DNA of 41,353 nt from a virus: the IMG/VR virus record IMGVR_UViG_3300029953_000070, positions 1 to 41,353 of that record; one strand, given 5' to 3'. Shown piece after piece: positions 1-41,353 of the stretch. Below the pieces are notes generated by a model. It did not search any database. It saw only the letters and a program-made list of their open reading frames with translations, and was not told where the DNA came from. Position numbers and translations under genes: made by a program. The stretch's first letter is position 1; the number at the start of each line of letters is the position of its first letter.

Positions 1-127
1 CGGGTGGACCGGGTGGTGGCGCACAATGCGGAGTTTGACTTCACCGTGCTCGAATCAAAAGGCGTGAGCATTCCGATGGGCAAACGGTACTGCACCATGG
101 CCCAGGCCCGCCGGCACGGCCTGCCTG
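1..127. repeat. Assembly overlap: circular junction copy 1
   Basis: These 127 bases recur exactly at 41227-41353, the end of the window. The repeat lies inside the DNA polymerase reading frame and keeps it open, so the two ends join into one circle of 41226 bp. An overlap of exactly 127 nt matches a k-mer size commonly used by short-read assemblers. I read it as an assembly overlap of a circular or circularly permuted molecule, not as a biological terminal repeat. Confidence 0.93.
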
Positions 128-882
128 GAGCGCTCCATACCCTGTGCGAGATATTCAAGATCCCCGAGGACCAGGCGAAAGCGAAAGAGGGCCGCGCGCT
201 GGTGAGGCTCTTTTGCAAGCCGCAAAAGGACGGCACCTGGGCGGATGAGCGCACTCACCCGGCCGAGTGGGCCCGCTACCGGGAGTATTGCCGCCTCGAT
301 GTGATCGCGATGCGCGAGCTGCATAAGCGCATGCCCACGTGGAATGACGCGGTGGAGCGTGATATCTGGGAGCTCGATGCCGATATCAACGCGCGGGGCT
401 TTTGCGTCGATATGCTGCTGGCCCGCGAAGCGGTGCGTGCGCTCGAGGTGGAGGGCAAGTCCAACAATGCCGGGGTGGAATTCTTGACCGATGGCGCGGC
501 CGACAAGGGCACCCAGGCCCAGCGCATCTTGAAATACATCCTGGCGGAATTCGATGTAGAGCTCCCTGACATGCAAGCCGCCACCCTCGAGCGCCGGTTG
601 AACGATCCGGCATTGCCGGATGGCGTGCGGGAACTGATCGCGCTGCGCCTGCAATCGGCTAAATCGTCTGTGTCCAAATATGCAACGCTCTTGGGGTGTA
701 CCAATGAACACGATTCGCGACTCCGTGGAACGCTCTCTTATTGTGGAGCCGGGCGAACCGGCCGATGGGCCGGAAATCGATTTCAGCCGCACAATCTCCC
801 TCGAGCCACCCTTCAACGGTCAGAGATTGACGCCGGAATTGACGCCCTCCGGCTTGCCGCCCTTGATCTTATCGCTGGATGA
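1..882 (+). CDS. Family A DNA polymerase, N-terminal part (3'-5' exonuclease and thumb), continued from 41044
   Basis: This is the second piece of a polypeptide that starts at the TTG at 41044 and crosses the circle join; the joined product is about 354 residues. It holds the proofreading exonuclease motifs. Exo II is AHNAEFDF (about residues 68-75 of the joined protein) and Exo III is YCRLD (about 157-161); Exo I lies before the join. Near the C-terminus is the GRTGRWAG...FQPHNLPR segment, which precedes motif A in phage Pol I-type enzymes. The frame then meets an in-frame TGA at 880-882. The next codons continue the polymerase in the same frame after a strong Shine-Dalgarno site and GTG at 895. 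The exonuclease is therefore separated from the catalytic palm and fingers. The two parts may associate, or readthrough may give some full-length enzyme. A sequencing error or a recent C-to-T nonsense mutation (CGA to TGA) cannot be excluded. Confidence 0.9.
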   Translation, partial: RVDRVVAHNAEFDFTVLESKGVSIPMGKRYCTMAQARRHGLPGALHTLCEIFKIPEDQAKAKEGRALVRLFCKPQKDGTWADERTHPAEWARYREYCRLDVIAMRELHKRMPTWNDAVERDIWELDADINARGFCVDMLLAREAVRALEVEGKSNNAGVEFLTDGAADKGTQAQRILKYILAEFDVELPDMQAATLERRLNDPALPDGVRELIALRLQSAKSSVSKYATLLGCTNEHDSRLRGTLSYCGAGRTGRWAGNRFQPHNLPRATLQRSEIDAGIDALRLAALDLIAG

Positions 883-897
883 GGAGGAATCAGCGTG
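880..897 (+). promoter_or_regulatory. Stop codon merged with Shine-Dalgarno site inside the polymerase gene
   Basis: The sequence TGAGGAGGAATCAGCGTG contains, in order, the in-frame stop TGA (880-882), an AGGAGGA Shine-Dalgarno element sharing its first A with the stop, a 6-nt spacer, and the GTG start of the second half (895). Stop and restart are in the same frame, so a ribosome that terminates here is well placed to restart. This is what decides the start of the downstream polymerase piece. Confidence 0.8.
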
Positions 898-1896
898 CCC
901 ACCGTCACCGAGTATTGCTCGAACGCCCTGCGCGGAGTCGTCGTTGCGCCCCGAGGACGTAAGTTGCTCGTTGGAGACCTCGCTAACATCGAAGGGCGCG
1001 GTGTCGCTTGGCTTGCGGGTGAAAGCTGGAAACTTCGAGCATTCGCTGACGCTGACGCTGGACGGGGGCCGGATCTATACCGACTTGCATACGCCTTGGC
1101 CTTCAACGTATCGCCTGAATCGATAGATCCGCACACCGTCGAGGGTTATTTCAAACGCCAGATCGGCAAGGTAATCGAGCTGATGTTCTCCTACGGTGGC
1201 GGGGTGGGGGCCTGCTTGACCGGCGCCGACACCTACCGGATCGACCTTGAGGTCATGGCCGCGGCGTGCTGGCCCCAATTCCCCCGGGATATCCAGATCG
1301 AGGCGCAGCAAGCGTGGGTGTGGGCGGTGGAGCAACGGCGCACGTTCGACTTGCCGCCGGCCATCTACCGGGCCTGCGACGGGCTCAAGAGGGTTTGGCG
1401 ATGGACGAATCCTAAGATTACGGACTTCTGGCCTGCGATGAAAAATCAGGTGTGGGCCGCCCTCATGCAAGGGGGTACGCGGGAACTGGGATTTTTGACA
1501 TTCGACACAGAGGCAGCGTGGTTGCGTCTGCGCTTACCCTCCGGCCGATATCTTTGCTACCCCTCGCCGAAGCTCCGGGACGGACAATTGACGTTCCTGG
1601 GGACGAATCCGTACACCAAGCAATGGGGAAGGCTCAAGACCTGGGGTGGCACACTCACCGAGAACGCCACCCAGGCCCTGTCGCGCGACGTTCTTGCCGT
1701 GGGGTTGTTGCGCGCGGAGGTGTTGGGATTGAATCCGGTGTTGCACGTGCACGATGAGATTGTGTGCGAGGTGCCGGACACCTCCGATTACAGCGCGGCG
1801 GAGCTCGAACACTGTCTCACGGCCCCGATCCCGTGGGCGCCAGGGCTGCCGTTGGCGGCCAAGGTGTTCGAGACTGACCGGTACCGGAAAGACTGA
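895..1896 (+). CDS. Family A DNA polymerase, C-terminal catalytic part (palm and fingers)
   Basis: The 333-residue product carries all three polymerase motifs of family A enzymes. Motif A is DLANIEGR (residues 28-35). Motif B is the fingers helix RQIGKVIELMFSYGG, with R88, K92, Y100 and G101 in the expected Rx3Kx7YG spacing. Motif C is HVHDEIVCEVP with catalytic HDE at 286-288. It would copy the phage genome, and the exonuclease needed for proofreading is on the upstream polypeptide (1-882). The start is the GTG at 895 after an AGGAGGA site. The alignment is colinear with single-chain phage polymerases, with no insertion, intron or intein at the break. The stop TGA overlaps the ATG of the next gene by one base, so expression is probably coupled. 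Confidence 0.93.
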   Translation: MPTVTEYCSNALRGVVVAPRGRKLLVGDLANIEGRGVAWLAGESWKLRAFADADAGRGPDLYRLAYALAFNVSPESIDPHTVEGYFKRQIGKVIELMFSYGGGVGACLTGADTYRIDLEVMAAACWPQFPRDIQIEAQQAWVWAVEQRRTFDLPPAIYRACDGLKRVWRWTNPKITDFWPAMKNQVWAALMQGGTRELGFLTFDTEAAWLRLRLPSGRYLCYPSPKLRDGQLTFLGTNPYTKQWGRLKTWGGTLTENATQALSRDVLAVGLLRAEVLGLNPVLHVHDEIVCEVPDTSDYSAAELEHCLTAPIPWAPGLPLAAKVFETDRYRKD

Positions 1897-2174
1897 TGGC
1901 CGAAACAGATCTGGAATCCTGGGCCCGCGAGGAAATCTTGAAGGCCGGCGGGCTCATGCTCAAAACCGAATCCCCGGGCACGCGCGGCTTTCCGGATAAT
2001 GCCGTGTTCTGGTCGGAGGGGGTCGTGCACTTTTTGGAATTCAAATACGGTACCGGCCCCACGGCAAAGCTGCAAACGGACATGCACCGGCGCCTGCGCG
2101 CGAAGGGCGCCTACGTGGGGGTTCCGCGCGATCGTGCCTGGATCATGCTCTACTGCCGCGAATATGGCCATTGA
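1896..2174 (+). CDS. VRR-NUC domain nuclease
   Basis: This 92-residue protein is a stand-alone VRR-NUC domain, a PD-(D/E)XK-type nuclease found beside helicases in many phages. The recognisable core is GFPDNAVFW, where the D is the first metal ligand, followed by HFLEFKYG, which supplies the E-x-K pair, and the trailing TAKLQTDMHRRL helix. The size is normal for the phage version. It begins at an ATG that overlaps the polymerase stop codon (TGATG), and its end overlaps the helicase start. The three genes thus form a coupled replication and repair group. A role in processing branched or recombination intermediates is inferred from the family. Confidence 0.88.
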   Translation: MAETDLESWAREEILKAGGLMLKTESPGTRGFPDNAVFWSEGVVHFLEFKYGTGPTAKLQTDMHRRLRAKGAYVGVPRDRAWIMLYCREYGH

Positions 2175-3543
2175 CTTTCAGCCGCGCCCGTACCAGAAGA
2201 TCGCGCAAGAATTTTTGCTGAATCACGAACGGTGCAACCTGTTTGCCGATATGGGACTAGGGAAAACCGCCACCGTGCTTTCGGTCATTCAGACGTTGGA
2301 ACTTGAGCGCACGCTGATCGTGGCCCCCTTGCGCGTGGCCCAAGGGGTGTGGCCGCGGGAGATTGCCAAATGGCGGCAGTTCGAGCGCATGCCGATCGGG
2401 TGGATCGGCGGCACATTCCATGAGCGGCAACTCGCGTTGCTGGCGCTGCCCACCACCGCCACGGTGCATTATGACGTGTTGCTGAAACTCATGGACGAAT
2501 TGGGGGGCGCCTGGCCGTTCAAAACGGTGGTGTGCGATGAGTCCACCCGCTTGAAGGGTTTTCGGATTCGCAAGTCAACCAAACGCCCCCGGATGCTCGC
2601 AACCTACGCGCACAAAAAAGTGAGCCGGTGGATTAATCTGACCGGCACGCCGAACGCCAACGGCCTGACCGATCTGTGGGGCCAGCAATGGTTTATCGAT
2701 GGGGGCAAGGCCTTGGGCCGCTCCTACACGGACTACACCAATCGATGGTTCTACTTGAACGCCAAGGCTAAAAATGCCAAGTATCAGGCCTTGATCCCCT
2801 TTCCGAGCGCCCAGGCCCAGATCGAAGCGGCCATGAAACCCACCACCCTGTCGATCCGGGCACGCGATTGGTTCGACATTGCCGAGCCTATCGAGGTGGA
2901 CGTATGGGTGGATCTGCCGGCGAAGGTCCGGGCCAAGTACAACGAAATGCAGCGCCACTTCTACGTCGAATTTGAACGTGGGGTGGTGACGGCCGCCAAT
3001 TGTGCCGTGAAGGTATCCAAGCTCCTACAGATCGCGTCCGGGGCCGTCTACCCGCGGGACGGCGACACGGTGTGGACGCACGATGAAAAACTCTTAGGGT
3101 TGGAATCGATTGTGGAGGAAACCGGCGGGGCGCCGCTCCTGGTGGTCTATCAATTCGTCTCCGAGCTCGAGCGGCTGTTGAAATGGTTCCCCGGCGCGGT
3201 CGACATTCGCGAGACCGGGGCGCAAGATCGATGGAACGCGCGGGAAATCCCCATGCTCCTGTGTCATCCTAAGAGCGCAGGGCATGGGTTGAATTTACAG
3301 GATGGGGGGCATCACATTGTCTTTTTCACACCCACCTGGGACTTGGAGCTCTACGCTCAGGTGCTTGAGCGCATCGGCCCCGTGCGCCAGGCCCAATCCG
3401 GCTACACCCGCGAAGTGTTCGTATATCACATTCTGGCGCGAGACACGGTGGACCCGGTGGTTAAGGTGCGTCGGGAGAACAAAGGCTCCCTGATGGACCT
3501 GTTCATGGACCGCCTGCGCAGCGATGGGCATCCCGTCGCTTGA
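2164..3543 (+). CDS. SNF2-like superfamily 2 DNA helicase
   Basis: The 459-residue protein has the two RecA-like lobes of phage SNF2/DEAD-type helicases. Motif I (Walker A) is DMGLGKTA at about residues 29-36, preceded by the Q-type RPYQ element. Motif II is CDEST in place of DEAH, and the LTGTPNANGLTDLW segment is motif III. The C-terminal lobe contains LCHPKSAGHGLNLQ (motif V) and QVLERIGPVRQ (motif VI). I chose the ATG at 2164, which overlaps the end of the VRR-NUC gene by 11 nt, because homologous helicases begin just before the PRPYQ element and the frame upstream is occupied. It probably remodels replication or recombination forks. Position and motifs resemble other phage helicase/VRR-NUC pairs. 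Confidence 0.92.
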   Translation: MAIDFQPRPYQKIAQEFLLNHERCNLFADMGLGKTATVLSVIQTLELERTLIVAPLRVAQGVWPREIAKWRQFERMPIGWIGGTFHERQLALLALPTTATVHYDVLLKLMDELGGAWPFKTVVCDESTRLKGFRIRKSTKRPRMLATYAHKKVSRWINLTGTPNANGLTDLWGQQWFIDGGKALGRSYTDYTNRWFYLNAKAKNAKYQALIPFPSAQAQIEAAMKPTTLSIRARDWFDIAEPIEVDVWVDLPAKVRAKYNEMQRHFYVEFERGVVTAANCAVKVSKLLQIASGAVYPRDGDTVWTHDEKLLGLESIVEETGGAPLLVVYQFVSELERLLKWFPGAVDIRETGAQDRWNAREIPMLLCHPKSAGHGLNLQDGGHHIVFFTPTWDLELYAQVLERIGPVRQAQSGYTREVFVYHILARDTVDPVVKVRRENKGSLMDLFMDRLRSDGHPVA

Positions 3544-3985
3544 GCTGCGGGCCCGGGTGCTCGCGGGTGATTATCCTGAATGGCTGAAACGGCACAGTCG
3601 GCGGATATACCTGGTCAACCTATACCGGAGTGTGCCGGATTGGGTGGACCGCAAGGCCTTGAAGTCTGTCTATCGTCACTGCATCCGGCTTAACCGCTCG
3701 AGAGCGCATCCCGTGGTGGTGGACCATATAGTGCCCCTCACCCACCCCCTGGTGTGCGGACTCACGGTGCCGTGGAACTTGCGCATCATTGACCGGCGCG
3801 AAAACTGCCGCCGGTCCAATCGGTGGTGGGAGTACACCGAGGATATGTTTACCGAATCGGAGCAATTATGTTTTCCGTTATTAGGTGGCGGTACCGCCCC
3901 AATTGTCGATATTGAACACGACCCCCGCGGCGCCCGTCTTGGATTGGATGGCGCCCTTGTAGATGGCGCCGCTGACGTCCCCTAG
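3524..3985 (+). CDS. HNH homing-type endonuclease
   Basis: The 153-residue protein contains an HNH nuclease core: VVDHIVPL gives the D-H pair, VCGLTVPWNL is the characteristic middle segment, and ENCRRSNRWW supplies the final N. Such small HNH enzymes are frequent in phages, either as free-standing mobile endonucleases or as packaging partners. This one sits at the end of the replication genes, far from the terminase. The ATG at 3524 lies inside the end of the helicase gene (20-nt overlap). The recognisable domain ends at about residue 110. The last 35 codons run over the 3' end of the convergent gene at 3881-4471, so the tail may be a read-on extension after loss of an older stop codon. Confidence 0.88.
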   Translation: MGIPSLELRARVLAGDYPEWLKRHSRRIYLVNLYRSVPDWVDRKALKSVYRHCIRLNRSRAHPVVVDHIVPLTHPLVCGLTVPWNLRIIDRRENCRRSNRWWEYTEDMFTESEQLCFPLLGGGTAPIVDIEHDPRGARLGLDGALVDGAADVP

Positions 3986-4471
3986 GACGGCATCGGTCAT
4001 CACCAGAGCCTTCGGGCAACTGAACCGCTCATAGCCGTTCTTAAGTTTCGTGAAGGTCACCCCTTGGGCATTGATGGGCTTATCCCCGGCCATCAAAAAC
4101 TGCATCGAGAATTCCTGCCCGGCGGCAGCGGAAATGTCGACCGTGATGGTGTTGGATGACTCGAAGCTCAGTGATTGCCCGTTGGCGCAGGAAGGCTGGA
4201 ATCCGCCCCACGGCCCGGTAGTTTTGACCTGGATCCCGTAGGCGTTGCCGTTGCCGGCGCCCGCGACCATATGGGTGTCGGTCGCGTTGTAGCTGTAGTC
4301 CTGCGGCAAATCCGGGGTGGAGCCGTTTTGCGCCATGACGGTGAGCAAATTGGGTACGCCGCTTCCGCCCCCGCCGCTGCTCGCAGCGGTGCCGGTGATG
4401 GCCAAGGTCACGGTGCCGCCACCCTCGAGGGTTGCGGTGTCGGCGGCATTCAAGGTGATTTCAACAGACAT
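3881..4471 (-). CDS. Hypothetical protein, probable virion-associated, Gly-rich linker
   Basis: This is a 196-residue protein I do not recognise. A short N-terminal beta-rich segment (about residues 1-30, with repeated TVTL-type strands) is joined by a GGGGSG linker (about 33-38) to a Gly/Ser/Asn-rich domain containing aromatic and NG motifs. This looks like an extracellular beta-sandwich or carbohydrate-binding fold, but no family can be named. It is the last gene of the long - strand block, downstream of the fibre and lysis genes, where accessory virion or receptor-binding proteins are common. The start ATG at 4469-4471 follows a GGAG sequence. Its last 105 nt are shared with the convergent HNH gene. 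Confidence 0.7.
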   Translation of the reverse strand: MSVEITLNAADTATLEGGGTVTLAITGTAASSGGGGSGVPNLLTVMAQNGSTPDLPQDYSYNATDTHMVAGAGNGNAYGIQVKTTGPWGGFQPSCANGQSLSFESSNTITVDISAAAGQEFSMQFLMAGDKPINAQGVTFTKLKNGYERFSCPKALVMTDAVLGDVSGAIYKGAIQSKTGAAGVVFNIDNWGGTAT

Positions 4472-4485
4472 GGTGACGGACTCCT

Positions 4486-4761
4486 CTACGCTTTTGGGCT
4501 GGTGGGGGTTACCTCGAGTTTCGCAAGCTCCGCCTGCAGCTCGCCAATCAAGGTGTTCGACATCGCGTTGATTTCACTCGCGACGATGGTGGGCTGTGCG
4601 GCAATCATCTGATCTTTCAGCACTACCGCCTGGGTCAGAATTCCAATCTTGTTGGTGGGGTTCTTGTTCACGTACTCCAAGAACGTGATGGTTGGAGGGA
4701 TGAGGGCAATGCCCTCTTGAGTCTTGATCGCGGTCAGGATCGCGGAGAAAAAGGCATTCAT
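4486..4761 (-). CDS. Hypothetical protein, helical
   Basis: The 91-residue product is unrecognised. It is mostly helical in appearance, with a hydrophobic N-terminal third (MNAFFSAILTAI) and a C-terminal charged and Gln-rich helix ending in TPTSPKA. No clear membrane segment longer than about 12 residues and no catalytic motif is visible. It overlaps the preceding membrane-protein gene by 4 nt (ATGA), so the two are probably translated together. The surrounding genes suggest a minor virion or lysis-related role, which is inference only. Confidence 0.68.
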   Translation of the reverse strand: MNAFFSAILTAIKTQEGIALIPPTITFLEYVNKNPTNKIGILTQAVVLKDQMIAAQPTIVASEINAMSNTLIGELQAELAKLEVTPTSPKA

Positions 4762-5081
4762 GGGTTTTTTCCTTCGGTGGCTAGAGTGGTTTCCACTTTG
4801 ACCGCGTGCGCCTGGGCAATGGTAGCCGCTACTTTAGCCGCCTGCGCGGCCGCGGTAACGATATCGACCACTTTGTCCATTTTGCCGTTGGTCGCTTCCT
4901 TGATTTCACTGGTCATCGCGGTGTTGGTTTCAAGGTTCTTGGCGGTTGCATCGAGCTTTTTCGTATTGGTCCTCGAACGCAGCCAGGCGGCCAGGGCCGC
5001 GGCCAGGGCTGCCATGTTCACGGCGAGGCCCGTAATCGCGACGATGAGGGGGTCCACAAGCTGCGGGCTGATATGAGGCAT
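4758..5081 (-). CDS. Membrane protein with N-terminal anchor and coiled coil, holin or spanin-like candidate
   Basis: The 107-residue protein has one strongly hydrophobic segment near the N-terminus (about residues 12-33, Ala/Leu/Val-rich), then an SRTNTKK basic stretch, then a long charged Ala-rich helix likely to form a coiled coil. This matches small phage membrane proteins found next to lysozyme genes. One anchor with a basic flank would fit a class III-type holin or an inner-membrane spanin subunit. No lipobox is present. The assignment rests on topology and on proximity to the second membrane protein at 5135-5335 and the lysozyme-like gene at 8352. Confidence 0.6.
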   Translation of the reverse strand: MPHISPQLVDPLIVAITGLAVNMAALAAALAAWLRSRTNTKKLDATAKNLETNTAMTSEIKEATNGKMDKVVDIVTAAAQAAKVAATIAQAHAVKVETTLATEGKNP

Positions 5082-5095
5082 TTAAGGGTCCTTTT

Positions 5096-5127
5096 AGGGC
5101 ACCGGGACGATGGTACCCGGTTGATTG
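5096..5127 (-). repeat. Duplicated 3' end of the PASTA-protein gene
   Basis: This 32-nt segment matches 5344-5375 at 29 of 32 positions. In the corresponding - strand frame both copies encode NQPG(T/I)IVPVP followed by a stop codon (TAA here, TGA at 5342-5344). The copy lies just after the 66-residue membrane-protein gene. It looks like the remnant of a duplicated gene end, or of a two-copy arrangement into which the membrane-protein gene was inserted. A 13-codon frame starting at an ATG here is open, but it has no convincing ribosome binding site. Confidence 0.75.
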
Positions 5128-5134
5128 TCCGGCA

Positions 5135-5335
5135 TCATCTGAGGGGCCCACCAACGAAGCCGCCTCCCAACAAGTTCAAGAGCCACAGCAGCAGAATCAC
5201 CGCCACCAGCACGTACACCACTGTCTTGACGATGGGCGGTATGCCGGGGATTTGCTGAATTCCCCACAGAATGACGCCAACGATGCACAGCACAATGAAC
5301 AGGTAAATCAGGGCATGGACGGTGAACATAGGCAT
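5135..5335 (-). CDS. Small two-helix membrane protein, putative holin
   Basis: The 66-residue product consists almost entirely of two membrane helices (about residues 6-27 and 36-58). A short QIPGIPPI turn separates them and the tail GGGFVGGPLR is short. The pattern of two helices joined by a proline-containing IP-type turn resembles the small Thivi_2564-like membrane protein family common in phages and proteobacteria. The compact two-helix form is also compatible with a class II holin. It lies between fibre-type genes and another membrane protein, within the region that also holds the lysozyme-like gene. The holin role is inferred from topology and location. Confidence 0.7.
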   Translation of the reverse strand: MPMFTVHALIYLFIVLCIVGVILWGIQQIPGIPPIVKTVVYVLVAVILLLWLLNLLGGGFVGGPLR

Positions 5336-5341
5336 TTCCTT

Positions 5342-5866
5342 TCAGGGCACTGGGACGATGATACCTGGTTGATTGGTCACGGGAAATCCAGCCACCGTGA
5401 TTGTAATCTGTTCCAAGTTCGGGGTGCGGGTGCCCGCCGGCACGGACTGGGAAATCACGTACCCCGGTATTACCGTGGCCGACAGCACGAACACGGGCGG
5501 CGCGATCCAGAATCCGGCGTCCAGAATGTTCAATTGGGCATCGTAATAGTATTCCCCCACCACATTCGGCACGGTGTAGATGCGCCCGGGAGCGGGTGGC
5601 CCGCCCGAGACTTTCAGCGGGATGTACTGCCCGGCGTAGGCCGAGGAGAGGAACGGCACGTAGCCCGTGATGACGTAGCCCACGGGCACCAGGGGGTCAT
5701 TCACATACGTGATGGCCCCCACGTTGACATGGGAGGCCGCCAAGTCCGCAGTCGCTACCGCCAAGGTCGTTGGCTCGTACCCATCCCACGTAAACCCGGT
5801 AAAGCCATCCATGCTCCAGGCGTAGTTGCCGGAGGCATCCCAAATATTCGTGCCCGGGCCGGTCAA
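5342..5866 (-). CDS. PASTA-domain-like virion protein
   Basis: The 174-residue protein has an N-terminal Trp/Gly-rich segment (WDASGNYAW, FTGFTWDGYEP) followed by a region resembling PASTA domains. It contains the VPNVVGEYYYDAQLNILDAG block at about residues 98-117, then a PPVFVLS linker and VIPGYVISQSVPAGT. The spacing VPNVVG...A...L...G...SQ.P.AG matches the PASTA consensus. PASTA domains bind peptidoglycan or act as spacers, and in phages they occur on fibre-associated and lysis-zone proteins. Cell-wall contact during adsorption is plausible but inferred. Its start overlaps the tail-spike stop by 4 nt. Confidence 0.75.
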   Translation of the reverse strand: MTGPGTNIWDASGNYAWSMDGFTGFTWDGYEPTTLAVATADLAASHVNVGAITYVNDPLVPVGYVITGYVPFLSSAYAGQYIPLKVSGGPPAPGRIYTVPNVVGEYYYDAQLNILDAGFWIAPPVFVLSATVIPGYVISQSVPAGTRTPNLEQITITVAGFPVTNQPGIIVPVP

Positions 5867-8355
5867 TTGGGGATCGCGATCGGGGTGTTGATCTGCCGAA
5901 AATGCGTGCCATCCCAGAAAAAATCATAGCTCGCCCCGGTGCCGGAGGAGAGTGCCGAAATGGTGCCGGTCTTAAAGATCGCATTGAAGGCGGGCGTGAC
6001 CGACGTACCGGAGGCTTGCACCGTAATCAGCAATCGGCTGTTGGAATCGCTTGCGTTGACGGGCACCCCGAAAGTAATCGCCCCCGTGGCTACAACCACG
6101 AATTGCTCACCCTGCGACAGATCGAGTACGGGGGCCGTCGTGTAGGGTACCACCACCGGGGAGCCGGTGGAACTAAACCCCCACACCGGGAAATTCTCGG
6201 TGTCAAAGCCTGCGGAGAGAAGCGCTGATATCAGCGCCGTTTTGCGCTTGCCCGCAAAGCTCCACTCGAGGCTGTCGCCCACCTGTTTGGCACCGTGGGC
6301 GTAGCCCGCGACCATCGAATACGTTGCGCCGGTCTGAAATTCTGCCGTGCGGTTGTAGGGCACCGAGACGATGCTCCCGCCATCGCTCCCGTATGTAATC
6401 AAGTAGGGCTCGCCGGTTTGCTCGTTGACCAGGTAGTAGCCGGTGTAATCGACATTCGCAGCGAGGCTTGTGGTGAAATAGGTACCCGCCGAGGCACCGC
6501 TCCCGGCCGAGGACAGATACGCCGCGCTCCCCGAAATCGTGATGCCGGTAAACAGCACCGCGAACAGGGTCATCTGCTGATCGAGAATGATCTGATCGGC
6601 GCGGAAGTTGGGTGTGTAGTGCCCACCGCAATACTCAATGCTGTAGTCGCCGGAGTTCGGCAACGCGCCGGTGCCTATCACCACCAATTGCGACGCACCG
6701 CTTGCGGCGATAGTCTGCAATATCTGGCGCCGGAAGGCCGGCTGCGTGCCGTTCGGATTATAGACAAGATAGCAATTGTTGTAGTAGCCGTTGGCGGCAA
6801 ACGTGTTGTTGGTCTGGACTAGCGTGTTAAAGCTGCCGCTTGCGGCGGTGGTCGTGACGTTGACCGCCAGCAATGCGCGAATGCCGGGGATCTTGCTTTG
6901 TACCGCGGCGAGCGTCGAGGAGTTGACCGAAATGCTGGTGCGCCCGAAGTAGGAACTGCCGAGGTCGATCGGCGGGATCTTAGGCCCATAGGAGGCCGCC
7001 CCTGCGCCGGGCGATGAGGCGGAATTAATCTGCCCCCAGCCGCGACCGTCGAAAATAAATGCCGCGGCGGTTGACCCGCCCACCCAGTAGGTCTGCCCGC
7101 CGAGTTTCAAGCTGCCTTTGCAATACACCGAGTATTGCGCGTTGTAGACTCCGGTGATGGTCCAATTGTTGATGAACAAAAAACCCCAGGCGAGCGTCGC
7201 GGGGTTGCCGTCGATATAGATCGCCGGATTGACTTGTCCCGCGTTAAACCCTTGATCGATCTTGCCCGTGTCCCAATGGATCGGCGCGCACCCCGGGCCA
7301 ATGTACATGCATCCGTAGATGCACTGTTCAATGTGCAACCCGCGGAAATAAATGTTGTTGGTCGAGTTGCCGCTGATCGCAGATCGTAGGATGACGGCCG
7401 CTCCGGCGGAAGGCGCCGCATTGCCCCCGGAGTTGTAGATATCGATGTTGGTGTAGTTCGAGTCGTAGCAGGTGTCGACCACTAGCGCAGGACAAGCGTT
7501 GGTCTGGAACAGAAGGTCATCGAGGCGCCAGAGCTGCGATTCCACGTTCATGTGGAGCATGCCTAAATTCGCGGCCTTGCCGTTGGTAAAGCCCAGCCGC
7601 TTGATCTGCCCCAGGTTCTGATTGCCGCCCGGAGTGGAGGAGGCGCCCACCTCGAACACATAATCCGTGAAGGAGAGGGGTTCGATGGTTGTCCACTGCC
7701 GATCCGCACCCTCAATCGTGAGGACACCTTGAGTCTGCACTTTCGTGAAGAAAAGGTAGGCGCCACTGGTCGGTGCCGGGGAGGTGGGGACGAAATGGTA
7801 GCCCCGCACTTTTCCCATGGTGTTCCATGCGGGTGCGTCGTTGGTCGAGCCATTGCTAACCGCCCCGTAGCGAAACGGGCCGTTGGCGTAAGCGTAGTTA
7901 GCCGGGGTGACGCTGGCCGCGAGTTCAATGGCCGTCTGCGGGTTTAAGGATTGCGCGACGGCATTGGGTGAAATTTGCTGGCGCCAACTGGTGCCGTCAT
8001 ACATGAGATTGGTGGGTATGCCGGATTGCAACTCACCACCCACCAATGCGGTGTTCAAAAAGCTTACTATGGCGCGCACCCCGGTGCCGCCGAAATTCAA
8101 GGTGGCGGGGCCGGTGTTGAGCACCGCCGGAATCACCCGCACGGTCATGCCGGCGGCAAGCGCGATGGGGGCGGCGGGCTGGGGCGCAAAGGCGGCGACC
8201 ACCATGGCATTCACGCTGCCGGTGTCGGTGCCTAAATAGACAGCGCTTGAGTACAGATCGGTGCAATTGCTGTTGACCTTCTGCCCCGGCACCTGGCCCC
8301 GATCGCCGGTCCCGTCGCCCGCGACGGTGCCCACATTGATGAGTTGCTGAGTCAT
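5863..8355 (-). CDS. Tail spike / tail fibre protein, beta-helix type
   Basis: This is an 830-residue receptor-binding protein. It begins MTQQLINVGTVAGDGTGDRG and continues with QKVNSNCTDLY, the widespread phage fibre N-terminal module (NVGT...GDGTGD...KVN.N...LY) thought to attach to the tail. The middle is rich in Gly, Asn, Ser and Thr with repeated short hydrophobic strands (about residues 200-520), as in right-handed beta-helix spikes. The C-terminus ends YDFFWDGTHFRQINTPIA, a common fibre end. An upstream extension to 8532 is open, but the ATG at 8353-8355 overlaps the lysozyme stop (ATGA) and fits the fibre module, so I use it. The receptor and any enzymatic activity cannot be read from the sequence. 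Confidence 0.85.
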   Translation of the reverse strand: MTQQLINVGTVAGDGTGDRGQVPGQKVNSNCTDLYSSAVYLGTDTGSVNAMVVAAFAPQPAAPIALAAGMTVRVIPAVLNTGPATLNFGGTGVRAIVSFLNTALVGGELQSGIPTNLMYDGTSWRQQISPNAVAQSLNPQTAIELAASVTPANYAYANGPFRYGAVSNGSTNDAPAWNTMGKVRGYHFVPTSPAPTSGAYLFFTKVQTQGVLTIEGADRQWTTIEPLSFTDYVFEVGASSTPGGNQNLGQIKRLGFTNGKAANLGMLHMNVESQLWRLDDLLFQTNACPALVVDTCYDSNYTNIDIYNSGGNAAPSAGAAVILRSAISGNSTNNIYFRGLHIEQCIYGCMYIGPGCAPIHWDTGKIDQGFNAGQVNPAIYIDGNPATLAWGFLFINNWTITGVYNAQYSVYCKGSLKLGGQTYWVGGSTAAAFIFDGRGWGQINSASSPGAGAASYGPKIPPIDLGSSYFGRTSISVNSSTLAAVQSKIPGIRALLAVNVTTTAASGSFNTLVQTNNTFAANGYYNNCYLVYNPNGTQPAFRRQILQTIAASGASQLVVIGTGALPNSGDYSIEYCGGHYTPNFRADQIILDQQMTLFAVLFTGITISGSAAYLSSAGSGASAGTYFTTSLAANVDYTGYYLVNEQTGEPYLITYGSDGGSIVSVPYNRTAEFQTGATYSMVAGYAHGAKQVGDSLEWSFAGKRKTALISALLSAGFDTENFPVWGFSSTGSPVVVPYTTAPVLDLSQGEQFVVVATGAITFGVPVNASDSNSRLLITVQASGTSVTPAFNAIFKTGTISALSSGTGASYDFFWDGTHFRQINTPIAIPN

Positions 8356-8696
8356 GTAATCGCCAAGGCCTCCGCCACCGTAGTGTCCGCCGTGCACCCG
8401 AGCGCCTGGCACACGTGCGCTAGATACCTCCCCGAGTCGTTCTCGGTGGGTGGGGCAAATTCGTAAATGGCCTCTTGCAAAGTCAAGCCCCGTTCGGCGT
8501 AGAGTTCGAGCTGCCGGTCCAGGTCCGCCCACCCATCCGCGGGGGTGTCAATCTCACCGATGGCGTCAGGGTCGCCCGGATGCTCAGAGTGGGGACTGTG
8601 CCGAAGATCCCCCGGGTTGTTGTTCCGAGTCGGCAGGGCGTTAGGAATTCCATACCCCTCCTCGTGACCAATGGCGAGCGCCAGCTTAGTCGACAC
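8352..8696 (-). CDS. Lysozyme-like / lytic transglycosylase-type muralytic enzyme
   Basis: The 114-residue protein carries the GHEEGYG segment near the N-terminus (catalytic Glu candidate at residue 12 or 13) followed by the RNNNPGDLRH block (about 24-33). This pairing is typical of small phage muramidase or transglycosylase-like domains. A WADLDRQLELYAERGLTLQ helix and an APPTENDSGRYLAHVCQALG region complete the fold. It probably cleaves peptidoglycan, either as the endolysin or as a virion-associated enzyme. No signal peptide is seen, so release would need a holin. It overlaps the S74 fibre gene upstream and the spike gene downstream, so it is embedded in the tail-fibre region, with the membrane proteins 3 kb further down. 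Confidence 0.75.
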   Translation of the reverse strand: MSTKLALAIGHEEGYGIPNALPTRNNNPGDLRHSPHSEHPGDPDAIGEIDTPADGWADLDRQLELYAERGLTLQEAIYEFAPPTENDSGRYLAHVCQALGCTADTTVAEALAIT

Positions 8697-11600
8697 GGCG
8701 CCGCCGGATCACAAAGGCCACGGTGAGCCCCGCGCACCAGACGGCCAAGGCGTAGATTTCCCATTGCTGACGATCGAGCGTGCGAGCTTGCGTGCTCACT
8801 TGGAATTGCTTATCCGCGAGTTGCTGTTCCACCCGCCAATGGGTGTCGTTGCCGCGGTTGTGTTCCTCCTGCAGAGCTTTAACGAGCAAGGCCGTCATTT
8901 GCTCATAACGCACGCCGTGCGCCTGCCCATCGGGTTCCACGGTAGCTAGCCGAGGTTCTACCATGCGCACTTCCTCCGATATAAATCCTATCTGCTGCGA
9001 AGTGAAATTCGCATCCGCGGCGTCCCGCGGGCTCCCGTCGTTGTTGTAGAAAAACTGCCGGGGGGTGAGCTTGAGCAAGGTGGCCAGGCCCGCATCCAAA
9101 GGCTCGATCGCATGCTTGAACCGGGAGGCTGACACCAGGCATGTATTGGTGGGATCGTAGGTCAAGAGGCCGGCCGTGGACGAATAGCACAGATACCCGG
9201 TTTGCGCGCCGGTGTTGGATGCGATGTTGGGAAATTTCAAAGTGACGCTGGAAATGAGCGTGCTGCCACCGCTGCCGTTGCCGATGGTGTTGGTGCCGGT
9301 GTTGGTGCCCGTGCCCATCGAGGAGGTGGTGGTGCCTGAATTGTTCAAAATCACGTTGCCGCCAGTGACCGTGACCCCGGCCGAATAGGTGCTCAGGGCT
9401 CCGGCGTTCACGGCCCCGTTGGCCTTGATCGAGCCACTGGTGAACACTCCCCATACATTGGTGGAGGTGACGTTACCCCAGGTCGCGGTGCCCGCCACGG
9501 TCTGCGCTCCGGTGGTGGTGTTGGCATAGGATATCGTGCTGGTGCTCGAGCCGGTGATGGTGTAAGTGCCGTTGTAGCCTGTCGGCGTGACTCCAGCGAT
9601 CGTGACCGATTCACCCACCACCGGCGCCACCGGTTGCGTGGCGACGGTAATGGTGGCCGTGGCGCCCGTGCCTGCCGCGGCCGTGGTCGCTATGTTCGTC
9701 CCGGTGGCCGTCACCGGAGCGGGGACGTATAACGCCGCGAGATTCGTATAGGTCGCGGGGTTCAAGGCGTCGAAGGCATAGGTAGGCAGGGCGGCGGCGG
9801 CTTGCGTGGCCACCGTCCCTCCGCCGGTGGTGGAGCTCGTGTCTTGAAGCAATTGCGTGCCGCCGGTGCCCAAGGTGATGCCGCCCGTACCCCAGGAGGG
9901 CGCCGCTTGATTGCCCGCGTTGAGGATGATCGGCGCCGTGGCGCAGGCCATTTGCGCTTGATACATCGCGGGGGTGTTAGAGTCGTTCGAGGAGTTGGAC
10001 GCATAGACAAACGGCGGGGCACCGCAATGGTAGAGCGATCCCGCGTTGTTGATTGACGTCGTTAGCACGTTGAACTTCAAATCGATGGGGGGCTGCACCG
10101 AGCATCCGCCCACGGTGAGTGTGACTCCCGCGGTCGTTGTGGGGTAATTGCCGGTGGCGGCCGCCACCGCCGTTTGCACCACCCCGCCGGCCGTGGTGAC
10201 CGTGACGCTGCCCCCGCCGCTCGATAGCGAGTAGGTGCCCGCCGTGCACCCGACGCCACCCACCGCGGTGAGAATCGCCGCGGTAAGTCCCATGCTCGTC
10301 ACGCTCGCTGTCGCGGTGGATCCTGTGACGTTGGCAAAGGCGTTAGGCGGCGGATCGATCGTAATGGTGGGAAAGGCACCGGGCGAATAGGCCCCGCCGG
10401 TGTAACCGCCATAGGGGACAATCGTCAGGGATTGAAGGGATCCGGTGATGCCGTTCAATGATCCTTGGTTTAGATTCACCGAGTTTGCATACTCGTTGCC
10501 TTGGAAATCGACTTGATAGCCTTTGCTTTTCACGAAGGCGCCGGAGGTGGTGGGACTCCAGATATTGCCCGCCTGGGTCAAGGTGCCCGTGCCGGTGGAC
10601 GCATACGAAATAGTAGTGGCCGTGGCGCCCGTCACGATCGCACCCGAGGCCGGGGTGTCATAGGCCGCCGGTTTCATGTTCTGCACAATGATGGTCGAGC
10701 CCACCGGCGGCACCACCGGGGCGTTGAAGGTGGCGGTGCCGACAGCGCAGTTTGTACCGCAATTGGCCGTGGTCGTGTTGGCGTAGGAAACCGAATTGTA
10801 GGTGCTGGCCGTGATGGTGAAACTACCGTTGTACCCCGCTCCCGTCTGCCCGGCGATGGTCAGCGGACTGCCCACCGCCGGAGGCACCACCTGCGGTGCA
10901 ATCAAGACCGTGGCGGTGGTGCCGTTACCTGAGGGACTGCTCGCCGCCACCGTCGAGGAGAACGTGAGCGTAGCGGTGGTGCCCGTGCCGGTGGCTGCCG
11001 TAGGCACCAGGCCGGGGTAGATCTGCGCTTGATGAAAATCTACCCCCCACCCCACCTCCGGGGCGTAGTTGGAAGCGAAATACCGGTAATTGGCCCCCAG
11101 GTACGTGGAGGAGAACGTAAACGGGGAATCGTGTTCGACTTGGGCAAAGCAAATGCCGCACTGCCAGGCAGAGGCCGGGTAGTTGCCGTTGGCGAACACC
11201 AGGGCCTCATCGCTGATGACGCCTTGCGCAGCATCCGCCGCCCGTGTGGCAATGTTCATCCCGTGCTTTTCATACGAGGTGCTGCCGAACGGCAATTGAA
11301 CGTCAAACTCACTCGTGGTGGTGAGTGTGTAGGCGTGAATCGCCGAGTTGGCGAAAATGTTGGGGTTGAACCCGAAGATATTGCCGTTGCTCAGACTGTG
11401 TTCGCCATAGACACCCAGCATGTCTGAGTTCATATTCACTTTCGTGAGCAACGCATTCACATTTTGCGTGTTGCCACTGACCGGGGGCGCGTTGATCGTG
11501 ATTTCAAATTCGCTGCCGCGCGTGCCGTTCCACCCGGTATTCAGATTTTCATTGGCCGCGAGGAAACCGCAGATATCCCCGCCATTCGGACAATTGATCG

Positions 11601-12498
11601 TGTCCTGGTAATTGGCGTAAATCTGATCCGCGCGCGGAGGGCTGGCGCCGATGCTGGTATAGGTGCCGCTCACGGGAGCGGTCATGTACATCCAGCTATT
11701 GGCCGCCGAGGGCCCTGTGCCTGAAACTACCAGTGCGTTAGGTTGAAACAATGTTGCTTGAATCGAGCCCGCGGTGCCGTTGGTGCCTAAGCTTGCGCCC
11801 GTGCCGATGACGAATTCACCCGTAGCGTTGGTGTTGACGCCAGGAACGAGTGCGTTCCAATTGGTTGAGGCCGTCGAAGCGGCGTTCAACGTTTGGCTGG
11901 GGAACGTGCCCGTAAGCGAGAGATTCGTGCCAAGCGAAACGGACCCCACGGGTGGATTCGTCCCGGTCCCGCTATTGAGGAGCTGCGCCGATGCAGGGAT
12001 GGTCACACCACCGCTACTGCTGATTGTCACGCAGGTTATCTGCTGATTGGTGGTGTTGTACTGCAGCGCGTCGTTGGTCGCGTTGCAATTGGGGATCGTT
12101 TCCCATGCCGCGGTCGCGGATGCGGTGGTCACGAGGATCTGGTTAGCGAGCGTGTTCATCGGCACTGATGTGCCATTGATGGTTGTGATGGTGAAACCAG
12201 GGGGCAATTGCGTGCACCCAACGGGGATCTGCGCGGTGTTATTCAGATTGCACAGCACTTCGTTCGCCCCAATCGGTTGCAAGCCGGTGGTGACGATCGA
12301 GCTCTGCCACGTCGTGCCGTTCCAATACACCGTGCCCATGTCAACGGTCTGCGCGGGCGTGCCGAGTACCAATTCATTGCTGGGCAGATTGATGAAATAG
12401 AAAGTGCCCGGCAGCGGAGTGGGGGTCCACGGATAGGTTTGTGCCCACGCCGTCCCCGTGGCGAGGAGGAGCGCGAGCGCGCGCAGGATCTTAGGCAT
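8686..12498 (-). CDS. Large tail fibre with S74 intramolecular chaperone, signal-like N-terminus and C-terminal membrane segment
   Basis: This is a 1270-residue fibre-type protein. The C-terminal 150 residues match the peptidase S74 intramolecular chaperone. SASRFKHAIEPLDAGLATL is the SxxRxK-type start of the domain with the self-cleavage Ser, followed by LTPRQFFYNNDG, GFISEEVRMVEP and RYEQMTALLVKALQEE. The domain helps the fibre trimerise and is normally cleaved off. The body is Gly/Thr/Asn-rich and holds at least three related beta modules with a GYNG(S/T)(F/Y)TIT...SYANTTT signature. Two features are unusual. The N-terminus (MPKILRALALLLATGTAWAQ) looks like a cleavable signal peptide with an AWA|Q site. 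The last 25 residues contain a hydrophobic segment (YALAVWCAGLTVAFVI) followed by RRRR. The gene overlaps its neighbours at both ends. Confidence 0.87.
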   Translation of the reverse strand: MPKILRALALLLATGTAWAQTYPWTPTPLPGTFYFINLPSNELVLGTPAQTVDMGTVYWNGTTWQSSIVTTGLQPIGANEVLCNLNNTAQIPVGCTQLPPGFTITTINGTSVPMNTLANQILVTTASATAAWETIPNCNATNDALQYNTTNQQITCVTISSSGGVTIPASAQLLNSGTGTNPPVGSVSLGTNLSLTGTFPSQTLNAASTASTNWNALVPGVNTNATGEFVIGTGASLGTNGTAGSIQATLFQPNALVVSGTGPSAANSWMYMTAPVSGTYTSIGASPPRADQIYANYQDTINCPNGGDICGFLAANENLNTGWNGTRGSEFEITINAPPVSGNTQNVNALLTKVNMNSDMLGVYGEHSLSNGNIFGFNPNIFANSAIHAYTLTTTSEFDVQLPFGSTSYEKHGMNIATRAADAAQGVISDEALVFANGNYPASAWQCGICFAQVEHDSPFTFSSTYLGANYRYFASNYAPEVGWGVDFHQAQIYPGLVPTAATGTGTTATLTFSSTVAASSPSGNGTTATVLIAPQVVPPAVGSPLTIAGQTGAGYNGSFTITASTYNSVSYANTTTANCGTNCAVGTATFNAPVVPPVGSTIIVQNMKPAAYDTPASGAIVTGATATTISYASTGTGTLTQAGNIWSPTTSGAFVKSKGYQVDFQGNEYANSVNLNQGSLNGITGSLQSLTIVPYGGYTGGAYSPGAFPTITIDPPPNAFANVTGSTATASVTSMGLTAAILTAVGGVGCTAGTYSLSSGGGSVTVTTAGGVVQTAVAAATGNYPTTTAGVTLTVGGCSVQPPIDLKFNVLTTSINNAGSLYHCGAPPFVYASNSSNDSNTPAMYQAQMACATAPIILNAGNQAAPSWGTGGITLGTGGTQLLQDTSSTTGGGTVATQAAAALPTYAFDALNPATYTNLAALYVPAPVTATGTNIATTAAAGTGATATITVATQPVAPVVGESVTIAGVTPTGYNGTYTITGSSTSTISYANTTTGAQTVAGTATWGNVTSTNVWGVFTSGSIKANGAVNAGALSTYSAGVTVTGGNVILNNSGTTTSSMGTGTNTGTNTIGNGSGGSTLISSVTLKFPNIASNTGAQTGYLCYSSTAGLLTYDPTNTCLVSASRFKHAIEPLDAGLATLLKLTPRQFFYNNDGSPRDAADANFTSQQIGFISEEVRMVEPRLATVEPDGQAHGVRYEQMTALLVKALQEEHNRGNDTHWRVEQQLADKQFQVSTQARTLDRQQWEIYALAVWCAGLTVAFVIRRRRVD

Positions 12499-12802
12499 AT
12501 GCTAGGGTGACATCCGCGGCGCCCACGATAACCACGGTGAGCCCTGTGAACAATTGGACGGGCACACCCAGGAGATTGCCGCCCACGGTGGCACCCCAGA
12601 CACCCACCACCGTGCCCGAGCCGGCGGAGTTGTCATAGATGGTCACCGAGGTGCCCGCGGTGTTGATGTTCACCGCTGCAAGCATGCCGACATTCGCCGG
12701 GGCTCCCGCGGCGCCCTGATTGGCACCGATGCCGGAAAGTAGGGTGGTGGTGCCCGCCCCTGAGAGGTGGGCGTACTTGTAAACGGTGTCCGTTGACATC
12801 AT
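12491..12802 (-). CDS. Hypothetical virion protein, beta-rich
   Basis: The 103-residue protein is rich in Gly, Ala, Thr and Val with alternating strands (VNINTAGTSVTIYDNSAG). This pattern is typical of small beta-sandwich virion proteins such as head or tail decoration proteins. No family could be named. Two adjacent ATGs (12797-12802) overlap the stop of the preceding gene, and its own end overlaps the start of the large fibre by 8 nt. It is therefore probably made at the same time as the fibre. Confidence 0.7.
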   Translation of the reverse strand: MMSTDTVYKYAHLSGAGTTTLLSGIGANQGAAGAPANVGMLAAVNINTAGTSVTIYDNSAGSGTVVGVWGATVGGNLLGVPVQLFTGLTVVIVGAADVTLAYA

Positions 12803-12990
12803 TTCACCGGACTGATCGAGAACAACGGGAGTGCGGGCATTTCACCCGCCGCGGGCCCCGCCGCTACACCGTTCGGCTTGATAACCGGCGTGACTCCCGT
12901 GGGGTCATAGCGCGTGGGCGGATGGGTGTGAACCGGCGGGGAATGCCGGTCGTCGGGGCGCACGGGCCCGGTTACCGAAAATGGGTACAT
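12799..12990 (-). CDS. Small proline- and histidine-rich hypothetical protein
   Basis: The 63-residue product starts MYPFSVTGPVRPDDRH and is rich in Pro and His, suggesting an extended, non-globular chain. I chose the ATG at 12988-12990 because an AGGAG element sits 7 nt before it. A longer open frame upstream lacks one. It is part of the tightly packed virion block, overlapping the next gene by 4 nt. Function is unknown. Confidence 0.62.
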   Translation of the reverse strand: MYPFSVTGPVRPDDRHSPPVHTHPPTRYDPTGVTPVIKPNGVAAGPAAGEMPALPLFSISPVK

Positions 12991-13000
12991 GCCTTGGCTC

Positions 13001-13186
13001 CTACAGGTTATCCGGGTCATAGCCGGCCTCCTTATCCTTTATACCATGCTTGACTTTTTCCCATGCCACAGCGGCATTGATGACCTTGATCTGGACATCC
13101 ACGGGTTCCGCCTCAAGCGTGTCCTTTTTCAGCAATCGGTCGAGTGCAGTGTCGATTTTCTTGTTGGGGCTCAGTTCATCGGTCAT
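13001..13186 (-). CDS. Small charged hypothetical protein
   Basis: The 61-residue helical protein has many Lys, Asp and Glu residues (KKIDTALDRLLKKDTLEAEP) and ends KDKEAGYDPDNL. The ATG at 13184-13186 overlaps the stop of the upstream internal-virion-protein gene by 4 nt, which supports it as a real, coupled gene. I recognise no family. Its position between the ejection proteins and the fibre suggests a minor virion or assembly role, without direct evidence. Confidence 0.65.
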   Translation of the reverse strand: MTDELSPNKKIDTALDRLLKKDTLEAEPVDVQIKVINAAVAWEKVKHGIKDKEAGYDPDNL

Positions 13187-14838
13187 GGTGCAATTCCTAG
13201 TTCATCGGTCTGACTGACGTCGAAGGGGCCGCGGAACCGTTCATCCTGGGTGGACCCTACCCCGAGCGCGGCACCGGCGCCGGGCGCCATGCTCTTATCA
13301 CCCAACAGAAAAGGTTGCAGGATTTTCAAGCCTACGCGGCTGTAGAGCGCCGGAATCACGGCCGCGGCGGCGAGCACACCGGGATGGCCCATGGCCGCTC
13401 CGATCCCGCCGCCACCCAGCATTTCCAGCACCGCCAGGCGCCCCGGAGTGCCCGAATCCGGCACCAGATCGCCGCCTAAGACTGTGGACCCTGCGCGCGC
13501 CAGGGGCTGGCCCAATGCGGTCCCGCGCGAAAATTTGCGTTTGCCCTTGGACTTATCCTGGGAGCGCACGGCACTGGTGTACTGCGCCGGGGAGTGCACA
13601 CCCCCCTGCTTTTCGGCACCCACCCGGGAGGAGGCCACCCGGGCAATCTCGAAGATCGCGTACCCGCGGCGCAGCTTCTCGTATTGCTTGGCGTACTTCG
13701 GGTTCGCGAGCTTAATCATCTTGTCCATGGACTCGCGAACGACGATGAGGGCCGCCGCCACCTTACGATCGGCCGGCGTGGTCGATATTTGATGCGCCTC
13801 GATTTCATTGCGCAGGTTTTCGCGCGCCTCCTGCAAGCCCTTGCCGGTGGCCATGCCTTTCGGGTCAAAATGCCGCAGCACCTCCTGATCGATGACCCGG
13901 GCCACCGTGGCCGCTTGTTCCGCGGGCAGGGAGCGCTGCGCGATCGACTTGACGTTGGACAGGTCAGTGCGCAGCGAGGATGCCTTGGGGTTTAGGCTCT
14001 TGACGTTCAAATTCCCCTGCAGCTTGGGCAGGATCGTGGAGAATTGATTGTCGAATTCCGTCATGCCGTGGTCGATCGCTTCCCGGCCGCGCATGCCTTT
14101 CGGCAGCCGCTGGCCAATCTCTTTAAGCCCGTCGTTGATCGTGGCGTTGGCAAAGTCCGCCACCGACTCCGAGCGCGCGTGTTTGATGACCGTGCCCAAT
14201 ACCGGAATGCCGGTGAGTTTTTGCTCCAGATCGTTGGTGATACCTCCCTTGATCTGCCCCGGCGTCATGGTCACATCATTATCCGCCAAATGGCGCACCT
14301 CCGGGGTGATGGCCTTGGCTGGGAGCCCCGGGGTTTTCGCCGCTTCCTTGCCCAGCTTGCCCCCCAGAATGTTGCCGCCGCCTTCGATGGCCGTCTGTGC
14401 GATCGTGCCCGCGAGTGGGCCAAATGCATCCCCCAGGCCTTCGCCCGCCGCGCCGCCCGCCTTGTGCAACAATTCACCCGGGATCCCGAGCACGCTCATG
14501 GCGTCCTTGCCCCCTTGGGTACGGGGATTATAGGTCATACCGCCTTGGACCTTTTCCACCACATCGGCCGCCGGGGTGTTCGTGATCCCGAGGGCATTGC
14601 CGATGCCGGCGCCGATCCCCGCGAGGCCCGCCACCGGCTGCGCCACGGCCCCTGAGGCCATCGACATCATGGGTTCTACCGCGGCGCCCACCAGATCCTT
14701 CACCCCGGGGGAGTAATACCCCCCTTGACCATTTGATACATTTTTGGATTCATTGGGGGGCGGGGGAGCCGCGGCGGCCGCCTCCGCTTCGGCGCGTGCG
14801 CGAAACTCGAATTCCTCAGTTTCCGTTGGGGTGGTCAC
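13183..14838 (-). CDS. Internal virion (DNA ejection) protein, Gly/Ala-rich N-terminus
   Basis: The 551-residue protein begins with an acidic, Ala/Pro-rich tail (about residues 1-30) and then a Gly/Ala-rich membrane-active-looking region (about 45-160) with several GLAGIGAGIG-type stretches. A helical domain follows, containing DVTMTPGQIKGG (about 190-201), a pattern often seen in podovirus internal virion proteins. Many charged helices follow, and a second Gly/Ala-rich region lies near the C-terminus. Proteins like this leave the capsid with the DNA and help it cross the envelope. The start is a GTG with an AGGAG element 7 nt upstream. It is the third of three consecutive large genes of this kind. 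Confidence 0.75.
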   Translation of the reverse strand: MTTPTETEEFEFRARAEAEAAAAAPPPPNESKNVSNGQGGYYSPGVKDLVGAAVEPMMSMASGAVAQPVAGLAGIGAGIGNALGITNTPAADVVEKVQGGMTYNPRTQGGKDAMSVLGIPGELLHKAGGAAGEGLGDAFGPLAGTIAQTAIEGGGNILGGKLGKEAAKTPGLPAKAITPEVRHLADNDVTMTPGQIKGGITNDLEQKLTGIPVLGTVIKHARSESVADFANATINDGLKEIGQRLPKGMRGREAIDHGMTEFDNQFSTILPKLQGNLNVKSLNPKASSLRTDLSNVKSIAQRSLPAEQAATVARVIDQEVLRHFDPKGMATGKGLQEARENLRNEIEAHQISTTPADRKVAAALIVVRESMDKMIKLANPKYAKQYEKLRRGYAIFEIARVASSRVGAEKQGGVHSPAQYTSAVRSQDKSKGKRKFSRGTALGQPLARAGSTVLGGDLVPDSGTPGRLAVLEMLGGGGIGAAMGHPGVLAAAAVIPALYSRVGLKILQPFLLGDKSMAPGAGAALGVGSTQDERFRGPFDVSQTDELGIAP

Positions 14839-16237
14839 GCTTCCACTCCTGATACCGGCGTTCCTTGTCAGGGTCCGCGAACGGTTTCACGGGCGAGGAG
14901 TTCGGATGCGCCGGTGGGGTCGCCTCGCGCCCGGGCTGGGTGCCGGCGCGGATCGCCTGGCCCAGATCCGCCTGGGTGCCTTCGAGCGCACTGTGCGTGG
15001 CGGCCACCTCCTCGTTGATCGCTTTCTTGATACCGGCCCAATTCTGATTATTGATGGCTGGTGAGAACAACCCATCCGCCCAATCCTGGGTGGTGGCGTG
15101 GAGCTGCGCATTGCTGCCCGGCATGGTGACCGATTCGATGTATTGCCGGCCGGTGGCGCCCATCAAGGTTTTCAGCTCAGACAGATCCTTATCCCCGAGC
15201 TCAGTCTTCACCTTGTTGAAGATCTCGTTCAGGCTCATGTTGCCGTCGCCATTGACCTTGGCCACGAGTTGATCGATGCGGCTTTCCATGGTTTGAACGG
15301 ACTTCGTGAGACGCTCCACGCCCGCCTTGCGCTGTGTCGCCTGCCGCAAAGTTGACCCGTAGGCGTCCGCAAACTTGCGCGCCGCGATCGGATCCCCGGG
15401 GTCCACGCCCTGATCGGCCATCTTGTTCAGAAGCGGAATGATCTGTTTTGCCCCGAACCGGGATTTCAGGTCGTTCACAAACTCCGGATCCCCGCGTTGC
15501 ATGGCCTGAATCGCGAATTCCTGCCCCGCACCGGTCAACTGTTCCGCGCCACCGGACTGCGCAATCTTCTGCATCTGAAAGCGCGCATCGATCTGTCGCC
15601 GTTGACGCTGATCCATGTCGGAAATGCGCGTCAAGCTCGTATCCATCGATTCAATCCGCTTCCAGATGCCGTCGATCGATTTTTGCTCCGCCTCGAACTT
15701 GGTATCGTCCCGGCCGTACTTGGCGGATGCGATCTTGATCTGTGTGAGCATGTCATTGATGGTCAAGCGCTTGTTTTGTAGGATATCGGCAAATTCCTTC
15801 TGCTGCGCCTCACTCTTGGCCTTCGCTTCATCAAACTTGGTCTTATAGTCCTGCCAATCCTTCTCCGCGCGCGCCTGGTCCCCCTCCAGGTGGCCTTTCA
15901 ACGCGCCATTCAGCGAGGCCGTGACCCCCATCCAATTGCCCTTCGAGGCAATGCCGGCAATCAGGGCCATTCCGAGCAAGGCGCCGGAAAACTTCTGGTA
16001 TTCGTTCGGGTCCACCAAGGGTTTGGGCTGGTAGGTGGGTAGATCGGCCTTCGGCGGAGGTTTCACGGCCCCCAACTGGTCGATCTCCTTCGATACCCCG
16101 GCCTCCATCGGCGCGAGCTCGCCCTCGCGCTGCGTCGCGGACTGCTGGCGCGCGGTATCGAGCGCACTTTGCCGGCTGATAGCTTCCTGCCGATCGGCCG
16201 CGATGTCCTTTTGCAGCGCTTGGGGGTCTGCGCTCAT
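14816..16237 (-). CDS. Internal virion protein, long coiled coil
   Basis: The 473-residue protein is largely charged helix. Residues about 1-60 and 120-230 are rich in Gln, Lys, Glu and Asp with heptad-like spacing (AEKDWQDYKTKFDEAKAKSE), interrupted by one hydrophobic stretch (ALLGMALIAGIASKGNWMG, about 86-104). The tail is Pro-rich and ends with a charged segment. The composition and position match ejection proteins of short-tailed phages. It overlaps the downstream ejection-protein gene by 23 nt and the upstream one by 4 nt, so all three are probably made together and packaged together. No enzymatic motif was seen. Confidence 0.75.
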   Translation of the reverse strand: MSADPQALQKDIAADRQEAISRQSALDTARQQSATQREGELAPMEAGVSKEIDQLGAVKPPPKADLPTYQPKPLVDPNEYQKFSGALLGMALIAGIASKGNWMGVTASLNGALKGHLEGDQARAEKDWQDYKTKFDEAKAKSEAQQKEFADILQNKRLTINDMLTQIKIASAKYGRDDTKFEAEQKSIDGIWKRIESMDTSLTRISDMDQRQRRQIDARFQMQKIAQSGGAEQLTGAGQEFAIQAMQRGDPEFVNDLKSRFGAKQIIPLLNKMADQGVDPGDPIAARKFADAYGSTLRQATQRKAGVERLTKSVQTMESRIDQLVAKVNGDGNMSLNEIFNKVKTELGDKDLSELKTLMGATGRQYIESVTMPGSNAQLHATTQDWADGLFSPAINNQNWAGIKKAINEEVAATHSALEGTQADLGQAIRAGTQPGREATPPAHPNSSPVKPFADPDKERRYQEWKRDHPNGN

Positions 16238-17583
16238 CCGCCCACCGTGACTCCGGGGATCCGATAGGCCCCGGTGGTGCCGGATTGCAGCAAGAGCGCG
16301 AGCTCACCGGTTTGAGCCGCGAGTTGCTGTGCCTGTTCGGACTGTTGCAACTCCGTGTTGCCGATGCTGGTCAGCACCGAATCCCCGCCGGAGAGTTCCG
16401 ACAAGGCGGCCTGGACGTTTTGCTGCTGGACCTGTGCGTAGAGGTTTTGCCGCTGCACATTCAGGTTTTGCTGCATCTGCGCGATCTGCTGCTGCACAAT
16501 CCCCGAATTCGCGTTGCCCTCGCCGGAATTGGCCGCCGCCTGCTGAATCGCTTGGGTCTGCTGCTGGATCTGCTGGTCGATGGTGGCGTCGATCGAGGCC
16601 TTTTGACTGGACCACTCCGGCGTCGCGGTGCCCCCCGAATTAATCACCGAGGTGGCGCCCTGCACCGCTTGAGTGGCCGCATTGGAGGCCGTGGTGTCGG
16701 CATTGGGCAGGTTCGGTTTGGTCAGTGCCGACTTGAGCGAGAGCCCCAGTAACCCGGCGGTTGCGGCATTCTTGCCGTTTGAGAGCCATGAACCCAGGCC
16801 CCCGCTGCCTGATCCGGCGGCAACGGTGGGGTCGGTCGCGTCAATCCCGGTGGCCGCCGGGTTGATGGTGGCGTTGGCCACGTCGAAGTCGCTGAACCCA
16901 CCATCTGCGGGCCCCACCCCCAATTGGGTCGCCAGATCGCTCGAGAGCGGCTGGATCGAGGGCGCCGAATCATCCGCCGACAGGAACGAAAGACCCCCGC
17001 CGCCGGAATTCAAGGTTTGCCCAATGTCCGTGACCCCTGCGGGGGTGCTGCTGGCCGTGGCCTGGGACAGATCCTGGGGTGAGCTCGCAGTGCCGGGAAC
17101 GCCCGATCCACCACCCCCGGGCGCCCCGCCGGCAAGCCCCGCGGAAGCCACCCCGAGGCCACCCACCCCGGCGGCCAAGTCCCCGAGCGACGCCCCGCCG
17201 GCTGCCCCTCCGGCGCCTCCCGCCAGGCTCGCCGCCGTCACCGTCTGTTCGGGCAGGGTGGCGCCTAACGCCGCGGCGCCACCGGCGTCCGCCGCTACCC
17301 CACCACCTAGGGCCGCCCCGCCGGCTAGACCCGCATCTGCCGCGGCTGCCCCGCCGGCAAGGCCCGCATCCGCCGCCCCGGCAATGCCGGCGTCCGCGGC
17401 GGCGGCACCGAGACCCGCATCGGCCGCTCCGGCAATGCCGGCGTCCGCCGCCACCCCAAGTCCCGCATCGGCCGCGGCCACGCCTAATCCTGCGTCAGCC
17501 GCTCCGGCCGCCGCCGCTTCCGCGCCGCCGCCTTCGACTAACCCCGCGAGCAAATCCCCGCCTACAGCCAATAAATCTGGCAT
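16234..17583 (-). CDS. Ala/Gly-rich internal virion protein with ADAG repeats
   Basis: The 449-residue protein is extremely Ala- and Gly-rich. Residues about 25-105 consist of imperfect repeats of the form AADAG(L/I), followed by a GGAGGAAGG region and a Gly/Ser-rich middle. The C-terminal part (about 330-430) is Gln-rich and helical (QQQIQQQTQAIQQAAANSG...), as in the small ejection proteins of podoviruses. A tail-associated or ejected hydrophobic polypeptide is the most likely role, inferred from composition and from its place just upstream of two other internal proteins. The antisense frame at 16673-17599 is open only because of the repetitive GC-rich composition. Confidence 0.72.
   Translation of the reverse strand: MPDLLAVGGDLLAGLVEGGGAEAAAAGAADAGLGVAAADAGLGVAADAGIAGAADAGLGAAAADAGIAGAADAGLAGGAAAADAGLAGGAALGGGVAADAGGAAALGATLPEQTVTAASLAGGAGGAAGGASLGDLAAGVGGLGVASAGLAGGAPGGGGSGVPGTASSPQDLSQATASSTPAGVTDIGQTLNSGGGGLSFLSADDSAPSIQPLSSDLATQLGVGPADGGFSDFDVANATINPAATGIDATDPTVAAGSGSGGLGSWLSNGKNAATAGLLGLSLKSALTKPNLPNADTTASNAATQAVQGATSVINSGGTATPEWSSQKASIDATIDQQIQQQTQAIQQAAANSGEGNANSGIVQQQIAQMQQNLNVQRQNLYAQVQQQNVQAALSELSGGDSVLTSIGNTELQQSEQAQQLAAQTGELALLLQSGTTGAYRIPGVTVGG
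17270..17530 (-). repeat. Imperfect AADAG(L/I)-coding repeats
   Basis: This stretch encodes about ten imperfect copies of a 5-9 residue Ala/Asp/Ala/Gly unit inside the internal virion protein at 16234-17583. The DNA units are GC-rich and irregular in length, and several are near-identical (for example the GCCGGCAATGCCGG-type block appears more than once). Slippage during replication is the likely origin. Confidence 0.7.
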
Positions 17584-17585
17584 GG

Positions 17586-18056
17586 CTACAGCCGCTTAAC
17601 CCAAATGCGGTCCATCGGACGATAGCCGAGCTTGGCAAGCACGATGCCCAATTCCGGATGCTCGAGCTTTTCGTGCTGCTGGACGAGCACCACCCCCATG
17701 ATGCCCTTCAAGCTCGATTCCGAATAGCTGATGAGGTGTGCGCCGATGCGATTGCCCCGGTACTGCGGGGCCAGCCACAAAATATCCTGCTGCGCCTGGA
17801 GAATCGAATAGTGCATGGAGGTGATGACCAGATAGACCACATACCCCACCATGACCCCATCGATCCGGGCGGTAAAAATTGCCAAATACCCGGCCTTGGC
17901 CAAGCGCGCGTACACCGGCCAATTCGGCTTTAGCGGGATATCCTGAAAGGTGGCGAGCTCCCGATAATGCCGCTCGAGGAGGGGGACGATTTCATCACGC
18001 ACCGCGGCGTAATCTTCGAGCTGGTACGTGACCGCGGGTTTCAGTTTCGCATTCAT
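17586..18056 (-). CDS. GNAT-family acetyltransferase
   Basis: The 156-residue protein has the GNAT fold. It starts MNAKLKPAVTYQLEDY, its central strands (YLAIFTARIDGVMVGYVVYL) precede motif A, and WLAPQYRGNRIGAHLI supplies the acetyl-CoA-binding (Q/R)xxGx(G/A) loop at about residues 101-116. The C-terminal LAKLGYRPMDRIWVKRL is also typical (LGYRP). Such stand-alone GNAT enzymes sit among the structural genes of several short-tailed phages, and the substrate is not known. The ATG at 18054-18056 overlaps the upstream gene's stop (ATGA), so I use it and not the longer frame to 18113. Confidence 0.85.
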   Translation of the reverse strand: MNAKLKPAVTYQLEDYAAVRDEIVPLLERHYRELATFQDIPLKPNWPVYARLAKAGYLAIFTARIDGVMVGYVVYLVITSMHYSILQAQQDILWLAPQYRGNRIGAHLISYSESSLKGIMGVVLVQQHEKLEHPELGIVLAKLGYRPMDRIWVKRL

Positions 18057-18460
18057 GTGAGCCCCAATTGTTGGTACTCGAAATCGTGCATGTCTTGATG
18101 CACGCTCATCCAATCATAGTATTGCTGCGCGTCGCCAAAATCGACCACGGATAGATCGGGCGCCAGCGTCGCGCTCTGCCCAAGGAGAGTGTAACTCTGA
18201 TTGTGGATAAAGGCGTGCACCTGTAGGAAATCCCGCAAAGCGGCAGGAATCGGCCGCCCGGCAGCGCCCTCCCGCATCAAGGCCACCCACGCATCCTCCG
18301 CGGCCTGGCTGTCGATCCCGAAGGTGGAGACCGTCACCCCGAATTTAGCTTGAAAGGCTTGGGATTCCGCCAAATGCACGAAACGATGGACCAGCAAAAA
18401 GTTGCGCAAGCCCGACGCATCGTTGAATCCGGTGGTGGCAGCCAGATCGATATTCATCAA
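18053..18460 (-). CDS. Hypothetical protein between stabilisation protein and acetyltransferase
   Basis: The 135-residue protein is helical and contains two similar histidine-aromatic segments, LLVHRFVHLAE and LQVHAFIHNQS, in addition to a YYDWMSVHQDMHDFEYQQLG tail. The repeated VH.F.H pattern is striking and might bind metal, but I know no matching family. It overlaps the gene before it by 4 nt and the GNAT gene after it by 4 nt. Function unknown; a virion or assembly role is inferred from context. Confidence 0.72.
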   Translation of the reverse strand: MMNIDLAATTGFNDASGLRNFLLVHRFVHLAESQAFQAKFGVTVSTFGIDSQAAEDAWVALMREGAAGRPIPAALRDFLQVHAFIHNQSYTLLGQSATLAPDLSVVDFGDAQQYYDWMSVHQDMHDFEYQQLGLT

Positions 18461-20427
18461 CCGGCCAGCATGTTGCGGTCCTGTTTACCGCGCAGGGCCA
18501 GCAAATCGATCTGCGTCATGTCGGTGGACCCGGTGACGGTGAGCCCCAGGTACTGGCTGCCGCCTTCGGTAGATAGAGTCACCTCGAGCGCATACCCATC
18601 GGACGGCACATCGATCGGGCGGGTGGGGGTGGTGGCCGTTTCCGTATCCACGTTGATGATGACCCCGGTGGGGTTAATCCCCTGGAATTGCCCTGCAATC
18701 GCGGCATTCATCGATTGTTTTTCGTGCAACGGCGCCCCGGCATCCCAGAGTTTCGTGCGCAGGAGCCACGGCAGCGCCACCGCGGGGGAGAAACACCGGT
18801 AGTAGGCCGTGAGCGCACCGGTGCAACGAAAGGCCGCCAGCGTCGCAATCCCGGCCGCGGCGTAGGTGAAAGAGGCCGTGGTGTAGAAGCCGGCTGTGAA
18901 CGGGAACGAATACACCCACCACCGCCCGCGGAAAAAGAGCACGAACAGCGGGCGGGTGACCGTGGCAGTTTGAGCAAAATCGTCGTTGATGACCAATTGC
19001 ACGACCGCGCACAGCTCGCCTGCCACTAGCACCGTACCCCCGTACACCTGGGTACCCACGGCGGCGGCGATAATCCCTGAAATCTTCTCGCTGATCTTCT
19101 CCGGGGTGGACCCTGACAAGAGGTAAATCCCCGAGGCGTGGTAGAACACGATGCCCCGGTAGTAGGAAAAAATCGAAGATGCAAGCGAACACCCCACGGA
19201 CCCGGTGACGTTGATGCGCGAAAAGGATGTGACCCCGGCGGCCACCGTGACATTGGAGAGCGCATCGATCGAGGTGTCCCCGAAAATGTACAGGTAGTTG
19301 TTCGCGGCATAGAGCGCCGTGATGTTGGCCACGAGGTAGGCATCGGGAATGGTGAACGATCCGCCGACGCCCCCAAAGCTCACGTAACTATCGATGTCGG
19401 TGAAATTCACCGTGCGCAAATAGCTGATCCACACCCGCCCGTCGTAGGTCGCAATCGAAGTGCCGGAAATGACCCCCGAGGGAACCACCGTCCACGTGTC
19501 CCCGTAATTGTCGACGAGCGTTCCGCCCAAGGCATAGCCTGATCCGCGCGCCAAAATGTTCATGGCGGTGGGCTGAATCTTGACGGCTACCGCAACCCCC
19601 GTCCCGCCGCCCGTCGTGGTGGTCACCGTGCCGCTGGGACCGGTGGTGGCCGCCGGGCTCGTCGCGCCACTCGTGTAGATGGGGCCCGGGTAGGAGCCCC
19701 CCGTTGGTAGCGTGATGGTGCCGATGGGACCCGTGGCACCGCCGCCCGTGATGGTGGCGACAATGATCTGCGCCGGCAGGGTAGGGTTATTGTCGGTGAG
19801 GTTGATCGTATCCCCCACGGCGTAGCCCGTGCCCGCATTCACCAGATTGACGAACACCACCTCATAGACCGGCTGCAGCATGGCGCCAGCACCGGCCAAA
19901 CCCGATGCCGTGAGGAATACCGACACCCCACCCGGGAGCCGGTTCATGATCCCGTTGGTAATCGAGGCCACCGCATTGTTTTGCACCGTGAGCACGCCCG
20001 GCGTGGTCACCGCATAATCCCAATAGCCGGTGGGATCGACAATCAGGAGCCCCTGGTTATTGTAGGGGGTGGCGAAGGTCTGTCCGGAGGTGAGCGTGCC
20101 GGTAAACACTTTGGTCCACACCCCGGTGGCCACGGTGAGAATGTAGCCGTTGCCGGAGGATGCGAACACCACCAAGGCGTAGGTCACCCCGGACACGTTG
20201 AAATTACACGTGTAGGTGGGGCTCGTGGCCTCCGCCACCGTACTTAATTGCGCCGCCCCCGAGACGGGAAGCACTTTGCCGGCGGCAATGGGGATCGCGT
20301 TTTCGCACCACCAAAATTCGTTATCGTTGATGGCCTCGCGCGCGGCCAGGGTGTTCATACCCTCGAACTCGCGCAGTACAAACTCTGGATTCTGCCCGCC
20401 GACACCGGCTTGAGCTCGAGGCGGCAT
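18457..20427 (-). CDS. Tail or DNA-stabilisation (nozzle-type) protein with inserted Gly-rich modules
   Basis: The 656-residue protein begins with FVLREFEGMNTLAAREAIND and then WWCENAIPIAAGKVLPV. This N-terminal pattern resembles phage packaged-DNA stabilisation or tail-hub proteins of the P22 gp10 / tail-tubular-B kind. The rest reads as a beta-propeller-like fold with repeated aromatic strands (VWISYLR, NYLYIFGDTS, GIVFYHASGIYLLSG). A Gly-rich insertion at about residues 205-300 contains the GTGYAVGDTINL signature also seen in other virion proteins here. It lies directly after the probable head-tail connector, which supports a role closing the tail channel. Confidence 0.72.
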   Translation of the reverse strand: MPPRAQAGVGGQNPEFVLREFEGMNTLAAREAINDNEFWWCENAIPIAAGKVLPVSGAAQLSTVAEATSPTYTCNFNVSGVTYALVVFASSGNGYILTVATGVWTKVFTGTLTSGQTFATPYNNQGLLIVDPTGYWDYAVTTPGVLTVQNNAVASITNGIMNRLPGGVSVFLTASGLAGAGAMLQPVYEVVFVNLVNAGTGYAVGDTINLTDNNPTLPAQIIVATITGGGATGPIGTITLPTGGSYPGPIYTSGATSPAATTGPSGTVTTTTGGGTGVAVAVKIQPTAMNILARGSGYALGGTLVDNYGDTWTVVPSGVISGTSIATYDGRVWISYLRTVNFTDIDSYVSFGGVGGSFTIPDAYLVANITALYAANNYLYIFGDTSIDALSNVTVAAGVTSFSRINVTGSVGCSLASSIFSYYRGIVFYHASGIYLLSGSTPEKISEKISGIIAAAVGTQVYGGTVLVAGELCAVVQLVINDDFAQTATVTRPLFVLFFRGRWWVYSFPFTAGFYTTASFTYAAAGIATLAAFRCTGALTAYYRCFSPAVALPWLLRTKLWDAGAPLHEKQSMNAAIAGQFQGINPTGVIINVDTETATTPTRPIDVPSDGYALEVTLSTEGGSQYLGLTVTGSTDMTQIDLLALRGKQDRNMLAG

Positions 20428-20430
20428 GGC

Positions 20431-21306
20431 CTAGTCCGGATCCTCGTAAGGGTCGGGGAGCCGGCCCACGTAGACCGAGACGCACTCGCGCATCGTGCGG
20501 GTGTACTCGTTCAACTTGGTTTCCGCCTCACCGTAATTTTGCGCGTTGTGTTTGGCGAGGTAGGCCGCATAGAACTTGATCGGGTCCTGATTGACCACTG
20601 GAATCACATCCACCGTGGTGGTGTCCCCCGTCACATAGGGAGTGGGCAAAATCACCGAGTCGATTTCCACCGGGTAGGACTGATCCGGCGGCGGGGCGAT
20701 GAAAAACGAATTATCCCCGTACTTGGCCCAGGCCGCCGGCTGTCGTTGGTAGGAGCTCGCCAGGAACGGACGCCACCAGGCCGAGAAATTGCGGAACGGC
20801 GACCATTTCAGCGCATACCGCTCAGTGCCCCACAGCGGCGAAATGTTGAGCACGTCATAGGTGTTGATGTTGACCACACCGATGGCGACCGAGGCGCCCG
20901 TGCCCGTGGCGTCGCTGATCGTGGCGGTAGGGGCACTAGAGTAGCCGCTACCGAAAGAGGAAAACGAGATAGTGTTGACCGCACCGCCGCTGACTCCCAA
21001 GGTCGCGGCTACACCACTGCCTCCACCGCCACTGAAACTCAATGTGGGTGCCGTGTAGCCGGAACCCCCCGCCACGATGATCCCGCCCGAGGCCTGGCCG
21101 TAGAAATATTGCTCGATCCCGGCCGTGAAGTACGCTGTCTGCAGGGTGCGAAGGCACCCTGTGTCCATGACGATCTTTTTGCGCGCCTCGTTGATGTACC
21201 CGTCGATCTGCGGAATGGACCACTTATCGGCATTCGGGTCGTGGAGCTGATCCAGTACCTGAAATTCATAGGTACCTGGCGTGGTCGAGGGCCCGAGAGT
21301 GGTCAT
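20431..21306 (-). CDS. Head-tail connector / tail adaptor protein with inserted GxGY modules
   Basis: The 291-residue protein has N- and C-terminal halves consistent with a podovirus head-tail adaptor. The first about 70 residues contain VLDQLHDPNADKWSIPQIDGY and NEARKK, and the C-terminal 150 residues contain TYDVLNISPLWG and a helical end. Between them, at about residues 75-145, is an inserted Gly/Ser-rich domain of two GSGYxxxP repeats (GGSGYTAPTLSFSGGGGSG and FGSGYSSAPTATISD). This module recurs in other phage structural proteins. The gene lies between a small virion protein and the nozzle-type protein. The adaptor role is inferred from order and size. Confidence 0.72.
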   Translation of the reverse strand: MTTLGPSTTPGTYEFQVLDQLHDPNADKWSIPQIDGYINEARKKIVMDTGCLRTLQTAYFTAGIEQYFYGQASGGIIVAGGSGYTAPTLSFSGGGGSGVAATLGVSGGAVNTISFSSFGSGYSSAPTATISDATGTGASVAIGVVNINTYDVLNISPLWGTERYALKWSPFRNFSAWWRPFLASSYQRQPAAWAKYGDNSFFIAPPPDQSYPVEIDSVILPTPYVTGDTTTVDVIPVVNQDPIKFYAAYLAKHNAQNYGEAETKLNEYTRTMRECVSVYVGRLPDPYEDPD

Positions 21307-21310
21307 TCAC

Positions 21311-21640
21311 TCACGCAATCTCGGTGGTGTCCACGTCCCGTTTCATCGCGGCGGCCAATGCCGAGCGGGGCGCCATGACGGCTTCCTCGAACACGAAGCG
21401 CGCGAGTTGCTTCACCCCTTCGGGGTTATCCTCGTATTGCTTGCCCTTCTCATTCAAGCGCACCGCCCAGCCCAAGCGGACAAGAATATCGGTCTTGTTT
21501 TCCAGGCCATAACCCAACATGTGTTGAGCGGCGGCCTCCGACACTAGCACCGGTTCGCCTGGGGGAAAGAGGAATTCCTCCCCGTTGAACTTGTCCATGT
21601 GCGGTTCGGGATTGCGATTCGTGACGTAAACACTGCCCAT
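21311..21640 (-). CDS. Hypothetical virion or head-completion protein
   Basis: The 109-residue protein starts MGSVYVTNRNPEPHMDKFNG and has a mixed alpha/beta pattern with the phrase FPPGEPVLVSEAAAQHMLGY, similar to many small proteins found just after the capsid genes of phages. I cannot assign a family with confidence. It lies between the decoration-like protein and the connector, a typical place for a head-completion protein. Confidence 0.68.
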   Translation of the reverse strand: MGSVYVTNRNPEPHMDKFNGEEFLFPPGEPVLVSEAAAQHMLGYGLENKTDILVRLGWAVRLNEKGKQYEDNPEGVKQLARFVFEEAVMAPRSALAAAMKRDVDTTEIA

Positions 21641-21719
21641 AGGTCAACTCCGGGTGTGAGTGGTGAATCCGGTGGCCGGTAGCGGCAGCGCTCGAGGCGC
21701 CGACGTTCCCGGCCACGCA

Positions 21720-23024
21720 TTAGAAGGTTTGCAGCTTCACGACATCATTCTGCCCGTTGACACCGAACACCGAGGCGTTGGCGGTGGAGGGCGCCGCGGT
21801 GCCGTTCGGAATCGCGGTGTAGGTCGGAACGGCCTGGAAATTGACCCCCGCGAAGGGGCCCGCCAGGGCCGGCACGCCGGTGAGCGTCGTGATGTTCAGG
21901 GGCGGAGGTACCGGGATTGACAAACCCTTGTCATACATCGGATTGGTGTACACCGCATTGCCTCCTACGATCCCACCGTTGATGACGCCTCCCGGGGCGG
22001 TGCCGTATCCCGCCCCGGCAGTGCCGGTAACGGCGCCGCCCAAGGTGAAATTCATGATGGCCGTCACCGTGGGCGCCGGGTTCGAGGTGCCGCCGAAGGT
22101 GAAGGTGGGCACCGCAGTGAGCCCCGTGCCGTAGAAGGCCGGCCACATCATGGTGACCGTGCCGGAACCCACCTGGCCGTTGTTCGCCGCGATCCAGCCG
22201 ATGACCGCGCCACCGCCGGTCAGATCCCCGGGTTGCGGGACCACCGTGATGCCGGGAAGACCGAGCAATCCGGCACCCTGGCTCGTGACGGTGATCGAGG
22301 AAATGGCGCCGCCCGAAATCGCGCACACCGCGGTGGGCAGGATATAGGGCTGCTGGCCCTGGCCCGGTGGGGGCGAAAAAACGATGAGCGGCGGGCGCAC
22401 GTAGTTCGATCCCGCGGAGGCCGCAACACCCCCCGTGGTCGCACCGAAGGTGCCCGTGACTCCGTAATTGCCGTTGTAGATCGTGCCGGCGAAGGACAGG
22501 GTGGTGTTGATGGCCCCGCCCACGATCGCATTCCACAGCGAGCCGCCCGCCGAGGGGGTGATGGTGAACACCGCATTGCCCGCGGTGTACTGCCCATTCT
22601 GGATGGTGACCGCGGCGCCGATCGAGGCAATCGCGTTGCTGGTAAAACCGTTGTAGCCGTAGAACCCGTTGGTGCCGGCGGAGCCTGCCGCAGTGATAAG
22701 TGCACCAATCGGACAGCCGGTGGTGTTCGCAATGCGATAGTTCACCCCGTCCGAGGAAATCGTGTTGAGCGACTGGGGCAAAACGTTCAGGTTCTGCCAG
22801 TAATTGAGGCCGTCATCGTACATCTGCAGCACGGTGTATTGGCCGAGCCCCAGGAAATACTGGCCCGTCATCGGATTGTTGGCCGCGAGCTGCGGAGAGT
22901 ACACCGCACCGAATCCGCCGATGATGCCCTGACCGGTGGGCAGGGCCATCACTTCCCCGGGCGCCAGCGCAATCGGCGCCATGGGGTAGTTGTTCGATTG
23001 GCCCGAAATTTTGTTGAAAGGCAT
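21720..23024 (-). CDS. Gly-rich virion protein with IgG-like modules, probable capsid decoration
   Basis: The 434-residue protein begins MPFNKISGQSNNYPMAPIAL and continues with a segment about pumping or stacking strands (GQYFLGLGQYTVLQMYDDG). The second half is a chain of Gly-rich modules containing SQGAGLLGLPGITVVP, YGTGLTAVPTFTFGG and TAGAGYGTAPGG, related to the inserts in the connector and nozzle proteins. It is the first gene downstream of the major capsid protein, and together with its beta-rich composition this suggests a head-decoration or head-fibre protein. The exact role is inference. Confidence 0.68.
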   Translation of the reverse strand: MPFNKISGQSNNYPMAPIALAPGEVMALPTGQGIIGGFGAVYSPQLAANNPMTGQYFLGLGQYTVLQMYDDGLNYWQNLNVLPQSLNTISSDGVNYRIANTTGCPIGALITAAGSAGTNGFYGYNGFTSNAIASIGAAVTIQNGQYTAGNAVFTITPSAGGSLWNAIVGGAINTTLSFAGTIYNGNYGVTGTFGATTGGVAASAGSNYVRPPLIVFSPPPGQGQQPYILPTAVCAISGGAISSITVTSQGAGLLGLPGITVVPQPGDLTGGGAVIGWIAANNGQVGSGTVTMMWPAFYGTGLTAVPTFTFGGTSNPAPTVTAIMNFTLGGAVTGTAGAGYGTAPGGVINGGIVGGNAVYTNPMYDKGLSIPVPPPLNITTLTGVPALAGPFAGVNFQAVPTYTAIPNGTAAPSTANASVFGVNGQNDVVKLQTF

Positions 23025-23034
23025 GGCAATGGCC

Positions 23035-24054
23035 TCAGATAGACACGAACGTGAACCCGGTGACCACGGTGGTCACCTTGGGCTTGGCGAGCACGAGCTC
23101 GAGCAGTGAGAGCACCGCTCCGATGTACCCGATCTGGTTGTTGGACAGCGTGGATTCGAACCCGGTGAAGGCGAAAGCCGCCCGCTCATGGATGTAGAAA
23201 GCCATGTACCCGGAATTGAGGAGGTACAGCGTCCCCTCCGGCACATACGGATCCATGTAGATCGGCACCCCGGAAACCATGCACGCGCGGAACGCCGAGC
23301 GCGCGCCCCAAGGCTCGTCGTCAAAACCCTTTTCCGGCGTGATGACGTAGGACTCATTGTTGGTGATGAATTCGTTCTGCAGCGTTTGCCACGTTGCGCA
23401 CCCCATGACCCCGAAGGTGGGTAGCTCGCCACCGTACTTGAAACAACCGGTGATGTACTGCGCGACGATCGCGCGCGTCGGATTCACCGCGCCCGCGGCG
23501 TACCGCTTGGCTTTCAGCCACGGATTGGTGGTGCGCGACTGGTTGCCGTATATCACCGAGTTCGTGCCATCGTCCACCGCCGCCGGGAGCCCGATGATCT
23601 GGGTGGTGTTCGAGACATTGTTGAGCAAGGCCGTGGCCACACCGTCGCAATAGACGTTGCCGGCGTCGTTCATACGCGCGCCGAGCAACGGAATGATCTC
23701 GTGCGCGTCCTGAATGATCCCCTCGAACCCGAGGTAGGGGATCGGAATCACCGCACCCTTCAAATTGAACTCGAGGTTCGTGACCGCCGGCTGAATCGCG
23801 GGTTGGTTGAATGAGCCATCGTAGCCCACCCACTGCATGTTGACGAACTGCGCGCCCTGCGCGGGGATCGTGACCGAGGAGACACCCCCGGAGGCTGGCT
23901 GGCTGTTGGCGAGGAAAGCGGCCGTCAGCGGCGAGGTGTTGTAGAGCTGCACCACCAGCTTTTTGACGAACGCGCGGCGAACGACAAACTGCAATTCTTG
24001 CCCGAGCGAGTTGGCGCCTCCCGCGGGGACGATACCTGTACCTAACACCGGCAT
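23035..24054 (-). CDS. Major capsid protein
   Basis: The 339-residue protein has the composition and pattern of phage major capsid proteins: an N-arm-like start (NSLGQELQFVVRRAFVKKL), SVTIPAQGAQFVNMQWVGYD strands, an EFNLKGAVIPIPYLGFEGII spine-like stretch, and an IYMDPYVPEGTLYLLNSGYM region near the C-terminus, which is typical of capsid E- and A-domain strands. It is preceded by a scaffold gene and followed by a decoration-type gene, with an excellent GAGGAG element upstream of its ATG. An HK97-type fold is assumed from the family, not shown. It should assemble into the procapsid around the scaffold. Confidence 0.85.
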   Translation of the reverse strand: MPVLGTGIVPAGGANSLGQELQFVVRRAFVKKLVVQLYNTSPLTAAFLANSQPASGGVSSVTIPAQGAQFVNMQWVGYDGSFNQPAIQPAVTNLEFNLKGAVIPIPYLGFEGIIQDAHEIIPLLGARMNDAGNVYCDGVATALLNNVSNTTQIIGLPAAVDDGTNSVIYGNQSRTTNPWLKAKRYAAGAVNPTRAIVAQYITGCFKYGGELPTFGVMGCATWQTLQNEFITNNESYVITPEKGFDDEPWGARSAFRACMVSGVPIYMDPYVPEGTLYLLNSGYMAFYIHERAAFAFTGFESTLSNNQIGYIGAVLSLLELVLAKPKVTTVVTGFTFVSI

Positions 24055-24117
24055 TGCAATGGCTCCTCGAAAAATCCCTCATCCGCCGCCGGTCAAACGG
24101 TGATGGGGTTGAACTCT

Positions 24118-24705
24118 TTAATGTAGCGGGCCCGCTCCCGCCGCCTTTCCACCCATGATCTCACCGAGAGCGGCATACGCCTGTTCCATGCCGATCTTGT
24201 CGAGCTTGGCTTTGTTGCCGATCCCAGGGCCCCACACATCTTTCTCCGGCATGGTGTACACGGGCGGCTGATAGCTCGCCGGGGTGGGCACCGAGGAGCG
24301 GCGTTCGGCCAGGTACACGCGCGCCGCGGCGTCGTGCGTCCAGTTCACTTCCTTATCGTCCACCATCATTTTCTCGATGGCGGTGACGTCCTCATCGGTG
24401 AGCTTGTAGTCGGCCTTGATCTTGGCGCGACGGTCGCGCACGTTGTCGCGCGCGTCGCGTTCCATGATGGTCCGCTCCAGCTTCAAGCGCTCCTCGCGCT
24501 CCGTCGCCACCGCCGCCATGACCCGATCGGCCGCGTCGATTTCAGGGATCGGTGTGTTGGGCGCCACTTTCTTGATGGCCCGTTGCAACACCTCGCGCGT
24601 TTCCGGGTTCGCGGCCAGGGTGCGCAGGAGGTTTGAGTTGCCTTCGAGGGTCGCGGCGTGAGCTCGCAGCTCATCGACCGTCATATCCTCGAGCGAGCGC
24701 GGCAT
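24118..24705 (-). CDS. Capsid scaffolding protein
   Basis: The 195-residue protein is strongly charged and helical (LEDMTVDELRAHAATLEGN, TEREERLKLERTIMERDARD), with a long coiled-coil centre and an unstructured Pro-rich C-terminal part (SSVPTPASYQPPVYTMPEKD). It is the gene immediately before the capsid gene and ends about 60 nt from it. Size, charge and location are those of phage scaffolding proteins. No protease domain is visible, so removal would depend on simple exit and not on self-cleavage. Confidence 0.82.
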   Translation of the reverse strand: MPRSLEDMTVDELRAHAATLEGNSNLLRTLAANPETREVLQRAIKKVAPNTPIPEIDAADRVMAAVATEREERLKLERTIMERDARDNVRDRRAKIKADYKLTDEDVTAIEKMMVDDKEVNWTHDAAARVYLAERRSSVPTPASYQPPVYTMPEKDVWGPGIGNKAKLDKIGMEQAYAALGEIMGGKAAGAGPLH

Positions 24706-24888
24706 TTAGCGGCGCCCCGCGTTGGGCTTGGAAATGGTCAGCGGGTTTTTCTGCGCGATGCGGGATGGCTTGTCGAGCCCACCGTGTTCGGCGTAGCGCG
24801 GTGGATTGATGATCTGCCCGTTTTCCTTCTCCGGATCGGTGGGCTTGCGCAGTCCTGCCGCACTGGGTTCCAAAAATCGCTGTGCCAT
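24706..24888 (-). CDS. Small hypothetical protein upstream of the scaffold
   Basis: The 60-residue basic and Pro-rich product starts MAQRFLEPSAAGLRKPTDPE and ends ISKPNAGRR. It is likely disordered. Its stop codon directly precedes the scaffold start, so the two are probably co-translated. I know no family. Small proteins in this place are usually minor head or assembly factors. Confidence 0.68.
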   Translation of the reverse strand: MAQRFLEPSAAGLRKPTDPEKENGQIINPPRYAEHGGLDKPSRIAQKNPLTISKPNAGRR

Positions 24889-24898
24889 AGATCGCCTC

Positions 24899-25351
24899 TT
24901 ACTGTGCCGGAGCGGGTTGTGCGCGGGCCTGGGACATTTGCTTCAAGAGTTGCTTTTGCACCTCCGTCCCTCCACCCATTTGCGGCATCCGCTTCACCAT
25001 TTGTAGGATTTCCGCCGGAACTAGGTCGGAAGTATCCTTCTTGGCAATCACGGATGCAAGTGTGTTCAAGGCCTTCAAGATCTTGCCGCCTTCCTCAGAC
25101 TCACTACCGAAGGCGGCCAAGGCCTCCTCAAGTTGATTCACCGCGATGTGCACACTGGTCTGCGCGGCAGCCTTGTGACCTCGCTTATCCTGAGGGGTGG
25201 ACATCGGCGCCGCGGCCGGCGACTGTCCTGGCGGAACGCCCCCCGGAGCTTGCGCGCCCTGCGCGGCAGGGCCGCCCGCACCGGGCATAGCCGAGGGCGG
25301 CTGCGCGCCGCCGCCCATGGCCGCGCGCATCATGTCAGGGGTTGCGCTCAC
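24899..25351 (-). CDS. Hypothetical head-region protein, Pro/Ala-rich N-terminus
   Basis: The 150-residue protein has a disordered Gly/Pro/Ala-rich first third (about residues 12-50, with repeated PGGxP) and a helical second part (SVHIAVNQLEEALAAFGSES, ILKALNTLASVIAKKDTSDL) ending in a Gln-rich helix. Proteins of this layout are common between portal and scaffold genes of short-tailed phages. Function is unknown, and a portal- or procapsid-associated role is inferred. Confidence 0.72.
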   Translation of the reverse strand: MSATPDMMRAAMGGGAQPPSAMPGAGGPAAQGAQAPGGVPPGQSPAAAPMSTPQDKRGHKAAAQTSVHIAVNQLEEALAAFGSESEEGGKILKALNTLASVIAKKDTSDLVPAEILQMVKRMPQMGGGTEVQKQLLKQMSQARAQPAPAQ

Positions 25352-25368
25352 GTCATGCGACGGGAACG

Positions 25369-25390
25369 CCGGGGCTTTTTATAGCCCCGG
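25369..25390. other. Perfect 8-bp inverted repeat (hairpin) between head genes
   Basis: CCGGGGCT and AGCCCCGG form a perfect 8-bp stem around the loop TTTTAT. The hairpin lies just upstream of the gene at 24899-25351, in the long - strand transcript. There is no run of U on the 3' side in either direction, so it is not a classical terminator. It could protect or cleave the mRNA so that head genes are expressed differently from the portal. Confidence 0.6.
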
Positions 25391-25418
25391 GTACTATGAT
25401 CGAGAATCCCCATCGATC

Positions 25419-25454
25419 CTACTTCCGCTTGTGACGGCGCTTGTGTCGTGCCAT
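25419..25454 (-). CDS. 11-residue basic micro-peptide MARHKRRHKRK
   Basis: An ATG at 25452-25454 opens an 11-codon frame encoding MARHKRRHKRK followed by a stop. Nine of its eleven residues are Lys, Arg or His. A strong AGGAGA element sits about 6 nt upstream of the ATG, which is why I believe it is translated. No overlapping longer gene explains the sequence. It could neutralise DNA charge in the head or bind RNA. It is far too short for family assignment. Confidence 0.6.
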   Translation of the reverse strand: MARHKRRHKRK

Positions 25455-25520
25455 GTTCGCTTCTCCTGTTCAGAGCGGCCACTTTTGATACTGGGGAGCA
25501 GCCATACCCCGGTCAACCGG

Positions 25521-25559
25521 TTACCCGCGGGCGTTACCCGCGGGCGTTACCCGCGGGCG
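25521..25559. repeat. Three tandem copies of a 13-bp unit (TTACCCGCGGGCG)
   Basis: The unit TTACCCGCGGGCG occurs at 25521, 25534 and 25547 without change. Each copy contains the palindrome CCCGCGGG. The third copy contains the stop codon (TAA on the - strand) of the small basic gene at 25547-25708, so the other two copies supply extra in-frame-like TAA codons downstream. This is probably a slippage product. Confidence 0.85.
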
Positions 25560-25708
25560 GACTTCGCGCGTGAGGGCTTGGCTCGCCCCATGCGCACGTG
25601 CATCTTGCCTCGCGGACTTTTGTTGAAATTGCGCATGTACGCATGACCGGGCTGGCGGCCCCCGGGGGGCTTGGCTGCGCGATCGTGACGGGACATACCT
25701 TCCATCAT
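25547..25708 (-). CDS. 53-residue basic protein between portal and head genes
   Basis: The ATG pair at 25703-25708 opens a 53-residue frame, starting MMEGMSRHDRAAKPPGGRQP and ending KPSRAKSARG. It has about a dozen Arg/Lys residues and almost no acidic ones. The first ATG overlaps the portal stop (25705-25707), and a GGTAAG-type ribosome site precedes it, so it is probably coupled to the portal. The longer reading in a different frame (25521-25736) lacks these features. A basic DNA- or RNA-binding role, perhaps in the head, is inferred. Confidence 0.65.
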   Translation of the reverse strand: MMEGMSRHDRAAKPPGGRQPGHAYMRNFNKSPRGKMHVRMGRAKPSRAKSARG

Positions 25709-27411
25709 GGGTGCTTACCTTTTTTAGCCTTGCCACCGGGCGATATGCCCATCTGCAGTTCCATCTTACGATCTTCCGCCTCCGCTTTCTCGAGCCGCTT
25801 CAAGCGCTCCTTCAAATCCTGCAAGTTCGGTGGATCCATCATGTCCAAGAACGTCTCGCGATCGATGGCCTTGGCCTCGAGCATCGTGACCGCATCGTGC
25901 TTGCGGTCTTCCACGAAAATCGGACTGGAGGAGTGTGCATCCACTTTCACCTCATAGTCTTTTGTAAACTGTTCCGCAGTGAAAGGCAACTCGTTTGACC
26001 CGTCCGGTGTCTGAATCGCTGCCACAAAGCGCTGTTCCGAGTGGTCCTGCACCAGATGCAGGATCTGCCCTGCCGCCTCCTCCGCGCTTTCCTCCACCGC
26101 CACCGCCCGTTCCTTGGGCCGCGAGGATCCCAATCGGGCCATCAAATCCGCCTGGCCGCGCGAGCGCACGCCCGGTTCCCCCTTGCCCTGGAGTACGTGG
26201 CCGATCCCGGCCTGGTCATCGAACATGGCATCGATCTGCGCAATCTCGGCGAAAATATCCGCCGGCATGGTGGGCGGATGCTGCGTCGCCTTGGTGGCCG
26301 GCGACGGGAAGCTCACCAATCCGCCGGCACCGTGGAGCGAGGCCATTTTCTCCTCTGTGATCCCCACCCCGCCGGTGATGGTCCAGGGGGGTTTGACCTG
26401 TTTCGCCATGATCTTTTTCACATCAAGGACACGCTCCGTGCGCCAATCCTGTAACCACGTCAGTCGCGCGGCGAAGGATGCCCCGAAGAAATAATCATAG
26501 AGGTTAAGCTCCGGCCGAATCACCGTGAAGGGCGGCACCCCTTTGATGTGCCCCAGCCAGGAGGAGGGACGATCGTAAATGGTGACATCCGGCGCCGCCC
26601 GGGTGACCACTTGAAAGTCCTCGAGCTCATCGCTCCACACATACAGATCCACCATGTCGATCAGATCGACTTCAATGCGCGGTGCATAATCGTATTGCGG
26701 CCCGCCGCCCTGGCCGGCCATGCCGCCCGCGATCCCTGAGCTCGATCCGGGGATGGCAAGCGACCCGGGCACCCCACCCACGGGTGAACCCAAGAGGAGT
26801 CGCGACATGCCGGAGGAAATCGGCGGCAGGGAATCCGCATCCGTGCGCCCCGCGCGCTGCATGATCGAGGCTTTGCGGGGATTGCCCTGCAATTCCGCCT
26901 CAAGCTGCGTGCGGGTGATGGTGTAGTGGTGGGTGAAGGCCTCTTGATCCGGCAGCTCGATGATATCCTCGCGCAGCACCCCGAACTGGTGGGGTTCCAC
27001 CAGATAGGACCGCACGCGGTTGTTTTTCCACATGAGCTTTAAGAGCATGATCCCGAACACATTGGCCCATCGAAGGCCCATGCCGAACAGCACGTGCGTG
27101 CGACTCACCCGCCATTGCTCCGTCACCTCGCGCGCCAGGGGCACCGCTTTGAACACCTCATCGCGCGGCGCCTCCGTGCCTAACTGGATCGAAAAGCGAA
27201 TGGCATCGGGCGAGTAGATGAAGCTCGAGAGTGTGTCGATCGTGGAACCGATCTTGTTGTAGGGCGCACCCCCGGCGGTTGCGCTGCCAAAGAGGTAATA
27301 ATTGCGCGCGGTCTGGTAGAAGTTAAACCGGTCCTGTCGGGAAACCGTACACTGACGCACCAGCTCCCGGTAGAGCCGGTCGCGCTCGATCATGTCACTG
27401 GGCAGCTTCAC
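25705..27411 (-). CDS. Portal protein
   Basis: The 568-residue protein resembles podovirus portals. It starts MKLPSDMIERDRLYRELVRQ and contains an aromatic NFYQTARNYYLFGS stretch, the FSIQLGTEAPRDEVFKAVPL segment, a Gly/Ser-rich loop at about residues 215-240, the RTERVLDVKKIMAKQVKPPW stem region and a charged C-terminal helix (LKERLKRLEKAEAEDRKMEL). The dodecameric ring forms the DNA gate at one capsid vertex. Size and position, downstream of the large terminase and upstream of scaffold and capsid, fit. I rely on pattern and gene order because no single motif is diagnostic. Confidence 0.85.
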   Translation of the reverse strand: MKLPSDMIERDRLYRELVRQCTVSRQDRFNFYQTARNYYLFGSATAGGAPYNKIGSTIDTLSSFIYSPDAIRFSIQLGTEAPRDEVFKAVPLAREVTEQWRVSRTHVLFGMGLRWANVFGIMLLKLMWKNNRVRSYLVEPHQFGVLREDIIELPDQEAFTHHYTITRTQLEAELQGNPRKASIMQRAGRTDADSLPPISSGMSRLLLGSPVGGVPGSLAIPGSSSGIAGGMAGQGGGPQYDYAPRIEVDLIDMVDLYVWSDELEDFQVVTRAAPDVTIYDRPSSWLGHIKGVPPFTVIRPELNLYDYFFGASFAARLTWLQDWRTERVLDVKKIMAKQVKPPWTITGGVGITEEKMASLHGAGGLVSFPSPATKATQHPPTMPADIFAEIAQIDAMFDDQAGIGHVLQGKGEPGVRSRGQADLMARLGSSRPKERAVAVEESAEEAAGQILHLVQDHSEQRFVAAIQTPDGSNELPFTAEQFTKDYEVKVDAHSSSPIFVEDRKHDAVTMLEAKAIDRETFLDMMDPPNLQDLKERLKRLEKAEAEDRKMELQMGISPGGKAKKGKHP

Positions 27412-27902
27412 GCCACCATCGCATCGAGAGCCGCCTTGTCTTTCCGTTCTCCCGTCGCTTCCCCAGCACGCGGAATGCGCCGGCCGGTCACGCCCAGTTC
27501 CGTGGCCGCCTCGCGCATGCCATTGTTGCGGGTGAGCACGATCGATGACCCGTCGCGCTTTTTATAGGCTGTGGGCAATTGCGCGACTTGGGAGAGTTCG
27601 GCGAACGATCGGCCCATGACCTTTTTGCACTGATCCCCCCACAAAAGCTCCTGGCCGTTCTCCGCGCGGCCTTTGAACGAGGCCTCGCCTTCCTTGGCGG
27701 TTTTCAACCGGGTGGTGCCCATCATGTCGGCGGACTTGCGCACCCCGGCGTCGAAATCCTTTTTGAACTTCGTGCCGATGGTGACGGCCGTGCGAAATTC
27801 CTGCGTCACGAACTCCGACGCACAACCGAAGGCCGGGCAAATAGCGTGGCTTGCCTCAAATTCCCCGTGCTCCACGCACACCCATTCCTTGATCGCCGCC
27901 AT
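27408..27902 (-). CDS. Hypothetical protein with Cys-rich N-terminus
   Basis: The 164-residue product starts MAAIKEWVCVEHGEFEASHA and has a Cys/His cluster (C9, H12, H19, C22, C27) that could bind zinc. The rest is charged and helical and ends ERKDKAALDAMVA. It sits between the portal and the 136-residue gene and overlaps both neighbours closely. I could not assign a family. A zinc-ribbon-type DNA-associated protein is one possibility. Confidence 0.7.
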   Translation of the reverse strand: MAAIKEWVCVEHGEFEASHAICPAFGCASEFVTQEFRTAVTIGTKFKKDFDAGVRKSADMMGTTRLKTAKEGEASFKGRAENGQELLWGDQCKKVMGRSFAELSQVAQLPTAYKKRDGSSIVLTRNNGMREAATELGVTGRRIPRAGEATGERKDKAALDAMVA

Positions 27903-27903
27903 G

Positions 27904-28314
27904 TCAGATCCCCTTTAATCGTGGACCGGCTGCGGTGAGCTCGATCCGGCAGCCGATATCCGGCCTTTTCTCCCGCGTCGCGGCAACCACTTGCGCCAGT
28001 GCCGAATTGATGACGTACCACCCGGTAACCGTGCGTGCCTTGACCAGTCGCCCACTATCCCACCCCCGAAAGAACCGTGACAGTGCCTCTTGGGACTCCG
28101 GATCGATGCTGCGAGCCCGGGGTGCCTCGCTAAACCGCATGGCATAGAGCAGCGATTCGCCAATGTGACTATAGCGCGCAATGTCCTTGAGCCGCAAAAC
28201 CTGGTTGTGGGGGGAGTCTAATTCTAGGTTACAGCGCAGGTGCCGGGCACTTTCATACACCTCGCATAGCCTTCGGCGGATTTCCGCCACCGGGAGGGGG
28301 TCAATTGAATCCAC
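27904..28314 (-). CDS. Hypothetical protein overlapping the large terminase
   Basis: This 136-residue helical protein starts MDSIDPLPVAEIRRRLCEVY and contains RLKDIARYSHIGESLLYAMR, which looks like a helix-turn-helix-sized segment, and RFFRGWDSGRLVKARTVTGW. It overlaps the terminase end by 14 nt. I do not recognise the family. By position it is a candidate packaging or DNA-binding factor, including a small-terminase-type role, but nothing in it proves this. Confidence 0.68.
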   Translation of the reverse strand: MDSIDPLPVAEIRRRLCEVYESARHLRCNLELDSPHNQVLRLKDIARYSHIGESLLYAMRFSEAPRARSIDPESQEALSRFFRGWDSGRLVKARTVTGWYVINSALAQVVAATREKRPDIGCRIELTAAGPRLKGI

Positions 28315-30109
28315 GCAACTTGACCTGTTGAGAATTCAAAAAATTCAGCACCGAACGCTCCGCCGCATTATAGACACGCACCGGGCCGTGAAGGGCCATT
28401 TCCCGCGCGTAGGTGCGGTTGTAAGCTTCCATTTCCGGCTTGATCCAGTCGTTCCAGGCAATCACCCCGATAGCCAGGCTGATAACCCGGTCGTCCTTGG
28501 CCCGGCCCTCGCCGCCAATCTTATCGCCTTGGCGGTGCACGTTGCGAAACTGCTGAACGCACGCGGGGGAATTGAGCTCGATCATGTCACGCTCGAAGTA
28601 ACTGCGCAGCGTCGACATCATGCGCAGCTTCTCCTTCGGATTGGTCTGCCACTGGTAGGCGAAGGCGCCGTGGATGGAGTCCTGCCGCTTGAACAGATAA
28701 TCCCGAATCCGCCCAATCACATCAAAGGCCTCGAGGCGCGGATCCCCCGCGGCCATCTGCCCGGCCTGACGCTTCAAGTTCGTCAGCTCATTAAACACCG
28801 CACCGCCCGGACCCTGCATTTCAAGATTCAGCATGCAATCCGCGGCCCCCGAACCGTACCAGCCGGCCAGGTGCGCAATCACCCACGCGAACTGCTGTTC
28901 GGTCCAGGTGGTTGTGCCCAACTCAGCGACCTGGGTCACCCGATCGGCGTAACAGCGCAGCATGTTGCCGGCGAACTCATCCGCCCATTCCGAGGAGCCG
29001 TAGGCGGGGTCCGCCCCGAGCACGTACCGGCCGGGTGGGCCTTCGGTGACGTCCTTACCTGTGCGCGGTGTCTCCCACACGACGAGCTCCGCATTGTCCT
29101 CGTTGGTCTCCAAGAACCGTGTGTCCTCGAAATTCAAACCAAACTCATAGCGAAAGTACAGCCGCTCCTGCTGGATCGCGTACTGGTATGCCTGGTTGAC
29201 CCGTTCGCTCGAAAAGAACTTTGAGCCCGACAACTGAAAGGCGTAATCCTCTGTGGGCGGCATTTCCTGCAGCGCCAGATTCTCATCCCCCTTCATCTGT
29301 TCGGTACAGTACCAACGCCACCAGGCCAACTGTTCCGGTGTAATCTCCACCGCATAGCGCTCGAACACCTCGCGAATCCACTGCCGCTCATCGGAGGTGG
29401 GCGCTCCGTCCCAATACGATAAGTATTCGGGTGAGTCGGCCGGCCAGGAATACAGCTCATTGCGCCACCAGCCGACGAAGATGGCCATTTGCGTCTTGGA
29501 ATTCTTGGCCACTTCCCAGGTTTGATAGAACATGTTGTAGCCGCGCGCGGTGGACTCCAAAATGTAGAGCCGATTGGGGTTCTTCTGCGCGAGCGTGTTC
29601 ACCAACGAGCCGAACCCCTCCTCATCCCCCCACGAGCTGCACTCCGTGGCGTGCATGTAGTTCACGCTCTTAGCGCGGCCCAGATCGCCTTTTTTCTTCG
29701 TGCCTGCGACCATGTACACCAGGCGCGAGCCGTTTTTGAAAATGAGCTGGGTGCGGTTGTGCCGCTCGATGGGCGAGCGCACCTGCGAGGGTAAGGAGTT
29801 TCGGTACTGTTCGATGTAGGAGCGGAACACCTCGCGGTTCTCATCGGTGTCCGTGACGATCGCGCCCTGCAAGCCCTCGCACTTGGAGGTCCAGTACAGA
29901 TCCAGGGCCAGGGTGACGGTGCTGATCCCGAGCTGGCGACCCTTCAAAATCACGAAGGTGTGAATATCGTTCGAGAGTCCTTCGGCTATTTTATCCACGA
30001 CATAGCGCTGCGTGCCGAGCCAGGTCAAAGGGATGCGCCCGAGCTCCTTGGTGTCGACCCGAAGTTTCCCGCAAAACGCCTCGAAGCGCTGCGGATCGAA
30101 GACGATCAC
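28301..30109 (-). CDS. terL: Terminase large subunit
   Basis: The 602-residue packaging motor has an N-terminal ATPase and a C-terminal nuclease. Walker A is VILKGRQLGIST (about residues 53-64). The Walker B/catalytic region is VNYMHATECSSWGDEEG (about 149-165). The RNase H-like nuclease begins with VLGADPAYGSSEW (about 372-384) and continues with a second acidic cluster (LNLEMQGPGG) and AKDDRVISLAI near residue 550. It cuts genome concatemers and pumps DNA into the procapsid through the portal. The circularly permuted assembly fits headful packaging, though other modes are possible. Its stop codon lies within the start of the 136-residue gene. No small subunit is identified with confidence. 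Confidence 0.93.
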   Translation of the reverse strand: MIVFDPQRFEAFCGKLRVDTKELGRIPLTWLGTQRYVVDKIAEGLSNDIHTFVILKGRQLGISTVTLALDLYWTSKCEGLQGAIVTDTDENREVFRSYIEQYRNSLPSQVRSPIERHNRTQLIFKNGSRLVYMVAGTKKKGDLGRAKSVNYMHATECSSWGDEEGFGSLVNTLAQKNPNRLYILESTARGYNMFYQTWEVAKNSKTQMAIFVGWWRNELYSWPADSPEYLSYWDGAPTSDERQWIREVFERYAVEITPEQLAWWRWYCTEQMKGDENLALQEMPPTEDYAFQLSGSKFFSSERVNQAYQYAIQQERLYFRYEFGLNFEDTRFLETNEDNAELVVWETPRTGKDVTEGPPGRYVLGADPAYGSSEWADEFAGNMLRCYADRVTQVAELGTTTWTEQQFAWVIAHLAGWYGSGAADCMLNLEMQGPGGAVFNELTNLKRQAGQMAAGDPRLEAFDVIGRIRDYLFKRQDSIHGAFAYQWQTNPKEKLRMMSTLRSYFERDMIELNSPACVQQFRNVHRQGDKIGGEGRAKDDRVISLAIGVIAWNDWIKPEMEAYNRTYAREMALHGPVRVYNAAERSVLNFLNSQQVKLRGFN

Positions 30110-30789
30110 AGCAGGAAAGCCAGCCCTGCGCAGAGGAACGAATCATTGTCCGCGCCGGCGGGGGCCAAAAACTCCACCGTGTACTGCCCCGCCGGGCGGG
30201 TGGCAATCCCCCACCCCCAGGTGGCAATGTGGGCACCGGCCTTCTGATCGTAGGCAAACCAATCGCCGCCCGGATTCTCCACCCCGGTCGACACACTGGG
30301 CATCAAGGGGCCCGTGCCGTTCTCGGTGGTGTTCATGGCCCAGGCGACGGTTAAGATCTGCCCGCCCGCGGTGAGCTTGATGGGCCCCGTGCTGATGCGC
30401 GCGGGCCCACTGACATCGCGCGTCCACTTGGATCGAAACCCGGCGAGCATCGCCGGTGCCGCAATCTCCACCGCCAAAAAGCCCACGTAGTCGGTCCAGA
30501 CATTGCTGTAAATCAAGGACTGCGCGGGAGCGGCCCCGGGACAGGCGAACGTTTGAAGCCACTCATCCCCGTTCCAGGTGGTGTCCGCCTCCCAGGTGCA
30601 CGGGATATAGGCGTTGGACCCCGAATCCCCCATCACGCCTTTGCGCGTGACGTCATGCGAATAGACCCCCGCGACCGCAATCGTGGATCCTTGAACGGTG
30701 CGCTGATTGAAGGCTTGCGTTAAGGAAGCCACCGCTTTCTTGCCGGTGTTGGGCGCCTCGATGCTCTGCAGAATAGGGGAGGTGGTCAT
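30106..30789 (-). CDS. Hypothetical beta-rich protein upstream of the terminase
   Basis: This 227-residue protein starts MTTSPILQSIEAPNTGKKAV and reads as alternating strands with a Trp-rich centre (NGDEWLQTFACPGAAP). It resembles a phage virion or decoration beta-sandwich protein more than a terminase partner. I chose the ATG at 30787-30789, whose first base pairs overlap the Lar-like stop (ATGA), because the longer frame upstream has unlikely composition. Function unknown. Confidence 0.65.
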   Translation of the reverse strand: MTTSPILQSIEAPNTGKKAVASLTQAFNQRTVQGSTIAVAGVYSHDVTRKGVMGDSGSNAYIPCTWEADTTWNGDEWLQTFACPGAAPAQSLIYSNVWTDYVGFLAVEIAAPAMLAGFRSKWTRDVSGPARISTGPIKLTAGGQILTVAWAMNTTENGTGPLMPSVSTGVENPGGDWFAYDQKAGAHIATWGWGIATRPAGQYTVEFLAPAGADNDSFLCAGLAFLL

Positions 30790-31007
30790 AGCATCCTCAA
30801 GTTCCAATGTTTCGCCGCCTTCTCCAAGGTCTCCGCCGGGGGTCCGCCGCACTGACACGCAGTGCATTCTATGATAAAGGAGCCTAAGTCCCCCGACACC
30901 AAGATGCCGCGCACCGCGCGTTGCTCCCGGCTGCTGCAAAAGGGACAGCGGCGCAGCACAATGTCGCTCTTGACCGTCGCCACGGCGTTTTCGAGCTCAC
31001 CACTCAT
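30786..31007 (-). CDS. Lar-like restriction alleviation / zinc-ribbon protein
   Basis: The 73-residue protein has a treble-clef-like zinc pattern: RRCPFCSSREQ (CPFC knuckle, Cys at about 20 and 23), then IECTACQCGGPPAET (second pair), then KAAKHWNLR, matching Lar-family proteins. In Rac-prophage Lar this protects phage DNA from type I restriction. Here the anti-restriction role is inferred from the pattern. It lies in a run of small overlapping genes (KTSC upstream, beta-rich protein downstream). Confidence 0.8.
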   Translation of the reverse strand: MSGELENAVATVKSDIVLRRCPFCSSREQRAVRGILVSGDLGSFIIECTACQCGGPPAETLEKAAKHWNLRML

Positions 31008-31228
31008 GCCACGCGCTCCTCGCTGTACTGACCCTTCACCGATTGGTTGAGCGTGCGGCCCACGGAGGAGGCATAGCGCACCTCATCGGCTATATACCGG
31101 GGGACTTCCGCGTAACGGTAAATGTGCCCCGACTTGAACTCCACCTCGAGCGTACCCGTGTCCGATTGGCCCTCCGCCTCCCACCCCACGGAGGCGACAT
31201 TGCTGGAGCTCACCGGGATGCGGTTCAC
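31004..31228 (-). CDS. KTSC-domain protein
   Basis: The 74-residue protein is a single KTSC domain: SSNVASVGWEAEGQ, then LEVEFKSGHIYRYAEVP and SSVGRTLNQSVKGQYSEER match the family pattern (SS.v..v.Y...L.v.F..G..Y.Y..VP...y......aS.G...n..i). Its molecular function is uncertain, though such domains occur in lysyl-tRNA synthetases and many phage small proteins. It overlaps the flanking genes by 4 nt at both ends. Confidence 0.83.
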   Translation of the reverse strand: MNRIPVSSSNVASVGWEAEGQSDTGTLEVEFKSGHIYRYAEVPRYIADEVRYASSVGRTLNQSVKGQYSEERVA

Positions 31229-31605
31229 CGCGGCAAGCCCCGCAGCGCCACCGCCACCTGGGGCATTTCCTCCGCCGCGATCTTCTGGCCCTGCACCCCT
31301 TGGTAGGCCTGGGCGCGCAGATTGCGCCGGATGTGGGCGCGCAAGCCGGCGCTGATCCCGTCGTCCTCCGGCAAGGGCAGGATCAACCCCTGGTCTTCCG
31401 CCTGGCGCACCAATTCGGAGGCCAGGGTCAAGGCGGCTAGGGACAAGAGCCTGGGCTCCTCCTGGTGCTCATGGCCGGCGGCCCAGGGGCTTGTGAGCAA
31501 TTCGAGCGCAATGCGAAACCGAAAATCGAGCTGGCACCCGGAGGTGGCCGCTTCGAGCACGTTGCCTAGGTACCGATTCACCGGACTCGCCATATCTTGC
31601 ACCAC
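31225..31605 (-). CDS. Hypothetical helical protein
   Basis: This 126-residue helical protein begins MVQDMASPVNRYLGNVLEAA and contains LELLTSPWAAGHEHQEEPRL. A second ATG at 31591-31593 could also be the start. It is rich in Leu, Ala and Glu with no clear motif. It lies two genes upstream of the terminase group, so a packaging role (including a small-terminase candidate) is conceivable but unsupported by any motif. Confidence 0.62.
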   Translation of the reverse strand: MVQDMASPVNRYLGNVLEAATSGCQLDFRFRIALELLTSPWAAGHEHQEEPRLLSLAALTLASELVRQAEDQGLILPLPEDDGISAGLRAHIRRNLRAQAYQGVQGQKIAAEEMPQVAVALRGLPR

Positions 31606-31892
31606 CCGAATTTGGTCACCCGCACCCTAAACGACAGGTCGCGACCGTACAGCTTGCGAAACGCATAAATGTAATTCTGCACGCTGCGCTTGTTGCGATC
31701 CACCTCCACGCACTGCCGCAAGAGCAATTTGCCGAGGAGGGCGAACATTTCATCCCGTACCACCCCCGGCTGACGCTCCGGCGGTGGGGCATCATCCAAC
31801 ATCCGATAGGAAATAGCACGACCTTTTTGCACTATCCCTAAGGAAACTGTGGGTATTTCAACCATGCAAATAGCGTAGCACACGATGTGCAA
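31578..31892 (-). CDS. Hypothetical protein at the head of the late - strand block
   Basis: This is the first gene of the 28-kb - strand block. It encodes 104 residues from TTG at 31890-31892, or 95 from ATG at 31863-31865 (starting MVEIPTVSLGIVQKG). I prefer the ATG, although neither has a good ribosome site. The C-terminal part is basic and helical (RNKRSVQNYIYAFRKLYGRD), suggesting DNA or RNA binding. The GCACA-CGA-TGTGC inverted repeat just inside the TTG start lies in this region. Confidence 0.55.
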   Translation of the reverse strand: MHIVCYAICMVEIPTVSLGIVQKGRAISYRMLDDAPPPERQPGVVRDEMFALLGKLLLRQCVEVDRNKRSVQNYIYAFRKLYGRDLSFRVRVTKFGWCKIWRVR

Positions 31893-32200
31893 TGCCTTTT
31901 GTGGCTCAGTAGTTGTAGCCCGCCTTATGCACGTTGGTGGTGTAAGTCTTAGAAATTATTTGGAAATTTTTTGTGGGGGGTACCGTGGGGGTCACCGTTA
32001 ACGTGCGCCGCTCGCCCAAGGAATTCCTTGAAAATCCGCCCAGGCCCGCTCCGCACGGCGGTTAACATAATGGCGATTATGCGAAGTAAGTACGTAACTC
32101 GTTGATTATGCAGAACTTTCCTCCAATTCCTATAACCCAACTAGGCGTTTTTACGTACACTAACCTTCGCGCACGGCCGCCCTTATGAACTGCGCTCATG

Positions 32201-32258
32201 GACTTGGCGGTTAGCATGAGCCAGATGCGGACTTGGCGGTTAGCATGAGCCAGATGCG
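32201..32258. repeat. Two tandem copies of a 29-bp unit
   Basis: The unit GACTTGGCGGTTAGCATGAG plus nine further bases (ccagatgcg) is present at 32201-32229 and again, identically, at 32230-32258. It lies 27 bp before the first parS-like palindrome, so this intergenic region has been expanded by more than one tandem duplication. Confidence 0.9.
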
Positions 32259-32285
32259 GCGCAGCACAGCCGGCGGGCCGCCGAT

Positions 32286-32299
32286 GTTCCACGTGGAAC
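32286..32299. promoter_or_regulatory. parS-like palindrome 1 (GTTCCACGTGGAAC)
   Basis: The 14-bp perfect palindrome GTTCCACGTGGAAC matches the core of the chromosomal parS sequence bound by ParB in many bacteria (TGTTCCACGTGGAACA-type in pseudomonads). With flanks it reads TGTTCCACGTGGAACG. The phage carries no parA or parB gene in this window, so any binding would be by a host ParB. A chance 14-mer is improbable, especially in two copies 55 bp apart. Confidence 0.75.
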
Positions 32300-32340
32300 G
32301 CGCGAGGTGCCTCATACCGGCTAGGCGCCACGGACAAGAG

Positions 32341-32354
32341 GTTCCACGTGGAAC
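32341..32354. promoter_or_regulatory. parS-like palindrome 2 (GTTCCACGTGGAAC)
   Basis: A second perfect GTTCCACGTGGAAC, here within GGTTCCACGTGGAACA, lies inside copy 1 of the 130-bp duplication. The equivalent place in copy 2 (32471-32482) has lost two bases and reads GTTCCGTGGAAC. One copy of the duplicated site has therefore been broken while the other remains intact. Confidence 0.75.
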
Positions 32355-32470
32355 ATATCTACGCCACCGATGCGTGAGCGACCAATCAATCAGTCTTGAC
32401 GATAGGCAAGCGTGACGTCTGACCATGCGGCCCCGATGACATCGAGAACTGTGGCCAGCACGGACAAGAG

Positions 32471-32482
32471 GTTCCGTGGAAC
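32471..32482. promoter_or_regulatory. Decayed third parS-like site
   Basis: GTTCCGTGGAAC is the counterpart of the intact palindrome at 32341, with the central AC deleted. The change destroys the two-fold symmetry and should abolish ParB binding. It dates the duplication as earlier than the deletion. Confidence 0.65.
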
Positions 32483-32517
32483 ATATCTACGCCACCGATG
32501 CGTGAGCGGCCAATCAA

Positions 32518-33024
32518 TCAGTCTTGACGATAGGCAAGCGTGACGTCTGACCATGCGGCCCCGATGACATCGAGAACTGTGGCCAGGACGTTCGGACTGA
32601 TGTTGTGCGCCGGCACGCGCAACGGGTAGCGCACCCGCCGGATATGCTGCAATGCGTTAATCTGTAGCGCCGAGCAAATGTAATGCGCGGGGATGTGCCC
32701 GTCGCGCTCCAAGATGAAGTCTTCGATATCGCGCACACCGTAGGCGTCGCCAATCTTGGCCTGCAGGTTCGCTTCCCAATCCTCGTATTCGGTTTGCGTG
32801 GCGTTCAAGGTCGCCCGGATCCGGCGGGTACATGTCTCAAGCCGAGGGTCTCGAATATGCACGCCAGGGGGCACCGAGCCTACCCGATCCGAGCGGCTAT
32901 CTAAGTATCGGCCGTCGGCCAGGACGCCGGCCGCGTGGCTGACATGTTCGCCGCCTCCGAACCATCCAATCAGCCTCGAGCTGAGATTGTGCCCCTGAAG
33001 CAAGTCAACGCAGATCTGTGCCAT
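32518..33024 (-). CDS. Permuted NlpC/P60 (YiiX-like) papain-fold protein
   Basis: The 168-residue protein from the ATG at 33022-33024 starts MAQICVDLLQGHNLSSRLIG. The order of catalytic elements is His first, then Cys: HVSHAAGVL at about residues 27-35, and HYICSALQ at about 114-121. This order marks the circularly permuted papain-like NlpC/P60 families (YiiX type). DGRYLDSRSDRVGSVPPGV also fits the fold. Such enzymes act on amide or thioester bonds of peptides or lipids, and the substrate here is unknown. A TTG extension upstream is open but less convincing. Its 3' end has been tandemly duplicated downstream (32388-32458). The gene is isolated between the - strand block and the + strand cassette. 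Confidence 0.78.
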   Translation of the reverse strand: MAQICVDLLQGHNLSSRLIGWFGGGEHVSHAAGVLADGRYLDSRSDRVGSVPPGVHIRDPRLETCTRRIRATLNATQTEYEDWEANLQAKIGDAYGVRDIEDFILERDGHIPAHYICSALQINALQHIRRVRYPLRVPAHNISPNVLATVLDVIGAAWSDVTLAYRQD

Positions 33025-33068
33025 GGCGCACAGTTTACGATCCCTGGCCGCAATTTTCAAAATAGTGC

Positions 33069-33096
33069 TTGACAAGTATTCCGCCTAGTATATCAT
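33069..33096 (+). promoter_or_regulatory. Sigma70-type promoter of the accessory cassette
   Basis: A perfect TTGACA (33069-33074) is followed after 16 nt by TATCAT (33091-33096). It points to the DUF932 gene and lies beside the - strand gene ending its 5' side at 33024. The AT-rich stretch and the consensus -35 stand out in this GC-rich genome. It should be recognised by the host's main sigma factor, and a palindrome overlapping its -10 suggests repression. Confidence 0.8.
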
Positions 33097-33114
33097 TTGC
33101 ACATTGAGCAAATG
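33094..33114. promoter_or_regulatory. Operator-like palindrome at the cassette promoter
   Basis: CATTTGC and GCAAATG form a perfect 7-bp inverted repeat around ACATTGA, covering the -10 end and the likely start of transcription. The right half contains TTGAGCAA, which is also found in the operator at 37991. Binding there by a repressor would block the promoter. Confidence 0.65.
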
Positions 33115-33131
33115 AAACAGGCATGAGTCTT

Positions 33132-33166
33132 TAGCCGATAGCCCACTCAACGTGACCTATCGGCTA
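33132..33166 (+). other. Stable hairpin in the 5' leader of the DUF932 gene
   Basis: TAGCCGATAG (33132-33141) and CTATCGGCTA (33157-33166) form a perfect 10-bp stem with a 15-nt loop. It is in the untranslated leader between the promoter at 33069 and the start at 33226, and no U-run follows. It may stabilise or regulate the transcript. Confidence 0.65.
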
Positions 33167-33225
33167 GGGATTTTCCCCGGCAACGCACGCGGCGCGACGT
33201 CCGCACTGACTAGGAGTAATTGAAC

Positions 33226-34335
33226 ATGGAACTTATGCAAGCGAATCGCCAATGGTCTACCCGTCCCGACGACGAACGTTTCCTTTCGCTCACCGAGTTG
33301 AACGCGCATTGCTGCGCGCAGCGCGAACTGAGCGTGGGCAAGGTGGTGTCCTCCCGTGCGCTGACCGCATCCCCTGTTGAAGGGGACCACAGCGCATTGA
33401 TGCTCACGGGCCCGAACGGCGCACCCGTGAATCTCACCAATTGGAGTTTTGGCCAATTGGCCGCGCGTGCCGGCGTGCCCGCCGGGTACGTGCGCTCGAT
33501 CCCGTCCCCCCTGGCCGCCGATTGCATCAATTACGGCCTTCACTACGCGCGCGACGTCGAAGAATGCGGCGTGCTCCTCACCAAGTCCCGGGGGCACTCC
33601 GAAAACCCACCCCCGGCCACCGTGCGTGCGCTCACAGGCCCGAACTACGGCCGCATCTGGAACCACACCATTACACAGGCCTTGGTGCGCCAATTCGGTG
33701 ATGGTGTAACTGGCACGTTCAAGGTACCCGGGGAATTCGGCGTGCAAGGCAATCCCATCACCAAGCAATCGACCACCCTCTACGCGAGCGACCGTGACAT
33801 GTGGGTGTTCCTGGCTGACGAAACCAATCGTATTGAACTGCCGAATCGGCGTAACGGCCGCACGGGATCGCTGGCGCGCGGTTTTTTCTGCTGGAACTCG
33901 GAAGTAGGTTCGACTACTTTTGGCTTGGGCACGTTCCTGTTCGACTACATGTGTGGTAACCATATCGTGTGGGGTGCGGAGGATTACCAGGAACTGCGCA
34001 TCCGCCACACTTCCGGGGCCCCGGATCGCTGGATCGAACAGGCCGCCCCGGCTATCGCCAAGCTATCAAGCTCGAGCGCAATCGGTATCACCGAAGCGTT
34101 GAAGGCCGCCCAAGCAAAGCGAATCGAGAATGTGGATGAATTCTTGAACGCACGTTTCACGAAGTCTCAGACGTCCGCCATCAAGGCCGCGCATATGCAG
34201 GACGAGCAACGGCCCATCGAGTCCCTGTGGGATGCCGCGACGGGCATCACGGCCTATGCCCGGGAGATTGCCCACACAGATGATCGGGTACGTTTGGAGC
34301 GCGAGGCCGGCAAGGTGCTCAAGCTCGCCGCCTAA
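33226..34335 (+). CDS. DUF932-family phage/plasmid-like protein
   Basis: The 369-residue protein has the pattern of the DUF932 (phage/plasmid-like TIGR03299) family: SFGQLAARAGVPAGYVRSIP near the N-terminus, then VRALTGPNYGRIWNHTI, ASDRDMWVFLADETNRIEL and the RGFFCWNSEVGSTTFGLGTF segment. These proteins are widespread on phages and plasmids. Their function is not settled, with links to DNA metabolism or host takeover. The ATG at 33226 follows AGGAG by 9 nt. It is the first gene of the accessory cassette, with a promoter upstream and a terminator just downstream. Confidence 0.88.
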   Translation: MELMQANRQWSTRPDDERFLSLTELNAHCCAQRELSVGKVVSSRALTASPVEGDHSALMLTGPNGAPVNLTNWSFGQLAARAGVPAGYVRSIPSPLAADCINYGLHYARDVEECGVLLTKSRGHSENPPPATVRALTGPNYGRIWNHTITQALVRQFGDGVTGTFKVPGEFGVQGNPITKQSTTLYASDRDMWVFLADETNRIELPNRRNGRTGSLARGFFCWNSEVGSTTFGLGTFLFDYMCGNHIVWGAEDYQELRIRHTSGAPDRWIEQAAPAIAKLSSSSAIGITEALKAAQAKRIENVDEFLNARFTKSQTSAIKAAHMQDEQRPIESLWDAATGITAYAREIAHTDDRVRLEREAGKVLKLAA

Positions 34336-34373
34336 AGTCCCTCCCTGTGGCGGGTGTAGCCGCCACACCCTTC

Positions 34374-34399
34374 GGCGGGCCGCGGGGCCCGCCTTTTTT
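34374..34399 (+). terminator. Rho-independent terminator after the DUF932 gene
   Basis: GGCGGGCC pairs with GGCCCGCC (8 bp) around GCGG, followed by TTTTTT. It would end transcripts of the DUF932 gene. The next gene's Shine-Dalgarno (GGAGA) begins right after the T-run, so the repeat gene is either read by leakage through the terminator or has its own promoter. Confidence 0.88.
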
Positions 34400-34411
34400 G
34401 GAGAAACTTGA

Positions 34412-34948
34412 ATGGAACTCACCATAGAACAGTTGATTGAACAACGCGCATGCGCCAGCCAAGTGAAACTATTCCGCGAGATGTTTGGCCGTAGCGTCAA
34501 CATCACGCAAAAGGCATGCATCTGTGTTGCAGACAAGTTTGATTTCGCCTGGGCCGCGCGGAAGCTACTGCCGGCGCCAGCGCTGGCCGAGTACGAGCGC
34601 GTCAGGGTGCAAGCTTGGGCCGAGTACGAGCGCGTCACGGCGCCAGCGCTGGCCGAGTACGAGCGCGTCACGGCGCCAGCGCTGGCCGAGTACGAGCGCG
34701 TCAGGGTGCAAGCTTGGGCCGAGTACGCGCGCGTCAGGGTGCAAGCTTGGGCCGAGTACGCGCGCGTCACGGCGCCAGCTTGGGCCGAGTACGAGCGCGT
34801 CACGGCGCCAGCTTGGGCCGAGTACGAGCGCGTCAGGGCGCCAGCTTGGGCCGAGTGCGCGCGCGTCAGGGTGCCAGCTTGGGCCGAGTACGAGCGCGTC
34901 AGGGCGCGCACGTTTGCCAAACTCTATAACTCAACAGGTGCCCTATGA
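34412..34948 (+). CDS. Protein with ten 11-residue AEYERV repeats
   Basis: This 178-residue protein starts MELTIEQLIEQRACASQVKL. A non-repetitive N-terminal domain (about 1-55), with KLFREMFGRSV and ADKFDFAWAARKLL, precedes ten tandem copies of an 11-residue unit, AEY(E/A)RV followed by a 5-residue linker (RVQAW, TAPAL, TAPAW, RAPAW or RVPAW). A short tail ends NSTGAL. Repeats of AEYERV type occur in several phage proteins of unknown role. I recognise no function. The 33-nt unit is a multiple of three, so changing copy number would keep the frame. It follows a terminator and has a GGAGA site before the ATG, and its stop overlaps the next ATG (ATGA). Confidence 0.85.
   Translation: MELTIEQLIEQRACASQVKLFREMFGRSVNITQKACICVADKFDFAWAARKLLPAPALAEYERVRVQAWAEYERVTAPALAEYERVTAPALAEYERVRVQAWAEYARVRVQAWAEYARVTAPAWAEYERVTAPAWAEYERVRAPAWAECARVRVPAWAEYERVRARTFAKLYNSTGAL
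34586..34915 (+). repeat. Tandem array of ten 33-bp repeats
   Basis: Ten consecutive 33-bp units (starting gccgagtacgagcgcgtc...) fill 34586-34915. Sequence differences between units cluster at the linker codons (GCG or GCC, CTG or TGG, AGG or ACG), and units 2, 5 and 6 share the variant GTGCAAGCTTGG. The pattern implies local duplication and recombination, so copy number is likely to vary among relatives. Confidence 0.95.
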
Positions 34949-35163
34949 TTTTCTTTCATCCCCGTCTGCCCGTGCGCGACATCGCGCGGTTTTGCATCGT
35001 GCAAGGCTATGACGTCCGTTGCCTGACACGCTACCGGGCGGACGGATCCCGAATCATCCTAACCCTGGCCGTGCCCGTCCCTAACCTTGTGGATCCCCTA
35101 ACCGATAGCGAAGACGGATGCCCGGACATCGGTGACTACATTGATTTCATCCATCCCGAATGA
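34945..35163 (+). CDS. Small hypothetical protein
   Basis: The 72-residue product starts MIFFHPRLPVRDIARFCIVQ and ends CPDIGDYIDFIHPE. It is acidic at the C-terminus and hydrophobic in the middle (IILTLAVPVPNLV). It overlaps the repeat gene's stop by 4 nt (ATGA) and its own stop overlaps the next ATG, so it is translated as part of the cassette. No family recognised. Confidence 0.72.
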   Translation: MIFFHPRLPVRDIARFCIVQGYDVRCLTRYRADGSRIILTLAVPVPNLVDPLTDSEDGCPDIGDYIDFIHPE

Positions 35164-35318
35164 GGTGCCTTGGCGGATCCCGGCTACTAACCCGCGGCCA
35201 GCGGAACCGCAAGCTCCGCAACAAACGCCAAAAGTGTCTCTGCGGCGCGTTTTGGTTCCCACATCGTCGCGGGTCTGCGGGGTGGGTGTGTGGAAAATAC
35301 ATCAAGTGTAGGGACTGA
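35160..35318 (+). CDS. Small Cys-rich, probable zinc-binding protein
   Basis: A 52-residue frame opens at ATG 35160-35162, overlapping the upstream TGA, and ends at 35316-35318. The first half is very basic (MRCLGGSRLLTRGQRNRKLR), and the second has Cys and aromatic residues in the order KCLCGAFWFPHRRGSAG...C...C. The CxCG...FPHR.GS...C pattern is seen in small phage zinc-ribbon-type proteins. Function is unknown, but DNA- or RNA-binding is likely. Confidence 0.7.
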   Translation: MRCLGGSRLLTRGQRNRKLRNKRQKCLCGAFWFPHRRGSAGWVCGKYIKCRD

Positions 35319-35323
35319 CCTTG

Positions 35324-35365
35324 GCGCGTCCGCGCATCCCGTACCGATGGGGTGCGCGGACGCGC
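35324..35365. terminator. Long hairpin between convergent genes, probable bidirectional terminator
   Basis: GCGCGTCCGCGCATCCC and its complement at 35349-35365 form a 17-bp stem with one G-T pair around an 8-nt loop. It lies after the last + strand cassette gene and before the 3' end of the primase-helicase gene. No T-run follows on either strand, so it may stall polymerase or act as a stop between convergent transcripts without being a canonical terminator. Confidence 0.6.
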
Positions 35366-35508
35366 TACCTGACATACCACACCAAAAACCCGCCTACTTC
35401 CCCTATACGCTATATAGGCCCCCTATACCCCTCTACCCCTCCCCCCTCTTTTCTATCTCCTTATCACTCTCATATATAGGTATGGTAGGTAAGGTAGGGC
35501 GCGGTAAC

Positions 35509-37701
35509 TTATTGTTTTTCCCAAAATACTTTGCGGACCACACCACCTACCATACTACGCCTTTTGCCATACCCTAGTGTGGTAAGGATTTTAGCGAGAC
35601 GCATTTCCGTAGCGCGCGTGACTTGCCGAGGGTCAAGCCCTAGCCCATGGGCGACATCGCGCAGGGTTACAGGTGTGTCTCCCTGCCACTCCTGCACCAC
35701 CTGTGCCACATCCTGCAACCAGGAATCTTGGAACTTAAAATCAGCATGTGCGGAGCGCGCGAGCCGTTCAGCCTCTTTCCACATCACCCCATGTTGCGCA
35801 AATAATACAGCACCCTCCGACCACAATTGCGCGCGGATGGCCGCCACTCCCGCGACATCGACACGGCCGACACGCACGGGCAACCAACGCCTTTCGCCCG
35901 CCTCGTCATCCAGGATCTCGTCATGATCGGTGGTGCCGACGAACACCCCCCGGCGCGGGTAGCTCACCGTGATTTCCTGATACTTGGGTGTCCACGTGTC
36001 CGCCCTTTCGGTGATGAACACCTTGATAGCTTCCTTGGCGCGCGTATGAAGACCTTGCAGTTCTCCGAGTTCGTACACCTGTCTACCCCGCATACGCCGC
36101 GCAAGGTCCGCATCCCGGGCCGACAAATCCAACGTCACATAGGCATCCGGTAGCAGTGCGAGTACCCGCACGGACGATGTTTTCCCGTGTCCCTGACCCG
36201 CGGACACCAATATCGGCACCATGTCCGCTTGGCACCCGGGATCGAGCGTGCGCCCCGCTAGTGCGCTCCACAGGTACCGCCCAACCGCCACGGCATATTC
36301 CCCCGCCACGGCCCCGTAGTAAGTTTGCAGGAACGAGTCCACACGCGGCACACCATCCCAGCGCACGAGGTTCAACGCGAGTTGCGCCGAGTCGAACCGA
36401 TGGGCAAAACCCACCCGGTACAAGGCGTCCCGAATCAGATCCGGGCCGATGGCCGCAAAACCTGAGGCCTCCAGGCGCAGCCGCGCATCCAACGTGTCGG
36501 CATGCGTGAGGGACCGCCAATCCTCGCACCCCAAGGCGCACTGCCAATAGCACCAGCGCACCTCACCGTAGAATTCGTCATACCCTACGCGCCGCCAAAA
36601 GCCTTCGACCTCCAGCGCGCGCACGACGTTGTTCAACGTCGGCCGGTAGCCGGCATTCGTGCGCGAGAACCCCAGGGAGGTGAGCACCCCAGGGCCCACC
36701 CCTCGATTCGCCGCCACCACCCCGGCAGTAAGTTCACAGGACGGGACCGCTACCGGGTCGGGCTCCGGGGCAAAATCATCCGCCGCGATTTCTTCGGCAC
36801 CGATCGCTTCGAGGAATTCAAGGTCCGTCCTGCCGGTACAGTGGCCGTGGAGGCATTTGAAGTGCCCTTGCGCGTAGCCGCCCGTGCCCGCGGGGTAGTA
36901 GACGGTCGCCGTGGGGCCGGTGTCGACCGTGTGGTCCGTGAGGCCCCACGGACAAATGATGTAGAGCTCGCCGCGCTTTCCTTGGCCCTGGACCCAGCCG
37001 CGTTGCTCGAGCCATTGGGTGACGGGATCATCGCCTTGAATCGTCTCGCGATGTAATTGTCCACTTTGATCCGATGCCGGTCCCGCAGCACCTCCGCCGA
37101 GCTGCCGCCACAGATCTTCGAACGCTTCCGACTCAAGGGTGGGGAATTCGCTTGGGCATCCCCCTTCCCATTCGTAGCGCTGGCCCGAGGGGTGCGTACC
37201 GGCGGCGACGAACTGCTGGCCGGTGGCCAAGAATTCAATGATTCCCTGGCCCTCTCGGACAATCGAGCGCTTGGCAAACTCGCCCGCGAGGCGAAACGGC
37301 GCCAGAAACCGAACAGTTCCGGGGCGAGTTCTAACCGCCCGCAATCCAACATTAAAAATCGTGGTCCGGCACGCAAGAGCCAGTCCCTCATCTTCGATGT
37401 CGAAGTCCAGTGCACGTACTTCTCTAGTCTGGATGCATAGTCCATAGTCTCGCTCCTTACTCCATAGGTTGATTTCCGCATCGGTCGATTGATGGGAGGT
37501 CCAGGCCTTGATCCCCACGGCCTTGCGGGAGTCGTTGTACCGCGAAGGGGTTTTGCCCAACGCGCGCAAGGTCGATTGCGGCGCGATCAGTGCGTGCGGG
37601 TTCGACACCACCGGCAGGAGGTCCGCCGCAAGCCCGAGCTCATAGGCGAACGTGTACCAGTCGGCGGGGCTCGCCCCCCACCGGTCAACAGGCCCGCTCA
37701 T
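35509..37701 (-). CDS. Primase-polymerase / VirE-type helicase fusion
   Basis: The 730-residue protein combines an N-terminal bifunctional primase/polymerase (Prim-Pol, ALDFDIED at about residues 97-104, with the metal-binding acidic residues) with a central segment (PWGLTDHTVDTG, FKCLHGHC) and a C-terminal helicase of the virulence-associated-E type. The helicase Walker A is VSAGQGHGKTSS (about 490-501), and a GTTDHDEILDDE acidic motif follows. It would prime and unwind phage DNA. The winged-helix-like end (VTLRDVAHGLGLDPRQVTRA) may bind DNA. It starts overlapping the repressor gene (37698-37701), so the two are co-transcribed on the - strand. Confidence 0.87.
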   Translation of the reverse strand: MSGPVDRWGASPADWYTFAYELGLAADLLPVVSNPHALIAPQSTLRALGKTPSRYNDSRKAVGIKAWTSHQSTDAEINLWSKERDYGLCIQTREVRALDFDIEDEGLALACRTTIFNVGLRAVRTRPGTVRFLAPFRLAGEFAKRSIVREGQGIIEFLATGQQFVAAGTHPSGQRYEWEGGCPSEFPTLESEAFEDLWRQLGGGAAGPASDQSGQLHRETIQGDDPVTQWLEQRGWVQGQGKRGELYIICPWGLTDHTVDTGPTATVYYPAGTGGYAQGHFKCLHGHCTGRTDLEFLEAIGAEEIAADDFAPEPDPVAVPSCELTAGVVAANRGVGPGVLTSLGFSRTNAGYRPTLNNVVRALEVEGFWRRVGYDEFYGEVRWCYWQCALGCEDWRSLTHADTLDARLRLEASGFAAIGPDLIRDALYRVGFAHRFDSAQLALNLVRWDGVPRVDSFLQTYYGAVAGEYAVAVGRYLWSALAGRTLDPGCQADMVPILVSAGQGHGKTSSVRVLALLPDAYVTLDLSARDADLARRMRGRQVYELGELQGLHTRAKEAIKVFITERADTWTPKYQEITVSYPRRGVFVGTTDHDEILDDEAGERRWLPVRVGRVDVAGVAAIRAQLWSEGAVLFAQHGVMWKEAERLARSAHADFKFQDSWLQDVAQVVQEWQGDTPVTLRDVAHGLGLDPRQVTRATEMRLAKILTTLGYGKRRSMVGGVVRKVFWEKQ

Positions 37702-37955
37702 GCGTGCTTCTGGTCTAACCAGCCGGACGGGAGCTTGAGCGCAAGCTCGATCCCCCGCGCTAGCTTTTCCCCGACGTCGCGCCTAGGATTGGGTCCGCAA
37801 ATGTGGCACAAGAACGATTCGGTATGCCCAGTCTGTCGGGAGAACTCCAGCCATGATCCGGCCTTATCCTTCAGAATCCTTAAGTTTGCCACGCGCAGTT
37901 TGCGCAAGTTCTCAATCTGCCGGTACTGGGCTTTGCGATCCCGTTGCGTGAGCAT
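37698..37955 (-). CDS. Small XRE/CI-type helix-turn-helix repressor
   Basis: The 85-residue protein from the ATG at 37953-37955 is a stand-alone DNA-binding domain of the CI/Cro type: RVANLRILKDKAGSWLEFSR (first helices), FSRQTGHTESFLCHICG (HTH), then RDVGEKLARGIELALKLPSG with the typical GEKLARKIE...LGLP.GWLD ending. I prefer this ATG because AAGGA lies about 7 nt upstream. GTG at 37992-37994 is another possible start. No C-terminal peptidase domain is present, so it is not LexA-like inducible. It faces the replication genes across the palindrome at 37991-38021 and is the best candidate for its regulator. Confidence 0.83.
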   Translation of the reverse strand: MLTQRDRKAQYRQIENLRKLRVANLRILKDKAGSWLEFSRQTGHTESFLCHICGPNPRRDVGEKLARGIELALKLPSGWLDQKHA

Positions 37956-37977
37956 GAGCATTTCCTTGAAATTGTAG

Positions 37978-37983
37978 TTGACA
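37978..37983 (+). promoter_or_regulatory. Consensus -35 (TTGACA) before the 38 kb + strand genes
   Basis: TTGACA is perfect, but the expected -10 position (around 38001) falls inside the operator palindrome and has only weak AT content (AATGCT). If used, the promoter would be strongly controlled by the palindrome. The assignment is tentative. Confidence 0.45.
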
Positions 37984-37990
37984 CGTCTGA

Positions 37991-38021
37991 ACACTTGAGC
38001 AATGCTCCGACGCTCAAGTGT
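37991..38021. promoter_or_regulatory. Operator palindrome between repressor and replication genes
   Basis: ACACTTGAGC (37991-38000) and GCTCAAGTGT (38012-38021) form a perfect 10-bp inverted repeat around 11 nt. It lies between the divergent repressor and + strand genes. An internal GAGC-AAT-GCTC hairpin overlaps it. The TTGAGC half-site also occurs in the palindrome at the 33 kb promoter. This is the likely binding site of the repressor at 37698. Confidence 0.75.
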
Positions 38022-38047
38022 GCCCCCAAACCTAAAGGATATGCAAC

Positions 38048-38458
38048 ATGACGTTGGATGAAGCTGTCAACCGGTTGTGCGACTCGCTGGATAAGTTCTC
38101 CGCCGCGCTTACCGTCGCCGCGCAAGTCAAAACCGTCGCACCCGCCGGCACACCGGCCGAGGCGCCGTTGGCGGAGCAAGCCCGCAAGGCGCCGGTACGG
38201 GCCGCGGCCCCGCGCTCGATCCCGGCGAAACCTGCCGAACCCCCTCCCGCCACGACTCCGGCAGAGGACGGCATCGCGTATGAAACGTTGCGCGCGGCTG
38301 TGCTCAAGCTCGCCGCGGCGCAAGGGACCAAGGCGGCCGTGGCCGCGATCCAAGCGGTCGGGGGCCCGAAGGTCAAGAGCGCCACCGAGCTGCCGCGGGA
38401 ACAGTGGCAGGAGGCGTATGACCATATCCAGGGGCTGCTGGCGCCTGGTGTGGCGTGA
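38048..38458 (+). CDS. Hypothetical protein with Ala/Pro-rich linker
   Basis: The 136-residue protein has a short helical start (LDEAVNRLCDSLDKFSAALT), a disordered Ala/Pro-rich linker (about 33-75), and a helical C-terminal domain (YETLRAAVLKLAAAQGTKAA, KSATELPREQWQEAYDHIQG). The C-terminal pattern (AAxQGTKAAVAAIQ...G..K.S..LP...W..AY..I) resembles a domain on phage recombination or ssDNA-associated proteins, but I cannot assign a function. It is the first gene after the operator, so its expression is likely to be controlled first. Confidence 0.7.
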   Translation: MTLDEAVNRLCDSLDKFSAALTVAAQVKTVAPAGTPAEAPLAEQARKAPVRAAAPRSIPAKPAEPPPATTPAEDGIAYETLRAAVLKLAAAQGTKAAVAAIQAVGGPKVKSATELPREQWQEAYDHIQGLLAPGVA

Positions 38459-38489
38459 CCCCACGCCGCTGCGGACCGGGGAGTAGAGC

Positions 38490-38540
38490 ATGGTGATTGA
38501 GAATTGCCCTAATTGCGGCGGCACGCGGGAAGGCGCATGA
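38490..38540 (+). CDS. 16-residue micro-peptide with CPNCGG motif
   Basis: ATG at 38490 opens a frame coding MVIENCPNCGGTREGA, ending in a TGA whose first two bases overlap the next ATG (ATGA). A GGGGAG element lies 7 nt upstream. The sequence resembles the CPxCGG knuckle of Lar-type zinc proteins, cut off after the first Cys pair. It could be a real leader peptide that couples translation to the DUF2800 gene, or the remnant of a longer zinc protein. Confidence 0.6.
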   Translation: MVIENCPNCGGTREGA

Positions 38541-39751
38541 GTGAAGGCCACGCATTCTGTTCACCGTCCGATTGGGAAGGGTGGAGCAATTGTCCCGGCA
38601 AGCCGGCCCTCGAGGAGTTCGAGCCCGATTCACAGTCCGAGGCCGCGGCCGAAGGCACCCGCCGGCATGAGCTGGCCGCCCGGTTGTTACTCAAGCTCCC
38701 TGTGGATGAGCCCATCCCCGCGGAGGTGACGGCCTACGTGGCGGCTGTGAGCGAACGGATGGAGGTCTATCGCCAGGCTGGTGCGCGCGAGGTGCACATG
38801 GCGGTGGAGCAAAAGCTGCCGCTCGAGGCCATCACCGGCGAGCGGGATGCCACGGGCACGGCCGATTGTGTCATCATCGCGGTGTTTGCCGATTACACGG
38901 ATATGGACGTCATTGATGCCAAATTCGGCTATCGGCCGGTCGAGACCTACGGCAACGGGCAACTTCGCATCTACGGCCTGGCCGCCATGGTCAAGCACCA
39001 GCTCCTGCATACCTTCCGGCAAGTGAACCTGTGCATTTTCCAGCCGCAGGTATCCGGGGAACTACAGGTGTGGCCGCAAACGGCGGATGAACTCTACGCC
39101 TTCGCCCCGACGGTGCGCACCGCCGCGGAGCTGTCACTATCTCTGAGGGAAAGCGTGGAGGCCTTGTCCCATTTGAAGGCGGGCGACAAGCAATGTACGT
39201 TTTGCAAGGTCAAGTACCGGTGTCCGGAATTTGGCAAATTCGTGACCCGCACGGTGTTCGGCGATTTTGTGGATGAACGGGAACCGGTGCTCACTCCGGA
39301 GCCAATCGAGCCGGAAGGTTTGGACGGTGGGCCGGAGTTGGCGGAGCTGTTGAGCTTACGCCTTTCGCGCGTCACCATGATCGAAAAATGGTGTCTCGCA
39401 GTACGCGCGGCGGTGGAGGCCAAACTCGTGGCCGGCGAACCAATCCCGGGGTACAAGCTCGTGATGGGACGCGAAGGACCTCGTGAGTGGTCGGACGCCC
39501 AAGCTGCCGAAAACCTCCTACTCGCGGACCACCAGAATCCTGACAAGGTGTATCACCCGCGTGAGTTGAAATCTCCCCCGCAGATCGAATCCGCCGTGGG
39601 CAAAAAGGCTCCCGTGTGGAAAGCGCTGCAAAACCACATCAAACGCTCTGAGGGCAAGCCCAGTGTGGCCCCGGCGGATGATCCCCGTCCTCCGTTCGTG
39701 CCTAAGACTGCGGAGGATTTTGACTCTTACGATGGAGTAGATATCGCATGA
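38537..39751 (+). CDS. DUF2800 / RecB-like PD-(D/E)XK nuclease
   Basis: This 404-residue protein from ATG 38537 matches DUF2800-type phage nucleases. The N-terminal WSNCPGKPALEEFEPDSQSE and AAAEGTRRHELAARLL are typical of the family. The nuclease core is ITGERDATGTADCVII (active-site D) followed by MDVIDAKFGYRPVE (D-x-K), then NGQLRIYGLAAM. Cysteines in KQCTFCKVKYRCPEF may form an iron-sulphur cluster with the early Cys. RecB-type exonucleases in phages usually work with an ssDNA-binding or annealing partner, and the gene for the DUF2815 protein is nearby. The start overlaps the micro-peptide stop by 4 nt. Confidence 0.88.
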   Translation: MSEGHAFCSPSDWEGWSNCPGKPALEEFEPDSQSEAAAEGTRRHELAARLLLKLPVDEPIPAEVTAYVAAVSERMEVYRQAGAREVHMAVEQKLPLEAITGERDATGTADCVIIAVFADYTDMDVIDAKFGYRPVETYGNGQLRIYGLAAMVKHQLLHTFRQVNLCIFQPQVSGELQVWPQTADELYAFAPTVRTAAELSLSLRESVEALSHLKAGDKQCTFCKVKYRCPEFGKFVTRTVFGDFVDEREPVLTPEPIEPEGLDGGPELAELLSLRLSRVTMIEKWCLAVRAAVEAKLVAGEPIPGYKLVMGREGPREWSDAQAAENLLLADHQNPDKVYHPRELKSPPQIESAVGKKAPVWKALQNHIKRSEGKPSVAPADDPRPPFVPKTAEDFDSYDGVDIA

Positions 39752-40068
39752 ACCAGACAACCGATGCCAAGGCCTTGCGTGATTTGGTGGACAAACAAAC
39801 ACCCGCCGAGGTGGCGCGCGATTTTGAACCGGAGCCGAAGGCTGAGAATCACTGGACCGGGAACGGTGACGCTTCGATGCCCGGCTTTGTGCCCACTAAC
39901 CCCCGGGTGCTGAATGACACCGAGCGGGGGTTGGTGGCGGAGCTCGAGCTCCGGTATCAAGACCTCTACGCGCATCTTCTAACCTTGGGGCACAGCCGGG
40001 AATTGGCCCTGGCGCGCACCAAGACCGAAGAAGCCTATATGTGGGCCGTCAGGCACATCACGGGGTAA
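39748..40068 (+). CDS. Acb2/Tad1-like small helical protein (anti-CBASS candidate)
   Basis: The 106-residue protein has a disordered first half (about 1-60) and two helices at the end, TERGLVAELELRYQDLYAHL and SRELALARTKTEEAYMWAVR, ending HITG. The terminal pattern (A.TK.EEA.MWAV..IT) fits the small helical domain of the Acb2 family (DUF7681), whose members bind cyclic oligonucleotides and thereby block CBASS or Thoeris signalling. The assignment is by motif memory only. The gene overlaps the DUF2800 gene by 4 nt and precedes the SSB gene. Confidence 0.65.
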   Translation: MNQTTDAKALRDLVDKQTPAEVARDFEPEPKAENHWTGNGDASMPGFVPTNPRVLNDTERGLVAELELRYQDLYAHLLTLGHSRELALARTKTEEAYMWAVRHITG

Positions 40069-40271
40069 CCGAATCTCCCGAGCCGAGGGGTTAGCTAAGT
40101 ATCGGCCCGCCGTGATGGTGGCGTTAAATAAGGGATTCACCCCCCATCTGGAGCGTAGGCCATCGGCTCCATAACAGCGATGCCACGGGGAACTTGCCAC
40201 ACGGTGCTCTATGGCAAGCGGTTTCCAGGGTCCGTAGAAAACCCTGGAGCTTTTACTACAAGGGATTAATC
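40069..40271 (+). other. Structured 5' leader of the SSB gene
   Basis: This 203-nt non-coding region has three inverted repeats in the + sense. They are TGGAGC-GCTCCA (40149-40171), CTTGCCA-TGGCAAG (40193-40218) and CCAGGGT-ACCCTGG (40225-40247). The last is followed by AGCTTTT and then the ribosome binding region and ATG at 40272. A cascade of hairpins ending in a terminator-like one is unusual in this compact genome, where genes generally overlap. It may be an attenuator or regulatory leader. Confidence 0.65.
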
Positions 40272-40829
40272 ATGGCCATCTTGAAATTGCGCAATCTGCG
40301 ACTCTCGTTCCCTAAGATCTGGGAGCTCGATACCACGTTCGACCACCCGGCCTATTCGGCCAATTTTTTGGTCGCTGCGGACGATCCGCAATTGGACACC
40401 ATCAACGATGCGATCGAAGCGGTGGCAAAAGAACAGTGGAAAGACAAGTACAAAACGATTCTCGCGCAATTGCGCGCGCAGGACCGGGTGTGCCTGCACG
40501 ACGGGGACGCCAAGGCTCAGTACGATGGGTATCCGGGCAATTGGTATATCTCGAGCCGCAACAAGTCCCGCCCGCTCATTCTCGATCGGGATAAGTCCCC
40601 GTTGACCGAAAAAGACGGCCGGCCGTATGGCGGGTGCTACGTCAATGTTTCGCTCGATATCTGGGTGCAGGATCCCAAAGGCGAGAAAGCGAAGAACGGC
40701 AAGCGCATCAATGCCACCCTGCGCGGGATTCAGTTCATGGCCGATGGTGATGCCTTCGCGGGTGGGGCACCGGCGGATCCAGAGGAGTTCGATGATCTGG
40801 GGGTGGGTGACGCGTCATCCATTGCCTGA
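40272..40829 (+). CDS. DUF2815-type ssDNA-binding protein
   Basis: The 185-residue protein fits the phage DUF2815 family of OB-fold ssDNA-binding proteins (T7 gp2.5-like in role). It starts MAILKLRNLRLSFPKIWELD, contains the YDGYPGNWYISSRNKSRPLI segment followed by YGGCYVNVSLDIWVQD, and ends in an acidic tail (EEFDDLG). The acidic C-terminus is typical for recruiting replication partners. ATG at 40272 is chosen because the frame upstream crosses the structured leader. It would coat ssDNA for the split polymerase and the DUF2800 nuclease. Confidence 0.88.
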   Translation: MAILKLRNLRLSFPKIWELDTTFDHPAYSANFLVAADDPQLDTINDAIEAVAKEQWKDKYKTILAQLRAQDRVCLHDGDAKAQYDGYPGNWYISSRNKSRPLILDRDKSPLTEKDGRPYGGCYVNVSLDIWVQDPKGEKAKNGKRINATLRGIQFMADGDAFAGGAPADPEEFDDLGVGDASSIA

Positions 40830-41047
40830 TGATCGTTTATGTACTGGTTATCTATTGCACGCTGGGGTGTGGAAAGACACCGCTCCCGCCATCGGCGATG
40901 GTGTTCGATTCGCAACCCGCGTGCGACGAATCCTTGGCATACATGGAGGCCCTGCGTCTGGAAACAATCGCGCCGGATAAGAAGTTTAATTTTGAAATGC
41001 GCTGCATACCCGCGGTGGATTTTATTGCCGGCGAGCTGACGCATTGA
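40829..41047 (+). CDS. Small protein with hydrophobic N-terminus
   Basis: This 72-residue product starts MIVYVLVIYCTLGCGKTPLP with a hydrophobic segment ending in a Cys, which could be a short membrane anchor or lipobox-like signal. The rest contains two more Cys residues. The ATG overlaps the SSB stop by 1 nt (TGATG) and its own stop overlaps the TTG start of the DNA polymerase, so it is in the replication unit. No family recognised. Confidence 0.68.
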   Translation: MIVYVLVIYCTLGCGKTPLPPSAMVFDSQPACDESLAYMEALRLETIAPDKKFNFEMRCIPAVDFIAGELTH

Positions 41048-41353
41048 TTCTCTACCTCGATCTGGAAACGCGCAGCGCCACTCTGTCCCTGCCTCAAGTT
41101 GGGGTCTACCGGTACGTGGAGGAGTGCGAGATTACGCTTTGCGGGTGGACCATCGATGACGATGAGGGGGTGGGGGTGAGCTCGTGGGATGACGGCATGG
41201 TGACCACCCTCAATTATTGGATCGATCGGGTGGACCGGGTGGTGGCGCACAATGCGGAGTTTGACTTCACCGTGCTCGAATCAAAAGGCGTGAGCATTCC
41301 GATGGGCAAACGGTACTGCACCATGGCCCAGGCCCGCCGGCACGGCCTGCCTG
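41044..41353 (+). CDS. Family A DNA polymerase, N-terminal part, first piece (continues at 1)
   Basis: The frame begins at TTG 41044-41046, overlapping the previous stop, and runs to the window edge. LYLDLETRS at residues 3-11 is Exo I (D-x-E) of the 3'-5' exonuclease. The last 127 nt duplicate 1-127, and the polypeptide continues from position 1 to the stop at 882. The start codon is the only one upstream of Exo I that keeps the frame. The resulting protein begins immediately before the exonuclease motif, as in related phage polymerases. Confidence 0.88.
   Translation, partial: MILYLDLETRSATLSLPQVGVYRYVEECEITLCGWTIDDDEGVGVSSWDDGMVTTLNYWIDRVDRVVAHNAEFDFTVLESKGVSIPMGKRYCTMAQARRHGLP
41227..41353. 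repeat. Assembly overlap: circular junction copy 2
   Basis: These 127 bases are identical to positions 1-127. They represent the same place on the circle, not a second copy. The polymerase frame continues through the join without interruption. Confidence 0.93.

What the first reader, a model, noticed from the sequence alone, without database searches (positions are those of the whole stretch)
862..900. DNA polymerase split by an in-frame stop that forms part of a new ribosome binding site
The exonuclease/thumb part (ending 882) and the catalytic part (from 895) are in the same frame, with just TGA between them and no insertion. The TGA is the start of TGAGGAGGA, giving a Shine-Dalgarno site 6 nt before a GTG. 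The break is between the GRTGRWAG segment and motif A (DLANIEGR), inside what is normally one palm domain. All active-site residues remain intact on either side. A polymerase made as two chains at this point would be unusual. The alternatives are programmed readthrough giving both forms, or a nonsense mutation or assembly error in which an Arg (CGA) or Gly (GGA) codon became TGA. Both are explicit and testable.
Basis: partly seen in the sequence, partly recalled or inferred. Interest (0 to 1): 0.82.

Follow-up and report, generated by a model that had tools for sequence, protein, structure and literature searches.

The report
Phage DNA polymerase in two chains
This phage makes its copying enzyme from two adjoining genes instead of one, cut at a floppy loop just before the catalytic centre, and related phages have split the same enzyme at the same loop on at least three other occasions, so the split is real and recurrent rather than a mutation or sequencing error.

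Summary
TGA at 880-882 ends the exonuclease/thumb half of a family-A phage DNA polymerase. A strong Shine-Dalgarno site (883-888) and GTG (895) follow in the same frame and start the catalytic half. The window closes into a circle (127-nt end repeat), giving complete chains of 354 and 333 aa. One correction: intact relatives lack about 21 nt here (stop, ribosome site and start together), so TGA is not a mutated sense codon.

The closest relative found (L092; halves 65% and 58% identical) ends and restarts at the same codons, so an assembly error is excluded. Both halves are under purifying selection and keep every catalytic residue. Three other lineages are split in the same loop, with an HNH homing endonuclease, or one or several genes of unknown function, in between. 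A tree rejects a single origin for the window/L092, L278 and L296 splits.

In an AlphaFold model of the read-through chain the break lies in the least ordered internal loop. Best explanation: a natural two-subunit family-A polymerase, made by coupled re-initiation and assembled non-covalently. Assembly is inferred. Readthrough is disfavoured, not excluded. A new variant of a known kind (split gp43 of T4-like phages; split PolA of MEP401).

The parts
41044..41353 (+). 5' end of the first polymerase gene (polN): TTG start overlapping the TGA of the upstream ORF (TTGA), Exo I motif DLE; continues at base 128 because the last 127 bases repeat the first 127
   Evidence: ORF list and end-repeat test
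1..882 (+). polN, rest of the first chain (354 aa in all): 3'-5' exonuclease, thumb, and the first palm strands with TGRWAG; TGA at 880-882
   Evidence: phrog_17 E=3.6e-37 and phrog_403 exonuclease subunit; alignments; 65% identical to L092 polN
880..900 (+). about 21 nt absent from intact relatives: TGA stop, GGAGGA Shine-Dalgarno, 6-nt spacer, GTG start, CCC
   Evidence: protein alignment with 8 intact polymerases; junction comparison; placement uncertain by a few nt
883..888 (+). Shine-Dalgarno site GGAGGA for the second chain
   Evidence: duplex -12.3 kcal/mol, top 0.12% of window 15-mers
895..1896 (+). polC, second chain (333 aa): palm motif A, fingers with motif B, motif C; TGA stop overlaps the next ATG
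   Evidence: phrog_7766 E=7e-55, phrog_17, sub-threshold Pfam DNA_pol_A; 53% identical to BPP-1 Bbp42; catalytic residues invariant
976..978 (+). codon of the motif A catalytic aspartate (D326 of the read-through chain)
   Evidence: invariant column in a 41-sequence alignment
1896..2174 (+). downstream gene of the same operon: nuclease of the kind found next to the polymerase in BPP-1-like phages
   Evidence: phrog_93 endonuclease E=2e-16; synteny with BPP-1 bbp42-bbp43
2164..3543 (+). SNF2-type helicase gene of the same operon
   Evidence: Pfam SNF2-rel_dom 3.6e-14, phrog_62 1.5e-126

Best explanation
The phage encodes a family-A DNA polymerase as two proteins. PolN (354 aa) is the 3'-5' exonuclease, thumb and start of the palm. 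PolC (333 aa) is the rest of the palm with motif A, the fingers and motif C. Ribosomes finish PolN at TGA 880-882 and re-initiate at GTG 895, helped by GGAGGA, which sits inside the stop region; the two chains are thus made next to each other and presumably in similar amounts. The chains are proposed to assemble without a covalent link into a Klenow-like polymerase, because the cut falls in a flexible surface loop between two short helices, between the TGRWAG strands and the motif A strand. The split is old enough to be shared with L092. It probably began when a gene, such as a free-standing homing endonuclease, entered this loop and was later lost, leaving only a stop, ribosome site and start. 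Shown here: two open frames, the same junction in L092, recurrent independent splits at the loop, purifying selection on both halves, intact active-site residues, a loop in the model. Inferred: re-initiation, assembly, activity, and origin by loss of an inserted gene.
For: Same stop codon and same restart codon in L092, 65%/58% identical. The stop region is extra sequence absent from intact relatives. Three further splits in the same loop with inserted genes: L278, NUMOD4/HNH_3 endonuclease; L296, phrog_12600 protein; L018, three small ORFs; the ORFs abut or overlap as ATGA-type junctions. 5 of 262 distinct loci are split there and 246 read straight through. The four split genes of the close group (window, L092, L278, L296) are not one clade, p-AU 7e-36; L278 sits beside intact EcoM-689R2 (L085). 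Both halves are constrained: PolN pN/pS 0.25/0.79; PolC dN/dS 0.16. Motifs kept in both chains. AlphaFold of the read-through chain: pLDDT 92.9, pTM 0.90, and residues 291-300 the least ordered internal block (69) between helices 288-291 and 302-313. Fold match to Klenow-type enzymes, Bst Pol I Z 29.4, Klenow Z 28.6. Strong Shine-Dalgarno. TGA is the ordinary stop in this genome. Precedent for activity of split halves: gp43A/B of Aeromonas phage 25 co-purify with polymerase activity, as reviewed in PMC2988022.
Against: No protein evidence. L092 has no Shine-Dalgarno site before its ATG (-2.5 kcal/mol) and a 78-nt spacer, so the re-initiation step is not conserved in form. Only one close relative was found. 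Loss of an inserted gene in this lineage is not seen directly. The model is of the joined chain, so association of separate chains was not tested.
Confidence: 0.82

Rival explanations
1. Programmed readthrough of TGA (or a short ribosome hop from GGA over TGA to a following GGA) makes some full-length 692-aa polymerase in addition to the two chains.
For: Halves in the same frame in the window and in L092; the codon before TGA is GGA in both and an in-frame GGA follows. Small in-frame gap in the window.
Against: L092 would need to pass two TGA codons and translate an unrelated 25-codon stretch. L278, L296 and L018 have inserted genes in another frame, so the family works without fusion. The TGA is followed by a strong ribosome site and start, which readthrough does not need. 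No Rfam element in the window.
Confidence: 0.07
2. Recent nonsense mutation or dead gene; the phage relies on another polymerase or a host one.
For: Some relatives do carry broken copies (L215 several stops, L336 one stop).
Against: No sense codon corresponds to TGA. Constraint on both halves between the window and L092 at saturated synonymous divergence. All active-site motifs kept.
Confidence: 0.04
3. Assembly or sequencing error created the stop.
For: Metagenome contig; raw reads could not be examined.
Against: A single-base error cannot create a 21-nt segment; an independent contig has the same stop and restart; the genome closes exactly into a circle.
Confidence: 0.01
4. Two halves joined by protein or RNA splicing (split intein or group I intron remnant).
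For: Inteins and HNH insertions occur in related polymerase genes; a split intein in phage MIJ3 PolB is reported in PMC6892783.
Against: Only 12 nt separate stop and start in the window, too little for either; no extra residues at the chain ends; no Rfam intron hit in the window or in the loci searched.
Confidence: 0.01

Closest known systems
DNA polymerase of Methylophilales phages MEP401/MEP402 (Zobellviridae), ORF13 + ORF15
   Same: Family-A phage polymerase in two genes; PolN ends after TGRLSSSSPNLQNF..., PolC starts at motif A (MILNADAKALEW), so the cut is in the same segment (PMC10580990)
   Different: Another polymerase lineage; a small ORF lies between the halves; cut a little nearer motif A; the authors left open that it could be an intron
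Split gp43 (family B) of T4-related Aeromonas phages 25 and 44RR
   Same: Natural two-chain phage replicative polymerase, with a homing endonuclease or an untranslated spacer in the gap; the halves co-purify and are active (PMC2988022)
   Different: Family B, unrelated fold, other cut site, no fused stop/ribosome site
Bordetella phage BPP-1 Bbp42 and relatives (phrog_17)
   Same: Same polymerase family, 47-53% identical per half, same operon order with nuclease and helicase
   Different: One uninterrupted gene of 688 codons
Split family-B polymerase of Methanothermobacter thermautotrophicus
   Same: Natural two-chain polymerase (Kelman et al. 1999, cited in PMC3984812)
   Different: Archaeal family B

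Membership tests
Family-A (Pol I-like) DNA polymerase, BPP-1 Bbp42 / phrog_17 group | Sequence homology over both halves | tested here: met
   phrog_17 over both chains; 45-53% to BPP-1-type phages
Family-A (Pol I-like) DNA polymerase, BPP-1 Bbp42 / phrog_17 group | Motif A Asp, motif B R...K...Y, motif C HDE | tested here: met
   D326, R386, K390, H584-D585-E586 invariant in 41 sequences, all in PolC; Y398 nearly invariant
Family-A (Pol I-like) DNA polymerase, BPP-1 Bbp42 / phrog_17 group | Exo I, II, III motifs of the DnaQ-type proofreading domain | tested here: met
   DLE, N...FD, Y...D all in PolN
Family-A (Pol I-like) DNA polymerase, BPP-1 Bbp42 / phrog_17 group | Klenow-like fold across the junction | tested here: met
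   Read-through model matches Bst Pol I Z 29.4 and Klenow Z 28.6 over residues 1-631
Naturally split (two-chain) DNA polymerase | Two separate open frames with own starts, conserved in more than one genome | tested here: met
   Window and L092 share stop and start codons
Naturally split (two-chain) DNA polymerase | Chains associate and are jointly active | not testable with these tools
   Needs co-expression and assay
Homing-endonuclease-split gene | Endonuclease gene at the break | tested here: not met
   Only 12 nt in the window; met in relative L278
Readthrough gene | Single in-frame leaky stop conserved among relatives | tested here: not met
   L092 has a second in-frame stop; other splits change frame

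The most novel reading that the evidence does not exclude
The loop before motif A is a general breakpoint of family-A phage polymerases: fission there has been fixed repeatedly and kept after the inserted gene was lost, as a stable two-subunit enzyme whose exonuclease/thumb chain may also act alone and whose stop/ribosome-site fusion sets the ratio of the chains.
Probability: 0.25. Interest if true: 0.75.

Novelty: new variant of a known kind. Interest (0 to 1): 0.56.

Why it matters
Pol I-type enzymes are usually taken as one chain, and the palm as one unit. Repeated natural fission inside the palm, at one loop, shows a place where the enzyme tolerates separation and gives ready-made split-polymerase parts for in-vitro reconstitution. 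The set of states (intact, split with endonuclease, split with other genes, split with nothing but a ribosome site) can test whether insertions drive gene fission in phages and whether fission persists after the insertion is gone.

Tried and rejected
Nonsense mutation or assembly error: rejected by the extra 21 nt and by L092. Reassigned TGA: rejected, most large genes of the window, polC included, end in TGA. Group I intron or other known RNA: no Rfam hit in the window or in the loci searched. Single origin of the close-group splits: rejected. Dual coding in frame 2 at 862-882 (run TTGATCTTNTCGNTGGATGA, changes synonymous only in frame 2, ORF 680-1126): sample too small, left unexplained; the second pattern hit L267 is not a polymerase locus. 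More close relatives: viral scans with N-half and C-half alignments and with DNA patterns gave only L092. Survey in 369 genomes of one class gave three hits, all in long frames, so uninformative on splits. The large 62-row tree was only finished in quick mode; a 27-row careful tree was used instead. A first codon comparison of the N half used a wrong frame and was redone. In one search the L018 N half was read from the wrong ORF, so its Exo and TGR entries there are void. In one search the L278 stretch was read in the wrong frame and is not used.

Full report
OBSERVATION. A frame open from base 1 ends in TGA at 880-882; the same frame restarts at GTG 895 and ends at TGA 1894-1896, overlapping the ATG of the next gene. 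GGAGGA at 883-888 stands six bases before GTG; its duplex with the 16S tail (-12.3 kcal/mol) is reached by 0.12% of all 15-mers in the window. The upstream frame is not truncated: the first and last 127 bases of the window are identical, so the contig closes into a 41,226-bp circle and polN starts at TTG 41044. PolN is 354 aa, PolC 333 aa. The record is listed as linear, which should be corrected.

WHAT THE PROTEINS ARE. Both chains match one PHROG family of phage DNA polymerases, phrog_17, in consecutive stretches (730-989 and 995-1231). Nearest named relatives are the single-gene polymerases of Bordetella phage BPP-1 and similar phages, 47-53% identical per half. PolN has Exo I-III and the TGRWAG segment; PolC has motif A, motif B and motif C, and these residues are invariant or nearly so in 41 sequences. 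The operon order polymerase, nuclease, helicase is that of BPP-1.

THE JUNCTION IN RELATIVES. Intact relatives read ...ADLLFDN-VMELTSSALRG...; the window reads ...LDLIAG*GGISVPTVTEYCSNALRG.... The difference is seven codons, TGA GGA GGA ATC AGC GTG CCC, that is the stop, the ribosome site and the start. So no sense codon was turned into TGA. The nearest relative, L092 from another metagenome, ends PolN at the same codon (DLVVG*) and starts PolC at the same codon (ATG-PTVAEY), with 78 nt and a second in-frame TGA between. The halves are 65% and 58% identical to the window's. Synonymous sites are near saturation while amino-acid changes are few (PolN pN 0.25, pS 0.79; PolC dN/dS 0.16), so both chains have been kept under selection since the two phages parted.

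RECURRENT SPLITS. Among 262 distinct loci with this junction, 246 read straight through for at least 200 codons and five are split exactly there: the window, L092, L278, L296 and L018. L278 carries a NUMOD4/HNH_3 homing endonuclease between the halves, L296 a phrog_12600 protein of unknown function, L018 three small ORFs. Stops and starts overlap as ATGA-like junctions. A careful 27-row tree places window and L092 together (100/99), L278 beside intact EcoM-689R2 (100/100), and L296 near BPP-1; holding the four close-group splits as one clade is rejected (p-AU 7e-36). L018 lies in a distant group. With L018 this makes at least four origins. The sample was drawn by similarity to the window, so 5 of 262 is not a population frequency. 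In the literature, MEP401 and MEP402 have a family-A polymerase split in the same segment, in another lineage (PMC10580990; checked here on the record).

STRUCTURE. AlphaFold2 on the read-through chain with 40 intact relatives gave pLDDT 92.9 and pTM 0.90. Residues 291-300, which hold the stop, are the least ordered internal block (69) and lie between helices 288-291 and 302-313. The TGRWAG strands (245-258) are on PolN, the motif A strand (320-327) on PolC. The model matches Bst Pol I and Klenow (Z 29.4 and 28.6). The cut thus lies in a flexible loop inside the palm. Whether separate chains assemble was not tested.

MECHANISM. Best supported: termination at TGA, re-initiation at GTG 895 aided by the fused Shine-Dalgarno, and non-covalent assembly. 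The split-with-gene states suggest how it began: insertion of a gene such as an endonuclease, then its loss. In T4-related phages, split gp43 halves co-purify and are active (PMC2988022). Weak point: L092 lacks a Shine-Dalgarno site, so the restart there must use another route, such as re-initiation without one.

ALTERNATIVES. Readthrough or a short hop is possible in the window alone but does not fit L092 or the frame-changing insertions. Reassigned TGA, intron and intein readings find no support.

VERDICT. Real, selected and recurrent; a new variant of the known kind 'naturally split phage polymerase', notable for the cut inside the family-A palm, for its compact stop/ribosome-site/start, and for repeated independent fission at one loop.

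Noticed in passing
window 1-127 and 41227-41353: Exact 127-nt direct end repeat: the record is a complete circle of 41,226 bp although classed as linear.
   Followed up: yes
window 862-882; L092 1790-1810: Run TTGATCTTNTCGNTGGATGA is nearly identical in the two phages, and its changes are synonymous only in frame 2, which is open in both (window ORF 680-1126). Possible dual coding or a signal; unexplained.
   Followed up: partly
L278:3502-4010: NUMOD4/HNH homing endonuclease gene sits between polymerase halves with overlapping stop and start codons; its nearest intact counterpart (EcoM-689R2, L085) is 87% identical in the C half.
   Followed up: yes
L296:1794-2358: A phrog_12600 protein of unknown function, not a recognised endonuclease, lies between the polymerase halves.
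   Followed up: partly
L092:2873-2875: PolC of L092 ends four residues early (TAA where relatives have Tyr), just before an AAGGAG site for the next ORF.
   Followed up: no
L355:6111-8221 (MEP401): Published split PolA has its second chain starting directly at motif A; the paper leaves open an intron.
   Followed up: partly
window 5863-20427: A block of large minus-strand genes, presumably virion genes; all but one (20431-21306, weak head/connector hits just beyond it) have no PHROG match.
   Followed up: no
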